Source: Agarophyton chilense (lineage: Eukaryota; Rhodophyta; Florideophyceae; Gracilariales; Gracilariaceae). From it: a stretch of DNA of 64,000 nucleotides. Location: the NCBI GenBank assembly GCA_030374765.1, contig JARGXX010000092.1, forward strand, positions 2,268,001 to 2,332,000, given 5' to 3'. Position 1 is the stretch's first letter. Each line of letters begins with the position of its first letter. Under the pieces are notes generated by a model. That model had not been told where the DNA came from. It saw only the letters and a list, made by a program, of their open reading frames with translations, and did no database searches. Position numbers and translations under genes: made by a program. Of the stretch, positions 1-64,000 are shown piece by piece.

Positions 1-891
1 TAGAACTACAAGACTTCTGCAAGCCCATAGTTCTCTTTGCCGAAACCGCTCACGACCCGCTTCCGTTCGACCGCAATCCCCGTCCGCCACCGCTCTGCCC
101 CTCTCCCCCACGCCCGATATGCCTGGCACTTCACACCCTCAGTTGCAGCTTGCATCACCGCTTCGAAATCCGTGCCACCAATCGAGACCCACCACAATTC
201 GAACAAACCTTGTACCGTCTTCCTTCGTTAGCACCCGCTTCTTTGGGAGTTTTATCTTCTCACTGCCTCACGAATCACACTGTAACTGTCAGAAGCGCTC
301 CGTCGTTTGTAACTTCCTGAAGGAAAGCGATGGAAGTCCCAATGTCGCCTTTTGCTAGATCTCACAGCCAAAATCATCAGTGCAGTTCCACCAACATGCG
401 CAAGCATTTGGAGCACCGTCATTCTTAGTTCTCCCCCTAGCGCAAGCATCCAGTCCTTCCACCCCCATGTAGTACACACATCAAGCTTCCGCTGCAGACA
501 AATCCACAGACACAGCAGCTGCCACTCTCCTCGCATTACCGATAGGAGGACTCGACCACCGCCTTACCGGGCACCTCCCCCCCAATTACATTATGTCCAC
601 GCTGTCGTTGCATTTGAGTCACCCACCGCCCTCGCTGTACGCTTTTAATCCGTCGCAACAGATCTGTTTCGAACCTGCTGCTCCTGATCTTCCGCACACG
701 GACCACACCCACTCCCAACCTCTTCCTCCCCAACTATAGCTGGCATCTGCACTTAATCAGCTTCTTCTCCAGAACACCCTCCGATGCAGCCGTCGCCGCA
801 GCCACCGCCGCAGTCAGCCCAAGCCCACCATCCGAAGTTTTTAACACAACAACCTCACTCGGCCGATCTCTGACACAAGGTATAGCACATC
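1..891. other. No gene recognised; C-rich unique sequence
   Basis: I see no protein with a recognisable family here. Short open frames on both strands overlap each other and have unnatural composition (Pro/Ser/His-rich on plus, Arg-rich on minus), which is what a pyrimidine-rich plus strand gives by chance. It may be the 5' flank of the possible split gene that follows. Confidence 0.5.
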
Positions 892-1640
892 ATGGTTTGG
901 GCACCGAAGAAGCGCTTAAGCACGCCCTCGCATTGGATTCTCGATAAGATCGGTGGAGCATGGCCACTCTGTCCGTCTACCCACATAAGTTGCGTGAGTG
1001 ATTTCCTTTCAACCTCATTCTTCGCAATCTTCTAAAGTATGCGATGAATGGACGTTAGGCTAATGCCGTTCTCATGCAGCGTCTCATTGAAGTCGACGGC
1101 AATGTGCATAGCGAACGACTTTCCCAGCCGGCTTTATGGGTTTTATGATTATCGATCGTACCAATGAGTCCTAGCATTCTGCTGGATATAGTTACCGAGG
1201 AGGACCTATCTGTTCGAAAAGTGCCGAATGGTTTATTTTGTTATAATGTCGAGTACCTTGGGTGATCCGTACAGTACTGATGATGCGCGCCGACTTTCTA
1301 AAATGGCTGCACAGCAAAATCTTATCGTTGACCATCTATTTGATTTCCAAACAATGAATATGGTCCACTGCAGATAATTGTGTTATCTGGAACAGTTTTC
1401 TCTAGGGAAGAACCGCTCTTCGTTTCCCCTGGCCCTGGTAATACTCTGGAGCTTCAAGGAATCTACAAGATGAGCCTAGGACATCATGCAAACGGAGAAA
1501 TTGAACTCCGTTACGAGGAAAAACATTGCGAAGCGACTACAATTCTACTGAAGCATGATTGCGTTTCAATGGTAGGCTGTGTCATAGGCACCCTAAGAAA
1601 CATCTCCGAGCACGTCATAGCTCATTATGACATTGTCTAG
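892..1640 (+). other. Possible small intron-containing gene, unrecognised
   Basis: An ATG at 892 opens a frame that meets a strong donor-like GTGAGT at about position 1000. Acceptor-like CAG sites follow near 1078 and 1375. The last open segment (about 1375-1640) encodes roughly 88 residues beginning after the CAG, with VLSGTVFSREEP near its start and HVIAHYDIV at its end. The middle segment around 1163-1265 is also open. A small OB-fold protein made of several exons would look like this, but I could not match a family with confidence and red algal genes rarely have so many introns. It could equally be unrelated fragments. Confidence 0.22.
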
Positions 1641-1889
1641 CATCGATTCGTTGGGCCCATGACTCGTGCTATGTGTAAGGTTCTTACTGATAACATTTTC
1701 GTGGTATCATGCGACACATTTGCTACTCCGGTGCCCTTTGAAAATTATTACGCAGAACAAAAAAAGATTGCTTGATTCCATCATAACCCCTTCAACAATA
1801 CATGATTACGATCGGAATAACTACGAATTGTATGGTACGAATGTCCCATGCTCAAAACAAGATTGCACATGAAACCTAACGCGTCAGCT

Positions 1890-3230
1890 TCAACGAGCTT
1901 TCTCTGCAACCAAAGGAATATATGAACTTCCTTCCACATCAGCACGACCGAGCACACGTTGACCGCAGAGATTAGGCATGTGCTTGCCGCATATATTGCA
2001 CTTATGTGCATCATCTCCAACCATCTTGCACCCCACAACTGTGCATTTGGACGAAGAAGATGCACCGTTCTCCTCAAACAAAACGCTGTTTGCGTCCTCC
2101 GCATCCCTTTCGAAGAGGACAGGTTTATCATCGTTAGACTCACGACGCCTCTCTTTGCGTGCAACTCTTCGGTGCTCAACATCAGACTGCTCACGACCAA
2201 CGTGCCAATTCAATATTCTCCCTCCATTCTTTTCGCCACTCATCGCAAAACCCACCCCAGTTTTCTTTGGCTCAATGTCCTCGCCATCGGATTTTCCGGC
2301 GCAGGAGTCGGAATTAGAGACACATTCAAGCCGTCGTTTCTTCCAAATTTGTTTCAGGTACGCCCTGGACAAAGACTTACGCTTCGAAGACGCAACCGGC
2401 TGGATATCATCTTCGGAATCTGCTACAGCCATTCTTCGTTTGCGGCCGTGGAACCGCTCCTTCCTAGAAAAGCACTTGTTTCTTGTTCCCTTGCCTAATT
2501 CATCACTCTCATCTAAACGGGACTTATTTACTTCACTTTCATCAGAGCTGGAATGAGCGCTACCTCTGCTTACATCATGACGCCCACTTCTTCGATCATA
2601 CTTGGCAGAAAAGCTTTCCTCAGGATGCAAGGGTATTTCATTCTTGCTTACGTTTCTCTGACTCGGGTCCTTGTTTAACACAAGTTGCTTCTGAACTCTC
2701 TCTAAACCCTCCATGAGCTGGGCAGACGAGTTCCGTCCTGGCTGATCACTTGGACGTTGAGCAAGCTTTCTCTTCTTCATCAGTTTCCCCTTCTTTCTGC
2801 TATTTCGATGTGCGACTTCATTGCGGAGCTTCTGGATGATATATTTCGTCGCTCCCCAGTCCTCTTCCGTGTAGATCAAAAGTTTGTGCTTGTCATTGAT
2901 TTTTTCTACCACTTCTGTCACAGCCTTGTCGAAAACGGTGGGACTGGTTGCTTTCCTGATGTCACGAAAGCTTCTTCGTCATACGTGCGGTGAAAATAAG
3001 ATATTCGAGCGAAGCTCATGGCAGACAGTTCTCAAGACAGCCACTGAGTACTTGTTGGTAGTCTCGAACGGAAACTCGACACGATGATGACTTTCACTCT
3101 CCTTTAGAGCTTCGTTATGTTGTTCAATTGCTTTGCTTATCTCGGTTCCAACGCTGAACGATGTCGTACCTTTGGTCGACATTCGTGAACTAGGCGGAGG
3201 AAGCACCACCTTCTTACCTATCACAACCAT
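1890..3230 (-). pseudogene. Basic, zinc-finger-ended protein interrupted by one in-frame stop
   Basis: Reading on the minus strand from an ATG at 3230, one frame stays open for about 446 codons except for a single TGA at 2979-2981. The product would be very basic and Ser/Arg/Lys-rich (nuclear-type, several KRKR-like runs). It ends in a Cys/His cluster: CTVVGC, then HKCNICGKHM, then NLC, which resembles the C-terminal zinc-binding modules found in transposon-encoded proteins. It sits beside the decayed Tnp2 transposase on the opposite strand, so it may be an accessory protein of the same element. Alternatives are a host gene with a recent nonsense mutation, or two exons with the TGA inside an intron. 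Function unknown. Confidence 0.45.
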
Positions 3231-3911
3231 GTTGTATAGAGATATGTTCAATCAGTTCTGAAGTACAATGAGGTTGGAAGGTAGTTTTTGGTATGTCCCA
3301 CACGTTGGAGCGGATTTATGTCGTCTTCTGGGTGAAACGAGAGAATGCAGGCTCGTTCTTCTGCACGGAGCATAACTAAAGCCCCCAACTCTCAGTCGTT
3401 TCGACTCCGCAGAAAACAAGAAATGTATCGAAGAGAAAATTCCCGCGTAACGAGCGGATGGGGTTGATGCGCAACTTCCTCGACGTGTGACGTGACCACA
3501 TCGTGATGGATATCACTGTGACTGCAGTGTAAAAATGTTCTTCACTATGTTGATACATAGTCGCCAGGTACAGCTGGGTTTTTGTCTCCAACCATGTTTG
3601 AAGGCCTTTCTGACGACTAAATGAGCCAGAAACTATGTGGGTGAAATGGCAAAGAAGCAGATTCTGTCACGCAGTGGTATAATACCTGCTCCACTCCATT
3701 ATATTCGTATATGTATCTGAACCCTTTGAAACAAAAACATGTGTTCCTTCACAACTGCCGTTAATTTTTCATGTCACCAGGAGTGTTGAGTGAAAGTGTC
3801 CTGAACTATTTTAGCCTTTTTACCCATTATCGCAACGCACGCCAGCAAGATCGGAGCTCCCTCCGGTCGAGAATTTAGGCTAGTGCATTACGGAAATTGT
3901 ATTCAACTTGA
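3231..3911. other. Gap between two divergent transposon-type genes
   Basis: No supported gene. The interval separates the minus-strand zinc-finger pseudogene from the plus-strand Tnp2 fossil, so it may have been a shared promoter of one two-gene element. Confidence 0.4.
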
Positions 3912-6801
3912 TTGCACGCTTCAGTTGTGTTTCCAGGACATATATCTACTATGAGGCTGCTGGGATACGTCTGTCGTCCAGTGTACAACTGCCAATGTAA
4001 AGAGGGAAAATTGGTATCAAAAGAGACTTCGATGCGGAACAGGGCGGCTGCAATTAGGATATTGACCGAAGATGAACAAGATGGAAACCCCTTTGTACAC
4101 ATTTGCCTCCCTACCGCCACCAATAACTGTTTAGAACTTCAGGCTGTATATGCCCAGGTCGCAGAGTCAGATGAAGATAGATTCAACATGGCTCACGACT
4201 CTTCATCGAATCTAAAGTTGTCGACATTCGGAGGTGATTCATCACATCAAACTCAGTACACAAGCAGTGACCATGAAGAGGTGTCATCATCGACGGATTT
4301 GATAACGGGCAGCGACCAACCGGATCACACTCTTGGTCTTCTTTTTAGTGCCCGAAAGGGAAATACTTACTGTGTCTGCCGGGACAGAAGGTTTACTGCG
4401 TTTATGGAAAAGAACGCCAAATATATTGGACTTCGCATCAAGAAATCCGTATACTACGATTACATGAATGATCTTATCAAAGACTTGAGCTTGACTGAGA
4501 CGCCTGCTCTTCGATATGACTCATACCTTGGAGTTTGCAAAGCCTTATTGCGTAACTCTGGGCTTTATAACACCAATCACGTATGTTGTTCCGTCTTCCA
4601 CAAATCCCTTGAGATAAAATCCAACGGTTCGGCCGTAAGTTGTTGGCACTGTACTGAAGAGCTAAGTGGTCGCATCAAGAGTTTTGAATATATTGCAGTG
4701 TGGGAGCGCATCGAGATGATGCTTTGAAGCTCTGCTGAAGGACCTCTTCTTTTCAACTATCTATGGGAGGGCATCTCTGATATTGACCACTCTCATAATT
4801 GATTTCTTCTCTGGAAGGATTTTCCGAGACTTTGTTTCACAGCAAGGTGGTCGGGAGCACGTGAAGTATGAAATATTCCTCGCATTATCTGCAGACGGTG
4901 TGCAGCCTTTCAAGTCAGATACCTACACATATTGGGTGGCTCTCTGTGTCATTTTGAACCTTCCCCCCATTATAAGATTCAAGTCCAGGCGTTTGCTTCC
5001 GTTGGTTATCATCCCTGGCCCTAACGAACCAAAGGAAATCACGACCTTCCTGCAACCCTTTGTGTCAGAGATGCAAAGCCTCTTAACCTCCGGAAGAAAA
5101 GAAGAATTATGGAACGACGAACAAAAGTTGGTGCATGTGCATCTGATTTTCACTTTAGCAGATCTACCGGGAATGAAGAAGCTCACGCATCTCAAAAGTT
5201 TCAATGGGCTCGTGCCTTGACGTTTCTGCCTTATCAAAGGCGTTCACGTTCAGCATTGTTACTTTCCCCCGACTATTCTTGATTATGACCGATCAAACTC
5301 GAAACGGAGAGCTGTCGAACATGTCCCATGGGGTCCATCATGCCTTCCTCTCCGATCTCATGGGCAGGTTATCCAGACCTACGATAAATTGAAAAAGATG
5401 AAGAACAAAGTTCCCAAGTTTGAACTTGAACAGCAGCTCAAAGAGATTGGATTATCTTCTACAGTTCCCATTCCTCTGCTAGGCCTTAACGCAATGCGTG
5501 CATATAACTCGTTTCCTGTTGACATTATGCATTTATTGTTTGAGAATGATGCCAAATATATTGTTTCAATATGGTGTAACGATTCTGGTAGGTATTCTGA
5601 GTGGGCATATCTGTCATCACGAAAAGTATTTGCAGCTGTGAGCCATAACTTAAAGGCATGTCGGAAAGGGTTTGGCTCAAATTATTGCAGAGAACCACGG
5701 GGAATAGAGAAACGTGGATTGTGGAAAGCAACTGAATGGAAGTTATTCACGATCTCCACAAGTCTTGTGGTACTGGATGAATGGGTTCCTCGTGAAGCTC
5801 TGGATGGTTGGAAGCACTTTGTTGAGCTTGTTCGAAAAGTTTGTCAGTGGACACATACTGAAAAAGACGTAAATGAGATTGAGGCTCTGGCAAAAGCCTT
5901 CTACGATCATTTTGTTCATTTCTATTAAAAGAAAACATACAATCGCGTTCATCTCTGCAAGTATGTGTACCATCTTCTTCTACATCTCGCCTATAATATT
6001 CGAGACTGTGGGCCAATTTCTCTACTTGGACAGTGGACGACTGAGAACTTTATCGGCTATGTCAACAAAATGACTAAGGTCAAGCATCTATTTGCTGAAT
6101 CTGCGAGGGAAAAGATCAAATATCATACTGTAGCTTCTCTCTACAGTATGCGCTACGGATTCCCGGTTACTCATCTTGAGGATCAGGACGTAGAAACTCC
6201 GTACCAGCCCTCGATCGCCAGTGGTGACTGTCCAAGCGAGGAAACTCACTTTTCTCTTCTGGGTCCATGGTTTCACTCCTCTATCTCTCAAGTGGAAAAC
6301 CGCGACATACCGGGTTTAAGAGATTTCCTCGAGCGTTACTACATGTCCAAGCTCGAACTTTCGCGCAATGAGGCTCATGGACTTCTCGAAGAAAAATATT
6401 CAATCACCTCTCTGGGGTCGTTTAAGGGACGATAAAACTCCGACCATGATGCCATGGACATATCATGCCTCCTCCCAGTACGAGGAACAGCGACAAACGT
6501 GTTACTTTTCCGGTATGTTTCGCAGCCGGAGCTCAAAGGAAGTCGAAGTTTACTATGGGAGGACATTTTGTTTCTTATGCCAAGAGATGAACGACGAATT
6601 CTACATGCTCGTTGTCGCCGACTGGGTTAATCGAGGGTTGAAAAGAGGCTTCCAAGGTCAAGTGTACGAATACTGCAACAAAACGAGTAATTCCCTGTTT
6701 ACTTCTCGAACTGTAGAAGATGTGGAAGTCATTAGTCATCCTATCGGTGTGGTGCATCTACAATATCCTGGACGTGGTGGGAAATTTCTACCTCGACTCT
6801 A
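3912..6801 (+). pseudogene. Decayed Tnp2/CACTA-type transposase
   Basis: Consecutive open segments translate to pieces of the Transposase_21 (tnp2, En/Spm-CACTA) family in the expected order. A Cys-containing N-terminal part (to 4727) ends in FEYIAVWERIEMML. Next comes IFLALSADGVQPFKS followed by LNLPPIIRFK and LVIIPGPNEPKE (4783-5220), the hallmark block of the family. Then come PVDIMHLLFEND (about 5515) and LGQWTTENFIGYVNKMTKVKH (about 6024), and a C-terminal part ends at 6801. A frame change lies near 4720 and another near 6400. In-frame stops are TGA 5218-5220 and TAA 5926-5928. The 5218 TGA falls where the first Cys of a CxxC pair (xRFC) would be expected. Family assignment is firm; the element is inactive. 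I could not find its terminal inverted repeats. Confidence 0.8.
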
Positions 6802-9529
6802 ATTTGTTGACGACATGCGTGACACAGACGGTGTCATGGCCTATCTTGATAAGAATGATATTGCAAGAGTCAATTTAAGAGGTATTGATTCTTAGATGTC
6901 TGCCTTGTTTCAAGGCTCTGAGAGGAAAGCTTTGCATGATTACTTGATATTTTTGGTTTAGCTAGGCGGAAAGTGTTTGTCATGTGGTTGAGGGAAGCTG
7001 ATAATCAGGCACCCGTTTTGTAAGATACAGCTTACATTCAAGTTTAGTGATACAAACAACGACAACGATGGTGCCTTCATCCCACCTACCACAATGCAAT
7101 GAAGATTCAGGAGCACTATCCATTGACGAAAACGTTTGTTGTTGAGGAAAGTCAATTGCAAAACAGGTGTCAAAGTACTACGGCACAGGCAATACGGAGC
7201 AGTGGGCTGTAACATACGCAGTACTATCTATTATGACTTTCGTGACCCGCCCTACTCTTCCTCGCTGAGACTTATGCGGAGAGAGACTGATTGTCTGAGA
7301 GTTTGGTTGCCGTGGATCAGCTCCTGCATGCCTACGCATACATGCAACGCCATACACGTATTTCGCTCGCAGAGAAATTTGACTTCAGCCATATACCTCT
7401 CGAAACGCAAGAGGTTTGAAGCTCTGAAATCCCGCCATTTTCGTTTCCCATTCTTCCGTTTTCATCCCCTGCCTTTCCCACTTCAACCCATCCTCTCCTG
7501 TTTACTGTCGCCTCTTCTCCTGCTGCCCACCGTTGTACATTACCGTATCTGTTATCCACGCTTGTGCGATACCTTGCACGTTCATTACCACATCTCACTG
7601 AAGCGCTTTTGGGCATCTCCTTTCCGCGCTTGTGCGTTCACGTGCACGCTTATCACTGCATCTTGTTTCAATGATTTGAGATAATATGAAACGCTTTTAC
7701 TGCATTTTCTTGCCTCGGTTTTTCATAACATGCACGCCCATGAATTATCTAAATGCTCTACTCGTTCGTTGCCGACTTAACTTGCAGCAACCATGCAGTG
7801 TCGTTCTGCCTCGCAACGATTGTGCTCGTGCATCATGGTTACACTCTTCTACATTAATGCATCCTCGTTGTTTGCCTCCGTGATATGATATCTCTCTTCT
7901 ACCTTTCAACCATGGCGAACCTCCGTTCCCTCTGTTTACGACTGTTTATAACAAAAGAACTTGAACGTACGGTACTGTTTCTCGTTTGCAAACAACGTGT
8001 TCAAGTATATGACGTGTATCGTGCTATCTTTCCGCAAAGTTCCTGATGCGAATGATTTCTGATTCTCTCTTTCATTTGTTTGGCCTTCTTCAGCTACCTT
8101 TCACCGTAACTTGGCGCTTCTACTGCGCTCGAACATGGTCCCGGAAGCCACGGATCTCAACTTTGTTCTGGCTGACGCGATGACGGTCCCTCGCTCCTTC
8201 CGCAGAGTCCTTGTTAATACCTACACACTTCAACTTCGCCATACAGCCGATCCTTCGCTGGCTCCCGGCACGCTCCCCGTCAGCGCCGTTGCGCCTCAGG
8301 TTTGGTGGACAAGAGCAGGCTCCTACTGGCCAAGCGATTCGAAAGCGCCAAGCAATATTCATCCCCCTTCGTCGAGTTTCTCTACTTCGTGAGCCACACA
8401 TGGAACTCTAATAGAATGTACCATACAACGTAGTGCATCCGGCACGAGGGAACCCCTGTACCACCCTCGATGTTGAGAGGCTTTGGTCGTTCCGGGTAGC
8501 TCAATCCTTAAAACCAATGGAGATGCCACTGCATCTCAATCCAATGAGCAAAAGAAAAATACCAAAGATTCTGAGTTCTAGTTTTCGTCTAGAACGACAC
8601 CACAGTCTGAACTCGTGTGCGCTTCTATCAATCTTGGCACTGTACCTCCCCTCCGTCTAGATGATCCGGGAATTTGCGCAAATGTGAGATCATGCATATT
8701 TCCTTGCCGTTTTTCCCCGACTCGCTTTAACAACACTTCTCCATCCCGCCCTCGGTTTCCTGTTGGCCTTTTGCCCCTATGGTTTCCTTGTTACGGAGCT
8801 CCGTCTTCAATGTTGGTGTTGCGGCGTGGGCAAGGATTCACGACTACCCCGCTCCCACAAACCACTGTTCCGTATCATCTGGCTCTTTTTTTGTAACGTT
8901 CAACCAATTTGACGCACGGGCCTCGAAAGAAGAAAAGCAAACTATGATCTTTTCGCCAGCGCTCTGTACTACATGGAGAAATCAGCCGGATACTCATATG
9001 AACTTGGTGGTCAGACTATTTACTTTGAATGCTACTCTTGTCCTTGACCTGTTGGACAGACGTCAGGACAGTTGTAAACTTGTAGTCCATTTATTGCGAC
9101 AAGCTTCGAATTCTGTAGTACTTATATCACAATTTTGTAGATCAATTGGCTCAATTTCGTTACAAAACGGCAGACGAAAGGCAACATAGCTGTATCGAAC
9201 AAGTAGCGTACTTGTATGTCTCTGGTAGGTTGCAGAACGTCGAATTTTGCCTGCATGGCGAACAGGAGGCGTACATTTTTCGGACTCATGGCGTTCAAAA
9301 ACGGGAGAGTATGACATTTGTACGCCACAGGTAGAAATCGGTTGCACAATGATAGCCTTGCAACGACAGGCGTACAAGCTTTACAGAATTTTATATAGAT
9401 AATTCCACGCTAATGGTAGTGGTTACACAAATGGCGTACTTTAGCTTTAATATTGCACGCCATTTGTTGCACTAAAGTGTACGCCATTTGTTGTACTTAT
9501 GAAGCGATATACTTTTCCTAGGGACAATG
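6802..9529. other. Gene-poor region with repeated GGCGTAC motifs
   Basis: No protein-coding gene can be supported. About 7440-7540 is strongly pyrimidine-rich. From 9268 to 9485 the heptamer GGCGTAC or its complement occurs five times (9268, 9320, 9369, 9433, 9479), and 9428-9492 is a near-palindrome built on the same motif. These look like subterminal or terminal repeats of a DNA transposon rather than coding sequence. Confidence 0.45.
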
Positions 9530-9803
9530 AACCAACCTAATCACCATCTTGGTGAGTCCTGGAAATCCTAAAGTGGTTCCCCACAAAAGGGCACCTATAG
9601 CATCAGTTCCTAACCGTTCTGAGCTATAGCTCTTGTTCTGAGGATACACTCTACTGTTGCGCGTTTACTGACCTTTTTCTACAGCATTCTGTGTGTGTGC
9701 GTTGTTTTCTCTACTGTCACCAGGATATTTGTGTGGTCACAAGGGTTGTCGAGCCGATCTCGAGTGCATTACGTACCGCCGTATCTAGACATCCCCCTCG
9801 TGA
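9530..9803 (+). mobile_element. PIF/Harbinger-type transposon, arm A left part
   Basis: This 274-bp segment aligns along its whole length, in inverse orientation, with 21533-21807. Shared landmarks include the CACCATCTTGGTG box, the block around AACCGTTCTGA and the stretch CGAGCCGATCTCG. It stops at the TSD of the inserted gypsy element and resumes at 20907. It contains the 5' leader and first codons of a Harbinger-like transposase. Confidence 0.75.
9799..9803. repeat. Left target-site duplication CGTGA
   Basis: CGTGA directly precedes the 5' LTR and is repeated at 20902-20906 directly after the 3' LTR, a 5-bp duplication typical of Ty3/gypsy integration. Confidence 0.88.
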
Positions 9804-10681
9804 TGAAGAGCAACGTCCTCCAGGGAGTTTTTTGGGGACTTAAGTTTTTTCCGGAGCCTCCGGCGTGCAACCTCGTTATGAGTAGGAGTAATCCGTCTTT
9901 ACGGCGATAGCCGGAACGCCGGTGATGCACCGGCGGGACCGGGTGCCATACACGTGGCCGTAGCGCCCGCGCGACACGTGGCCGTAGCGCCCGCGCGACA
10001 CGTGGCCGCCAGATTGGCCCCTTTTGTTAGACGGACATTTAGCTATTTAGGATAGACTTTATTTATTCTATTCTACGGTGACTACAGTACTTAGGCCGCC
10101 GGCCTCGCGGCCGCCGGTCCAGTAAAGCCTCCCCAACAAGGGTGATCTTGGTCTTCCAGATCTTGGCTCTGGGTCGAACCGCCTGCGCGGATATACAACT
10201 CCTTACGGAGGGATTTCCCGTGGTGCACGGCTTCCCAACCCCCTTGGACGTTCAAGCAGCCTTCGTGTGTTGGGTATCTATTCCCGCTTTCGTGGTTCCG
10301 CCCGTGTATACGGGTTGCTACACCCGGCAGTGCCGGCTATTCCCGAGTCCCCTCTTGCGACTCGTGGTCAACCTCGCCCTCTTGCCTCCGTTCCCATTTT
10401 CCTCCCCTTCATTGGGCAATTCCCGCTCTTGCGGCTCGCACTGACACCTGTCGTGCTCGCCACTCTCGTGGGTTTTGCCTCCTCAGAGGATACGCAAGCA
10501 CCGCTTCAGCGGATATCCTCGGCTTCTTTCAGCCTCCCTGCGCCCGTCGCGACGGTTCGGCTCCGGCTTACACCCGGCATTGCGCGCCGATCCCTGGGAG
10601 GGCTCTACCGCGCCGGTTACCTCGTGAGAGGAAGATCCGGACGTCTTCGTAGGTTTTCCCCCTTGGGGGCATTGTCCTACA
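9804..10681 (+). repeat. 5' LTR (878 bp)
   Basis: It is almost identical to 20048-20901. The main difference is a 24-bp tandem unit present twice here (9954-9977, 9978-10001) and once in the 3' LTR, plus scattered substitutions. It starts TG and ends CA. An AT-rich stretch around 10038-10075 may hold the promoter or polyadenylation signal. The high LTR identity implies a fairly young insertion despite the broken genes. Confidence 0.92.
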
Positions 10682-10683
10682 AA

Positions 10684-10700
10684 TTGGTCTCCCGACTTAG
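10684..10700 (+). other. Primer-binding site of the gypsy element
   Basis: TTGGTCTCCCGACTTAG begins two bases after the 5' LTR. TGGT is the complement of a tRNA 3' ACCA end, as expected for a tRNA-primed retrotransposon. The tRNA species cannot be named from this sequence alone. Confidence 0.6.
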
Positions 10701-10804
10701 AAGTCAAGACCGCTTGTGTCCTCTCTGAGGTTGTTTTCCGTTTAACGGGTTTTCTCCGGTCTCACCGGTTTGCTTTCTATTCTTCCGTCGAGACCGTGTG
10801 GCCA

Positions 10805-12948
10805 ATGCCGAGGAAACCGCCTAGCATGGAGCCTCCTGCAACACGCAGGCGTTCCCGCCAAAGCGGTGATGCCAGAGACACTGATGTTCCACAGGCCCTG
10901 GCTCCAACACCCCTTTCCCGGGAGATACCGGTCACCGGCACTGAAGACCTGCAGCCCGATTCCGGGTTAACGACCGTCGCAACGGTGGTTTCTCCGCCTC
11001 CGCGGTTGGTCGACCAAGCGCGGATTGTACGCTTGGAAGAGCAGCTCCGCTCCCTGCGGGCTGCTCACAATACCCTCTCGAGGGAGTTCACGTCTTTACG
11101 AGGAAGCCTCGCTAACCCCCCTCCAAGTGAGTTAGCCAAGGATATCCGCGTATTGCGGTCGGACGTCAATACACTACTCGAGTGTTTTGGCGCTCCGTCT
11201 TCTTTCGCAGAAGGTATGGAGAATCGCTTCGAGCGTCTCCGAAGCCGACTTGAGTCGGTCGAAAGGACGTGAACCTCGCCCGCTAACGCGGCTAGACCGG
11301 TTGTCTCTCATTGAGAGACCCAGTCGCGGAACCGGAAGAGCTGGAAGAACCGGGATTCTAACCGTAAGCACGGACACCCGTCCGACTCATCATCTGAGTC
11401 GGACAGTAAACCGAGTGACTCGGAGAGTTCCGATTCGTCGGGGAGCGATGACCCACAGGATCGTTATGGGCGCTCTTCCCGCTCAAAGCGGTCCTCTGCC
11501 ACCTACGGGGCCATCCGGTCGCGCCCCAAGGGTCGGCGACATCCGGGCCTCAAACCCTTGAAGCCCACCAACCCTCTGTACAGGACACTCCTGTCTTACC
11601 GGTATTACCGGCTAGAAGATTCCTCTTTAGGTCGGACACCGCGTGACACGGGTAAAGTGAAAGACTGCATCAAGTGGATGCAGCTTTCACTTAGTAACCA
11701 GTCGTTTACTGGGGATGACCCAATTCTGGTCTTGGATTTCCTACACCGCTTTGTAGCGTAAGCCGATATACTCGGAATGAACGAAGGACAAGCCTACGTG
11801 GCGCGACCCTACTTTCTACGGGGTGTCGCTGAAGATCAGTTTTTGTCGGTTCGGGGCTCGTCGCGAGCCTCCGAAGGAGGTGTCACCTGTTGGCCCGAGG
11901 CCGTGCAGTATCTCCTGCGTTCCTACGCAACCAACTCCGCGATACAGGCGGCGATACTCGTTTTGCGAGACACTCGACAACGCTCCAGCGAGCTCGAGAC
12001 CGATTACTCGGTACGCCTGAATAAGGCTTTCCACCGTTGTGGTAATGTATACCCCGTTGGGGAACGCTGTACGATTTTCATTGATGGCTTGGATCCAGCC
12101 ATCAAGACTCTTGTCCCCCGTTACAGGGAACAAGAGCCGAAGGTGACCTACCTTGAACTCGTACAGTTTGCCCGCGCAGAGGGAGATGCACTACGTGCAC
12201 GCAATCCGGGAACCCGGTCGAAGGCCGCTAAGGCATTGCTGCTTGAGTTGGACTCTTCTTCACCGTCATTTGCGACGGATGGCATCCCCAAACAGGGTTA
12301 TGACAATATGAATGTCATTCATCACGATGGTTTATCTATTCCGACAACGGATTACCGTCTACGACGGATGGCTCGGTTGACTCAACCGCAAGGGACACGG
12401 AGAACGGGCAGGTCTTTTATCTTAATGACCGCCGCACTCCGGCCCCCCGTATGCCGTACTCGAACGGAATGATACGAAGTCAGCGCCCTGGATGGGTTGG
12501 AAACCGGGAACCCGGAAGTTACACCGATGCTCGGAATGCCGTACCGCGAAACGCGGGAGTGACGTTGGTGTGCCATTTGTGTTACGAGCGCGGGCACACC
12601 TCCCCGCAATGTTTTCTATCGCTACGCGATATGGCGCGAGTGGTGGATAATTACGAAGCCCTCTCCCCGCAGGAGAAGGGTTCCGTGCCACTCACGTCAT
12701 ATCTCCGCGCGAAGACGGACTTCCCCCAACGCATTGGCTCACACTCCGAATTCTCGGTACAAACCGGCTCAGCCGGCACGCGCCGCACCAGCGCCAAACC
12801 ACGCTGGTGGATCTCAACTCGCTCCTGCAATAGCTACCGTGCAACGGAATCATGCACTCGTTGCCGAGGAAGTCCGGCCTTCGCCCGACCAAAACCCTGT
12901 ACAGGGAAAAGAATAGAGGGAGTCTCCCCTTCGGGAGAGGCGTCCTAA
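10805..12948 (+). pseudogene. gag of the gypsy element, broken
   Basis: From the ATG at 10805 one frame runs to about 12340 with three in-frame stops and no shift: TGA 11270-11272, TGA 11312-11314, TAA 11759-11761. The reading then changes frame near 12350. The N-terminal part has a coiled-coil-like helix (RIVRLEEQLRSLR) and a Ser/Asp-rich stretch. The middle resembles the gag capsid-type retrotrans_gag region (YSVRLNKAFHRCG, IFIDGLDP). A CCHC zinc knuckle, CHLCYERGHTSPQC, lies around 12571-12612. The segment 12735-12916 reads more naturally in yet another frame. A TAA at 12946-12948 separates it from the protease. Confidence 0.82.
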
Positions 12949-12951
12949 GAG

Positions 12952-13655
12952 TTGAGGCTGACGACGCTCGAGGCGCCGATGCCTCGCTCCCCGGTAAAAA
13001 TCCTGACAAGGAAGGACACCGCAGACGCGGACTCTAAACATCTCGGTGTTTTGCGTCGACCGTGGATACGGATTAGAAATAACCAGATCCGGGATAGAGT
13101 CTTGGTAATGGCCAAGCGTAACTACAAGGTTTACGCTGACCTTGGTCTGCACACGCAGTTTATGGTGAGACATCTCACTGCCCTGGATACAGGTGCTGGG
13201 CCGGACTTTATTGTGGAATCGGTTTTACCCCCGCCATTGCGGTCAGTCATCCGTTCTGAAACGATACCCGACGTCTCAGACGCCAATAACAACCCGTTGA
13301 AAACGGTTGGGGTGATCGACCTGGTCGTCAGGCTAGGGCGGATGGTGGTTAAACTAACTTTTATTGTGTGCCGCTCGCTGGCCGCGCAAGTTATACTGGG
13401 ATGTGACTACTGCGACAGGTTTGTCGACGCCATCCGCCCATGCCTTAAGCAGGTGGAACTTGAGGACGGATCGACCGTCCCCATTGTTCGTCAACCGCTG
13501 AAGCGGGCATCGAGGAAACACGTTCCTCTACCTGCTGCGCAGGAACCCACACCGGCGAACCGGGATTCTACGAAGCTACGCGTTGCCTCGTCAGTCACCA
13601 TACCCCCGGAGAGCCAGGTTATGGTTTCAGTCAATTCCCGTCAACACGGTCTTAG
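12952..13655 (+). pseudogene. Aspartic protease domain of the gypsy element
   Basis: The protein contains ALDTGAGPDFI (about 13180-13215), the DTGA active-site motif of retroviral-type aspartic proteases, and a downstream VILGCDYCDRF segment matching the conserved ILG strand. It is in the same frame as the zinc-knuckle end of gag, separated only by TAA 12946-12948. A frame change near 13655 links it to the RT frame. Confidence 0.82.
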
Positions 13656-13682
13656 ACGGATGCATTTCCGACCTCGTCGGTT

Positions 13683-16600
13683 CCCACACCTGACACCAGG
13701 GCACAGCCTACGAGCTACGATAAGATAGACCCGATCAAGGCCCTCGAGGACCTGGACCTGAGTCATGTACCGGTCTCACACCGGGACCGCTTACGCGGAA
13801 TGCTACGCGAGTTTACCACAATGTGGGACGGCTCACTGGGTCAGATCAATACAACCGAACATCGGATAGAATTGGTACCGGACGCACGTCCGGTTGCACA
13901 ACCCCCTTACAGGGCGGGACCGAAAGCTCGGGAGGAGGAAGAATTTCAGGTGGACAAGATGCTCCGTGCTGGAGTCATCGAGCCCGCCCAATCTCCTTGG
14001 GCTTCACTGGTGGTGCTGGCCCTCAAGGCTGACGGCACGTGGCGGTTTTGCGTTGACTACCGCCGCCTCAATGCCGTCACCGTGAGGGACACCTACCCGA
14101 TTCCGCGCATGGACGAGTGTATAGACTCGCTCGGGGACGCTACCGTGTTTACGGCTCTGGATGCTAACTGGGGCTACTGGCAAGTCCCAGTCCGGGAAGA
14201 GGACCGAGACAAAACCGCGTTTGTTTGCCACTCGGGTTCCTACCGCTTCAAGCGGATGCCGTTTGGTTTAACCAATGCACCGGCCACCTTTCAAAGGGCA
14301 ATAGACATACTGATGTCGCGTTTCAAGTGGCGCACGTGCCTTGTCTACTTGGACGACATCATTGTCTTTTCCAGAAACCTGGACGATCACCTGACCCACG
14401 TGCGGGACGTGATGACCGTACTGCAAGACGCAGGAATAACCCTCAAGTTGAGGAAGTGCGAGTTCTTCACCGACACGGTGAAGTATCTCGGGCACGTCAT
14501 CCGTCCAGGACGGTTAATGATCGATCAAGTTCGTATCAAGTCCCTCTGCGAGGCGAAGGAGCCCCGTACTCAAACGGAGCCCCGATCCTTTTTAGGTCTG
14601 GTCAACGTCTATCGACGGTTTATACCGAGTTTCTCGGATATCGCCGCTCCGCTAAAAGCGCTACTGCGGAAGGGCCAGCCACCGAAGCTTGCGCCATTTA
14701 CCACCGATCAGTCGGAATCTTTTCGCTCTTTGATTAAGGCAGTTACGACAGCTCCCATCCTATCCTTGCCCAAACCTGGGCTTCCCTACTCCATCGACAC
14801 CGACGCCAGCGACCACCAGGTGGGCTGCGCACTGTTCCAAACCACCCCCGAGGGGAAACGCAAACCAATTGGCTATTGGTCCCGCACGCTGAACGTCCAC
14901 GAGCGCAACTACTCGGTCTCCGAGAAGGAGTGCCTCGTAGTGGTCTGGGCGCTATCCACTCTGCGCCCATACCTCATGGGCGTTCATTTCACCGTATACA
15001 CGGACCATGCCTCGTTGAGGTGGGTTCTGAACATCGCAGATCCTTCTGGCCGCTTAATGCGGTGGCGCCTCCGCTTAGCGGAATTCGACTTCGAGGTCGT
15101 CCACAAAAAGGGTGTCCAGAACACCCAAGCAGACGCCCTCTCTCGATTACCTACGACAGGTGAAGCACTTGCCGACCCGGAGGTCGACGAGATCCCGTGC
15201 TTTACCTTGGAAGGGGAAACACCGACGGAGTCGGATTGGCCCGAAACCGGGGAAGACACCATGGAAATGGATGAGCTACTCGCAGCGCGCGACAATGAAA
15301 CACCCGTACCCGGGACCTTTGTACCCATCTCCACCGAGGAGATGATCCGAGAACAGTTCGGCGACCCGTTCTGCACGCGCATACGGGCCAGCTTAAACGG
15401 TGGAGAGGACCTCCCGTTCGAGGTAAACGACATCGGTTACCTCGTCCGGACGGTGGACCACCGATCCCAGATCGTGGTCCCCCACACCCCGCAAACCAGG
15501 GTGCTCCACCTCTCACACTACCCGACCCTCGGGGGACACTCCGGTGGGAGAAAACTTTATCTAACCCTGCGAAGGGACTTTTATTGGCCCGCTATGGCGG
15601 TTGATTGCTACGCTACGGTGCAGTTCTGCACCCAATGCGCAAAGAACCGGGTGAAACTCCAAAAGAACTCCAAACAGATGAAGCTTTTCCCCGCAAGGGC
15701 GCCCCTCGAGTTTGTCGCAATCGACATTCTCGGGCCTTTACTCAAGACGCGCAAGGGAAACAAGTTCCTCTTGGTTATCACTGACCGCTTTTCGAAGCTG
15801 GTGCGCACCGTACCTTTACGGAAGATCACCGCTTTCACGGTTGCGAACGCCTTCGTTACGCACTGGGCGTTCGTTTAAGGCCCTCCGATAGAGGTTCTTT
15901 CCGATAACGGTAAGCAGTTCGCCTCTAAGTTCTTTCAGGACGTCTGCCGCATCCTCGACGTCAAGAACCTGTTTACTACCACCTACCACCCGCAAACAAA
16001 CGGGCAGGTGGAACGCTTCAACCGCACCCTACTCGCGTCGCTACGCTCCTACGTATCCGATCACCCAATGACGTGGGACATTTATTCTGATGATATAACT
16101 TACGTCTACAACACGCAGGTTCACCGGACAACGGGTCTGACTCCCTTCGAGCTTGTGCTCTCGACGACACCCCCGCCAGTGGCGGTCGAACCCCAACACA
16201 GGGTCAACTCTTTCCCATCCGTGGGTCAATACCGCCTCAAGTGGAAGAACTGGCTTACCAAGCTCGAACCGGTCGCCCGGAAGTCCATGGAACGTGCCCA
16301 AACCGCCTACAAGCGAGATTTTGATAACCGCTTACGCGGACCACTACCGGCACCGCCCAAGCCGGGAACCTACGTGTTCGTTCGCCGGGAGTACTACCAC
16401 CCCCGGACCGACAAGCGTCACAAGCTCTCGCCTGTCGCTGAAGGTCCGTTCCGGGTCGTGTCCTCCCTCCCCGGCACCGTTGTGGTGGAGAAGAACGGCG
16501 ACCACGAACGTCTTTCACAAGACCGCATTGTAGCCGCCCCATCGCCGCAGGCGGAAAACGCATTAGCCCCCGTCGAAACGGCCTCGGATACCACGGGGAC

Positions 16601-17891
16601 AACGGTGGCACCACGCCCCGCCGTGGTACCGCACCTCTCACGGGGTCTCTCCGATATACCGACTTTATCGGAACCACCGGCAATGCCGGAAACACCTGGC
16701 CCTCGCGGCCAGCTACCCTTACGGGCGCCGCGCAGCGGTATCTATACCCGCCATGCGGTTAGCCCACCATCACCCGTCGCTCCGTCTAAGAAGGGGGAGG
16801 GGACCCGCTCAATCGCGGAAGCATCGCCATCGCAACGGAAGTTTAACCGGACACCCCGGGCAAGGCCCCCGAGCGGGCAACCGGCATCGTCGCCGGACGC
16901 CAATCCACTCCCGCGGGACGCGGCGGTCAACCCGACCGCCACGCAACCCCGCAAGGGGGACCAAGGCGCTCGAAGACCCGAAGCCGGGAAGCGAGACCCT
17001 ACGGACGCTCCGCATCGCGTGGAAGCAACTGAGGGCTCCCCGCACATTCGCGGTCGCACACAGAGCGTTTCGGTCGATACCGGTACTCCGGCGGGCGCTG
17101 CGCAAGCAGGTCTAGCGAGCCACTCCGTTGAGAACGGTACGAACCCCATGGGGGAAAAGGGGCGCGAAGACAAGTCGAAAACCGACTCCCTTGCCGAACA
17201 ATCGGAGCCAACCGTCCACGACGGTCCGACCACCCGTCCTCAAGGTCACGTGACCCGGGCGGAAGATCGGACCAATGGGCACCCGGCATCCCGGTCATTG
17301 GCTGACAGCCACCCCGCGGAGGCGGATCGCCGGGACGGTGAACCACTCACCGCCCACGGCGCACCGCACGGCGGAAACTGCCCACCAATGGGAACGCCGC
17401 ATGCCGCAAATCAAGCGGAGGCCTCCGGCGAACCGTCACCAAGACGGAAGGACCCCCGCAAACTCGCGGTAAGAGCAGACTTCAGGGAAGCCCCTACCGC
17501 CCAGCGGAAACACAACCCGGCCGCGCCGGCAACTTCCGCGAAGCGGTACGGCAGCCCCGGCAACCCGGCAACAACCGCACAGCGGAATGACAAACCGGGT
17601 GACCCGGAACAGGCGACGACGAGCCCAGCACCACGCGGCGCTGAGGCTCGGTTCACCACCACCCGGCAAGGCCGGCGAGTTTACCTGCAGGAGTACGTCC
17701 TCGACCGAATCGTCGGACATAGCTACGATGAGCACGGGGTGCTCCAGTACCGGACCCGCTGGTACGGATACGGGCCGGAGTGGGACACCCCGGAGCCCAT
17801 CGAGCACCTCCCGCGCTCCGCAGTGATGCGATACCACCGCCTTGCGGGGACCGCACTCCCAGCCACGCTGGTAAACGCCCAAGAGGGATAA
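13683..17891 (+). pseudogene. pol (RT, RNase H, integrase, chromodomain), one internal stop
   Basis: Domains in order: reverse transcriptase with YRRLNAVTV, FTALDANWGYWQV, MPFGLTNAPATFQ and the catalytic YLDDIIVFS (about 14347); RNase H with SIDTDASDHQVG (about 14795) and YTDHASLRW; integrase HHCC zinc finger (about 15507-15640); integrase core with AIDILGPL (about 15720), LSDNGKQF (about 15900) and GQVERFNRTL (about 16003) carrying the D, D, E residues. An in-frame TAA at 15876-15878 cuts the integrase core between the first and second Asp. After the integrase C-terminal region, a low-complexity Pro/Ala/Arg/Thr spacer (about 16550-17650) leads to a chromodomain (EYVLDRIVGH ... LQYRTRWYGYGPEWDT, about 17690-17860). 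That places it among chromovirus-type gypsy elements. Confidence 0.92.
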
Positions 17892-18223
17892 ACCGTGAAC
17901 ATGGAATGGAATGGCTGATGGCGCCACGCGCCATCTCCGTCCATGCCCCAACGCGGGGAAGGAAGCAACCGCTCACGCTATCCCAACGTCGTTGGTGGTC
18001 GTGCCAGTTACCTGGTCCGCGCGCGAAGGGCCCACCGTTAAACACGGAACTCCTAGCTAGGCTGGTTCCCTGCAACGCCGGAACCCCGGTTGAAGGCTGG
18101 TACCCCGGAAAGAAAGAAGTGGACTTGGGAAAGGGCGTCGGAAAGGCGACCCTCTTCTTTTATTTCTCACTACTGGCAAGGGCGCCCTAGTGGCGCCGCC
18201 CTACATTCTACCGGAAGCTCCGG

Positions 18224-19999
18224 TCATTCCTCCGCACGAGGTGGACCCCCGCCCAGGCGGTTGGCTAAGGCATCCCGCATGGCGGCCACATCACCCGAGA
18301 TCTCGGAAGGGCGAAGTCCCACCTCCCGAAGGAAGCGCGCGATGACCTCGCCCCGCTCCGCGCTAGCGGCAGTTGCGGGCGGGCCCGCCACCGATGGAGT
18401 CGGATAGGAATCCGTTCGCACGGCATCAGCAGCCCCGGATGGAGCCGCACCACCGTATTCAACGGAGCCCTCACCGGCCTTGCCGGACTCGTCATCCCCC
18501 ATTGGAGCGTAACCCGAATCTCCCGGTTCGTTGTCGACCATCGGGTCACCATCCGCATAGCCGCGGTAATAGTCGCTCGAGTCGACATACCCTCGCGGGT
18601 GGTCGGCCGGGACTTCACGCGGCGCATGCCGGTTGGCTTCCGCTTCGTCGCGGCTGATCTCGTGGTACTCCCAGGGGTCGAAGTAGATGAAATCCCCCGC
18701 TAGCGCGGTATTCCTCCCGAATCCGGGGCCAGACCCGCGACGCGGTTGAATGCGTTGGGAGTTCTCCAGGTGGACCTCATCCCACTGGACCCCCTCCACA
18801 AAGTCGAGGAGGCCCAGCATCTCTTCTTCGTTCGCCTCCTCCCCGAGGGGGATGCGCATGTCCAAACGGCGGATCGCAGCCCGCACACGCGGTGGCATGT
18901 ACCACAATCGGTATTGATCGTACGCCTCAGCGAGGATAAACGCCGCAGTGCGGACGGCCCATTCGCTTACCACGACGGACCACCACCCCGACTGGGGATC
19001 GTTCAAGAACGACGACCCTACATAGGTGAAGACTGGGGGCAGCTCAATGAAGCAACCCCAGCACGCCTCCAAGGAGGACCACCAGTCTGGGTGACTGACG
19101 TACCGACCACGTCGGTGAGCAGGCGCGATGCGCTCAATCTCCGTGTTCTGGTACGGTACGAAATACCCGGTCCGGGCCCGCCAACGCCGCTCATCGCGGA
19201 TGAAGTTCTGAAGGAATTTCGAGCGCAACTGCCGCGGTTGGTAGCGGAACTCTGCCCGAAGAATCGGTCGTCCCCAGCAAAGGGCTTCTTGCCGAGCGAT
19301 CGGTGTGCCCCTCCAAGCGAGGGTTTCCAATCCGTTAAGACGGTCACAGTACGACATTTCCCTGCGAGTGCGGTAAAGGTGGACGTCGAATTCGACCTCT
19401 GGCGGTATCGGGAACTCGAAAGGCGCCCAATGGTGCCTGAGATAAGCGATCCGCACACGCGCGGCCTGAGCCTCCGCAGAGGATTCACCGCGTCGGCGGA
19501 GTATGTGGTGTACCGGGATGGCGATACGATTACGCCAATCCCAGGACATGGTCACCACGCCGGGCAGGTCGCCCGGGAGCATCTCCGAATTATCGGTGTA
19601 GGACTGGATCAAATCCTCGTCGCGGACAGCCAATGGGTGAAACCAAGGCGCATACTGCAACATCGCGGAGCCATGCCAAGTTCTCGGATTTGCACCCACA
19701 AGGGCGTCGTAGGTCGGCCACTGCGGTGGGTCCGCCTGTCCGCGAAAGCGGGCGCCAATACGGCGGTCTCCGTACGCGAGGCTGGTAACATCCCCAGGGT
19801 GGGGCGCGGACCGGAAGCCGGTGGAACCGCCAAGGGCGGGAGTCGCGGATGTGTTATGACGGTCGGCGTTGGACATGGTGCGTGTTGGTGGGCTGTGGTT
19901 GGAATCAGATACGAAGAGCTTGCGTGGGATCCTTGGTGAAGGTGTGTTGGTTTCCGGAGACCCGGTGTCGGACGCGCTCTTATCACGACGAGCTGCCAT
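18224..19999 (-). CDS. Long antisense ORF (591 aa) inside the gypsy element, unknown function
   Basis: An ATG at 19999 opens an uninterrupted 591-codon frame running opposite to gag-pol, starting 49 bp inside the 3' LTR and ending about 330 bp after the chromodomain stop. No family is recognised. Composition is protein-like: rich in Trp, Tyr and Arg in the middle (WYMPPRVRAAIRRLDMRIP, WDWRNRIAIPVHHILRRR), a Ser/Thr/Pro-rich N-terminus, and an acidic Gly/Asp-rich tail around residues 440-530. No signal peptide or membrane segment is evident. It is intact although the sense genes carry at least five stops. Caution: the region is GC-rich and the opposite strand also has a 397-codon open frame (18746-19939) in the complementary codon phase, so one may be a shadow of the other. 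I favour the antisense one on length and start position. Confidence 0.5.
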   Translation of the reverse strand: MAARRDKSASDTGSPETNTPSPRIPRKLFVSDSNHSPPTRTMSNADRHNTSATPALGGSTGFRSAPHPGDVTSLAYGDRRIGARFRGQADPPQWPTYDALVGANPRTWHGSAMLQYAPWFHPLAVRDEDLIQSYTDNSEMLPGDLPGVVTMSWDWRNRIAIPVHHILRRRGESSAEAQAARVRIAYLRHHWAPFEFPIPPEVEFDVHLYRTRREMSYCDRLNGLETLAWRGTPIARQEALCWGRPILRAEFRYQPRQLRSKFLQNFIRDERRWRARTGYFVPYQNTEIERIAPAHRRGRYVSHPDWWSSLEACWGCFIELPPVFTYVGSSFLNDPQSGWWSVVVSEWAVRTAAFILAEAYDQYRLWYMPPRVRAAIRRLDMRIPLGEEANEEEMLGLLDFVEGVQWDEVHLENSQRIQPRRGSGPGFGRNTALAGDFIYFDPWEYHEISRDEAEANRHAPREVPADHPRGYVDSSDYYRGYADGDPMVDNEPGDSGYAPMGDDESGKAGEGSVEYGGAAPSGAADAVRTDSYPTPSVAGPPATAASAERGEVIARFLREVGLRPSEISGDVAAMRDALANRLGGGPPRAEE

Positions 20000-20030
20000 G
20001 CCGACTTCCTCTTCGAGGTGTTCGCCCTGT

Positions 20031-20047
20031 CTTAAGGGGGGGGGATA
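20031..20047 (+). other. Polypurine tract of the gypsy element
   Basis: A run of A/G dominated by ten or so consecutive G residues (AAGGGGGG...) ends two bases or so before the 3' LTR start TGAAGAGC. This is the expected position of the plus-strand primer. Confidence 0.7.
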
Positions 20048-20901
20048 TGAAGAGCAACGTCCTCCAGGGAGGTTTTTGGGGACTTAAGTTTTTTCCGGAG
20101 CCTCCGGCGTGCAACCTCGTTATGAGTAGGAGTAATCCGTTTTTACGGCGATGGCCGGAACGCCGGTGATGCACCGGCGCGACCGGGTGCCATACACGTG
20201 GCCGTAGCGCCCGCGCGACACATGGCCGCCAGATTGGCCCCTTTTGTTAGACGGACATTTAGCTATTTAGGATAGACTTTACTTATTCTATTCTACGGTG
20301 ACTACTGTACTTAGGCCACCGGCCTCGCGGCCGCCGGTCCAGTAAAGCCTCCCCAACAAGGGTAATCTTGGTCTTCCAGATCTTGGCTCTGGGTCGAACC
20401 GCCTGCGCGGATATACAACTCCTTACGGAGGGATTTCCCGTGGTGCACGGCTTCCCAACCCCCTTGGACGTTCAAGCAGCCTTCGTGTGTTGGGTATCTA
20501 TTCCCGCTTTCGTGGTTCCGCCCGTGTATACGGGTTGCTACACCCGGCAGTGCCGGCTATTCCCGAGTCCCCTCTTGCGACTCGTGGTCAACCTCGCCCT
20601 CTTGCCTCCGTTCCCATTTTCCTCCCCTTCATTGGGCAATTCCCGCTCTTGCGGCTCGCACTGACACCTGTCGTGCTCGCCACTCTCGTGGGTTTTGCCT
20701 CCTCAGAGGATACACAAGCACCGCTTCAGCGGATATCCTCGGCTTCTTTCAGCCTCCCTGTGCCCGTCGCGACGGTTCGGCTCCGGCTTACACCCGGCAT
20801 TGCGCGCCGATCCCTGAGAGGGCTCTACCGCGCCGGTTACCTCGTGAGAGGAAGATCCGGACGTCTTCGTAGGTTTTCCCTCTTGGGGGCATTGCCCTAC
20901 A
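20048..20901 (+). repeat. 3' LTR (854 bp)
   Basis: It matches the 5' LTR except for lacking one 24-bp unit and about a dozen or more substitutions. It starts TGAAGAGC and ends CCTACA, followed by the second CGTGA. Confidence 0.92.
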
Positions 20902-20906
20902 CGTGA
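20902..20906. repeat. Right target-site duplication CGTGA
   Basis: Second copy of the 5-bp duplication; see 9799-9803. Confidence 0.88.
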
Positions 20907-21068
20907 ATACACACGTTATCTCCATTGTTCAGGCACACCTGGCTGCTTTCGGCACACTCTCTTCTTATCTAAGAACTGTCGCTGGCAAGGCGACACCCGC
21001 TCTTAGCAATTATTTCTGTGGATACCCACTGGACCGAGACCTCTAAAGCCTTCAGTAGAATACCACAA
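20907..21068 (+). mobile_element. PIF/Harbinger-type transposon, arm A right part
   Basis: It continues arm A after the gypsy insertion. It aligns inversely with 21357-21530 (shared: TTATCTCCATTGTTCAGGCA, TTATCTAAGAAC, TTTCTGTGGATACCCACTG). Translated on plus it reads IVQAHLAAFGTLSSYLRT and NYFCGYPLDRDL, then a TAA, matching the transposase of the inverted copy. It ends where the sequence becomes the complement of the other copy's 3' part. Confidence 0.75.
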
Positions 21069-21807
21069 CCCCAGGCGATTGAAACATCACATGCCATATA
21101 CGCAACCTGTAATGACATACTAATTCCATGCGCAGAATCGGCTTGTTTACTTTACCATTGTATTAAACATGCCATTCCACCGGACATTTTCTTCACTTCC
21201 ATCCTGAACAGTCCCGCGCTCCAATACACCCAGGAAAATCGACAATTGCATAATCACTCCCAATTCTTCGTAGATCATCTTCCAAAGGCCTCAAAAGGTA
21301 CTTCTCTCTAAAATATTGTAGCACAGTGGCGCAAAACTGTTTTGTTGTAGAAAATATTGTGATACTGCACTGAAGACTGTACAGGTCTCGGTACAGTGGG
21401 TATCCACAGAAATAACCGCGAAGAGCGGGTGTCCCCTTGCGAGCGGCGGTTCTTAGATAAGAAGAGAGTGTGCGGAAAGCGTCCAGGTGTGCCTGAACAA
21501 TGGAGATAATGCGTGTATTCACGAGGCAGATGCTCAGATGCGGCGGTACGTAATGCACACGAGATCGGCTCGACAACCTTTGTGATAACATAAATAACCA
21601 TGTAACAGTAGAGAAAACAACAAAAAAACAACACACACACACACAGGGAAAGCTGGAGAAAAAGGGCGGTAAATGCGCAACAGTAGAGGGTATCCTCGGA
21701 ACAAGAACTATAGATCAGAACGGTTAAGAACTGATACTATAGGTGCCTCCTTGTGGTAAACCACTTTAGAATTTTTAGGACCCACCAAGATGGTGTTTAG
21801 GTTGGTT
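21062..21807 (-). pseudogene. PIF/Harbinger-type transposase fragment, arm B
   Basis: On the minus strand the frame from 21642 encodes LSSYLRTAARKGTPALRGYF, YREKYLLRP-like and DFPGCIGARDCSGWK. The last holds the first catalytic Asp of the DDE_Tnp_4/Harbinger nuclease. Past the stop at 21193 the similarity continues in broken form: KCPVEW, then MELVCHYRLRIWHVMF and a PG pair, matching the second conserved block (ElvcD..l.iWH..fG.PGs). The TIR-like CACCATCTTGGTG box lies near 21785. The element is truncated and inactive. Its 5' 450 bp is duplicated in inverse orientation as arm A. Confidence 0.75.
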
Positions 21808-22193
21808 GGTTGTTGGCTGGCCTTCGCCGTCCTCACCTGGGCGTTGCGCCCTTTACTGTGCCAAGAACCAAGCAAGTACTGTGCAGTGAGGCCAACACGT
21901 GACGTGCTACTACATAATTATCTAAATAATACCAAACAAAAAATTTGGTAATGACGCCTTACACTGTAATTTGAACACAGTGCTTCCTAATTAAATTTAT
22001 TTGGTCGCAGTCTTTCCATGAAGTAATCCTTCTCATAACTTCTCGTAATCGAGAATAGCCCAAGCAATAGATTATGAATGCCGTTTGGCGACTTCGTAGT
22101 ATTTCGATCGGTCGAACTCAGATGCATCCAGAATGCTACAAATATAGTTGACTCATGGAATCAAATATGTGATACGAGATGATCTTGATTAAT
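21808..22193. other. Spacer between Harbinger fragments
   Basis: No gene seen. AT-rich, no clear repeats; separates arm B from a second Harbinger fragment on the same strand. Confidence 0.4.
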
Positions 22194-22440
22194 TCAAGAT
22201 CTCGAGCGCCACAGAGCAGCTTTTAGTTTGTGATCTGTGCTTGCGCCTTTTTTCCAAATAGCATTTAGCTGTTGCAAGAAGAACGAATTTGTTCCGCACA
22301 ACGCTGATCGTAGCTTTTTGTATACTGTCCATGTCACTGCAAATCGGCGCTCAAATTCGGAGTTCAAACACAGAGGTTCAGAGGTCATATGGATTCGGAA
22401 AAAGTAATCTAAATCGGCCTTTTAGCTCCTTGTTGAAAAC
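22194..22440 (-). pseudogene. N-terminal fragment of another Harbinger-type transposase
   Basis: Minus-strand translation gives KADLDYFFRIHMTSEPLCL, then SEFERRFAVTWTVYKKLRSAL, then FFLQQLNAIWKKGASTDHKL. This is the order found before the DDE core in Harbinger transposases (FrrRFrvs...fF.Q..d..gk.GaSt.qK..AAlR). A stop follows immediately after AALW. A plus-strand open frame here (22289-22726), whose start resembles a signal peptide, is therefore best read as a shadow. Confidence 0.6.
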
Positions 22441-22520
22441 TTATTTTCGGCTTGGACGACGAACAAGACGGAAACCACCTCTGTTTGCTTTTTTTGAAAG
22501 AATTTCTCCCTATCTGCAGC

Positions 22521-24015
22521 CAATGATAGCAAAAACAGACAGTGCCGTGTGGTATAGTATTTCATCGTCGGAAACGAGGATGAAAAATCTGAATCTATTC
22601 TACAAGGTTTGGATGGTTACGGTCTCTGAATATGTCAAGATTCATCTAGGAGCCGAAGGACTGAAGGCATTGGGTCCATTCGGCTTGCTGTTTGAAAAGA
22701 CTTGCCCAATACGCATTGACTTTTAGTCACCCAATCGCTACCCTACATCTGGCCTCTATTTTTTTGGATTTGGTCCAACGGTTGTGAATCTTAGGGGCCC
22801 CGAGGCTCAGGCTTGACTGAAAAGCCTACCCTTGTCCAACTAAAAAACAAAACAATTACTATAGCTGCTCTAGTACTCATCCACGTGTAACCGTCCGCTA
22901 TTACGTCATTTGTTCTGCAATGGAGCGTTTTCTACCGTCCCACCGTCAACTTGTCAAGCCTTCTCATCTTAGTTCTGGTTGGCGGCAGCCCCAAGTAAGC
23001 GGATGGCCGTCAACAGCTGCCCACACCGCCATCCATTCAATACGCCTCTCCTGCTCATCCGCACGGTTTCGCCAGTATCCTACAATGGTAAACGCCGACG
23101 TATGTATTAGAAAACTCACAGAAAACAGCTTTTTTCTGTCTTTTTCGGTGTTATCCATGTTTTATCTGTTCACAAAAGGCAGCTACCTGCTTTACTGTAG
23201 TACAAGTCACTTGAAATCTATCTTGACAAGGCGGCAAAGTAGGCTCAAGCCACATCATGAACATTCTGTTCATTCTGTTTATTATCCTCTCTGCTAACCT
23301 TTGCACAATACAAATAAAAGATATGAACCTTAACATCCCTGTGATTTCCGGCTTTGCCATGGGGATTAATCGAGTTAGTCGCGACTTTGCTGGGGTCGCA
23401 GAAAGACAATTAACGATGTACTTGTTTTACGGCTGGCAGTTCGATCTCTCGACACTACTGAGAGGAGGTCTGCCAGAGACCTCTATTTAAGGGGTGAAGC
23501 CTAGTGTCGGTACAGCGTCTGCGCTGATTTCAGCCCCTAGTGGGCGTCAGACCTTTCCTGAAATGGCGGGAGAGTGCAGGTTCGAATAATGCTGTTAGAA
23601 ACATGTAGAATTCCACATCGGCCGCGCAACTTGATGCGTTCGTACCCCTACATACCAGCACTCACGAGACGAAGTTTGCATTTATGCACTCTCTTCGATA
23701 CGTTACAAATATCGCCTCCACTCGCTGTAGGCTCATACTGCAAGGTAAGTTGCAAAAACTAGTTACAACGAACAACAACAAGCCTCTTCGTGAACAAAAA
23801 AACAATTAAAGAAAAAGTACGAAAGGTGTATGTGACAAACAAAGCCCCAGGGCGAGATCCGCTGTCGACCGCAAACCAGAATCACTTTTGGGGCCATACC
23901 CTGATCGACACATTGAGAAAAAAAACCAGAGGCGACTTTTTCAAGGAAAGACAGAAAAATGGGCTGACACGAAGAATAAGGTGGCAGATAACTTTGAACA
24001 AAAATAGAAGTAAGG
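22521..24015. other. No gene recognised
   Basis: About 1.5 kb without a supportable gene. A B-box-like GGTTCGAAT occurs at about 23579 but no tRNA fold can be drawn around it. The sequence becomes the 3' flank of the carrier gene after about 23800. Confidence 0.4.
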
Positions 24016-25557
24016 CTACAACTGGCTCGCGTTCATGGAAACCAAACTCAAAAGCAATGGCAACTGGTCCGAAAGGAGCCAGGTAAACGGGGTTAAATAA
24101 GGTACAATGCTCTGGTAAGCATGTGAAAGATGAACGGGTAGTGCATTCCAATCAGCCAACACTATTCTCTCCAAATTCATAACAGAAGCCATGAAAGCGT
24201 TTGGATCCGACAAAGACTGCCGACTGAATTCATAAAGAGCAAAAAAGAGGCCTATGAGAGGGGCGTAATATGCCCCTCTTTGCAACGTGCCTCTGAAAAA
24301 ACCCATGACACCTTCCGTGAGCAAGATATGTCTGGCAGTGGCCATGACGCCTGGAGACCCAGTCTCTGGCTGGGCTGAGGCTTCGCTCACGCTAAGACGA
24401 GTGACAAGGACATCAGCCGGTGTGGTAATCATGGCAGCCAGGGCCCCTGCAACTGCACCTACAAAGACATCTACCGTGATGCCACCATGAGCGAAATAAC
24501 CATTAAACATATCCGGGTGGTTCAAGAGCACCAGCTTTCCAAACTCGTACAACATAATTTGCAGCCCTCCATATGGAACGTCGCGAAGAAGAACAGCTTG
24601 CCATGCGACGGCAGAGGCTTGTCGACCGGAAGGGGTGAGAAAGGCATCTCGAAGCGCAGAACCCCAGGATGAATTGACACCAATTTGCAAGCGCTTGTTA
24701 ACGATTTCGGCTGGAACTCTGACGACGCTTCCAATCGCATCGCCTAATGCACCTGCAACCATGAAAGTGATCAGTGGCATCTCATGAAAGAATGATGTGA
24801 AAGATAAGTTGGTTAAAAAGGACTTGCACAGCTCGTACACACCCAAGTAGATTGCAGCATTGGGCGCTTCCTTGAGTACGTTGCTGAAGATGCCCCTGTA
24901 GAGGTTTTCGAACAAGTGCGAATCGCTTTCGGTAAGACGGGCCGCTCTGGCTTGAAGCCTCGTTTTGATGCTATCAATTGGATGTACAATGGCCGTGGAG
25001 ATGGCACTGGCAACGAAGGCGGCAAAACCGGCAATTCGATAGCTGACACGAATGCCACCACCGCCGGCCTTGACGACCTTATCAAAGTCGGCGACCGCAA
25101 CCTTTTCAAGACTTTGTTCAAGCTGCTCAGCATATCGCTGATATGCCTTTTCGCGACGACGTTTCGCATACGGATTAATTGGAGTGGGCGCGAGTTCAAC
25201 GGCATTCGTAGAGGGAGGAGGGCCTGGAAGCGCGACCAAGGTGGCAGCAGCTACCATAGCGATGAACTTGCGACGGTTCAAAAATGATTTGGGTTCAGCA
25301 GCAGATGAATGCGGCAAGCGGCGCTGAGCTCGTTGTTCCTCCCCGTCCACATCATGACGGTCTCGGAGCGCGCAGCGAACGCGCGGTCGCTTCGCGGATA
25401 ATGCAACATGGCGGTGGCGCACGGAAAACGAGGCGCAATTGCGATGCCACGCGCTAAACGGAGAAGCAGCCTGTCCAAGGTGGGAAAAAGCGCACACGCG
25501 CACATTGGCCCCGTCCAAAGACATGGCCCCGTCCAAAGACATGGCGACAGCGGGCAT
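24016..25557 (-). CDS. Plastid-type mitochondrial carrier family protein, SAM-transporter-like
   Basis: The protein has 513 residues from the first in-frame ATG (25557); the open frame runs further upstream without ATG. It has three carrier repeats with signatures PIDSIKTRLQ (about 193), PAEIVNKRLQ (about 282) and PADVLVTRLS (about 380). The first and the overall layout match S-adenosylmethionine carriers, including the chloroplast SAMTL type. The roughly 150-residue N-terminal extension is Arg/Ser/Ala-rich and includes a twin-Arg plus hydrophobic stretch (LNRRKFIAMVAAATLVALPG) ending in TNA, like a thylakoid signal or envelope anchor. I infer plastid envelope or thylakoid location; the substrate is not proven. 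A short duplicated MSLDGA sits near the start. Divergent from the Gln-rich gene. Confidence 0.8.
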   Translation of the reverse strand: MPAVAMSLDGAMSLDGANVRVCAFSHLGQAASPFSAWHRNCASFSVRHRHVALSAKRPRVRCALRDRHDVDGEEQRAQRRLPHSSAAEPKSFLNRRKFIAMVAAATLVALPGPPPSTNAVELAPTPINPYAKRRREKAYQRYAEQLEQSLEKVAVADFDKVVKAGGGGIRVSYRIAGFAAFVASAISTAIVHPIDSIKTRLQARAARLTESDSHLFENLYRGIFSNVLKEAPNAAIYLGVYELCKSFLTNLSFTSFFHEMPLITFMVAGALGDAIGSVVRVPAEIVNKRLQIGVNSSWGSALRDAFLTPSGRQASAVAWQAVLLRDVPYGGLQIMLYEFGKLVLLNHPDMFNGYFAHGGITVDVFVGAVAGALAAMITTPADVLVTRLSVSEASAQPETGSPGVMATARHILLTEGVMGFFRGTLQRGAYYAPLIGLFFALYEFSRQSLSDPNAFMASVMNLERIVLADWNALPVHLSHAYQSIVPYLTPFTWLLSDQLPLLLSLVSMNASQL

Positions 25558-26363
25558 GAGTCGCGAAGAGGGGGACACGGGGGTGAGGGGATGAGCGAGG
25601 ACGGGGAGAAGCACGGGAGGAACGCTTGAAGGGAGGTGGGGGGAGAGGTTGCCGGACGAGTGAGCTGCGCGCGATGCAGCACTCGGTGGCAGGCGAGGCA
25701 CAATGACACGTCGTGAGGTTGATTCTGGTAATATCCGTTAACTGCGGACGTTATGGCGGCGGGTAGATTTTGGGCAATGCACCGACCAGTGGCTACGCGA
25801 CAGGTGGAGGAGCTTGATCCATTGCGCCGCAGCGGCACGTCTCTCGCGCCTGCGATTGGCGGCTGTGGCTGGTGCGCGCTGGTGGCTCTTTTGTTCGGGT
25901 GCCATTCGCGAGCAGCCGTGCGCTGTCGATGACCGCCGCAAGCGTGTGCGCGTCACCGCCGCAAGCGTGCGCGTCATCGGCTTGACTGCTTGAGACATTC
26001 GCTGCGCGCCTTGGCACGGCGCTCAGACCTTCGGTTCCAGCTTCATCAAGCACAAATCACGTCACGGCGCTCCAATATCTATGATCCCCCACAGCAATGC
26101 AGCAATGCCTCAATCGCCCCCAACGTCCCTCATCTCCTTGCTCATCTCCCACTTCAAGCCGTCTCCTCCTCATTGTCTCCGCCTCGCCTCAGAGCCGCTT
26201 CAAGCCATGTACATAAGTCGCGTACAACGGCCACTAGCATGTTGCTGCCTTCCGTCGCTATAAAACTTGCCGCGCGCGATGTTCACTATGCTTTTCTGCC
26301 CGTCAACCCCTTCTCTGCGTGAACTTCACCAAAGTCTCATCGAAGCGGGTAAACTCCTTCAAC
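25558..26363. promoter_or_regulatory. Bidirectional promoter region between carrier and Gln-rich gene
   Basis: The two genes are divergent and share about 800 bp. The part near the carrier is GC-rich and contains tandem duplicates (for example CGTCCAAAGACATGGCCC twice at 25515-25550). The only clear core element is the TATA box at 26259-26265 for the plus-strand gene. Confidence 0.5.
26259..26265 (+). promoter_or_regulatory. TATA box of the Gln-rich gene
   Basis: TATAAAA lies 99 bp before the chosen ATG at 26364. Transcription would start near 26290, which would leave the out-of-frame ATGs at 26279-26287 at or before the cap site. Confidence 0.6.
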
Positions 26364-27115
26364 ATGTCCAACAACCCCACCACTCCCCAGCCGTCCTCAT
26401 CCGCTCGCCCCCCAGCGCACAATTTTCAACCTCTCTCCGACCTTCAGTTCCCTCAGATCACATGGGAGGACATCACAGCCGCTATCGACCTCGCCAAGTC
26501 CGCACCGACGCAACAGGCTCCGGATCTTCATCTCTCCTCTCTTTTCGCCAATCAACCGTCTAACATACCGAGCTCACATCCTCCCGTACAAGAGCAGCCC
26601 CAGCTCCAGCAGCTTCAGCAGCTTCAGCAGTTCCAGCAGCTCCAGCAGCTCCAACAGCAACAGCAGCAACAGCAGCAAAGTCGAGGCGATCCCAAGCCTA
26701 CGCCGCCCATCCAGCCCGCGAGTCTCCGAACCGATCTCAAACCGCAACCAGCAGTCGCCCGACCCCCTCCGCACTCGGAGAAAACCGTGCGCCCGATTGC
26801 ACCGGGTGCCAGCAAGCAGGCCGTTAAGTATAAGCGCAACAAGACCAAAAAGCCGCGCCGTAACTCGGAACCGAGTAATGTTTCTAAACAGGTTGCCGCG
26901 GCTCCGATGAAATTTCATACACTACACGAGGAACCGCAAACAAAACTCCAGGCCCGAGATCAGCAAGATGAAAAGGATGCTCAGTGGCATGCTGCGAAAC
27001 AGCAGAAGTTGCTGCAACAGACGCCACAGACCCAACAGAATTTGCACCATCACCGACCCCTGCAAATGCAGCAACATCAGAAACAGGAACAGCAGGAACA
27101 GGAACAGCAGGAACA

Positions 27116-27158
<43 letters not shown>

Positions 27159-28286
27159 GATCAAGAGCAAAAACGGCAATTACTGCTGCAGACACCGCCG
27201 TTGCAACCACATTTGCGACAACAGCAACAAACAAGAATCCAGCCGTCGCAGCCGTCGCAGCCGCAGCCGTCGCACGTTCACCAAAACGTGTCACACCCAA
27301 CGAGGGAGAACATTTCACATCAGATGCCACCAACACAGGCCCAAACCTTGACCAACGCTCCAACGTCATCCTATCTTTCAGCGCCTGCTTCTATCCCAAA
27401 CATGGCCGAACTACCTCCAGCCCAGCTTCTTCCGCTTCTTAACGCCGCCTATCAAAGTTATCAGGCAAACGCTCAGAAGACCCAACCTCAGCATCACATG
27501 CCCTTCTGGCCGCAAGGACAACTTCCCGTCAATATCCAGGAGCTTTCTGCCGCTATCCAAGCAGCTCAGCAACAAGTTGGCGGCCCTGCCAAAACAAGTG
27601 TGTCTCAAACGCCTCCCACTGCTGTTCAACCTTGTGCAGCTGGGGATATCCCATGCCACGCAAAGTCACAGTTTCTGGGTATGCACGGATACCGCGCCCA
27701 GAGGAAGCCACAGGAATTGAAAGAGAAGCCGTTGGCGGTGCATGGCGGAATTCAAAAGGAAAACGTCCGAGGAAGTGCAAATCCCAATTGGAAACAACGT
27801 TTATTCCCACCACAGCCGAATGGAGATCGACGGCTGCATGCAGCGCAACGAAATTGGGGATCTGCTCTTCAACGTCGACCAGATGGAAGTATTCAACCCA
27901 TAGACAATGCACCAACAGGACAGGCTATGGGTGGATGGAATAGCTTGCCGAGTGGAAATATGGGACTTCAGAGAAATATGATGCAGGATAGACACATCGG
28001 ACGACAAGGAGATGTTCCGCCAAACCGAATGTTGCAGTACAATAGCGATATGGGCCCTAACAGAAATATACCGCAGAAGAGGGGGTGGCAGCCTTGGAGG
28101 GGGGGTAGGTCTCGAGGTAGAGGCAGAAAGAGAGGTGGTAGTAGGCGACAGAATGGGCGTAGGGGTGACAGTTCAAATCAACACGGATTGCCCTATGGAA
28201 TAACGCATGGAGCATTTAAGCTACAGGATCTTGTGAAACGAGAGACCATGGTAAATCCAACAGGGAATCACAATATACAGTCGTGA
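26364..28286 (+). CDS. Gln-rich protein with C-terminal RGG/RG box
   Basis: The product has 640 residues from ATG 26364 (the open frame extends 15 codons upstream only through a non-ATG codon). The N-terminal 60 residues are Pro/Ser-rich. Three Gln-rich blocks follow: LQQLQ-type repeats (about 85-108), a long CAG-encoded polyQ (about 252-264), and PSQPSQPQPS runs. The C-terminus has an Arg/Gly box (RGGRSRGRGRKRGG, about 585-605). No folded domain is visible. Such disordered Gln-rich plus RGG proteins commonly bind RNA or act in transcription or RNA granules; that role is inference only. Intronless. Confidence 0.75.
27118..27157 (+). repeat. CAG trinucleotide microsatellite encoding polyQ
   Basis: About 13 uninterrupted CAG units lie inside the Gln-rich gene, flanked by CAGGAA units. 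In-frame length variation is expected. Confidence 0.85.
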
Positions 28287-29475
28287 ACCGTCGTGAAGTG
28301 CTTTGGTTAACCGCGGAAAAGATACATTGGAGAGCTTGAGGAAGTGTTGAACATGCGCCTAGTATTTTGCAGTACTAAATAGTAAAAAGTATATCTCGTG
28401 ATATAGAGTTTGACCATGCCCGACTGAGAAATACATAGAAGAAGTTGGCAGAGAGAAACTCATCAATCTGAATTGGAACTATTCTCATGCTGCATCTAAT
28501 CTTTGTGGCCACCAGGGGGTGTGAAGAATGATGGGTGTCAGCATTGTAATCTTTGCATTATCGAGGCGGCATAGTACCAAGCAATTTAATTTGATGATTC
28601 GGATCTAGGCGATTTGAATTGGAGTAACCTCTAGAGTTGCTTCATTCGTGATTGCTTGGAGGCCTGTTGGAAAAAGTGGCTGGATGGGTTATTATTGGCT
28701 TATGAGAAGTAGCATAGGAGCAATGCGCCACATTGCCCTTCCAATTTTCAAACACACAAAGAAGAAAGCAATCTGATTGTGGATCGCAGTCAAAGTACTA
28801 TTTAAGAAACATGAGGGATCGCTGTGCGGAAGAAGGCTAACAAGCCTAACCGAGGCTTTATCTTCGCACAGTAGTGATCCCTGCACTTGCATTCTGGTCC
28901 TCGTCAATCTAGCCAAATACTCCGTAGATTGTAGATATCCATCCGTTGCGAACCACGGTGAGTTGGAGCTGGGTTTGGCTTGAGCCCAAGTTGGACCAAC
29001 ACCTTGCGATGATTGCCGGTTGTGTTTTTCCTAAGACCAATCAGATTTGAAAATACGAAAATTTGAAGACAACAGCCGAGGCAATCTGTGATTCAGGAGA
29101 CACAAACTGTAAACAGGCCTTGTTGACGTGAATTCAAACCGATCAAAAGTATAAGAAATATCCGCCGTACGATTTGCGCCTTTGGTGAGAACCAGCGATT
29201 GTGGACCAAAAAGACGTGTTTTTGGATAGCCAACAGCGAAGACTGTGACCCTCAGCCTGGATCGGGGTCTCCACGTAGACACGGGCAACGTTGAGTTTTG
29301 ACTGTCACGATAACAGGCCTTTTAAGGAAGACACTTGACAATGTCTGCGGGTTGGGCTCCGAGACGTTCATTTCGCAATCGATTTGATCCTTTTGTATTG
29401 GTCTATTGAGAACAAACTTTTTTTATTGAAACCTATCGAAGAGTTTGGACGAGTTCGATAACTTCACACAGTACA
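28287..29475. other. Intergenic region with one hairpin
   Basis: No gene can be supported in these 1.2 kb. The notable structure is an imperfect inverted repeat at 28814-28882, listed separately. Confidence 0.5.
28814..28882. repeat. Imperfect hairpin
   Basis: AGGGATC...TGTGCGGAAGA on the left pairs with TCTTCGCACA...GATCCCT on the right, leaving a loop of about 25-30 nt that itself has GCCT/AGGC pairing. It may be a structured RNA, a small palindromic element remnant or nothing functional. Confidence 0.5.
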
Positions 29476-30261
29476 ATGCGTACCACTACCCTCTTCGTCT
29501 TCTTTGCATTCATTTGTACGCTTGCGTACGCAACTTTCGCACCTTCCCTTCGGGTGCGTTCTTTTTTCGATTCATCTCAAAACAACGATCAGAAGCTTCC
29601 AGTCTCTGTCCGCAAAGGATTGACTGGAGATTCATGCAAGAAGAACGAGGATTGTAAGGACGGACGCAGTTGTGCTCCGGTAAACACCGTGACCGACATG
29701 CAATGCGGCGAAAGAGCAGATGCAGATGGCTGTGAATGCAGAAGGGACGAAATGAAGAGTTGTGCGAAGAGTTCGGAATGTGATAGTGGTGAAGTTTGCG
29801 TAGACTCCGGAAATACATCCGCCCAACCGTTCTGTTTTTCTAAAGCAGCGGCTGAGAAAGACGATGATCTCACTCCAATAGACGGACCGACCAATCCAAA
29901 CGCTTCACCCATCGCACAAGCGAGCGATGTTTGTATTGCCGTCCATTCTCTGCAGCACTTGGCGGGGAGCGAGCTGATGTATGCAAGGCATCGACTTGCC
30001 AGAGTGCTTTGCGATTCTAACTTAAGCTGTGCTACTCCGGGACATGTGGTTGTTTATCAGGGCAGTCCCATGATGATGGACTCGTATTGCAAATTAGCTG
30101 CATGTGTTGATCGAATTATGCACGTAAACAGTCCGAGATACTTGCGCGCGCTTAGGATTCCTTCATCCACGGAGGGGTTACATTTCACCGCTTTCGCCGC
30201 AAGGTACCGCTCTAATGTGGAGGAAAGAGTGTTATCGACTGCCGTCAGAATTGGACTTTGA
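29476..30261 (+). CDS. Secreted Cys-rich protein
   Basis: The product has 261 residues. The N-terminus is a clear signal peptide (MRTTTLFVFFAFICTLAYA, cleavage near residue 20). Two short disulfide modules follow with identical spacing: SCKKNEDCKDGRSC and SCAKSSECDSGEVC, both C-x5-C-x5-C, with a CECRR between them and a further Cys at about 118 (QPFCF). The C-terminal half (about 150-261) has four to five more Cys and no known domain. It resembles the small disulfide-knot repeats used in extracellular proteins. Probable apoplast or cell-wall protein; partner unknown. Single exon. Confidence 0.75.
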   Translation: MRTTTLFVFFAFICTLAYATFAPSLRVRSFFDSSQNNDQKLPVSVRKGLTGDSCKKNEDCKDGRSCAPVNTVTDMQCGERADADGCECRRDEMKSCAKSSECDSGEVCVDSGNTSAQPFCFSKAAAEKDDDLTPIDGPTNPNASPIAQASDVCIAVHSLQHLAGSELMYARHRLARVLCDSNLSCATPGHVVVYQGSPMMMDSYCKLAACVDRIMHVNSPRYLRALRIPSSTEGLHFTAFAARYRSNVEERVLSTAVRIGL

Positions 30262-30435
30262 GATCGATTTTGAGCAAAGACGACAGGAGGAGTGGCTTGC
30301 ATGAAAAAAACTTCAGAATGCGCGTCTTCCCCAAACTTGGGCGGTTGGGTAGGGGGCTGCAATCGGCTCGAAGAACTTGAAATGGGATCAATCTCGTTCA
30401 CCCCTCGGATCAGAAACCTGTGCCGGATAAGTAAG

Positions 30436-30448
30436 TTGGCGGGAAATT
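30436..30448 (-). promoter_or_regulatory. E2F-like site
   Basis: TTGGCGGGAAATT contains the complement of TTTCCCGCC, the E2F/DP consensus (TTTSSCGC). Confidence 0.5.
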
Positions 30449-30533
30449 GGAATACCTATCTTGAGCAGTAGAGAAATTTCGAATAAATTATGATAGCACT
30501 TAACTTCTACTCTTGCGTAGCCACAAAGGGGGA

Positions 30534-30557
30534 TTTCCCGCCAAACTTATTCCCGCC
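30534..30557 (+). promoter_or_regulatory. Two adjacent E2F-like sites
   Basis: TTTCCCGCCAAA at 30534-30545 is a near-palindromic E2F consensus, and TTCCCGCC at 30550-30557 follows. They lie about 175-195 bp before the MCM6 start codon. MCM genes are classical E2F targets in plants and animals, and E2F/DP is present in red algae. Confidence 0.6.
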
Positions 30558-30728
30558 TTGCCTTCTTCAACACAAACGCTCGCAGCGCCCCCTTACCGGT
30601 TCCGTTGTTGTACTTACGAGGGTACCAACAGCAACCATCTTCATCCGTGTGCCCGATAACCTTGAGCTCTGATAACCATCCATAGCACAAATTTTCCATT
30701 TCAATAGGGGCCCTATCACACAAGCGTC

Positions 30729-33704
30729 ATGGCGGAGATAGTAACGCCTGGAACGGGAGAGCAGCTGGGCACTCCGCAAACACCCTTACAACCTTTTAAC
30801 GCAGTTTCTGGAGCCACTCAAACAGATGAGCTGGTACTCACAGTCGCAGGCATGTTTGCTGAGTTCCTCGAGAACTATGGTGAAGTTCAACCGCCCGCCG
30901 ATGACGGAACGGGTCGTTTGTATCCACCGAGCCCACCGGAACCCCTTTATGTCGGACAGCTTCGAACGCTCCGAGATAGATTGCGTACGACTCTTTACGT
31001 TGATTATTCGCATGTCATGGCTTATAATCAGGAGCTCAATGTCATTTCTGAGGAGTACTTCCGCTTTGAACCTGCTCTGCGTGAGCGTACCGGTCAGTTT
31101 ATTGTCAAGCACCTCCCGAAACTCCATCCGTCCAATATCTCCAGGAAAAGCGAATACGACCCGAAGAGTTATTGGTTATCGATCTTCAACATGCCAACTG
31201 TTCTCAAGCTGAGAGACTTACGCTCTGAACAAATCGGAATGCTCACATCCATATCGGGAACCATAACAAGAACGTCTGAAGTGCGCCCTGAGCTCTTGGT
31301 TGGATCTTTTTCGTGCAACGATTGCGGAGAGCCATTCCCTAATGTTGAACAGCAATTTAGATATACCGAGCCTCCGATGTGTCAGATGTGTCAAACAAAA
31401 AACAATTGGAAGCTAGATGTGGAGAAAAGCACGTTTGTGGACTGGCAGAGAGTAAGACTCCAAGAAAACGCACAAGAAATCCCGGCTGGTTCAATGCCGC
31501 GCACTATCGATGTAATATTCAGGAATGATACTGTGGAAAGTGCAAAGGCTGGTGACAAAGTAACCATTACTGGTTCTCTCATTGTTATTCCAGACGCTGT
31601 GAGCTTGGCAAGGGCTGGTGAACGTGTTCGGGCTGTTCCAAAGGGCGGTGCAGGACTCAGGGGAGATGGGTACACCGGTGTAAAAGAGTTTGGAGTCCGC
31701 GAACTTGTGTATCGAACATCTTTTCTTGCTTCTCACGTGGCTGCATCTGACTCCAAGCCAGGATCTACGTCAGTAAGGGGGGAAGATGCTGATCATGAAA
31801 CATATGAAAGCGTGCTTCATGGGTACACAAGGGAGGAACGTGACGAAATAGTGATGATGAAGACTTCATCACGTCTCTACCAGAAGATGGTGAACAGTAT
31901 CGCCCCAACCGTGTACGGTCACGACGAAGTTAGGCGCGGCGTGCTGTTGATGCTCTTCGGTGGCGTCCACAAAGAAACCGGAGAAGGGATTTCGCTGAGA
32001 GGGGACATCAATGTATGCATCGTCGGAGACCCCTCTACGGCGAAAAGTCAGTTCCTTAAGTATGTTGTTGATTTCCTTCCCAGAGCTGTGTACGCAAGTG
32101 GCAAGGCTTCATCTGCCGCTGGATTGACTGCATCAGTTGCTAAAGATCATGAAACTGGAGAATTTTGCATCGAAGCTGGCGCCCTTATGCTCGCAGATAA
32201 CGGAATCTGTTGCATTGACGAGTTCGATAAAATGGACATCAAGGACCAAGTAGCTATTCACGAAGCAATGGAACAACAAACAATCTCTATTTCAAAGGCT
32301 GGAATACACGCAACTCTCAATGCTCGCACTTCAATTCTCGCCGCTGCGAACCCTATTGGAGGAAGATATAATCGGTCGAGGACTTTGAAACAGAATCTTA
32401 CGATGACAGCTCCAATCATGTCTCGATTTGACCTTTTCTTCGTCGTTCTTGACGAAAGCGAAGAATCGTCGGATTTCAACGTAGCGCGGTTCATTGTAAA
32501 CGTTCATAAGGGTGGTGCCGCTGCCCAGCCGACCGAGTTCAACAAAGGCCAACTCCAGCGATACATCAGGGCCGCGAGGTATCTTAATCCGGTCATTCCC
32601 CCTGAGTCACGAGATTTATTGGTTCAGTCGTACAAGCAACTGCGTCAGGCAGATTCTTTCGGGGGCGCCCGGACATCATATAGAATCACTGTTCGGCAGT
32701 TGGAAAGTCTCATTCGTCTTTCAGAAGCACTTGCCAGACTTCATCTGGATTCTTACGTGCGGCCTCAGTATGTTAAAGAAGCTGTACGCCTTCTGCGCAA
32801 GTCGATTATTCATGTGGAAACGGAAGACATTGACTTAAATAACGATGACGACAACAGTGATGAGGACAAACCAGATGACAAAGTTGATCTCGAGGTCGAT
32901 GATATTGATGATAAGGGGGAGTCTCAACCAGAAAGAAGAGATGGAGGGCGTCCTAGACCTACACGAGGTGCGAGAGCACCTGATTCGGATTCAGATGAGG
33001 ATGACGACGATGATGATATCAAGCCAGATCCGCGGTATCTCCCTCCCAGAAAAGCTGTACCGAATAGAAATGCTGATGCAGGTGGAAATCCTAAGGATCG
33101 AGGGGACTTGAAGGAACATAATGGAGATGATTCCAACAAAAATCACGAAGTTCGAGTTGGGGAAAGTTCTTCAGTAGTACAAAAGCAATCAAAAGACGAC
33201 GGCGTTGCACCGACAGGGAAAAGTCCAGGTATGGAAACTCAAAAAGCTCGGCCTGAAGAGCAGCTTAAACCATCCCAAGAAGAGGGTGGCGCTTCTAAGG
33301 ACAAAGGCCCTCAAACACAATCGAGCGGTGCACCAACTTCTACTAATACCCCCTCAGGTGAGAAAATATCGATTGGCTTCAATGAATTCAGAGCTTTAGT
33401 GAACAAAGTAGTAGTACACCTGAGAAAGCAGGAAGCACTTGGCGCCTCATTGGGAGCTGCAGCAAAGCGAAAAGACATAATTATGTTCTTGCTTGAGGAT
33501 GCCGATCGTCAGGGCGGTTCCGGTGGTGCATTTGAGTCCGAGGAGGCTTTGAAGCAGGAAGCAAAACGTATGAGGCTCGTTGTCAACCGAATGATCAAGA
33601 AAGAAAGGGTCCTTGTCGAAGTGCCGAATATAGAGCCAGAAGCTGGGGTCCTTTCACGGGATGACCGGATTTACGCTGTCCATCCGAACTACGTTGTGGA
33701 GTAG
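30729..33704 (+). CDS. MCM6: DNA replication licensing helicase subunit MCM6
   Basis: This 991-residue protein is a subunit of the MCM2-7 replicative helicase in the nucleus. Visible motifs: MCM-type zinc finger CNDC (196-199) and CQMC (218-221); Walker A GDPSTAKS (433-440); Walker B CCIDEFDK (494-501); sensor AAANP (about 538); arginine finger SRFD (565-568). After the AAA+ lid an acidic, low-complexity linker of about 170 residues (about 700-870) precedes a winged-helix C-terminal domain (about 880-990), which is why it is longer than the usual 820-830 residues. The opening TDELVLTVAGMFAEFLENY is typical of the MCM6 N-terminus. Single exon. Convergent with the XPG gene 64 bp away. Confidence 0.95.
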   Translation: MAEIVTPGTGEQLGTPQTPLQPFNAVSGATQTDELVLTVAGMFAEFLENYGEVQPPADDGTGRLYPPSPPEPLYVGQLRTLRDRLRTTLYVDYSHVMAYNQELNVISEEYFRFEPALRERTGQFIVKHLPKLHPSNISRKSEYDPKSYWLSIFNMPTVLKLRDLRSEQIGMLTSISGTITRTSEVRPELLVGSFSCNDCGEPFPNVEQQFRYTEPPMCQMCQTKNNWKLDVEKSTFVDWQRVRLQENAQEIPAGSMPRTIDVIFRNDTVESAKAGDKVTITGSLIVIPDAVSLARAGERVRAVPKGGAGLRGDGYTGVKEFGVRELVYRTSFLASHVAASDSKPGSTSVRGEDADHETYESVLHGYTREERDEIVMMKTSSRLYQKMVNSIAPTVYGHDEVRRGVLLMLFGGVHKETGEGISLRGDINVCIVGDPSTAKSQFLKYVVDFLPRAVYASGKASSAAGLTASVAKDHETGEFCIEAGALMLADNGICCIDEFDKMDIKDQVAIHEAMEQQTISISKAGIHATLNARTSILAAANPIGGRYNRSRTLKQNLTMTAPIMSRFDLFFVVLDESEESSDFNVARFIVNVHKGGAAAQPTEFNKGQLQRYIRAARYLNPVIPPESRDLLVQSYKQLRQADSFGGARTSYRITVRQLESLIRLSEALARLHLDSYVRPQYVKEAVRLLRKSIIHVETEDIDLNNDDDNSDEDKPDDKVDLEVDDIDDKGESQPERRDGGRPRPTRGARAPDSDSDEDDDDDDIKPDPRYLPPRKAVPNRNADAGGNPKDRGDLKEHNGDDSNKNHEVRVGESSSVVQKQSKDDGVAPTGKSPGMETQKARPEEQLKPSQEEGGASKDKGPQTQSSGAPTSTNTPSGEKISIGFNEFRALVNKVVVHLRKQEALGASLGAAAKRKDIIMFLLEDADRQGGSGGAFESEEALKQEAKRMRLVVNRMIKKERVLVEVPNIEPEAGVLSRDDRIYAVHPNYVVE

Positions 33705-33768
33705 CCTTAACGAAATCGTTCCGTAGATTGATGTATGTTTCGGGAACGGTAAAACACAAGGATATTCT

Positions 33769-36700
33769 TTAATCAGCACGATGAGTGATCTCGACATCTT
33801 CCCGCTCTTCGCCATTTGTTTTGGCCTCCGCTTCTTCGAGCATCTTCAACATTTGCCCTTCCTCCTCAGGGGACAGGTCCATTGTTGATGTGTACGTCAT
33901 TGAGCTTGTCTTACGGCGCTTAATCCGCGGCACCAAGGTAGCCATGATTTCTTCCGCATCTTCTCCTGCCATGCCTTTGACAGCGTTTTGAAGTCGTTTC
34001 GAACGGATTTTGGCGAACCTATGAGGCTTATAGAAATCAGATATTCTTGTTTGCTGCAGACCTTTCCTTTTCAGCAGTTCTTTTCTTAATGGACCGACTG
34101 CATTCTCGAACGTGGTTCGCTCCCATCCAAACTTTTCCCAGCAAAATCTTGCAAGGCCGTCGAAGTTGATTTCCCTCCATTTGAAGCGGTCCTTGTTGCT
34201 GTCTACAATGGGGTTTAGATATGCTTCAGAAACCGCAGGGTTCGGGAAACCCTCTCTAACCACCCAATTCCGTTTCATATTGCGATGTTTCCAACAAAAC
34301 CGTCGTCGTACGGCATCTGTCGAAGTTCCTTTCATCACAGATTCTTCCGGTTCTTTATCGAGGACGGTCACTTTTTTCGTCCATTCAAGGAACTCGCTCA
34401 AACCCTTTACCCCCGGAAAAGCCTCCATGATTTCCATGGCATTGACGATGCCCACCCCCCGTACGCCTGGGGTGTAGTCGGACCCCAATAAGTGCGCCAG
34501 ACGTATTAGAAGGTCCCGATCCAGACCAAGACTTGACTTGATATCCTGTGTGTCATAAGTCTCCGCAAATCTGCCGTCTGCAAACAATTGTCTGTAAACA
34601 ACTTTGGCTCCGAATAGAAAAGCATCAGAATCCTCAGTTATCACGCCGTCAACTATCTTTGCTGTATTCAAGAAAGCGCACTGTGCTTCAGCTTCCATTG
34701 GTGCCTCGAGATAAGGTATTCCGAGCAGTTTCAACAAATCTCTAGTCTCAGAATACATCTCATCTGATATAGTCTCCACCGCACCGACATGGGTATCTCG
34801 CTGTTTTCTGAACAGCTGAGCTTCTGAATCAAGATCGGCATACAACCGCTCCATCTCCATTAAAGTCATTTCTCCCTCCGGCTTTTGCCCACCACGTTCC
34901 TTTTCTACTGTACGCAAATTTTCCGGCGATGTAAAGCCGATGGCATCTGGAGACTTGAACGACAAGTCAATCTGTGTTTCTTCCAAACGCTTATCCGTTT
35001 CGTCTGGAGCGTTTCGAGTTGTGCCATACTTTTCGTCGACCAAGATTGTGAGTTTCTTTGGTTGTTCGACGGTCTTTCGCTTCCTCTTTGCCTCGACTTC
35101 TAAATGCGACAATTTGTCACTCGTAGAAGACTTAAGGATATCAGAGGTGTTCTGCTTTAGAGACAAAGCGATAGCAAGCTGAATATCATTTTCCTCTTCT
35201 TGCACAGTCCGTGATTTCCTAGCGTTAGTTTCATCTGTGGCATCTTCGTTACGTTGAATGCAAACACCGTGGGGAATGGTTTTTGTAGATGGAGATGTCG
35301 TATCATCGCTTTCAAATGAATTCTTCTGTGAAGCCGTCGCGATTTGTTGCCGTACGGAAGAGGATCTGAGAACAGATTTGCTAGGATCCGCACTCCCAAT
35401 TTGATTACGACTGAGTTGGCCTGCGCTTTTGGCAGGATCTCTCTTTCGCCGTTGTGATGTCTTTTCATTTGTAAATGGCAGTGGAGGGGAATTTGGAGGA
35501 ATCCCATGCTTCGTTTTCCTCCCTGGGAAATCAACTTTACCCACCGTTCTAATATCCTCATCGAAATCAATATCTGCCGCCGCCACACTCTTATCAATAT
35601 CAGTCACTGACCCCTGCTGCCTTTCTCGGATTTCTTGGGGCCCACGACTGTTTAAACCCCCTGAATTATGTCCATCGACTGGAGATGAGTCCGGGCGAGC
35701 ATAAAAAGCGTCAGTTATCTGCTTCTTTCGAACACTGTCTGTAGCAGTTGACAAGGCTCCCTTTTTCTCAATCACAGAAGTAATAAGGGAGCCTTTCTCA
35801 TCAGACACGCTTACTTTCCGTGCCGTTCCTTCCGATATCTCCTCCAATTCGAAAGTACGACCTGAATTTTCGGAATCCGATTTCCCTGCTCCATCTTCCC
35901 ATTCTACATCATCACTGTCGCTATCATTATCACCTTCAGGAAGCGGGTCCCATTGTTTCTGAACGCTGTCAGATGGGCTGGGCATGTCATTCTGCTTAAA
36001 TACCCCGACTTCCTCGTCCTCCTCCCTATCTCGTTTTTCGGATGTGGAGCGAAAATTTGGTCCACACCCCATTCCTCCAGTTGTTATTCTACTTAGCTCA
36101 AGACCACCCCTGCCAGAAAGAACCCTAGACGCCCACCCAACCCCAGAGGACAACTGCTTTTCGGTGTGCCTTTTCTCTTCAACCTTCGAAGACATTTGTA
36201 GAGAGGTGTCCAAACTATCACCTTGCGCGGCACGGATTTGAGATAGAATATCTTTTGGGCGCACGTCAGAATCCTTCGTCAAATACGAAGAGCGAAGAAT
36301 ATCATCTTCCGAATCGCTGTCAACAACATCTTGTTCTGTTTCATGAAGCTCCTCAAAAACAAACTCTCTTCTGCTATCAGATGCTATCCGATTTCTGACA
36401 CCGGAATTGTTATTTATAACATTTCGAACATTTGATATCTTCCTGTTCAGTGCTGTATGGCGTAAAAACCCATCTATCTGAGTTCTGGAAAACTCGGTGG
36501 GATTGTCTTGTTGTTGTAGCATATTTTCTCTATGTCGAAGTCTTTGTTCTTGTTTGATCTGCCTGAAAACTTTAGATTGCATATGAGTTGGTAACCCGAC
36601 TAGAGTAGCGTCATCAAGATCTTGTAGGTCACTGGGTAGTATGATTTGCTCGTTTTCAGATTCACTATTCTGAGTGAAATCTTCTGTATCATCGACAACT

Positions 36701-37335
36701 TTGGCAAGTTTGGGCGCATTGGCTTCGTTGAATACGTGATTGTTTCGAGTAGCTGAAACGCCGAACTTCTTCCGTGGGGTATTCGAAGGGCTTGGATTCT
36801 GATATACAGGCTGAATCTCGTCCGCTTCGTCTTCAAGTGCGTCGGATTCGATAATTGATTTTGAAGTTCCACCTACATTTTTTAGAATACCCTGAGTGAG
36901 AGGGCCATTTCCCAGGGCTGGAATGCTCTCACTGCTTTTTGCTAGATTTCTGCCGTTCTTTCTGGATATTGCGTCCCCCACAGCTTTCTTCTTCATACGA
37001 TTTATTAGTATCTTTTCCGCTAGTCTGCGAAGCTTGGCCTCATGCTTTTCTCTCTGAGCGCGTCTGGATGCGACTGTTCGACGTTTGATAGCCGGAGTTG
37101 CTCCGTCGAAGACAAGGATCGGTTTCACAGAAAGAAATAAAAGCTTAATGCAACGACGAAAGACACCGATAAGATGAGCATTTCTGACTCTGGCTCCCTC
37201 TGCATCTCGCATCGCCTTCACAAGCTGGGTTAGCCATATGGAGATGTCGACGGCCAGAACCTTGTTGTGGACATAATCATTGCTCACACGTCGTCCAACT
37301 GGAGCTAAAAGTTGCCATAAACCATGAACTCCCAT
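33769..37335 (-). CDS. XPG/RAD2 (ERCC5-type) structure-specific endonuclease
   Basis: This 1188-residue FEN1-superfamily nuclease of nucleotide excision repair makes the 3' incision. The N-nuclease domain is at residues 1-100 (MGVHGLWQLLAPVGRRV, LAVDISIWL, LVFDGATPAIKRRT). A long disordered acidic spacer of about 750 residues, typical of XPG/RAD2 rather than FEN1 or EXO1, separates it from the I-nuclease domain (LGIPYLEAPMEAEAQCAFL about 875; GVITEDSDAFLFGA) and the helix-hairpin-helix (GVRGVGIVNAMEIMEAF about 955). Near residue 1095, QTRISDFY fits the PCNA-interacting PIP box QxxIxxFF. It ends in basic and Glu-rich tails. Single exon, ATG at 37335. Tail-to-tail with MCM6. Confidence 0.93.
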   Translation of the reverse strand: MGVHGLWQLLAPVGRRVSNDYVHNKVLAVDISIWLTQLVKAMRDAEGARVRNAHLIGVFRRCIKLLFLSVKPILVFDGATPAIKRRTVASRRAQREKHEAKLRRLAEKILINRMKKKAVGDAISRKNGRNLAKSSESIPALGNGPLTQGILKNVGGTSKSIIESDALEDEADEIQPVYQNPSPSNTPRKKFGVSATRNNHVFNEANAPKLAKVVDDTEDFTQNSESENEQIILPSDLQDLDDATLVGLPTHMQSKVFRQIKQEQRLRHRENMLQQQDNPTEFSRTQIDGFLRHTALNRKISNVRNVINNNSGVRNRIASDSRREFVFEELHETEQDVVDSDSEDDILRSSYLTKDSDVRPKDILSQIRAAQGDSLDTSLQMSSKVEEKRHTEKQLSSGVGWASRVLSGRGGLELSRITTGGMGCGPNFRSTSEKRDREEDEEVGVFKQNDMPSPSDSVQKQWDPLPEGDNDSDSDDVEWEDGAGKSDSENSGRTFELEEISEGTARKVSVSDEKGSLITSVIEKKGALSTATDSVRKKQITDAFYARPDSSPVDGHNSGGLNSRGPQEIRERQQGSVTDIDKSVAAADIDFDEDIRTVGKVDFPGRKTKHGIPPNSPPLPFTNEKTSQRRKRDPAKSAGQLSRNQIGSADPSKSVLRSSSVRQQIATASQKNSFESDDTTSPSTKTIPHGVCIQRNEDATDETNARKSRTVQEEENDIQLAIALSLKQNTSDILKSSTSDKLSHLEVEAKRKRKTVEQPKKLTILVDEKYGTTRNAPDETDKRLEETQIDLSFKSPDAIGFTSPENLRTVEKERGGQKPEGEMTLMEMERLYADLDSEAQLFRKQRDTHVGAVETISDEMYSETRDLLKLLGIPYLEAPMEAEAQCAFLNTAKIVDGVITEDSDAFLFGAKVVYRQLFADGRFAETYDTQDIKSSLGLDRDLLIRLAHLLGSDYTPGVRGVGIVNAMEIMEAFPGVKGLSEFLEWTKKVTVLDKEPEESVMKGTSTDAVRRRFCWKHRNMKRNWVVREGFPNPAVSEAYLNPIVDSNKDRFKWREINFDGLARFCWEKFGWERTTFENAVGPLRKELLKRKGLQQTRISDFYKPHRFAKIRSKRLQNAVKGMAGEDAEEIMATLVPRIKRRKTSSMTYTSTMDLSPEEEGQMLKMLEEAEAKTNGEEREDVEITHRAD

Positions 37336-40300
37336 CTAAATATACTCCCGAAATAGTTGAAGAGCTTGTTTGAGCTCTGCAGCTCAGAGACGTGCACTTC
37401 GTAGGTGAAAAAGAAAAGCCCCTACCTTCAATTACATTCTGCTTTTCATATGGCCTTCAGCAAAAGCCTTGATTCAGTCGAGTATTTCTACTTTCGTGAG
37501 CATTTTTCATTAGAACATAGTAGTGGTTTCTTCGAAGGCCCGAGAACATCCAGATTGCCGGCTTCAGCTACGAAGATAGCTACACAAGCTGCACAGGGTG
37601 GTGGTGGATCAAAGTATGTCAAGCATCAAATTGGATTCTAATGCTGTGTGTATTAAAACTTCGTACAGGTGTGAAGGATAACAAAATGGGAGATTGTATG
37701 ATTCGGGGGGTGACGGCTTGCAGGATTAGACCACCCTGGGGGTGACAGGCGCAAACAATCCCAAAAACCCCTAAAGCAAAACCCCCAAAACAACCCCTAC
37801 AGACAGTGTCACCCCCGGGGTAGTCTGAATCTGCAAGCTGTCACCCCCCAAATCGTATCATTTGGCCTAAAAAGATTAGGTAGGCCGAAACAGCTGTCCA
37901 AACGCTCTGAGGCAAGTGTTTTCTCAGTAATGACGGCATCACGGTAGAAAATGGGCGACGGAAGACAGGGAACGAGATGTAACTTATATTTGACCGGAGA
38001 AGACATTTCAACGTCGTCGAAGGATGTTACGCAGGGCTTTTGGATAATTGGAAACCCCCCTTCTTCTGAGAATAGACATGGAGCATGTGTGCGAGCGGCA
38101 CGGTAGTCTTCAATACCCCTTTCAGGAGACACATACTCGCCATGAGATTCCATTACTTGCTTTTCTTTCAAGCCCCTTGCGAGATTTCAGCAAGGAGTTC
38201 CTCGTAGAAAACCCAATAGCCACCTATTGCACATGTACATTTCAGACGTCTTCGCTGTCAACAGGTTTCTCTCTCTCTTTATGTGAGAACGTATCCGCTC
38301 AAGCTTTCTTCAGTGTTTCAAACCCGCTGGAAACGTCTCGTACTAAGAGAAAATGGAACATGTCGTCGACGAGCAGAGCAACTCTCGTGGAGAGGCATCG
38401 ACCGAAATCATGCTCCTCTGAATAGTTGAGTTAAAACCCTTCAATGAGAATGTCATCTCATGTAGAAAAGCGCAGCAGTGAAATGTCACCCCTCACAATA
38501 TCCGGCGCCGAAGAAATCTTAGAATGCTTTTTCTGGTCCAAACTCTTTCTAAAGAGATGAAGAACCTCGTTTCGGATGTTCAATGTGGGATTTTGTATTT
38601 ATTATACGTTTACCCCGGATGGCTGTCGAAACCTTTCACGTCTTTGTTGTATTGCACCCATTATCCCGGCCTCGTAGGAATCTGCTGAAATAGCGCTCTC
38701 CAATCCGCTGCAAAGCGCACTTGATACGCTGCCGGCCGCAGACATTCATCAGCTTGCATTAGGCAAATGGAAAAAAGATTATAAGATTATCTTAAGAGTT
38801 TTACCTGCTTGAGATAGAGTTTGATCCCCACAGCATCTTGTTCTAAAGTTCACGGAAAACGTATCTGAAACCAATAGCTTGCTCGAAATGGCCACAGGAA
38901 GCACAACTCCAAAGGACAATGGATAGCCTTCTGTGCGAATGCGCAAGAGCACCCTCATTGCCTGTGCTTGGAGCTTTGAAAAGTTTGGATCTTCTCTGCT
39001 TCGCATTGAGAAGCAGGTTCAATATTCAAGACTTGATAGATCAATTACTTGCATCGTATGTCCATAAAGTGAGGAGCACCGAGGGCGTTCATGATCTCCA
39101 AAAATGTCCTTGTGTTTTATTTCATTTCTCAGTTCCAACTCTCGAGTTAAGAATGAATATTGAGGTGAAGATCCCTCTTGTGAATAACCCCCGCCTATCC
39201 ATATGCACAGGCGTTTCGGCCACCGTCGTGTGCGACCTCCGGTGCCATTTATCTCAAACATTTGCACGGATGCCACACGAACGTGTGTTCGGGTCTGTCG
39301 TGGAAAACAATCTTGACTCAGATCCGCTCTTCATGTGGGGTCCTTGTAGGACTGCTACAAGGAGCCCATATCTGTTCTTAATTCTTATGATTTAGATTAC
39401 CAGCCAAGAAAGAAAAAACAAAATAACCTGTTTCGGTAACAGCTTGGCATGTTTGTGACGTGAGGTCATGTTTAGTAGGGTTCATGTTATAGTACAAAGA
39501 AACAACTGATTTCATTCGTGTTCGTGTTGAAAATCGGTACGCATCTAGATGCGATCAAAGCTAACAGCTCCAAATTCCATTTGGGTGGCTAGACATGGGG
39601 TCGACAACGTTCATAAATTCATTTCTAAGCCTAAAGGCTGAGTCCTAAGTGTAGGAAGAGAAGTGATGCGGGCCAAGCTTTGGTCACACGATCATCTGTG
39701 ACGGCTTTAAGTGCCTTGTGGATGTAGAGGCAACGCTTACGATAGAAATCGGAGTTTGCCTGCTTACCGTCCCCTGATGTTTTCATCTATAACTGGCACG
39801 TTGTTTGTCTCGATATAATCATCGTTGATTGTGCTATAAACGCTTTTGAACACCTCAACGGCTACGGGAAAGCGTTGAGGTTCTGTTCATTGCAGATTAT
39901 TGAGAGATAAGATCCGTTGAACAGTCGCTCGGGTTTTATTGAATTAGTGTCTCTTTATGAAGCTTTCATCGTGCGGGCCACGACGGCAGCTCACTTTTAT
40001 CCACGACGATAAGACATGGCTTGGAGACCGACAATGAGGTCTTTGCGAACTCCCTGTCGATAACGAGCTGACATTCACGCTGGAAAATGTGGACATTGTT
40101 ATTAAGCGGCGACAAATGGTAAGCACGAGTTGAAGACATGTGAGTCTCAAGTTTCTTTAGAGGAGCAACTCGGCTAGTGTTTCGATCTATCGCTCAAACG
40201 GCAGTACATTGTATCAGCAATAAAATTGTGATGCAATCGCGAATCACAAGAGAAAGCTGCATCTAGCTAGCTGGTAACCTAGATGGACGACGGGTGGCTC

Positions 40301-42084
40301 TCATGAGTGTGTAGGGTATCTAATGTTTTTCCCTACACTGTATACTCGAGAGAGTCAGGCGGTTGGTTTGTTAGAAAGAATTTCTTGGAAATTTGTGGAA
40401 TACGCAAGCATATGCATAGAAAGAGAGTGAAATCTGGCGGCGTTGAAAAAAACCGTGCGATATGGACAAGGAGATCGACAGACAGCATGCATGCTTAGAG
40501 GCCAACGAACATTTGGCATGGCAGCAGCTGACCAAGTGCAATACAGAGTACTTGCAGTGAATGGTTTGGTAAAGTAGGGCGGCGTTGGTGGTGTGCGACA
40601 GGCGGTGACAGAGGCGCACCAAGCCAAAATCAAGGGAAGTACTTGATCATTTGAAGGGTAGGGCATGCGATATTTGTTGATGTGACCTTTTCTCTGATTC
40701 ACGAGAGCCCAGATCGAAGAGTGAATAGTTGGGAGTGGTGATGGATGTTAGGGTATGTGTTGGGTGGGAATCACCCTATCCCTAGCTAGGTGTAAATTGG
40801 AGAGCATTGCCAAACACGGATTGGTTGCTGAGCAGGGGCAAATGTGCAGTTTGACATAGCGTTAATACGAGAGAGGTCAAACGTGGAACAAGTCGAAGAA
40901 AAGGCAAGGAGAAACGAGTGTTGAGGGTGGTTGTGTGTGCGATGGGTGAATTTGCAGCGGGCAAACGTGAAACATGCAAGTGAAGACAGGGGAGTGGGTG
41001 CTTGGAATCCGTGACAAGATGAAAAAAAAAAACAAGTAGGCTATAAGCGGAGTTCCATCACGACGGCAAACACGCGACGAAGCAGGAGGACGAATGAGCG
41101 GAAACGGGGCGCGAGCCAAAAGCAAGACGAACGATAAAGCGGCGCAGCATCGTTACAAATTAGACACGCAGGGCGTCATTATGCAAGGCAGCAGCCAGCT
41201 TGCATTCACAACACACACACACAGATGCGCCGGCGCCACAGCGGAGGTCACGAAGATATGGCATGCAGGCAGGAACGGTGGCCAGATGCGAGCGCATGTG
41301 CCAGGCAGCGCAGACGGCAAATGTGCGGCGGCTTGATTCGCTCAGCTATGCACAGGCATGCAATCGCTGGCAAATGAGGGTGATTTGGGGGTGGGAGTTG
41401 GAATCACATGGGGAGGAGGTGCAATTCAAGCGGGGAGGGCGGCGGCAAACAGAACGGTGAGCTGCGGGAGATGGCGATATGGGCGCAAGTGCACGACGGA
41501 TATGAACGAGCGTGTGTGAGTTAGGGTAAGGATGTGGGCGGGCTAGGGTGAAGTGGGTGTGGGGGGCGACACTGGCGGCGGCGGCGGCGGCGGCGTTGGC
41601 TGTGGACCGACGTGGGGCGGGGCGCGGAGTGAAGTTGGGGGTGGGGAAGGGGGGTGGCGCGGGGGGGAAGAAGGGGGCACTCGATGGCGGTATGTGACGT
41701 AGTACAGTAGGAATTGACTTGTACGTACGCAAGCGAACGGGGGGGCGGTGACGAGAGAAAGAGCGGAGAGGTGAGGGGGGAGGGGGGAGGGAAGCTTTGG
41801 GGGCGGAGAGCAGAAAAGATAACACTTTAGCATAGGCGATTTTACAAAGCGGGAAGCGACAGGAGCGTGAGGGAGAGCGCGGCAAGGATGGAGGCGTCGT
41901 TCGCAGGCAGAGCGAGAGAGAGAGAGAGAGAGAGGGGGGGGCGCGCGTTTAGGGTTACTATTAGTACAGCACGGCGGCTGCCGAGCGGCACGCGTTTTGT
42001 GCGGCGTTGATGACAGCGTGCGCGCCGTGCACGCGTGCGTGGCGCGCCGCCAACGGAGCGGCGCGCTTCTGCAAATGGGAGGTG
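37336..42084. other. 4.7-kb gene desert with a MITE and simple repeats
   Basis: I find no gene I can defend. A MITE-like inverted repeat lies at 37697-37857. The last 1.2 kb is GC-rich and repetitive: (GGC)n near 41575-41600, G-rich runs, and an (AG)n microsatellite at about 41908-41932 next to the end of the aminotransferase gene. Short open frames at 38921-39395 and 40355-40702 have no family match and look random. Confidence 0.5.
37697..37857. mobile_element. MITE-like element, 161 bp
   Basis: The ends form a terminal inverted repeat of about 50 bp: TACGATTTGGGGGGTGACA on one side and TATGATTCGGGGGGTGACG on the other, continuing through GCTTGCAG and GGGGGTGACA. The 60-bp centre is A/C-rich without coding capacity. 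No clear TSD could be read. Confidence 0.65.
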
Positions 42085-43101
42085 CTACTGCGCCACCGCG
42101 CGCGCGTACTTGGCCTGGAAGTCCTCCATGTGCTCCACCAGCGCGTCCACCGCGCTGTCCGGAATGCCGTTGTACAGCGTGATGCGACAGCCCGGGAATA
42201 ATGGATGACAGAACAGTTGCAGTAGGCCCCGTTGCGCGCCCTCCACGCAGAATTGTTCCTCCATGTGGACGCTGCCATTGCCGATGCGGAATGGCACGTT
42301 CATGCGCGAGCGGTGCGCACTGTCGTTGCACTTGGGCGTGTAGAATCCGTTAGAGTCGTGGATCACGTCATACACGCGGCGCGCACGCTCCATGGCGCGC
42401 TTCTCCAGTGCTTCCAGTCCGCCGTTGTTGAGGTTGTCCTTGAGCACCAGGTCCACCATGTAGATGAGGAATGTTGGCGGCGTGTTGTAGATGGACGGGA
42501 TGGGTTTGCTATTGGCCATCACCGAGTACGACAGCACCGATGGGCACGTGGGCAGCTGCTTGTTCAACAGATCGTCTCTGACGATGACGACTACCACGCC
42601 GGCCGGGCCCAGGTTCTTGCCGCCCGATGCGTAGATGCAACCATAGCGGCTGACATTGATGCGGCGCGACAAGATTGTGGACGTAAAGTCGCCAACCAAC
42701 ACCGGGCTGCCTTCCGGCAACACAGGGTCCTCCAGAAACTCCAGGCCATGGATGGTTTCATTGGCACAGATGTGGACATAGGCACTGTCCGGGGAGATAT
42801 CCCATTGCGACACAGGCGGAATATACTGGAAGTTGTCCTCGGCGCCGTCATATGCCATACGCACTTTGCAGTACTTGGAGGCCTCTGTCATGGCACGTTG
42901 GCTCCAGTAACCAGTGCACACATAGTCGGCTTGCGTCTTGTCGCCCAACAGGTTGAGGGCGATGGCGGCAAACTGGCCGTGTGCACCGCCCTGCAGGAAG
43001 AGAATGTGGTAGTTGTCGGGCACATCGAGCATGATGCGCAGCTTGTCGGTGGCGGACGAGATGGCGTTCTGCACGGGGCCGCCCACATCGCGATGGCTCA
43101 T
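42085..43101 (-). CDS. serC: Phosphoserine aminotransferase, exon 2
   Basis: Second exon (338 codons plus stop) of a 389-residue PLP enzyme that converts 3-phosphohydroxypyruvate and glutamate to phosphoserine in serine biosynthesis. It begins MSHRDVGGPVQNAI directly after an AG acceptor (43102-43103). FLQGGAHGQFAAIALNLL, CANETIHGLEF and the PLP-lysine motif ASGGKNLGPAG (Lys 213 of the full protein) are all present. C-terminal FRIGNG and FCVEGAQRGLLQL match the family. The usual EVSHR-type motif is formed across the splice junction (MGIME | MSHRD). Confidence 0.93.
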   Translation of the reverse strand: MSHRDVGGPVQNAISSATDKLRIMLDVPDNYHILFLQGGAHGQFAAIALNLLGDKTQADYVCTGYWSQRAMTEASKYCKVRMAYDGAEDNFQYIPPVSQWDISPDSAYVHICANETIHGLEFLEDPVLPEGSPVLVGDFTSTILSRRINVSRYGCIYASGGKNLGPAGVVVVIVRDDLLNKQLPTCPSVLSYSVMANSKPIPSIYNTPPTFLIYMVDLVLKDNLNNGGLEALEKRAMERARRVYDVIHDSNGFYTPKCNDSAHRSRMNVPFRIGNGSVHMEEQFCVEGAQRGLLQLFCHPLFPGCRITLYNGIPDSAVDALVEHMEDFQAKYARAVAQ

Positions 43102-43229
43102 CTGTGCACGACATGAAACAGGGGGTGGACGGATGGAGAGAGAGAGAGAGCTTGCTGTGTGAGTGACATGGGAGAGAGAGAGAGAGAGAGAGAGGCAAAA
43201 GTGAGTCAGGGTGAGGGCTTAAAACATAC
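43102..43229 (-). other. Intron of the phosphoserine aminotransferase gene (128 nt)
   Basis: Donor GTATGT at 43229-43224, acceptor GTGCACAG ending at 43102, phase 0. It is dominated by (TC)n repeats on the transcribed strand, which may serve as polypyrimidine tract. Confidence 0.88.
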
Positions 43230-43382
43230 CTCCATAATTCCCATCCCGGTACTGTCCTTATTGCAAAACTCGGCACCGGCGGTACGCATGACCCAATCGG
43301 AGAGACACGCAGGGCCAGCGGAGAAGTTTCCAACGGCGCGATCGCGGCCGATAGGGAGCTGAGGCACAGAGTTGGGAGCCAT
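43230..43382 (-). CDS. serC: Phosphoserine aminotransferase, exon 1
   Basis: First 51 codons from ATG 43382: MAPNSVPQLPIGRDRAV, then NFSAGPACLSDWVM (the FSAGPA motif that opens all SerC proteins), ending STGMGIME at the donor site. There is little room for a transit peptide (about 18 residues before the enzyme core), so cytosol is possible. Confidence 0.92.
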
Positions 43383-43536
43383 GAGGATTTGGATACAGAA
43401 AGCAACAGAACAAACAAGACGAGAGAAGCGCAGAAAGCAGCAGAGACTCTGTTGTGAGGGAGTTGAGGGTGGTGCGGGCAGGGGCAGATGGGAAGAGAGG
43501 GTAGAGTGGGAGTGAGAGAGGGGGGGGGGGGGGTTC

Positions 43537-43543
43537 TTTTATA
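43537..43543 (-). promoter_or_regulatory. TATA box of the phosphoserine aminotransferase gene
   Basis: TATAAAA on the minus strand, about 155 nt upstream of the ATG, followed by a run of 13 C residues on the transcript-sense strand (G on plus, 43520-43533). Confidence 0.6.
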
Positions 43544-44753
43544 GGGCACAGCGAGGCGACAGCAGCGGCGCGAAAGTCGGCTATAGCCAGCTCAGCATAG
43601 GTTTGGGAGGGGGTATGCGCGCGAACAGCTGCGCAAACGGCGCAACGGGGCGGAGGTGTGTGTGTGGGGCGGGGCGGCACGGGGTGAGGGGTTGGGGGGG
43701 ACAAGACTGTGGTCACCAGACGCAAGCGCGGCGAGAAGGCGCAAATGAAGCGTTAGAGCACACACATGCGACGCTACACACACACAAAAGCTGAAAGCAC
43801 ACACAAATGACATTTCGCACATGGCACGGCGCATGTGTTTCGCGCTTGTGTGACACGACGCGTGGGCGCATGGTTTAGTTTTGCTTGTCACGCTGGTGCG
43901 GGGCGCGTTTTTTGTGTTTTGAAAAAGTTTTAAACAAAAGTGTGGCGTCTTTTTCTTTTTGGTGGTTTTGGGTTTTGGATGTGACGCTGACGGCGCCGCT
44001 GTTGCGGGCGGACGAGCGCGAAACAGAGAGGGAGAGAAAGAGAAAGGGAGGGCGAGAGAGGAGAAGAGAGGGGTAGAGAGGGGGAGAGGGAGAGAGGGAA
44101 AGAGGGAGAGAGGGAGAGAGAGGGGGAGAGAAAGGGAGTGTGGGAGAAAAAGGAAGGGAGAGAGCACAACACACAGAGCGCGCGAACGCGAAGTGTCTAC
44201 GTGGCTAGCACAGTTGGAACAAGTAGCCACGATTTCAAAGACGTAAGCAACGCGCAACGAGACGCGGGGGAGGCGTTTTATTTTAGCACAGGCACGTGTG
44301 ACTGTATGCGACGTGTGCGCGCGCGCCAAGCTGGGTGACAGAGCTCACGTGGTGTAGCACACACGTTTCAAGTGCGCCACACACCACCCACACACGCCGC
44401 GCTCGCAAAATAGAAGAGACAAAAAATAAAAAAAAGGTTTTCTACTTTTGTTCCAATCACCAAGCTCCACGTCCTCGCGGCCGCCCCCCCTCGCACCAAA
44501 AAGCGCGCGCCTTTTAACAACAGCCACTGAGCGAGCGGCGCGCAGCAATGCAAAAAAATCGACTCAAAACAAAGGAAGAAGAAGAAGAAGAAAAAAAAAA
44601 AAAAAAAAAAAAAAAGTTTTTCTATTTTGTTTTCGTTTCTCTCACCCGCTTGCAGTTGAATTTTGTTTTTCCTTTGCTACTTACACCTGCCACTCGCCTC
44701 GTTTGGCAAGAGCACGCGTGTCACACGGCGCCCGATCGTTCCACCCCGTGTGA
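43544..44753. other. Intergenic, strong purine/pyrimidine asymmetry
   Basis: No gene supported. 44025-44165 is an almost pure GA tract of about 140 nt, and 44572-44615 is (GAA)n running into 25 consecutive A residues. Apparent open frames here (Ser/Leu/Pro- or Glu/Arg-rich) are products of these tracts. Confidence 0.6.
44591..44615 (+). repeat. A25 homopolymer
   Basis: Twenty-five consecutive A after (GAA)n; on the minus strand this is a T-run about 140 nt after the MFS stop codon, near its likely 3' end. Confidence 0.85.
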
Positions 44754-46190
44754 TCAGCACGCGCCGTCCGCACGCAAGCCTTCTCGCCGTAACAACGGCT
44801 CGGTCTCCGCGTCGTTGGCGCGATGCCTCTTCCCGTGCTCCTGGTCGCCGCGCGACTGCGCCTGCGCCTGCGCCTCCCCCTCCGTCACCGCGGCCGCGTG
44901 CGCCACGTTCAAGTCAATGCGCAGCGCGTACGGCAGCGCCACGATCATGATTTGAAGCAGCGCCAGCCCGCAGTAAAGCGCGGGCGCGCCGAGCCGTTCG
45001 TAGCCCACTCCAGAGAGCAGCGCGCCTGCCGCCGGCCCGATGCCGTAGAACAGCGCGCAAAGTACGCCCTGTGCCGTACTGTTCAGCGTGGCTGGCGCCA
45101 GTTGGTTGGTGATTTCAAGCGCCGACGTGAGGAATAGTGCGTACGTTCCGCCGTTCATCACCTCCACTAGTACGAATGCCGCCGACCGGTTCGGCATAAA
45201 TTGTACCACGCAGTACGCCACCATGGTGAACGACGACATGAGCAGCCCGTAGTTGAAGCCCGCGTGCGCGCCGCCAAAGCGTCGCCAAAACCACGTGTCA
45301 CAGAAGAATGTCAGCGCCTCCGCTCCGCAGCTGAAGAACACCGACAAACCCAGCGACGTGGTGCTGACGCCCAGCGAAGAAAAGTAGATGAACACGGTCA
45401 TTTGAAACACACCCAACACAACCCCCTGCACCAAAACCGTCAGCATGCAGTACATGACGCGCGGCGACGACAAGAGCAATCGCAGCATGACGCGCGTGGA
45501 GCCGTGTGCGTCGCCACCGCTACGCAGCTGCTTGCGTCTCGTCTGGCGCTCAAACAGCGCGGGCGATAGATCCAGCGCAAATGCCAGCACACATAGCACG
45601 CCCACTCCAAACAGCACCTGTGTGTACAGTATCACAAGGAGATCACCGCCGAAAAACAGTCTCGAAACGTACGGACCCACAACGGAGGCCAATCCCCAAC
45701 CCACGCTACCCCACAGTCGCAGCGTACCGTATCCCGTGCGGTGCTTTTGCGTCTCCTCCAACGTGGCAATGGCCGCATTGTTCACAGTGGGCTCACATCC
45801 GCTGATGAACAGCTCGCGCAGCACAATCACTGCCAATACGGTGTGCAACGAGCGCACGTGCGCCAACACCAGCGTGCACGTGTAGTAGCCCATGTGCGCT
45901 ATAAGCAGTAGCATACGATGACGACGCGTCATGTCACACAGCCAGGTGAACACTGGCGCACCCACGAAAATCACCAGCCGACGCGAGGCCATCATGTAGC
46001 CGATGACGGACGGCGACAGATGCATGACTTGCTGCAGCACCAGCGGCAGAAACAGCTGTGTGAACTGCGCCGCAAAGTATAGCAGATACCAGATCTTGAG
46101 CGGCAGCAGCGAGCGCGCAGCGGCGCCCGCGTGGGGCGGCGACGACGACGGCGGCGACGGTGCGGCGCAGGGTGGTGTGGGCGACGTCAT
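44754..46190 (-). CDS. Major facilitator superfamily transporter (MFS_1-like)
   Basis: The protein has 478 residues and about 12 hydrophobic segments. The start PLKIWYLLYFAAQFTQLFLPLVL and the first loop SPSVIGYMMASRRLVIFVGAPVFTWLCDMTRRHR match the MFS_1-like (LacY/NUP-related, MFSD6-type) pattern of YF..., a G in helix 2, and a D-x4-R/H loop. A Pro-rich head of about 25 residues and a hydrophilic tail (QAQAQSRGDQEHGKRHRAND) with a dileucine-like ETEPLLRRE are cytosolic. The ETEPLL motif could direct vacuolar sorting; that is inference. Substrate unknown. Single exon, ATG at 46190. Lies upstream of the aminotransferase gene on the same strand but 1.4 kb away, with its own promoter. Confidence 0.85.
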   Translation of the reverse strand: MTSPTPPCAAPSPPSSSPPHAGAAARSLLPLKIWYLLYFAAQFTQLFLPLVLQQVMHLSPSVIGYMMASRRLVIFVGAPVFTWLCDMTRRHRMLLLIAHMGYYTCTLVLAHVRSLHTVLAVIVLRELFISGCEPTVNNAAIATLEETQKHRTGYGTLRLWGSVGWGLASVVGPYVSRLFFGGDLLVILYTQVLFGVGVLCVLAFALDLSPALFERQTRRKQLRSGGDAHGSTRVMLRLLLSSPRVMYCMLTVLVQGVVLGVFQMTVFIYFSSLGVSTTSLGLSVFFSCGAEALTFFCDTWFWRRFGGAHAGFNYGLLMSSFTMVAYCVVQFMPNRSAAFVLVEVMNGGTYALFLTSALEITNQLAPATLNSTAQGVLCALFYGIGPAAGALLSGVGYERLGAPALYCGLALLQIMIVALPYALRIDLNVAHAAAVTEGEAQAQAQSRGDQEHGKRHRANDAETEPLLRREGLRADGAC

Positions 46191-47953
46191 TGTGCGCGGC
46201 AGGCGAGCAACAAGCGTGAAGAAGCGGACAGGAGCAAGAGCACTAGGGGGGAGGAGTGAGGCGAAATGGGAATGTTAGCATTTGGACGTTGTGTGTGAGT
46301 ACGACGCGAGGCTTACAAGAGGCCGAAGCAGGCGGCGCGGGGGGGCAGCGTCTGACGGCGGCACGCACGCGCGCAAAAGTGATAGGCGCACACAGAATGC
46401 GCACCGCCACAAACAAGCAACAGGCGCGACAGCTGTGAAGGTTCGCGGCGCATGGGCGCATGGGGCTGGGCACCGTGGGCCTGTGTGCGTCAAACACTCC
46501 CACACGCATACACTTGGCTTTTTATTTCATTCCGTGTGCGATGGGCGCTGACGTAAAACCTCTGGTAGCGTTTACCTTCGGCGCGAACGCGGAGGCGGTC
46601 GTGTGGGCGTTTGCGGTGCACAATGCTCCTCGCATACGTGTGCAGGACATGTTTGTTCAACGCTCGTAATGTAAGCGCTGTATGCTGACCACCCACAACC
46701 AAACACTTGTCTACTGTAACTCTCTGTATGTTGCCCGCTCTGTTTACTACGCGTATCTACAAGCTACGAACAGCGTCTCTCTGCATTCGTCAACACGTGC
46801 CAATGAAGATGTACGAAGGGTACTTTATGCTTTCCATGTACCATTGCGGCGCCGTCAGATGCGCCACCACGAGCATCGTTTGTGGTGCGTATTCATTCTT
46901 TCGGCCCTCATTGCTGTCGCTCCTTTTGCGCGTATCTCCCGCCCCCGTGGCACCAACGTTGTCGTGCAACGTGTATGGATGACGTGCCGCTTGCACAAAT
47001 ATCTGCCCGAGTACGCTACGCACTTGCTCCAATTGGCGTTGTGCATTTTTTCAATCTCCCAATCTCCGCTGCTATCACAACCTGTGTGCATCATCATCCT
47101 ACAAACCCACTCCGACACCTTAAAACGGCGCCGTTCGCCAAAGATGTGGGCCGACCACGCCAACATCATTACCTCAACCTCCTCCGCACAGCTTCTTCAC
47201 ACCCCTCCCTGCAAGCTGTCACCCACTGCTTGACCGCTTCCCAAATGGAACCCGATACTTCCATGAAAGTTGCAAAACGTTCTTCCTCTGCCTCACCGCG
47301 TCAAAGGCGCCTTCCGCGTGCCCAGCCCGCCCATCAACCTCCCGCGCTCCCCTCCAAGCCCTCTTCGCCTCCTTCTTCGAGCGAGACCGACGTCCAGAAC
47401 TGGATGCTTTACGCAAGTGATCACCATCTCATGCATTTGTTTGATATGTCACCCGCTACAACCCCCTGAACCACACACTCCTCGTCATGCATTCATTTCA
47501 TGTCAGTTCTTCACTCTTGCTCACTGCTCATCAAAGTAACGCCGTTCTTTTCAGTCCGTCAGTTCGAAATGCCTTTTGTACATAGAGACCCCAGCTCGGA
47601 CCACCTCATCCCTTATCTATCCACTTTCTGCGTCGATTTAAAAGTAAACGAGCAGTGACTATCCCCCATAAGTACGTGTTTGACTCACTACCAATCCCCA
47701 TTCGTGCTGCGGAAACCATCCACACAACAGCATGTATCTGTCGATACCACACACGCTTTCGTACGATGCGCGCTTCGTTTGCGGAAAAACTTCCCACATA
47801 GAGCGAAAAGTAAAACAAAACGCCTTATGGAGCCCACATAGAAACGAATGCAAAACCGAAAAACGATTTTACTTATTGCGGTTGCAATCCATCACACGAC
47901 TACCAAACGTCCGAAGAACGGTCGTTTAACTCTTACAAGACGAACACTATCGC
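46191..47953. other. Intergenic region, mostly empty
   Basis: No recognisable gene apart from the doubtful small frame at 47245-47469. Moderately GC-rich with CA/GT-rich patches. Confidence 0.45.
47245..47469 (+). CDS. Possible small protein (74 aa), unrecognised
   Basis: ATG 47245 opens MEPDTSMKVAKRSSSASPRQ, followed by a Pro/Ser-rich stretch and DVQNWMLYASDHHLMHLF. The composition is plausible for a small basic, disordered protein with a helical tail, but there is no family match and the frame also stays open upstream of the ATG. Confidence 0.22.
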   Translation: MEPDTSMKVAKRSSSASPRQRRLPRAQPAHQPPALPSKPSSPPSSSETDVQNWMLYASDHHLMHLFDMSPATTP

Positions 47954-49275
47954 TTAGCAGAAGGGAAGAATGACCCTGTAGTACGTAAGACCTTCGTCAC
48001 CCCGCGGATGCCGAAAGTTATCAAAAGTCCAGATAAGGCCTCCATACGTATTCTGGAAGGCAATGTACTCCGCGTACGTGGAGATGAACTCCGTGTGCTG
48101 CAGCGCCGGGGTCCAACCGCTAAAGTCGTACGCAGGATCGGTGAAGAAGTCAGTGTTGGGCGGATTCTTCGTCACGATAGCGGTGATACCAGAGTCTGGT
48201 GGCAGAACGGAAGGATACCACGTGTTGGTGTTCACATCGCGAACGGCGGTAATCAAGGCCTCCCAGATACCACCAGAGTTCGATACGCGGTAGTACAGGT
48301 CATCGCAAACGCCGTTGTACGTGTAGCTTCCAGCAACAATATTATCAGGAGTGGGCGGACCAAGTTCCGTTCCGCACATCATCGGCACGACACCATCATC
48401 TGCAAGCGCCTCAATCTCAATGGAGATGATGGTGGAGCAGAATCCAGTGCAAGAGCACGCCGTTCCAGCTTCGCATGTATCCGTGGGAGTACACACGCCT
48501 CCGAGGGGAACGACAACAGCGCTGGACGGGGTGGGAGAGACCGACGGCGTGGCCGATGAAGACGCGGAAGGTGAAGGCGCCGGAGAGTTGGATGGGGTGG
48601 GCGAAGCCGAGGCGGAGGGCGTGGCTGACGCGCTCGCAGACGGAGATGCGGATGCGGATGGAGCCGGGGAGGAGGAAGCCGAAGGCACCGGCGAGGAGGA
48701 CAGCGAAGGAGCCGGCGAGGAGGACAGCGAAGGAGCCGGCGAGGAGGACAACGAAGGAGCCGGCGAGGAGGACGCTGAAGCTGCCGGCGATGAAGACGCT
48801 GAAGGTATCGGTGAAGAAGAGGACGATGGCACAGGTGATGAAGACGAAGACGGTGCCGGGGAGGAAGACATCGAAGGTGCTGGGGACGAAGACATCGAAG
48901 GTGCTGGGGACGAAGACATCGACGGTGCCGGCGAAGAAGAAGACGATGGCGCCGGGGAGGAAGACATCGAAGGTGCCGGGGAGGAAGACATCGAAGGTGC
49001 CGAGGACGAAGACATCGACGGTGCCGGCGAAGAAGAAGAAGATGGTGCCGGCGAGGAGGATGAAGACGGGCCTGGGGATGACGACATCGACGGTGCCGGT
49101 GAAGAGGACGAGCTGGGAGTGGGAGCCAACTCGTTGCGGGGAGTGACACAGGTCACCTGGGTGGCTAGCTCGCAGTCAACAATCGCACCAAACGCAGACG
49201 GGGCAGCGCCGATGGGGCGATACACGGTACGCATGAGGCTGCAATCAGTAATATCGCACATTTCAAATCCGGCAC
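47954..49275 (-). CDS. Secreted stalk protein copy A, exon 2
   Basis: It encodes residues 63-502 of copy A. After a short Cys part (CAGFEMCDITDCSLMRTVYRP), a stalk of about 190 residues consists of SSSSPAPS/MSSSPAPS 8-mers, likely extended and O-glycosylated. The globular C-terminus begins GGVCTPTDTCEAGTACSCTGFC and ends with the Trp/Tyr-rich block NFRHPRGDEG...YYRVILPFC. Four more 8-residue units than copy B. No membrane anchor. Probably cell wall or extracellular matrix; function unknown. Confidence 0.85.
48535..49110 (-). repeat. SSPAPS-coding tandem repeat, copy A
   Basis: Degenerate 24-bp units encoding (S/M/A/L)SSSPAPS. Differs from copy B by exactly 96 bp, i.e. four units. Confidence 0.85.
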
Positions 49276-49367
49276 CTGGGGTGGGTTGCAAAAGGGCACA
49301 AAAGTTAGACGATGTTAGTGGTGATGAAGCTAAGGGAGGGGGATGAAACGGGCTTGTGCGGACGTAC
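49276..49367 (-). other. Intron of copy A (92 nt)
   Basis: Donor GTACGT (49367-49362), acceptor CCCCAG ending at 49276, phase 1. Same length and nearly the same sequence as the intron of copy B. Confidence 0.9.
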
Positions 49368-49554
49368 AATCACAAACGAAACCAGAGCCGCATTCATAGG
49401 TCTCGCACTTGGTGGAGGCCCCGGAGCCGCTGTAGTAGCGAAGGCAGGTTCGACCGGCCTGCGCTTGGGTGCAGACGCATTCGGTGTCGGTGTAGATGCA
49501 ATGGGCGGAGGCAAAGGCCAACAGCGCGGCGGTGACGAAGGCGTGAAGAATCAT
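49368..49554 (-). CDS. Secreted stalk protein copy A, exon 1
   Basis: Signal peptide MILHAFVTAALLAFASA, then a Cys-rich module (HCIYTDTECVCTQAQAG, CLRYYSG, TKCETYECGSGFVCD) that is completed by the first codons of exon 2. The ATG at 49554 follows a conserved leader shared with copy B. Confidence 0.87.
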
Positions 49555-50496
49555 GTTGGAAACTGCGGCGCGCTGTGCAATATGTGAGAGATTGCTGAAT
49601 GAGAGGGTTGGAAGAAGCAAGATGGTTGCGACAGCTCCGGGAGGAGAGCGGTATAAGTAGGGAACGAGACGCGAAGAACAAAGAGAGTCATGGTGCGAGG
49701 AGCGCGGAAGCGGCCGCAGGCGATCGACGACAATGGTGTTCAATTAGGAGGAGGGGAGCAGGACCCTTGGAAGGCGGTGCGGAAAAGAGAGAACTGGGGC
49801 GGTGAAGGAAGCAAGTGGCGGTTGAGCGTGGACGGTGGTGTGTCGCAACGCTACCCGGTGACTGAGAGACAGATCACAATTGAGCGCGACGCCGACCGGC
49901 GGGACAGCGACCGATCACGCCGTCACGTCTACCTTCTTATGTGTTGCAGTCACGTCTTGGTCGCGCTCGATCACTGCTACACGTAGTCTTGCGTGTGTAA
50001 GCTTGGCGCAGTGGTCAAGCATTAATTATGACAGTTGACTTTAAAAGTTTGAGGAGATTTTAGCGCTTTTGTGTTGAATAACTCTAGTAGAGTTGGACCA
50101 TCTCCCGTAGAGTAGTGTATCTTCGCCGCATAGTAGTAAAGCTCAATCGCAACCATCGCCCACCGTTCGAAGCGCCCAAGCGGCCGTCCCGTCTCTAATC
50201 ACGCTCAATTGTAATCCGGCGCGCTGCGCCACCGTCCACGCTCGCCGCCTCACCTTCTCTTCTACCCCATTTGCGCCCCGCCCAAAGAGTTACCCCGTCT
50301 CCCGCAATTAAGGCCAGGTACCGTTGCTCGCTTGCGACCGCTTCCGCCCGCCTCTCACCATGACTCTCTTTGTTCTTCGCGTCTCGTTCCCTACTTATAC
50401 CGCTCTCCTCCCGGAGCTGTCGCAACCATCTTGCTTCTTCCAACCCTCTCATTCAGCAATCTCTCACATATTGCACAGCGCGCCGCAGTTTCCAAC
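49555..50496. promoter_or_regulatory. Shared divergent promoter region of the duplicated pair
   Basis: The two genes are head to head, 942 bp apart. About 170-190 bp next to each ATG are near-identical inverse copies, including a CTACTTATACCGC box (50391-50403 and its mirror near 49650). Similarity then becomes patchy (short matches such as GCGTGGACGGTGG and ACAATTGAGCG) and the central 49900-50190 is unique. Confidence 0.7.
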
Positions 50497-50683
50497 ATGA
50501 TTCTTCACGCCTTCGTCACCGCCGCGCTGTTGGCCTTTGCCTCCGCCCATTGCATCTACACTGACACCGAATGCGTCTGCACCCAAGCGCAGGCCGGCCG
50601 AACCTGCCTTCGCTACTACAGCGGCTCCGGGGCCTCCACCAAGTGCGAGACCTATGAATGCGGCTCTGGTTTCGTTTGTGATT
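50497..50683 (+). CDS. Secreted stalk protein copy B, exon 1
   Basis: Same 62 codons plus one base as copy A: signal peptide followed by the Cys-rich module. Ends at the donor GTACGT. Confidence 0.87.
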
Positions 50684-50775
50684 GTACGTCCGCACGAGCC
50701 CGTTTCATCCCCCTCCCTTAGCTTCATCACCACTAACATCGTCTAACTTTTGTGCCCTTTTGCAACCCACCCCAG
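50684..50775 (+). other. Intron of copy B (92 nt)
   Basis: GTACGT ... CACCCCAG, phase 1; splits the Cys codon of FVCDC. Confidence 0.9.
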
Positions 50776-52001
50776 GTGCCGGATTTGAAATGTGCGATAT
50801 TACTGATTGCAGCCTCATGCGTACCGTGTATCGCCCCATCGGCGCTGCCCCGTCTGCGTTTGGTGCGATTGTTGACTGCGAGCTAGCCACCCAGGTGACC
50901 TGTGTCACTCCCCGCAACGAGTTGGCTCCCACTCCCAGCTCGTCCTCTTCACCGGCACCGTCGATGTCGTCATCCCCAGGCCCGTCTTCATCCTCCTCGC
51001 CGGCACCATCTTCTTCTTCTTCGCCGGCACCGTCGATGTCTTCGTCCCCAGCACCTTCGATGTCTTCGTCCCCAGCACCTTCGATGTCTTCCTCCCCGGC
51101 ACCGTCTTCGTCTTCATCACCTGTGCCATCGTCCTCTTCTTCGCCGATACCTTCAGCGTCTTCATCGCCGGCAGCTTCAGCGTCCTCCTCGCCGGCTCCT
51201 TCGTTGTCCTCCTCGCCGGCTCCTTCGCTGTCCTCCTCGCCGGCTCCTTCGCTGTCCTCCTCGCCGGTGCCTTCGGCTTCCTCCTCCCCGGCTCCATCCG
51301 CATCCGCATCTCCGTCTGCGAGCGCGTCAGCCACGCCCTCCGCCTCGGCTTCGCCCACCCCATCCAACTCTCCGGCGCCTTCACCTTCCGCGTCTTCATC
51401 GGCCACGCCGTCGGTCTCTCCCACCCCGTCCAGCGCTGTTGTCGTTCCCCTCGGAGGCGTGTGTACTCCCACGGATACATGCGAAGCTGGAACGGCGTGC
51501 TCTTGCACTGGATTCTGCTCCACCATCATCTCCATTGAGATTGAGGCGCTTGCAGATGATGGTGTCGTGCCGATGATGTGCGGAACGGAACTTGGTCCGC
51601 CCACTCCTGATAATATTGTTGAAGGAAGCTACACGTACAACGGCGTTTGCGATGACCTGTACTACCGCGTATCGAACTCTGGTGGCATCTGGGAGGCCTT
51701 GATTACCGCCGTTCGCGATGTGAACACCAACACATGGTATCCTTCCGTCCTGCCACCAGACTCTGGTATCACCGCCATTGTGACGAAGAATCCGCCCAAC
51801 ACTGACTTCTTCACCGATCCTGCGTACGACTTCAGCGGTTGGACCCCGGCGCTGCAGCACACTGAGACCATCGCCACGTATGCGGAATACATTGCATTCC
51901 AAAATGACCATGGGGGCATCATCTGGACTTTTGATAACTTTCGGCATCCGCGGGGTGACGAAGGTTTCACGTACTACAGGGTCATTCTTCCCTTCTGCTA
52001 A
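50776..52001 (+). CDS. Secreted stalk protein copy B, exon 2
   Basis: Completes a 470-residue protein. It matches copy A almost residue for residue until about 45 residues before the end, apart from four missing 8-mers in the stalk and rare changes (A/E in NIV-A/E-GSYTY). The last block carries a cluster of differences: HTETIATYAEY against HTEFISTYAEY, FQNDHGGI against FQNTYGGL, DEGF against DEGL. Right after the stop both copies share TAAGCGATAGT and then are unrelated. Confidence 0.85.
50935..51430 (+). repeat. SSPAPS-coding tandem repeat, copy B
   Basis: The same 24-bp repeat, four units shorter than in copy A. Confidence 0.85.
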
Positions 52002-53182
52002 GCGATAGTCTGGTTATTTTATGAGTGTTTCGGCTCTTAGAATACTGGCTTCTGTTCCATCCCTTTTCGATACTATTTTCGGGAGCAAATGAGCAGGTCT
52101 TTCGGCTTTCGCGCTTCTAACGAGAAATTAGTCGTGTGAAGGATTGCAACCGTGAAATAAATTAAACTCGTCGTTTACTTTGTGTACGGGATCAGTTCAT
52201 GCCTTGAAGGTGAAAGCATCTCCCTTTCTACACACTGTCGTTAGTATCCAAGGCAGCTGTGGAGACGTGTGTGCGCTAGACTGAAAATCGAAGACAACTG
52301 AAGAAAACACAACAAATTACAAAGAAAACGACTGGTGGTTGTTTTGTTCTGAATCGATGACGCTCCCCGTTCACCAAATTCACCTTCCCAAGAAAGCTTT
52401 TCGATCCTCACCTATGTTGTTTCCTTTGCAGGGTTGTAAAGCCCGATGTGTCCTCCGAGATACATCGAATAATGCGACTCACAAAAGAGAACATTTGCGT
52501 GCGATTTGGGGTGCATACAAAGCATGTTCCAAACACCAAAAGGTAACGTTTGTAGTCATAGCCAAGACTCTTCGACTCACAGTCTACGAAGGGAAACTTT
52601 CACAGTCATCCCTTATTCCTTCAAGGGAATTTGAGCAAAATGAAAATGTTCGCATCGAAATTGCGGGCCGTCAATATCAGAGATACAAGACTGCTTGTTG
52701 TTTTCTCGGTGCAACAAATCATTTCCTGAGTACCTTCTATCCAGGTTTGCAATTTGAGTTGCAGAAAAAGTGTTGATTGCTAGCTAGCTACCCTTCGTAG
52801 CTCTATACCGTATAATCCGGCATGGTTGTGCAAAAATAACTTCCCAGAAAGTGAAACATGGTACTGCTCCAATGATGCACCTTGGCACAGTATTTCCAAA
52901 ATATGGGCTGCCTTTTGTGTTTTGTATTTGGCGCTGATTGATGACTACATGTACCAGGGGTACCAAGAGTATATGATGGCGCTGTGTCGGTCTCGAGAAA
53001 GCTCTTACGCGAAGCGTAACTGGTTTCGCATCTCCGCAATGTCTGCAATCTAGCTAGCTAGACAAAAGTGAACTTCACCATTTTCCTCGGTATCGCCCGT
53101 TGACGTGTTGACAGTGCACCCAAAAAGACTGGGGGTCGAGACCTTGCGCCAATCTTTGTAACGTACTCGGGAAACTTGTTCC
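52002..53182. other. Intergenic; unexplained open frame and CTAGCTAGCTA boxes
   Basis: An open segment around 52435-52776, preceded by an acceptor-like TTTGCAG, encodes a Cys/Lys-containing stretch (GCKARCVLRDTSNN, AYKACSKHQKVTFVV) with no family match; it may be a transposon remnant. Palindromic CTAGCTAGCTA occurs at 52780-52790 and again at 53050-53060, bracketing 259 bp. Confidence 0.4.
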
Positions 53183-53216
53183 ATGAACAACGCGCAACAG
53201 GCGTTTTCAAACGATG
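53183..53216 (+). CDS. Low-complexity probable nuclear protein, exon 1
   Basis: ATG 53183 encodes MNNAQQAFSND plus the first base of Gly, ending at donor GTATGT. Chosen because it joins in frame to the open sequence upstream of the next ATG in exon 2. Confidence 0.65.
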
Positions 53217-53334
53217 GTATGTTCCTGGCGATGTACATTGAACTGTCTGAATCTAATTACGCGATTATAAACTGTTCACATAACTCTTACATCTTTCATC
53301 TCGATCTTCTCTAAAACTTGTGCGCGGTATGCAG
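53217..53334 (+). other. Intron (118 nt)
   Basis: GTATGT ... GTATGCAG, phase 1. Confidence 0.65.
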
Positions 53335-55340
53335 GCTCTGAAGCCATTCGTCGGCTGCAACGCGAGTGGCGAATAGCAAAGCGTAAGGAAATTGAGGACA
53401 AGAAGCGCAAAAAGAAGTTTCGAGCAATGGAAACCCCGGCTCAAGTTTCATGCAACGCCGCCCCGCAATATTTAACCATGCAATCTAATAGCGTATCTCT
53501 TCCGCACAACTCAGCTGCCAGCGTTCATTTTCCATTTCAACCCCATATCGAACAGAGGCAGACAAATACCGCAAGCCCATTGTTTGTGAACTCTATGCAA
53601 GTCGATAGTGTGCCATCGCATTCGCAGCAGCATGCATCTGTCGAGCTCACTGATGAAAAGCAGAACCAATTCGCCCAGCATCACTCTGGTTCTAGTGTTG
53701 CTCCACCGCGATCGCAAGAGACCGGGCAATACTCTTCAAGTCATATTGCTCATTCAAATCGCGACTCTGTTGATTGTTCCCCGCCCTCTATGTCCCATGG
53801 AGTCATGCATGACAGCACGGGCTCAATTGAAGTTTCTGGTATGTTTACTTCCTTCCAAACCTTCTCAAACGATGAAGCTCATTTGCGAAAGAAGCGAAGC
53901 TTCTCGTCGAGCAGTACCCACCTAGTACGCAATGCAAACAATACGTCGAATGAAGCTGACCGTATCATACCTCAAATAGCGGGAATGTCGCAACCTGTGG
54001 GTAGCCATTACTTATCCTCTACACGGGAAGGTTCTACTTTCACGGCACTGGGAGAGCAGAAGGTTCCGCATCTTCAAAACACTGCGGGAGCTCAAAGATC
54101 AACGGCTGTTGATAACAACAACGAACATTCTGGTTCTATTGACCATGCTGTGTCCGAAGAAACGCGAAGGAAAATGGAGGTTGAAGAGGCACAGAGACGG
54201 TGGAGAGAAAACAAGCGAAGGGAAATCGCAATGAAGCGAGCCAGGGCGGCTAGTTCGAAGCGTGGTCGAAAGCGTACCAAGTTTCTACACCAACACCCAA
54301 TAATCGGCCATCCTGTACATGTTGTTTCGGGAAGTCTCTCTCTGCACCCGAGTGTTTCATTTCAGGCTTCTACCGGACCAACAAATGCCCTGCCAGTGCC
54401 ATCTGCATTACACAATTTTGGCACTAACGACCAGGTACAAGTTTCTTCTGGTGAAGTGTCGTCGGCAATGATAAGATCAATTGGAACCTCGGCTTCTGAG
54501 CCCATTTCTTCATCAATTGGGATGTCAGGCCCATCACATGCACCTGTATCGTTTCCTCTTTCATCAGTACCGATTCCTTCGTCAGTTGCTGTTCCAGTGG
54601 TTCCTGCATTGACAATTCAGCACATACAATCATCAAACTTCGGAGCGGGCCATGACCCTGATCCGGGATTCAACTCTTCCCCTTTGAACGCATCTAACCA
54701 ATACTCGAACATGGTAACTCCTGAACGAGTACCCCACAGCGGCATGAATACGGAAGGATTACATAGCATTCCTGAGGAGGATGGTGCTGTGGCTTTATAC
54801 GAACCACTTCCCCAGAATACGAGGGAACCAGCCCATGCTTCTGGGGCCCAGGCAGTCATTCCTGCGGCAACTGAGGTTTGCGCGACGGATTTGATCGATT
54901 CACGATCAAATCAAAATGATGTCCCGGATCATACTACTGGAAGAGGACAATCAAAGCCACTCGCCATACCTCCAGACACAGATGTATCCTCTCCTGTAAA
55001 GATGGCCGATGGAAGTCGTTTAGATCAACCCGCTTCTGAGGAAGTAGAAAACTCGAGGACAGAGAAAGAAGAGATACACTTTGTTGCTGCGCAGACGGCA
55101 GTGAGGGAACATGAAAATAGCGAGGCAACTGCCGCTACGGAACCTCAAATTGAGAACGGAAAGCGTTCTACAAGCAATGAAAGAACCACAAAACAGTTCG
55201 AAGACAATAGAAAACCATCAGTGGAGAACGGAGCCGGAAAGGAGTTTGAAGACCCACAGGAATCTTTTCAAGAGGATGGCAGCGATGACATTATGAATTC
55301 GGTAAATTGGCACAGCCTTGGGAGCATTGATAACAGATAA
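53335..55340 (+). CDS. Low-complexity probable nuclear protein, exon 2
   Basis: With exon 1 this gives 679 residues. Right after the junction comes a basic helix SEAIRRLQREWRIAKRKEIE plus KKRKKK (about 13-38). A related helix occurs again near residues 285-315 (KMEVEEAQRRWRENKRREIA and a following KRGRKRTK run). The rest is Ser/Gln/His/Pro-rich and disordered, with an acidic Glu/Asn-rich C-terminus. The two similar Trp-containing basic helices suggest nucleic-acid or nuclear protein binding, but I recognise no family. Confidence 0.7.
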
Positions 55341-55702
55341 GCAAGATGGTGTTTTCACTTCTGAATGACATGGTGTTCTAGTGAATTACAGATGCTAACC
55401 GTGGCCCATGCTACGGCTAACTAAAAGGCCTTAATGTACTCCGGAAGATATATTATTACTTGTAATTGAAAGCCTTTACTCCTTGCTGTCATATAAACGT
55501 AATATTAGTGATTCTCCATTTAGCAGGTAGGGAGTCATGATGAAAATTATCTACAAATGTGGTATCTGGGCAACTGGAGACTAAGAGAAGCCGTGATGAC
55601 ACTGGTTATGCGTTTGCGAACGATGTTTCGTTGACTCGAGACACTACTGCGCCCTCACGGAGAGATAGGAACGGCTTGGGCAGCGAATCGCAAAAGCGCA
55701 AC
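55341..55702. other. Gap between convergent genes
   Basis: 3' flanks of two convergent genes. Nothing else seen. Confidence 0.5.
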
Positions 55703-56758
55703 TTACTTGATGAGATTGCGAAGGGCTTTCTGGGCATACACGACAACTGCTTGAACGTTATTTTGGATATTCCTTAACTGCCTTTCTTCTTCCGTCAAAT
55801 CTACATCCAACTCCTCCCAGTTCTGGACCGAATCGAATTCATCCTGGGCCTGCTGAGAGTCTTCAATAAAGTATAGTTGCTCTTCGCGATTTTTTTTCCC
55901 CAGTATCCATTGCTTGCAATCAAACCATAGTATGGACGACACTTGTGCGACTGGTACAATGACGTCTGTTAGAATGAAAACCGGAGCTCGTAAAAACCAG
56001 CGCACAACATCAGGACCAGATATAGAAGCCGGGTGCTGCAAAAACGACTGCTGGTTGTTCTCTCTTTCAGGTATGTCTGAGACGATAGATCTTCCTGACT
56101 TACTGTGGCGTTTTTTTTGACTATCAGAAGAGTAAGGACCCTGAGATGGTGAACCTTCTTGTTCGTTTAAGGGTACTGCATTAAACTCAGCTCTCATGTG
56201 AGAAAAAAGGGATGTCGTGTCCATTCCCACAGCTAGCTGTTCTTCCCGGGTTCCAGATGGGAATGTACTCGCAGTTCGTCCCTCTAAAACAGACCATTCC
56301 TCTCGGCTTCCATCGTAAAATCCAGGGCTTCTTTTACTTTCGTCTTGAACAGTGTTCTGTCGTTCGTTGTCTAATCGATTTTCGGTCGTGCTCGTATCTG
56401 ATTGTGATCTTGGAATTAGAGTACGAGAGGTTTTCTTACGCCTGAGCCACAACGAGGTGGCAACCGCAGCAGTCAAAACTGTGGGAGCAATCTTTCCGTA
56501 CGAGGGCGGGTCCCCTCCTCGTTCGCCGGAGAGCAACGGAAAAGATACTACGGCTGCCACAGCCGCTGAAAATATGGGTGGCAAGGTTGAAGATTTACGA
56601 CAATCACGGTGTTCACATGTTACCGAACGAGTATGATTTGGTTGCCTTACGATCGGAGGGGGTCGCAGTGGAAGAAAAGCCATCCTGCGCCTTGTGGTGT
56701 TCGTTCTTGAACAATGCATTGTAGTTTGTAGAACGAACGACACGGGCTGGTGAATCAT
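55703..56758 (-). CDS. Probable plastid membrane-associated protein, unknown
   Basis: The product has 351 residues from ATG 56758; a start at the internal MAFLPLRPPP (residue 26) is also plausible. The N-terminus is Arg/Ser/Thr-rich like a transit peptide. Hydrophobic segments lie at about 63-76 (FSAAVAAVVSFPLLSG), 90-105 (IAPTVLTAAVATSLWL) and 258-282 (RAPVFILTDVIVPVAQ). Between them is a long polar, Ser/Glu-rich loop, and the C-terminus is acidic then basic-helical. No family recognised. Divergent from ClpR, which fits a plastid role but does not prove it. Confidence 0.65.
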   Translation of the reverse strand: MIHQPVSFVLQTTMHCSRTNTTRRRMAFLPLRPPPIVRQPNHTRSVTCEHRDCRKSSTLPPIFSAAVAAVVSFPLLSGERGGDPPSYGKIAPTVLTAAVATSLWLRRKKTSRTLIPRSQSDTSTTENRLDNERQNTVQDESKRSPGFYDGSREEWSVLEGRTASTFPSGTREEQLAVGMDTTSLFSHMRAEFNAVPLNEQEGSPSQGPYSSDSQKKRHSKSGRSIVSDIPERENNQQSFLQHPASISGPDVVRWFLRAPVFILTDVIVPVAQVSSILWFDCKQWILGKKNREEQLYFIEDSQQAQDEFDSVQNWEELDVDLTEEERQLRNIQNNVQAVVVYAQKALRNLIK

Positions 56759-57193
56759 ACTACTTTGTTTTCCCTATTTAAAGTGCATTTAGGATCCCGA
56801 TTCATAGTGGGAAATGACTCAACGCCACGATAAAGGTATATGCAATCACCACCTTGCTTGGGAGCTCTCTTCTTGCTCGTACAACAGCGAACTAGGATAT
56901 GACAAATCTGTGAAGATGAAATAGAGCTCGAAAACCATATCGCTGTTATCCAATTGCATGGAATTCGCAGGAGTTTTTTCCCATTTTTTTTAGGAGAAAA
57001 GTGTTTTCGGAGGGTAATCTCATTCGCACCTTTGACAACTGTTGCCTGATATGCCAAGCGTTGTGGCGTAACATTTGGCGACTCCAAACCAGTTCCTTAG
57101 TCCTAACTCGTTTTCCTTGCATTAATTCTTACTGCGAACATTTTAAGGAGCTGGCCATTCTCGGAGTTGTTACTGCTCATCTTAAGCATCGCG
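56759..57193. promoter_or_regulatory. Divergent promoter region upstream of ClpR
   Basis: 435 bp between two head-to-head genes. No clear TATA box or other motif. Confidence 0.4.
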
Positions 57194-57961
57194 ATGGTGC
57201 CAGGTTTTGCTACACTCGTTGGGACTCATGCCATCCGGCTTCCATATGGAACAATAACACGACCAAATACTTGCATGCATAAACCAGCAACCCACTCTGT
57301 CATCAGAATGGCCGGGGGAGTTCCGAAAGTTCCTTACAAGGCACCCGGCGCACAGAGCCACGAGTTCATAGACATATTTAACCGTCTTTATAGGGAGCGA
57401 ATCATATATGTAGGACAGGACCTGGACGATGAGTCTGCAAATCAGATAATTGCAGTCCTTCTTTATCTTGAGAACGATGATGCCAAAGCGAACGTTTCAA
57501 TGTATTTCAACTGCCCGGGTGGTACGATACCCGCCGGACTGGCCGTCTATGACTGTATGCGAGCTATGAAGTACCCTGTGGTAACCTTAAACCTTGGTCT
57601 AGCGGCCTCTATGAGCGCCTTTCTGGTTGCCGCTGGAACGAAAGGAAAGCGCATGGCACTTCCAAATTCGCGCTTCCTGTTGCAAAGCCCCTCTTTACTG
57701 GATACGGTGAGGGGACAGGCCTCTGATGTGGCGATCGAAGTACGAAACATCTTGAACCAACGCAATAGAATTATAGACGGCTTGAATCAGTTCACGGGAA
57801 GAAGCACGGACCAGCTAAAGAAGGATCTCAGCAGAGACATGTACTTGACTGCACCGGAGGCCAGAACGTATGGATTGATAGATAACGTGCTGATGCCGCA
57901 AGTCAAAGGTCCGAGTGAGAGCTTCGTTGCTGGTCTGGGTTCACCTATTCGAATGTCATGA
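57194..57961 (+). CDS. ATP-dependent Clp protease subunit, catalytically inactive ClpR type
   Basis: This 255-residue protein has an N-terminal transit-like segment (about 1-40) and a ClpP fold. Conserved parts: LYRERIIYVGQDLDDESANQI, FNCPGG (oligomerisation and substrate region), LGLAASMSAFLVAAG with the nucleophile-position Ser139, LTAPEARTYGLIDNVL with Asp230. The catalytic His of ClpP (MIHQP) is replaced: the sequence is RFLLQSP, Gln at 164. Loss of triad residues defines ClpR, which in plastids and cyanobacteria forms mixed rings with ClpP. The open frame extends 9 codons upstream without an ATG. Single exon. Confidence 0.9.
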   Translation: MVPGFATLVGTHAIRLPYGTITRPNTCMHKPATHSVIRMAGGVPKVPYKAPGAQSHEFIDIFNRLYRERIIYVGQDLDDESANQIIAVLLYLENDDAKANVSMYFNCPGGTIPAGLAVYDCMRAMKYPVVTLNLGLAASMSAFLVAAGTKGKRMALPNSRFLLQSPSLLDTVRGQASDVAIEVRNILNQRNRIIDGLNQFTGRSTDQLKKDLSRDMYLTAPEARTYGLIDNVLMPQVKGPSESFVAGLGSPIRMS

Positions 57962-58793
57962 AATTACTTAGATGGATCTTCGGGAGAACGATGAGTCTGA
58001 CAATAAAACGTGAGTGCACTACTTCTCGTAGGTCTACATGTTGTGAGTAGAGGCTATCTAATGCTCGAGCTCTCCTTCAGAACTGTCAACGTCATGCTCT
58101 AGACAGCCCAGAAGCGCAGATTCGATGGATCAATGTCACTCGAAGTGAACAACGACAGAAAAATATTGTTCCGGAGGAACAACTTTTACGCACATCTGCC
58201 ACATGGCTCGCTGACGGTAGGAGTACACCAAAAGGTTATGAATCACAAGCATGAAATGAAAGACGAAAACACGTTGTTCCGCGATTCTTCTTCGGTATCC
58301 TTGCCACGGTAAGTTGAATTGCTACGCAGCCGAGGTGAAACAGTCACTGGGGAGTGAAGTGGGGCGCGGGGGAAGTGTTGTTATCAAGGCATGTGCAATG
58401 AAAGAGAGAGATAGAGAGTTCAAAGTATCTGTCGAGTCAATTTTCTTGTTGTGAATCACCAGTATATGTCGGTGATGAATGAAACTGTAATCTAACCCAG
58501 GATATTAATCCGTATTTATGTGTAGAGCATAGGTGAATAAATCTTTGCAATGCGAGTTTCTCCGAGGAATTGTACGGGGCAGAACGGATACAGAGCAAAA
58601 CCTGCCGGGAACAGCAGATTGTGGAGAAATCTCATTAAAGTACAGCCACCGAAACGTTTGGGCCACAAGCATTACATCTGTTGTTCAGATTTTGGGCTTT
58701 GTACGGTAGGAGTCAGTTTACGATTCAATTCGTATATTGCGAGTAGACGAACCTCGGATCCAGCATGATGCTTTGCATGCTTGCTCTGTCAAA
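57962..58793. other. Intergenic, nothing recognised
   Basis: No gene seen; a short (GA)n patch near 58400-58420. Confidence 0.5.
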
Positions 58794-59132
58794 ATGCCAC
58801 AGTCTCTTAGGCCGCGGGGAAAAACATTTGTCGGTTTAACATCAATAGAGAGATCGAAGCAGTTGCAGTCTCTAGATGGGTTTTCCGCTTATGCATGCAC
58901 TTCTTCGCAAGAGAAGCGACCCCGTTCTTGTTCTGCCTGTGAAACAAGGAGACAGCGGTTCATTCTAATGGAAAGGGAATTCAATGAACTACGGGAAAAG
59001 CTGTTGAGCAAAACAGTCTTGGACGTACTAGACAACACGAATGAAGAGTTGTCTTCATCCCCGGTAGAATTGGCACTCATTCAAGAAAGCGCGAAGTTGC
59101 GTATTACAATTGACACTTTGATGAGATTCCAG
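58794..59132 (+). CDS. Small helical protein, exon 1
   Basis: ATG 58794 gives MPQSLRPRGKTFVGL, a Cys pair CSAC, then a predicted coiled coil (RRQRFILMEREFNELREKLL; ELALIQESAKLRITIDTLM). Ends at TTCCAG|GTATGC. No family recognised. Confidence 0.5.
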
Positions 59133-59234
59133 GTATGCTACGTAAAAAATTTCCAGCGTAAGGTTCTGCCCACGGTTTTATACCATGTCTAACATTTCTT
59201 CTTCGGTGAAAGTTGTTTGACGCTATTGATACAG
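59133..59234 (+). other. Putative intron (102 nt)
   Basis: GTATGC donor, GATACAG acceptor, phase 0. Retaining it would add about 20 residues and stop at 59192. Confidence 0.5.
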
Positions 59235-59294
59235 CATTGGAATAGAAATGACTGGATAAATGCCGACAACGTAAATGAGAACACTGGTTACTAA
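59235..59294 (+). CDS. Small helical protein, exon 2
   Basis: Nineteen codons (HWNRNDWINADNVNENTGY) and TAA, giving a 132-residue protein. Ends 74 bp from the convergent CBS-domain gene. Confidence 0.45.
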   Translation, partial: HWNRNDWINADNVNENTGY

Positions 59295-59368
59295 AACTTA
59301 AAATGGCTCATATTTGCTACGAAATCGTGCAATGGGGATCATCTGTGATTACATGAAGCTCACATAGT

Positions 59369-61507
59369 CTACTCCAGTTTTGGAGATCTTTTGCTTCTCT
59401 TCTCTGCTATATCTTTCTCCGTACTTCCGTTACCATTGGAGTTGAGAGGTTTTTGTTTTTTGGGGGTGGGCTCCACATCCAATATGTTTCGGGTTAGATC
59501 CTGGGTTTCCACTTCAACTTCACTCTCCTTAAGCCGCTGTTCTTCTTCAGTTACCTGAGCAATTTCCTCCTCCGTCAAAATTTCCGCCCGCAACCTTATG
59601 ATTCTACGGTCATTGGCTTCAGCCACCCGAAAGCGAACATGGGATACAACAAGCTCTTCCCCCACTTCAGGAATGCCGCCCATTTGGGCGCAGATGAAGC
59701 CTGATATCGTTCCATAATCATCTAGATCATCATCTGACAACACAAGATTAAAGGCTTCGGCGACTTTGTCCAAACTCGCCTGACCATCTACAGTGTAGAC
59801 GCTTTCTCCAATGTTCGCAATGAATTGTGACTCGGCTTCATAATCGTCATCTTCATCGTAGATCTCTCCGACAACCTCCTCTAAAATATCCTCCAAAGTT
59901 ACTAAACCAGCCGTGCCGCCATATTCATCAACAACGACGGCCATATGTAGTCGCCGCTTTCTCATCTCTTCCAAGGCAACCCAAATCGACATGGATTCTG
60001 GAACGAAAAAAGCTGGTTCCATCACTTCCGCAACTTTTGTCTTTTGAAGCAGTTCTGATTCTTCGTTTAGGTAGCGCAACAATGATTTTGCTAGTGCAAT
60101 ACCGACAATATTATCGATGGTGCTTTCGTAGACAGGCATTCGAGAATAATGAGATTCAGTTTCCAATTCCATAAGCTGTGCCATTGTGTTCTCTTTTGGA
60201 ATGGCCACCATGTCAACTCGGGGACACATGATAGACTTCACATCCGTCTCTTCAAGATCAAGAACATTGTGAATAATTTGCGACTCGTACTTTTCGATGC
60301 TCCCGGAACGATCGGCTCCAGCAACAATAAGTCTGAGTTCCTCTTCACTGACTGTCGTATCACCTTCAAGAGGAAACTTTAGACGACGTAATATGAACGT
60401 TGAGGCAGCTGCTAGCAGTTTTCCCACCGGGTATACTATGATTGATAATGTGCTAATGAAAGGGACCATAACACGAGCCACTTTTGCAGGAGCATGGACC
60501 GCAAGGGCCTTGGGAAGTATTTCGCCAAAGAAAAGAAAGAAAACAGTCATGGCAGCGGTTACATAGCCGACGGATGCAGTTCCGAAGACTTCCCCAGCTA
60601 GCTCTGTGGCAATCGCAGTTGAGAATATTGTCGCAGAGGTAGTCGAGACCAAGATTGTAGTCAAGAAACGCGTGAGGTCCGATTCTAAAATAGCAAACGG
60701 TGATTTCTCGCCTTCTTTTTCGGCAAGCTCACGCACTTTCCAAGGCCACAATGTTGTTATTGCTGTCTCGGCAGCCGCTAAAGCAGCCGCTACGGTGAAC
60801 ACCACGCACGCTATACCAAGTAAACTCTTTTGCACTGGTGGTTTTTCGGCTGTCTGAATCGCAGTGGTAGGGGATACTTGTGCAACTTTTTTCGGAAGCC
60901 CATTTTCGCCAACAACGACAGCCAAAGTCGAGCTCAAGGGCACCGACATCGAACCATGTCGATATGTTGTGAGACTGGGATCTACGGTGGCAAAGTGTCT
61001 TCTCGCACTATGAGAACCATATGCGGACCCGATACCAACCGGTGCAGTGTGCACGATTGTACTTAGATAAGACATTGAAGAGTGGATACTTGTTGAGTAA
61101 TTGAAAAAGGTTGAAAGAAAAAGGGCAGTTAACCCCACCAACAGATTGCGGAAAAGATACCATAGTGATAGAGAGCCGTTGAAAGCTGATTTCACTTCGA
61201 TAAGTCTATCCGCGGTTGCTAACCCCGTGTTTCCCTTGAGGCGTGCTGGTTCAGGTGTGGCGTGCTCCGCGGCTATCGTTGCATTTGCGCTTAGTCGCAG
61301 AGCACGCCTTCCAAATGGCGGTAATTTGGAGGCAAGTAGACGCACCTGACCAAATCTATTTGCCGTAAACGCAGATGCTCGAAATGAAGGATTTGGAAGT
61401 GAAACGGAGCTACAAAGAGCAGTTACGGTGGGAATATAATGAAAGGAAAGAGAACACCGTATTATTGACGGGTTGAATGAACAATTTGAGTATGCCACGA
61501 CGAACAA
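59369..61507 (-). CDS. Plastid CNNM/CorC-type CBS-domain membrane protein
   Basis: The open frame has 712 codons. An N-terminal Ser/Phe/Arg-rich segment (PSFRASAFTANRFGQVRLL) looks like a plastid transit peptide. A DUF21/CNNM membrane domain lies at about 228-400 (ALAAAETAITTLWPWKVRELAE, FFLFFGEILPKALAVHAP). A CBS pair spans about 425-545 (IMCPRVDMVAIP; EVMEPAFFVPESM; VVVDEYGGTAGLVTLEDILEEVVGEI), with a CorC_HlyC transporter-associated domain at about 560-645. Homologues in plants are chloroplast membrane proteins and bacterial ones act in Mg or Co efflux; ion transport here is inferred. The frame begins at a TTG and has no in-frame ATG before the transit peptide (TAG upstream), so a short 5' exon with the start codon is probably missing. 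Confidence 0.85.
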   Translation of the reverse strand: MFVVAYSNCSFNPSIIRCSLSFHYIPTVTALCSSVSLPNPSFRASAFTANRFGQVRLLASKLPPFGRRALRLSANATIAAEHATPEPARLKGNTGLATADRLIEVKSAFNGSLSLWYLFRNLLVGLTALFLSTFFNYSTSIHSSMSYLSTIVHTAPVGIGSAYGSHSARRHFATVDPSLTTYRHGSMSVPLSSTLAVVVGENGLPKKVAQVSPTTAIQTAEKPPVQKSLLGIACVVFTVAAALAAAETAITTLWPWKVRELAEKEGEKSPFAILESDLTRFLTTILVSTTSATIFSTAIATELAGEVFGTASVGYVTAAMTVFFLFFGEILPKALAVHAPAKVARVMVPFISTLSIIVYPVGKLLAAASTFILRRLKFPLEGDTTVSEEELRLIVAGADRSGSIEKYESQIIHNVLDLEETDVKSIMCPRVDMVAIPKENTMAQLMELETESHYSRMPVYESTIDNIVGIALAKSLLRYLNEESELLQKTKVAEVMEPAFFVPESMSIWVALEEMRKRRLHMAVVVDEYGGTAGLVTLEDILEEVVGEIYDEDDDYEAESQFIANIGESVYTVDGQASLDKVAEAFNLVLSDDDLDDYGTISGFICAQMGGIPEVGEELVVSHVRFRVAEANDRRIIRLRAEILTEEEIAQVTEEEQRLKESEVEVETQDLTRNILDVEPTPKKQKPLNSNGNGSTEKDIAEKRSKRSPKLE

Positions 61508-61961
61508 GCGATTCCCCTCCTACTCAGAAGGGGGCGAGGAGACGGATTGCGTCTCAATCCTTTTTACGCTTTCCTACTCGCACATCAGTACAATAAGGGT
61601 CGATGGTGCAGAAAGAATGCCCACCTATGTACAGCAAAGTGTGAATCGTTCGAATGCGTTCACAGAAATCCCGGGAACAAAAGTGCTTTTGCCGGTGAGC
61701 TCAGTCTGCCACTCAATTTGAATCAGGCTCTGATAAGCCTGCAATACAAATACTGTTGAAATAACTGCTGGATGTCAATCAGCCTCGTCGTTCAGCAGTA
61801 CCGCAGAGATGCTCGAGATCAAATTTTTTGTAGAAATCTGTACACACAACAAACGTTTCTGAACCGTCCCCTGCACTTTTTTACATTCCTCGGCGGGCAC
61901 AGCCAGGCCTGTCTCACATTGCTGAGACAAGATTGTTTTGTGTCGCAGGCGATTGCATCAG
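61508..61961. promoter_or_regulatory. Divergent promoter region of CBS protein and VKOR genes
   Basis: Probably holds the missing 5' exon of the CBS gene. An acceptor-like GAGTAG lies just upstream of its open frame, and CGCAG at about 61947 precedes the VKOR start. Confidence 0.4.
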
Positions 61962-62846
61962 ATGCATCATCATTCACAAGTATTCGTTTCATTCGTTGAC
62001 CAGCCTTGTTTCTGGAGTTTTTCAAAGGCCCCGATAAGGCCGGCATCAACCCGACTAAAGAGACTCTGTTTCACAAAATGCTGGAATAAAAGAAGACCCC
62101 TGAATAACATCGTTAGATGCAAAAAGAGTTCACCAGTTGATGAAGAAGCAGTTCCTCAGAAAGAAAGACTTGCTTCTTCCTCGCATGATTTTCAGTCATT
62201 TAGGGATATCCGCAAGATTCTCACTGCCATATCTATCACAGGGATGGTTGAGACCATTTACTTAACTTATAACAAACTGTTTTCGTCGCCGGGTGCAATT
62301 TGCGGAACGCAAGGCTGCCTAGATGTTCTTTCAGGACCATTCTCGTCTTTTCTTGGGGTGCCCCTAACTGTGTTTGGAGCTCTCGCCTACGCGATTTTTG
62401 CTTACCTGTGTACTTGGCCTCTAGCTGCCGAGGAAAAGAAAGTCGACTCCGAGGGCGACGACAAGCCCAGAGTGATTCCAGCTGATGAGGTTTATGTCGT
62501 ACGGGATGCGGCGACGAGGCCTTTAATGCTCGCTGTCTCCTCAGCCATGTTCTCGTTTTCTGCCTGTTTGATGAGCCTTCTTGTGTTTGTGATTCGTTCT
62601 ATGTGCCCCTACTGTGTTTTTTCGGCAGTCCTTAGTACCACCCTGTTCGTTTTGACTGCTTTCATAGGAAAGGCGGTCTCAGAGTGGAAGACAGCGCTCA
62701 AGATTGGAGCAGCATCGGCTTCCTTTGCGAGTGTGTGTGCTGCTGCTTTGTTTTTCCTCGGAATGCCTGCCTACTCTCAAGCACAAGGCTCTGGTGTTCC
62801 ACAAAAGCCTCCAGAGATTACACTCTCATCTGACTCAGATGCAATT
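61962..62846 (+). CDS. VKOR-thioredoxin fusion, exon 1 (VKOR domain)
   Basis: It encodes residues 1-295. The first 75 residues are basic and Ser-rich, consistent with plastid targeting. The VKOR domain has four to five membrane helices, a loop Cys pair (CGTQGC, 114 and 119), FLGVPLTVFGALAYA, and the CPYC active site (215-218) in SMCPYCVFS. By analogy with plant LTO1 and cyanobacterial VKOR it should oxidise disulfides in thylakoid lumen proteins using quinone. Start chosen at the first ATG; the frame is open further upstream without one. Confidence 0.9.
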
Positions 62847-62949
62847 GTAAGTTCAAGCAAAATGTTTCAAATTCACTCGTCTCCCAGATCGCAGCGACTC
62901 ACGCAACTTGTTTTTTCCCCATTTCTGCTCCTTTCTGCATCCTGTCCAG
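62847..62949 (+). other. Intron at the VKOR/thioredoxin boundary (103 nt)
   Basis: GTAAGT donor, TTTCTGCATCCTGTCCAG acceptor, phase 0. Without splicing the frame runs to a stop at 63020 and loses the thioredoxin domain. Confidence 0.88.
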
Positions 62950-63225
62950 AGAACAGCAGAAAAGTTAGCGCGGAAGAATACCAAAATGTACGGCGCATTC
63001 TGGTGCACGCATTGTTATGATCAGAAGCAACGGTTTGGAAAGAAAGCATTTTCGCAAATACCATACATCGAATGCGATAAAAATGGGGTCAACACTCAAT
63101 ATAAGTTATGTAGAGAAAAACGAATCCCAGGTTATCCAACGTGGGAAATTGGAGGAGAACTGTATCCCGGCGAAATTGAGCTCTCAGAGCTGGAGAGATT
63201 GGCAGATGAGCCCAAGGCGGATTAG
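62950..63225 (+). CDS. VKOR-thioredoxin fusion, exon 2 (thioredoxin domain)
   Basis: It encodes residues 296-386: MYGAFWCTHCYDQKQRFG with the CxxC pair at 314 and 317, YIECDKNG, the cis-Pro loop RIPGYPTWEI and GGELYPG. This is the soluble partner domain that passes electrons to the VKOR domain. Confidence 0.9.
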   Translation, partial: RTAEKLARKNTKMYGAFWCTHCYDQKQRFGKKAFSQIPYIECDKNGVNTQYKLCREKRIPGYPTWEIGGELYPGEIELSELERLADEPKAD

Positions 63226-63457
63226 AGAATCAAACGTGAAGTTGAAACTACCATAGGCTGTACGAAGCGTTCTAAGCGAGAAAAGAAAATTTTGACCTCC
63301 TTTTGTGATGTTCATGGGAACGCCAAGAAAAGGGTCTAGAATCGGTGGAATAGGTTTGAAGCCGCAGCTGTTATGGATACGTTTGGAACGGGGAATATAA
63401 AGGTGATAGGGTATGGGTCAGGAAAAGGAAATTGCATCAGTTGGTTCATTTAAACTT

Positions 63458-63973
63458 CTACAGGCTGGAAGCTCGTCTTCGCAGTTTGGAAACAAGGCGT
63501 ATCAAACGCATTCGATCGCCGAGAGGCATAGTAGATCCGAACTCGGCCTTAATATCCTCATCACTTAGATTTAGAAGGGCATGACCGTCAATCCTCTCTT
63601 CAATGAAAAGCTGTCTATATTCTCCAAGACCGGAAAAGTCCAACTCGTCGACGACCTCACTGAGCCCCCAATATTCAACGTTTGTTGCTCTTGAACCGGT
63701 GACGCGAGTCTTGAGGGTGTCGTCAAATCGATCAAACTCATCTTCTTCATCAAAGTCGGCAATGGGATCAGTTGCAATGCTGCTGCCTTTTCTGAAACCC
63801 AGCAGGCGCGTGGCTAAAAACGAAAAGCCCGCGCCGAGGGCTAGCACTGGTAGCATCATCTTGGCCAAGAGCCCTGCAGTAAAGAGCGGAGCGCCGAAAA
63901 TAACAAAACCGAAGCCCGTGGTCATTAGAACGCCAACGACAAAAGCGGTGAAGGACAGCAAGACAAGAAACAT
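63458..63973 (-). CDS. Membrane protein with C-terminal SAM domain, possibly 5'-truncated by the window
   Basis: From ATG 63973 the frame gives 171 residues. It is open to the window edge upstream, so the real N-terminus may be longer. Residues 1-60 contain two hydrophobic helices (LSFTAFVVGVLMTTGFGFVI; LLAKMMLPVLALGAGFSFLA). An acidic linker (DFDEEDEFDRFDD) follows. Residues about 105-168 form a SAM (sterile alpha motif) domain: LDFSGLGEYRQLFIEERIDG, then LLNLSDEDIKAEFGSTMPLGDRMRLI in two conserved blocks. SAM domains mediate protein assembly. Location could be a plastid membrane; unproven. Confidence 0.75.
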   Translation of the reverse strand: MFLVLLSFTAFVVGVLMTTGFGFVIFGAPLFTAGLLAKMMLPVLALGAGFSFLATRLLGFRKGSSIATDPIADFDEEDEFDRFDDTLKTRVTGSRATNVEYWGLSEVVDELDFSGLGEYRQLFIEERIDGHALLNLSDEDIKAEFGSTMPLGDRMRLIRLVSKLRRRASSL

Positions 63974-64000
63974 GAGCGGGGCTGCAACTAGAGAAACGGC

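Follow-up and report, generated by a model that had tools for sequence, protein, structure and literature searches.

A stretch of 64,000 nucleotides from the red alga Agarophyton chilense (contig JARGXX010000092.1, positions 2,268,001 to 2,332,000), referred to here as the window, contained an 11.1-kb, chromodomain-bearing Ty3/gypsy element with a 591-codon ORF on the strand opposite to gag-pol. This antisense ORF encodes a protein, is maintained by purifying selection, and is an integral part of the element. Taken as a whole, the results are best explained by an accessory gene of a red-algal chromodomain gypsy family that lies antisense to gag-pol and whose product would act as a regulator in trans; the probability of this reading was put at roughly 0.7.

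Structure of the host element

The element was bounded by LTRs with TG...CA ends at positions 9804 to 10681 (5' LTR) and 20048 to 20901 (3' LTR), both on the forward strand, the latter being the putative source of an antisense promoter. The two LTRs were identical in 840 of 879 aligned columns and differed in length by 24 bp. Copies of a target-site duplication, CGTGA, flanked the 5' LTR (9799 to 9803) and the 3' LTR (20902 to 20906), and a polypurine tract (20030 to 20047, forward strand) ended in a run of G up to the 3' LTR. The element thus carried the TG...CA LTRs, target duplication, and polypurine tract by which LTR retrotransposons are recognized. A 24-bp unit at 9952 to 9999 was present in two copies in the 5' LTR and in one copy in the 3' LTR.

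The sense genes were broken. Along the simplest path, the open pieces on the forward strand were 10628 to 11272, 11315 to 11761, 11762 to 12472, 12304 to 12948, 12949 to 13728, 13656 to 15878, and 15879 to 17891. In the gag-like region (10628 to 12472), stops ended the pieces at 11272 and 11761, and another stop lay just before 11315; the label “gag” rests on position, because the piece at 11762 to 12472 had no match in a Pfam scan. The pol region (12304 to 17891) was identified by Pfam domains, with reverse transcriptase (RT), RNase H, and an integrase zinc finger in 13656 to 15878 and an integrase core remnant and chromodomain in 15879 to 17891 (RVT_1, E = 6.8e-36; RT_RNaseH, 3.3e-35; Integrase_H2C2, 3.7e-11; Chromo, 8.4e-06). 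The chromodomain (PF00385) occupied residues 606 to 652 of the latter frame and scored 26 bits against a cutoff of 25.1. By this predicted chromodomain at the integrase C terminus, the element is a probable chromovirus of the Ty3/gypsy group. Several Agarophyton chilense proteins were among the best 120 pol relatives listed from the protein database.

Gag-pol had been described in the original prediction as carrying at least five stops and several frame changes. Five stops were found along the simplest path, but the frame changes numbered two, one of which, given that an 1,847-amino-acid (aa) frame exists in some siblings, may correspond to the native gag/pol junction.

The antisense ORF and its genomic copies

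The antisense ORF occupied positions 18224 to 19999 on the reverse strand, with its ATG at 19999 and its stop codon at 18224 to 18226, between the end of the pol frame (17891) and the start of the 3' LTR (20048). The predicted unbroken frame was confirmed, with no internal stop over 591 codons and a stop-to-stop frame of 619 aa. Its start had been placed 49 bp from the 3' LTR; the measured gap was 48 nt, and the proximity was retained across the family, with the first codon 46 to 49 nt from the LTR in 28 distinct copies, including that of the window, and an ATG at this place in 24 of the 28.

Four segments were distinguished in the protein: a basic, Pro/Ser-rich N terminus (residues 1 to 112; pI 10.7), a Trp/Tyr-rich core (residues 113 to 472), an acidic tail (residues 473 to 545), and a conserved C-terminal segment (residues 546 to 591). 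The composition agreed with the Trp/Tyr-rich protein with an acidic tail that had been foreseen, Trp and Tyr each occurring 16 times in the 360 residues of the core and the tail having a net charge of −11. No membrane span was found, the maximum 19-residue Kyte-Doolittle hydropathy being 0.91 to 1.45 in six proteins. An env-like third gene was considered and rejected: the ORF is antisense, these six proteins have no transmembrane segment, and the overlapping sense frame appears to evolve neutrally.

Copies were sought in 79.8 Mb of the genome (135 contigs). The 60 pol copies and 74 antisense copies that were scored, both sets including that of the window, were the best scoring of 5,246 and 1,898 first-look candidates, respectively. 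An antisense core lay downstream of pol on the opposite strand in 52 of the 60 pol copies and on the same strand in none. Spacing between pol and this core was 2,902 to 2,964 bp in 49 of the 52 (2,960 to 2,964 bp in 41) and 2,966, 3,031, and 3,418 bp in the others; the remaining 8 pol copies had no antisense-core match among the best 150 of 1,504 candidates. The suggestion that the element's own genes were dead while the antisense frame had been spared did not extend to the siblings. An uninterrupted 1,847-codon pol frame was present in 6 of the 60 best-scoring pol copies, and a 740-aa stretch of pol was free of stops in 28 of them; the antisense frame was stop-free in 51 of the 74 best-scoring copies and contained stops in 23.

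The genome also contained a second family (family B, as distinct from family A, to which the window element belongs), which was found with a database relative of the antisense protein, P0004, as the query, giving 68 scored matches, the best of 1,833 candidates. Its proteins were 31 to 39% identical to the window protein over the main match (30 loci), and its ORF was also antisense and at the same location in the element. Pol sequence was found in the flanks of 24 of the 30 loci, on the opposite strand in all 24, and in 23 of them this sequence was the chromodomain. No stop interrupted the matched stretch in 21 of the 68 scored copies, and under a strict full-length criterion, 3 of 28 copies were intact. 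The RT/RNase H region of one family B copy was 57% identical to that of family A over 458 residues, and the association between gene and element therefore predates the split of the families. Between the families, the antisense protein has diverged faster (31 to 39% identity) than RT (57%), and comparing the two families is a natural way to learn what matters in the protein.

Selection on the antisense frame

Family A comprised 30 loci, from which two exact duplicates were dropped to leave 28 distinct copies. The ratio of nonsynonymous to synonymous polymorphism (pN/pS) among these was 0.614 in the antisense frame (95% bootstrap interval, 0.51 to 0.74; n = 28) and 0.995 and 0.920 in the two shifted frames of the same strand. 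For the C terminus of pol (387 codons; n = 25 sequences covering enough of the region), the ratio was 0.655, and the antisense ORF is thus kept about as strongly as this part of pol. The signal in family B was weak, at 0.72 (0.63 to 0.84) versus 0.83 (0.73 to 0.95) and 1.00 (0.87 to 1.13) in the shifted frames. Variation within families dilutes the signal of selection, because most copies probably decay after insertion.

Comparison between the families gave a phase-specific pattern. In a DNA-only alignment of the window ORF with one family B ORF, identity in the core was 0.555, 0.598, and 0.328 at antisense codon positions 1, 2, and 3, respectively. No reading frame was built into this alignment, and 990 of its 1,055 core columns were in phase. 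Outside the ORF, neither the 3' flank nor the 400 bp upstream could be aligned between these two sequences, which shared only chance matches of 7 to 11 bp there. A codon-position bias had been named in the original prediction as a sign of coding, and it was found: between the families, identity was lowest at the third antisense position, and within family A, position 3 had a significant excess of variable sites (P = 0.002), as it did in pol (P = 0.035) but not in family B (P = 0.19). Sites with a shared variant at codon positions 1, 2, and 3 numbered 46, 44, and 68 in family A, 133, 109, and 125 in family B, and 39, 35, and 50 in the pol C terminus, and sites with a private variant numbered 122, 109, and 143, 174, 187, and 205, and 100, 90, and 113, respectively; such plain counts are weak evidence alone. 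The proposal of an antisense accessory protein gene is accordingly favored by pN/pS in family A and by codon-position bias between the families.

Homologues and possible function

The expectation that the protein would match no known family was borne out. Pfam gave no family for the window protein at E values of up to 1 or up to 10; for nine members of the protein family, the only names obtained at E values of up to 10 were two weak ones, E3_binding and SH3-A_UBE2O. Searching the PDB with a profile gave no meaningful match (best E = 0.19; next, 0.89). AlphaFold models built from four sequences each had a pLDDT of 34.5 for the whole protein and 36.0 for residues 95 to 475, too poor for a fold search. 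In scans of genome contigs and viral contigs with the window protein, no relative was found. Among about 5.8 billion database proteins, with about 7,990 best candidates scored per search, there were three relatives, designated P0002, P0003, and P0004, and a profile of nine members recovered the same three as the single sequence. P0003, from the red alga Gracilariopsis chorda, was 56% identical over 96% of the query, and P0004 was 40% identical over 66%. The core and C-terminal segment aligned among the window protein, these relatives, and family B, with many invariant residues; the N terminus was more variable and was missing from P0002.

The protein may regulate the element in trans, as has been proposed for GENE23 of Grande and ORF4 of Retand. 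This regulatory or nuclear role is put forward tentatively, by analogy with those proteins; no motif or fold hinting at such action was found in Pfam, the PDB, or the models. Only slightly less probable is that, instead of regulating transcription, the protein contributes to the structure or assembly of the particle or counteracts silencing. Conservation at about the level of the pol C terminus and a Trp/Tyr-rich core with no known fold would suit such a protein, which is likewise supported by no motif; nothing specific spoke against it.

An origin by capture, in which a cellular gene of a red alga was transduced into the element, had been offered as an alternative to a new accessory protein and is improbable. 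Two features would fit a captured gene: the lack of any relation between the protein and gag-pol, together with its reverse orientation, and the annotation of P0003, which is that of an ordinary hypothetical protein. No host source was found among the best candidates scored, however: the three relatives were all that the database searches yielded, none of the evidence placed the protein in a Pfam domain family, and the copies whose surroundings were checked adjoin pol.

Predicted antisense transcription

A probable poly(A) signal, AATAAA, was located at 18159 to 18164 on the reverse strand, 59 nt past the antisense stop codon. The same hexamer lay 58 to 59 nt past the stop in 26 of the 28 distinct family A copies and 49 to 52 nt past it in 27 of 29 family B loci, from which duplicates had not been stripped. 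AATAAA occurred anywhere in 200 nt in 22 and 59 of 2,000 dinucleotide shuffles and inside the stretch from 45 to 70 nt in 2 and 9 of 2,000. That its place has been kept although the surrounding DNA of the two families does not align favors a distinct antisense mRNA, about 2 kb long and convergent with gag-pol. With the first codon only 46 to 49 nt away, the LTR is where an ordinary 5' leader would be expected to begin. An LTR-driven antisense mRNA is therefore quite probable from these sequence signals: transcription would start inside the 3' LTR, as the start-codon gap of less than 50 nt suggests, would run convergently against the gag-pol transcript, and would presumably be terminated by the AATAAA.

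With such an arrangement, the transcript itself could be what functions, as double-stranded RNA against gag-pol RNA, the protein being secondary. Convergent transcription would permit this, and roles of antisense RNA are discussed for such elements in the available text of one study (PMC7264820), but selection on antisense codons and saturation at antisense third positions are not predicted by a function of RNA only, and we consider this explanation rather unlikely, a little more so than capture of a host gene.

The overlapping sense frame

The open frame on the other strand, first reported as 397 aa, is real and spans 411 codons from stop to stop, at 18704 to 19939 on the forward strand. It could in principle be the real gene, for example an env-like one, with the antisense frame as its mirror image, and 410 or more of its codons were indeed uninterrupted in 19 of the 28 family A copies. 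The comparison of both frames among siblings that had been called for distinguished them: in the DNA that they share, family A pN/pS was 0.945 (0.76 to 1.22) in the sense frame and 0.525 in the antisense frame. Moreover, the position saturated between the families (0.328), which is the third codon position of the antisense frame, is the first of the sense frame; the longest counterpart of the latter in seven family B copies was 221 to 271 codons; and it had no Pfam match. With no sign of selection, the sense frame is a by-product and not a gene, and the mirror-image explanation is very improbable.

A functionless frame open by chance is the least credible explanation, since, although the GC content of about 0.63 in the region favors long frames, none of 2,000 mononucleotide shuffles of 17892 to 20047 reached the 607 open codons observed there (maximum, 400), and the homologues P0003 (G. 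chorda) and P0004, the phase-specific conservation between families, and pN/pS all argue against it.

Relation to known antisense genes

The HBZ protein of human T-cell leukemia virus type 1 (HTLV-1) carries a bZIP domain, whereas the Pfam scan of the window protein gave no family; HBZ was compared by description only. The likeness lies in an antisense gene that is expressed from the 3' LTR region, as would be the case for the element here. HBZ and other retroviral antisense genes are mentioned in PMC11963269 and PMC7264820.

In the portions of PMC7264820 and PMC11963269 available, land-plant elements supply most of the antisense ORFs described beside the 3' LTR, with their function unsolved. 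Those of plant Ty3/gypsy elements, termed aORF-3R, include gene23 of maize Grande and ORFs of rice RIRE2, Silene Retand, and Phaseolus PvRetro13 (PMC7264820). Like them, the ORF described here is antisense, separates pol from the 3' LTR, is present in most copies (in antisense orientation in 52 of 60 pol copies), and is conserved similarly to the genes of the element (pN/pS of 0.614 versus 0.655 in pol). Unlike them, it has a red-algal host; the proteins were compared by Pfam domain content. In Retand, 97% of clusters have an antisense ORF with the TRP28 domain (PF04195) between pol and the 3' LTR, and TRP28 is confined to flowering plants according to the available text (PMC11963269). The position and orientation are shared with the ORF here, but PF04195 was unmatched in its protein; neither a TRP28 nor an Smc domain is present, because the antisense protein had no Pfam match. 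Retand belongs, moreover, to a nonchromovirus lineage (PMC11963269), whereas the element here has a chromodomain. Boty of Botrytis cinerea is an LTR element from outside plants with an antisense ORF (PMC7264820), and the two are alike, by description only, in having this ORF between pol and the 3' LTR.

Antisense ORFs near the 3' LTR are thus already known; the protein family, unrelated to those of the plant elements, the chromodomain element, and the red-algal host are new within the scope searched. No antisense ORF in a red-algal element was found in the literature covered, which consisted of titles and the openings of abstracts, with subscription journals mostly outside it, and no frame-by-frame selection test for such ORFs was found in the available portions of PMC7264820 and PMC11963269. 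In the present element, it is the antisense frame that selection singles out as coding, and its protein family, without Pfam matches, comes from another major lineage of eukaryotes. A new protein family, a chromodomain element, and a different eukaryotic lineage together suggest that the arrangement arose more than once.

Lysine content

Low lysine content in the antisense protein was common to family A, family B, and two database relatives, and the few lysines that remain are at different places in the two families. Between 1 and 7 lysines were counted per protein in the 28 family A copies and between 5 and 9 (0.8 to 1.6%) in five family B copies; the G. chorda protein P0003 contained 0.2%. 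The window protein contained 0.7%, versus 1.8% predicted from base composition. Lysine made up 4.6, 3.7, and 4.7% of three pol pieces, 2.5% of a gag piece, 2.3% of a host carrier frame, and 3.1% of P0004, and the scarcity is thus neither extreme nor universal, given the prediction from base composition and the values for gag, the carrier, and P0004. Lysine deserts are the subject of PMC10169902. It is conceivable, but doubtful, that red-algal chromoviruses have an independent and old equivalent of the antisense gene of retroviruses, in which a lysine-poor protein expressed from a bidirectional 3' LTR is shielded from ubiquitin-dependent removal. If this were true, lysine poverty would shield the antisense protein as it acts on the element as a regulator or works against silencing.

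Neighborhood of the element

A large inverted repeat (9524 to 9803, 20902 to 21068, and 21357 to 21813), with arms about 450 bp long and 82 to 90% identical around a loop of 288 bp, has the gypsy element inserted in one of its arms. Both CGTGA copies match positions 21519 to 21523 of the inverted-repeat arm split by the element. The interrupted repeat is probably an older element, of either the foldback or the terminal-inverted-repeat type. A second pair of inverted arms, at 47946 to 49729 and 50322 to 52009, was 92 to 96% identical and contained long ORFs with 24-bp tandem repeats, for which weak Cornifin matches fell under the Pfam cutoff. Long single-frame host genes were observed at 30708 to 33704, 33769 to 37335, and 59369 to 61519 (an MCM6-type helicase, an XPG-type nuclease, and a CNNM/CorC transporter, respectively), which fits an intron-poor genome. 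Frames for a class V aminotransferase and an MFS transporter lay close together at 42085 to 46274 on the reverse strand, where GC content was 0.58 to 0.59, above that of much of the window.
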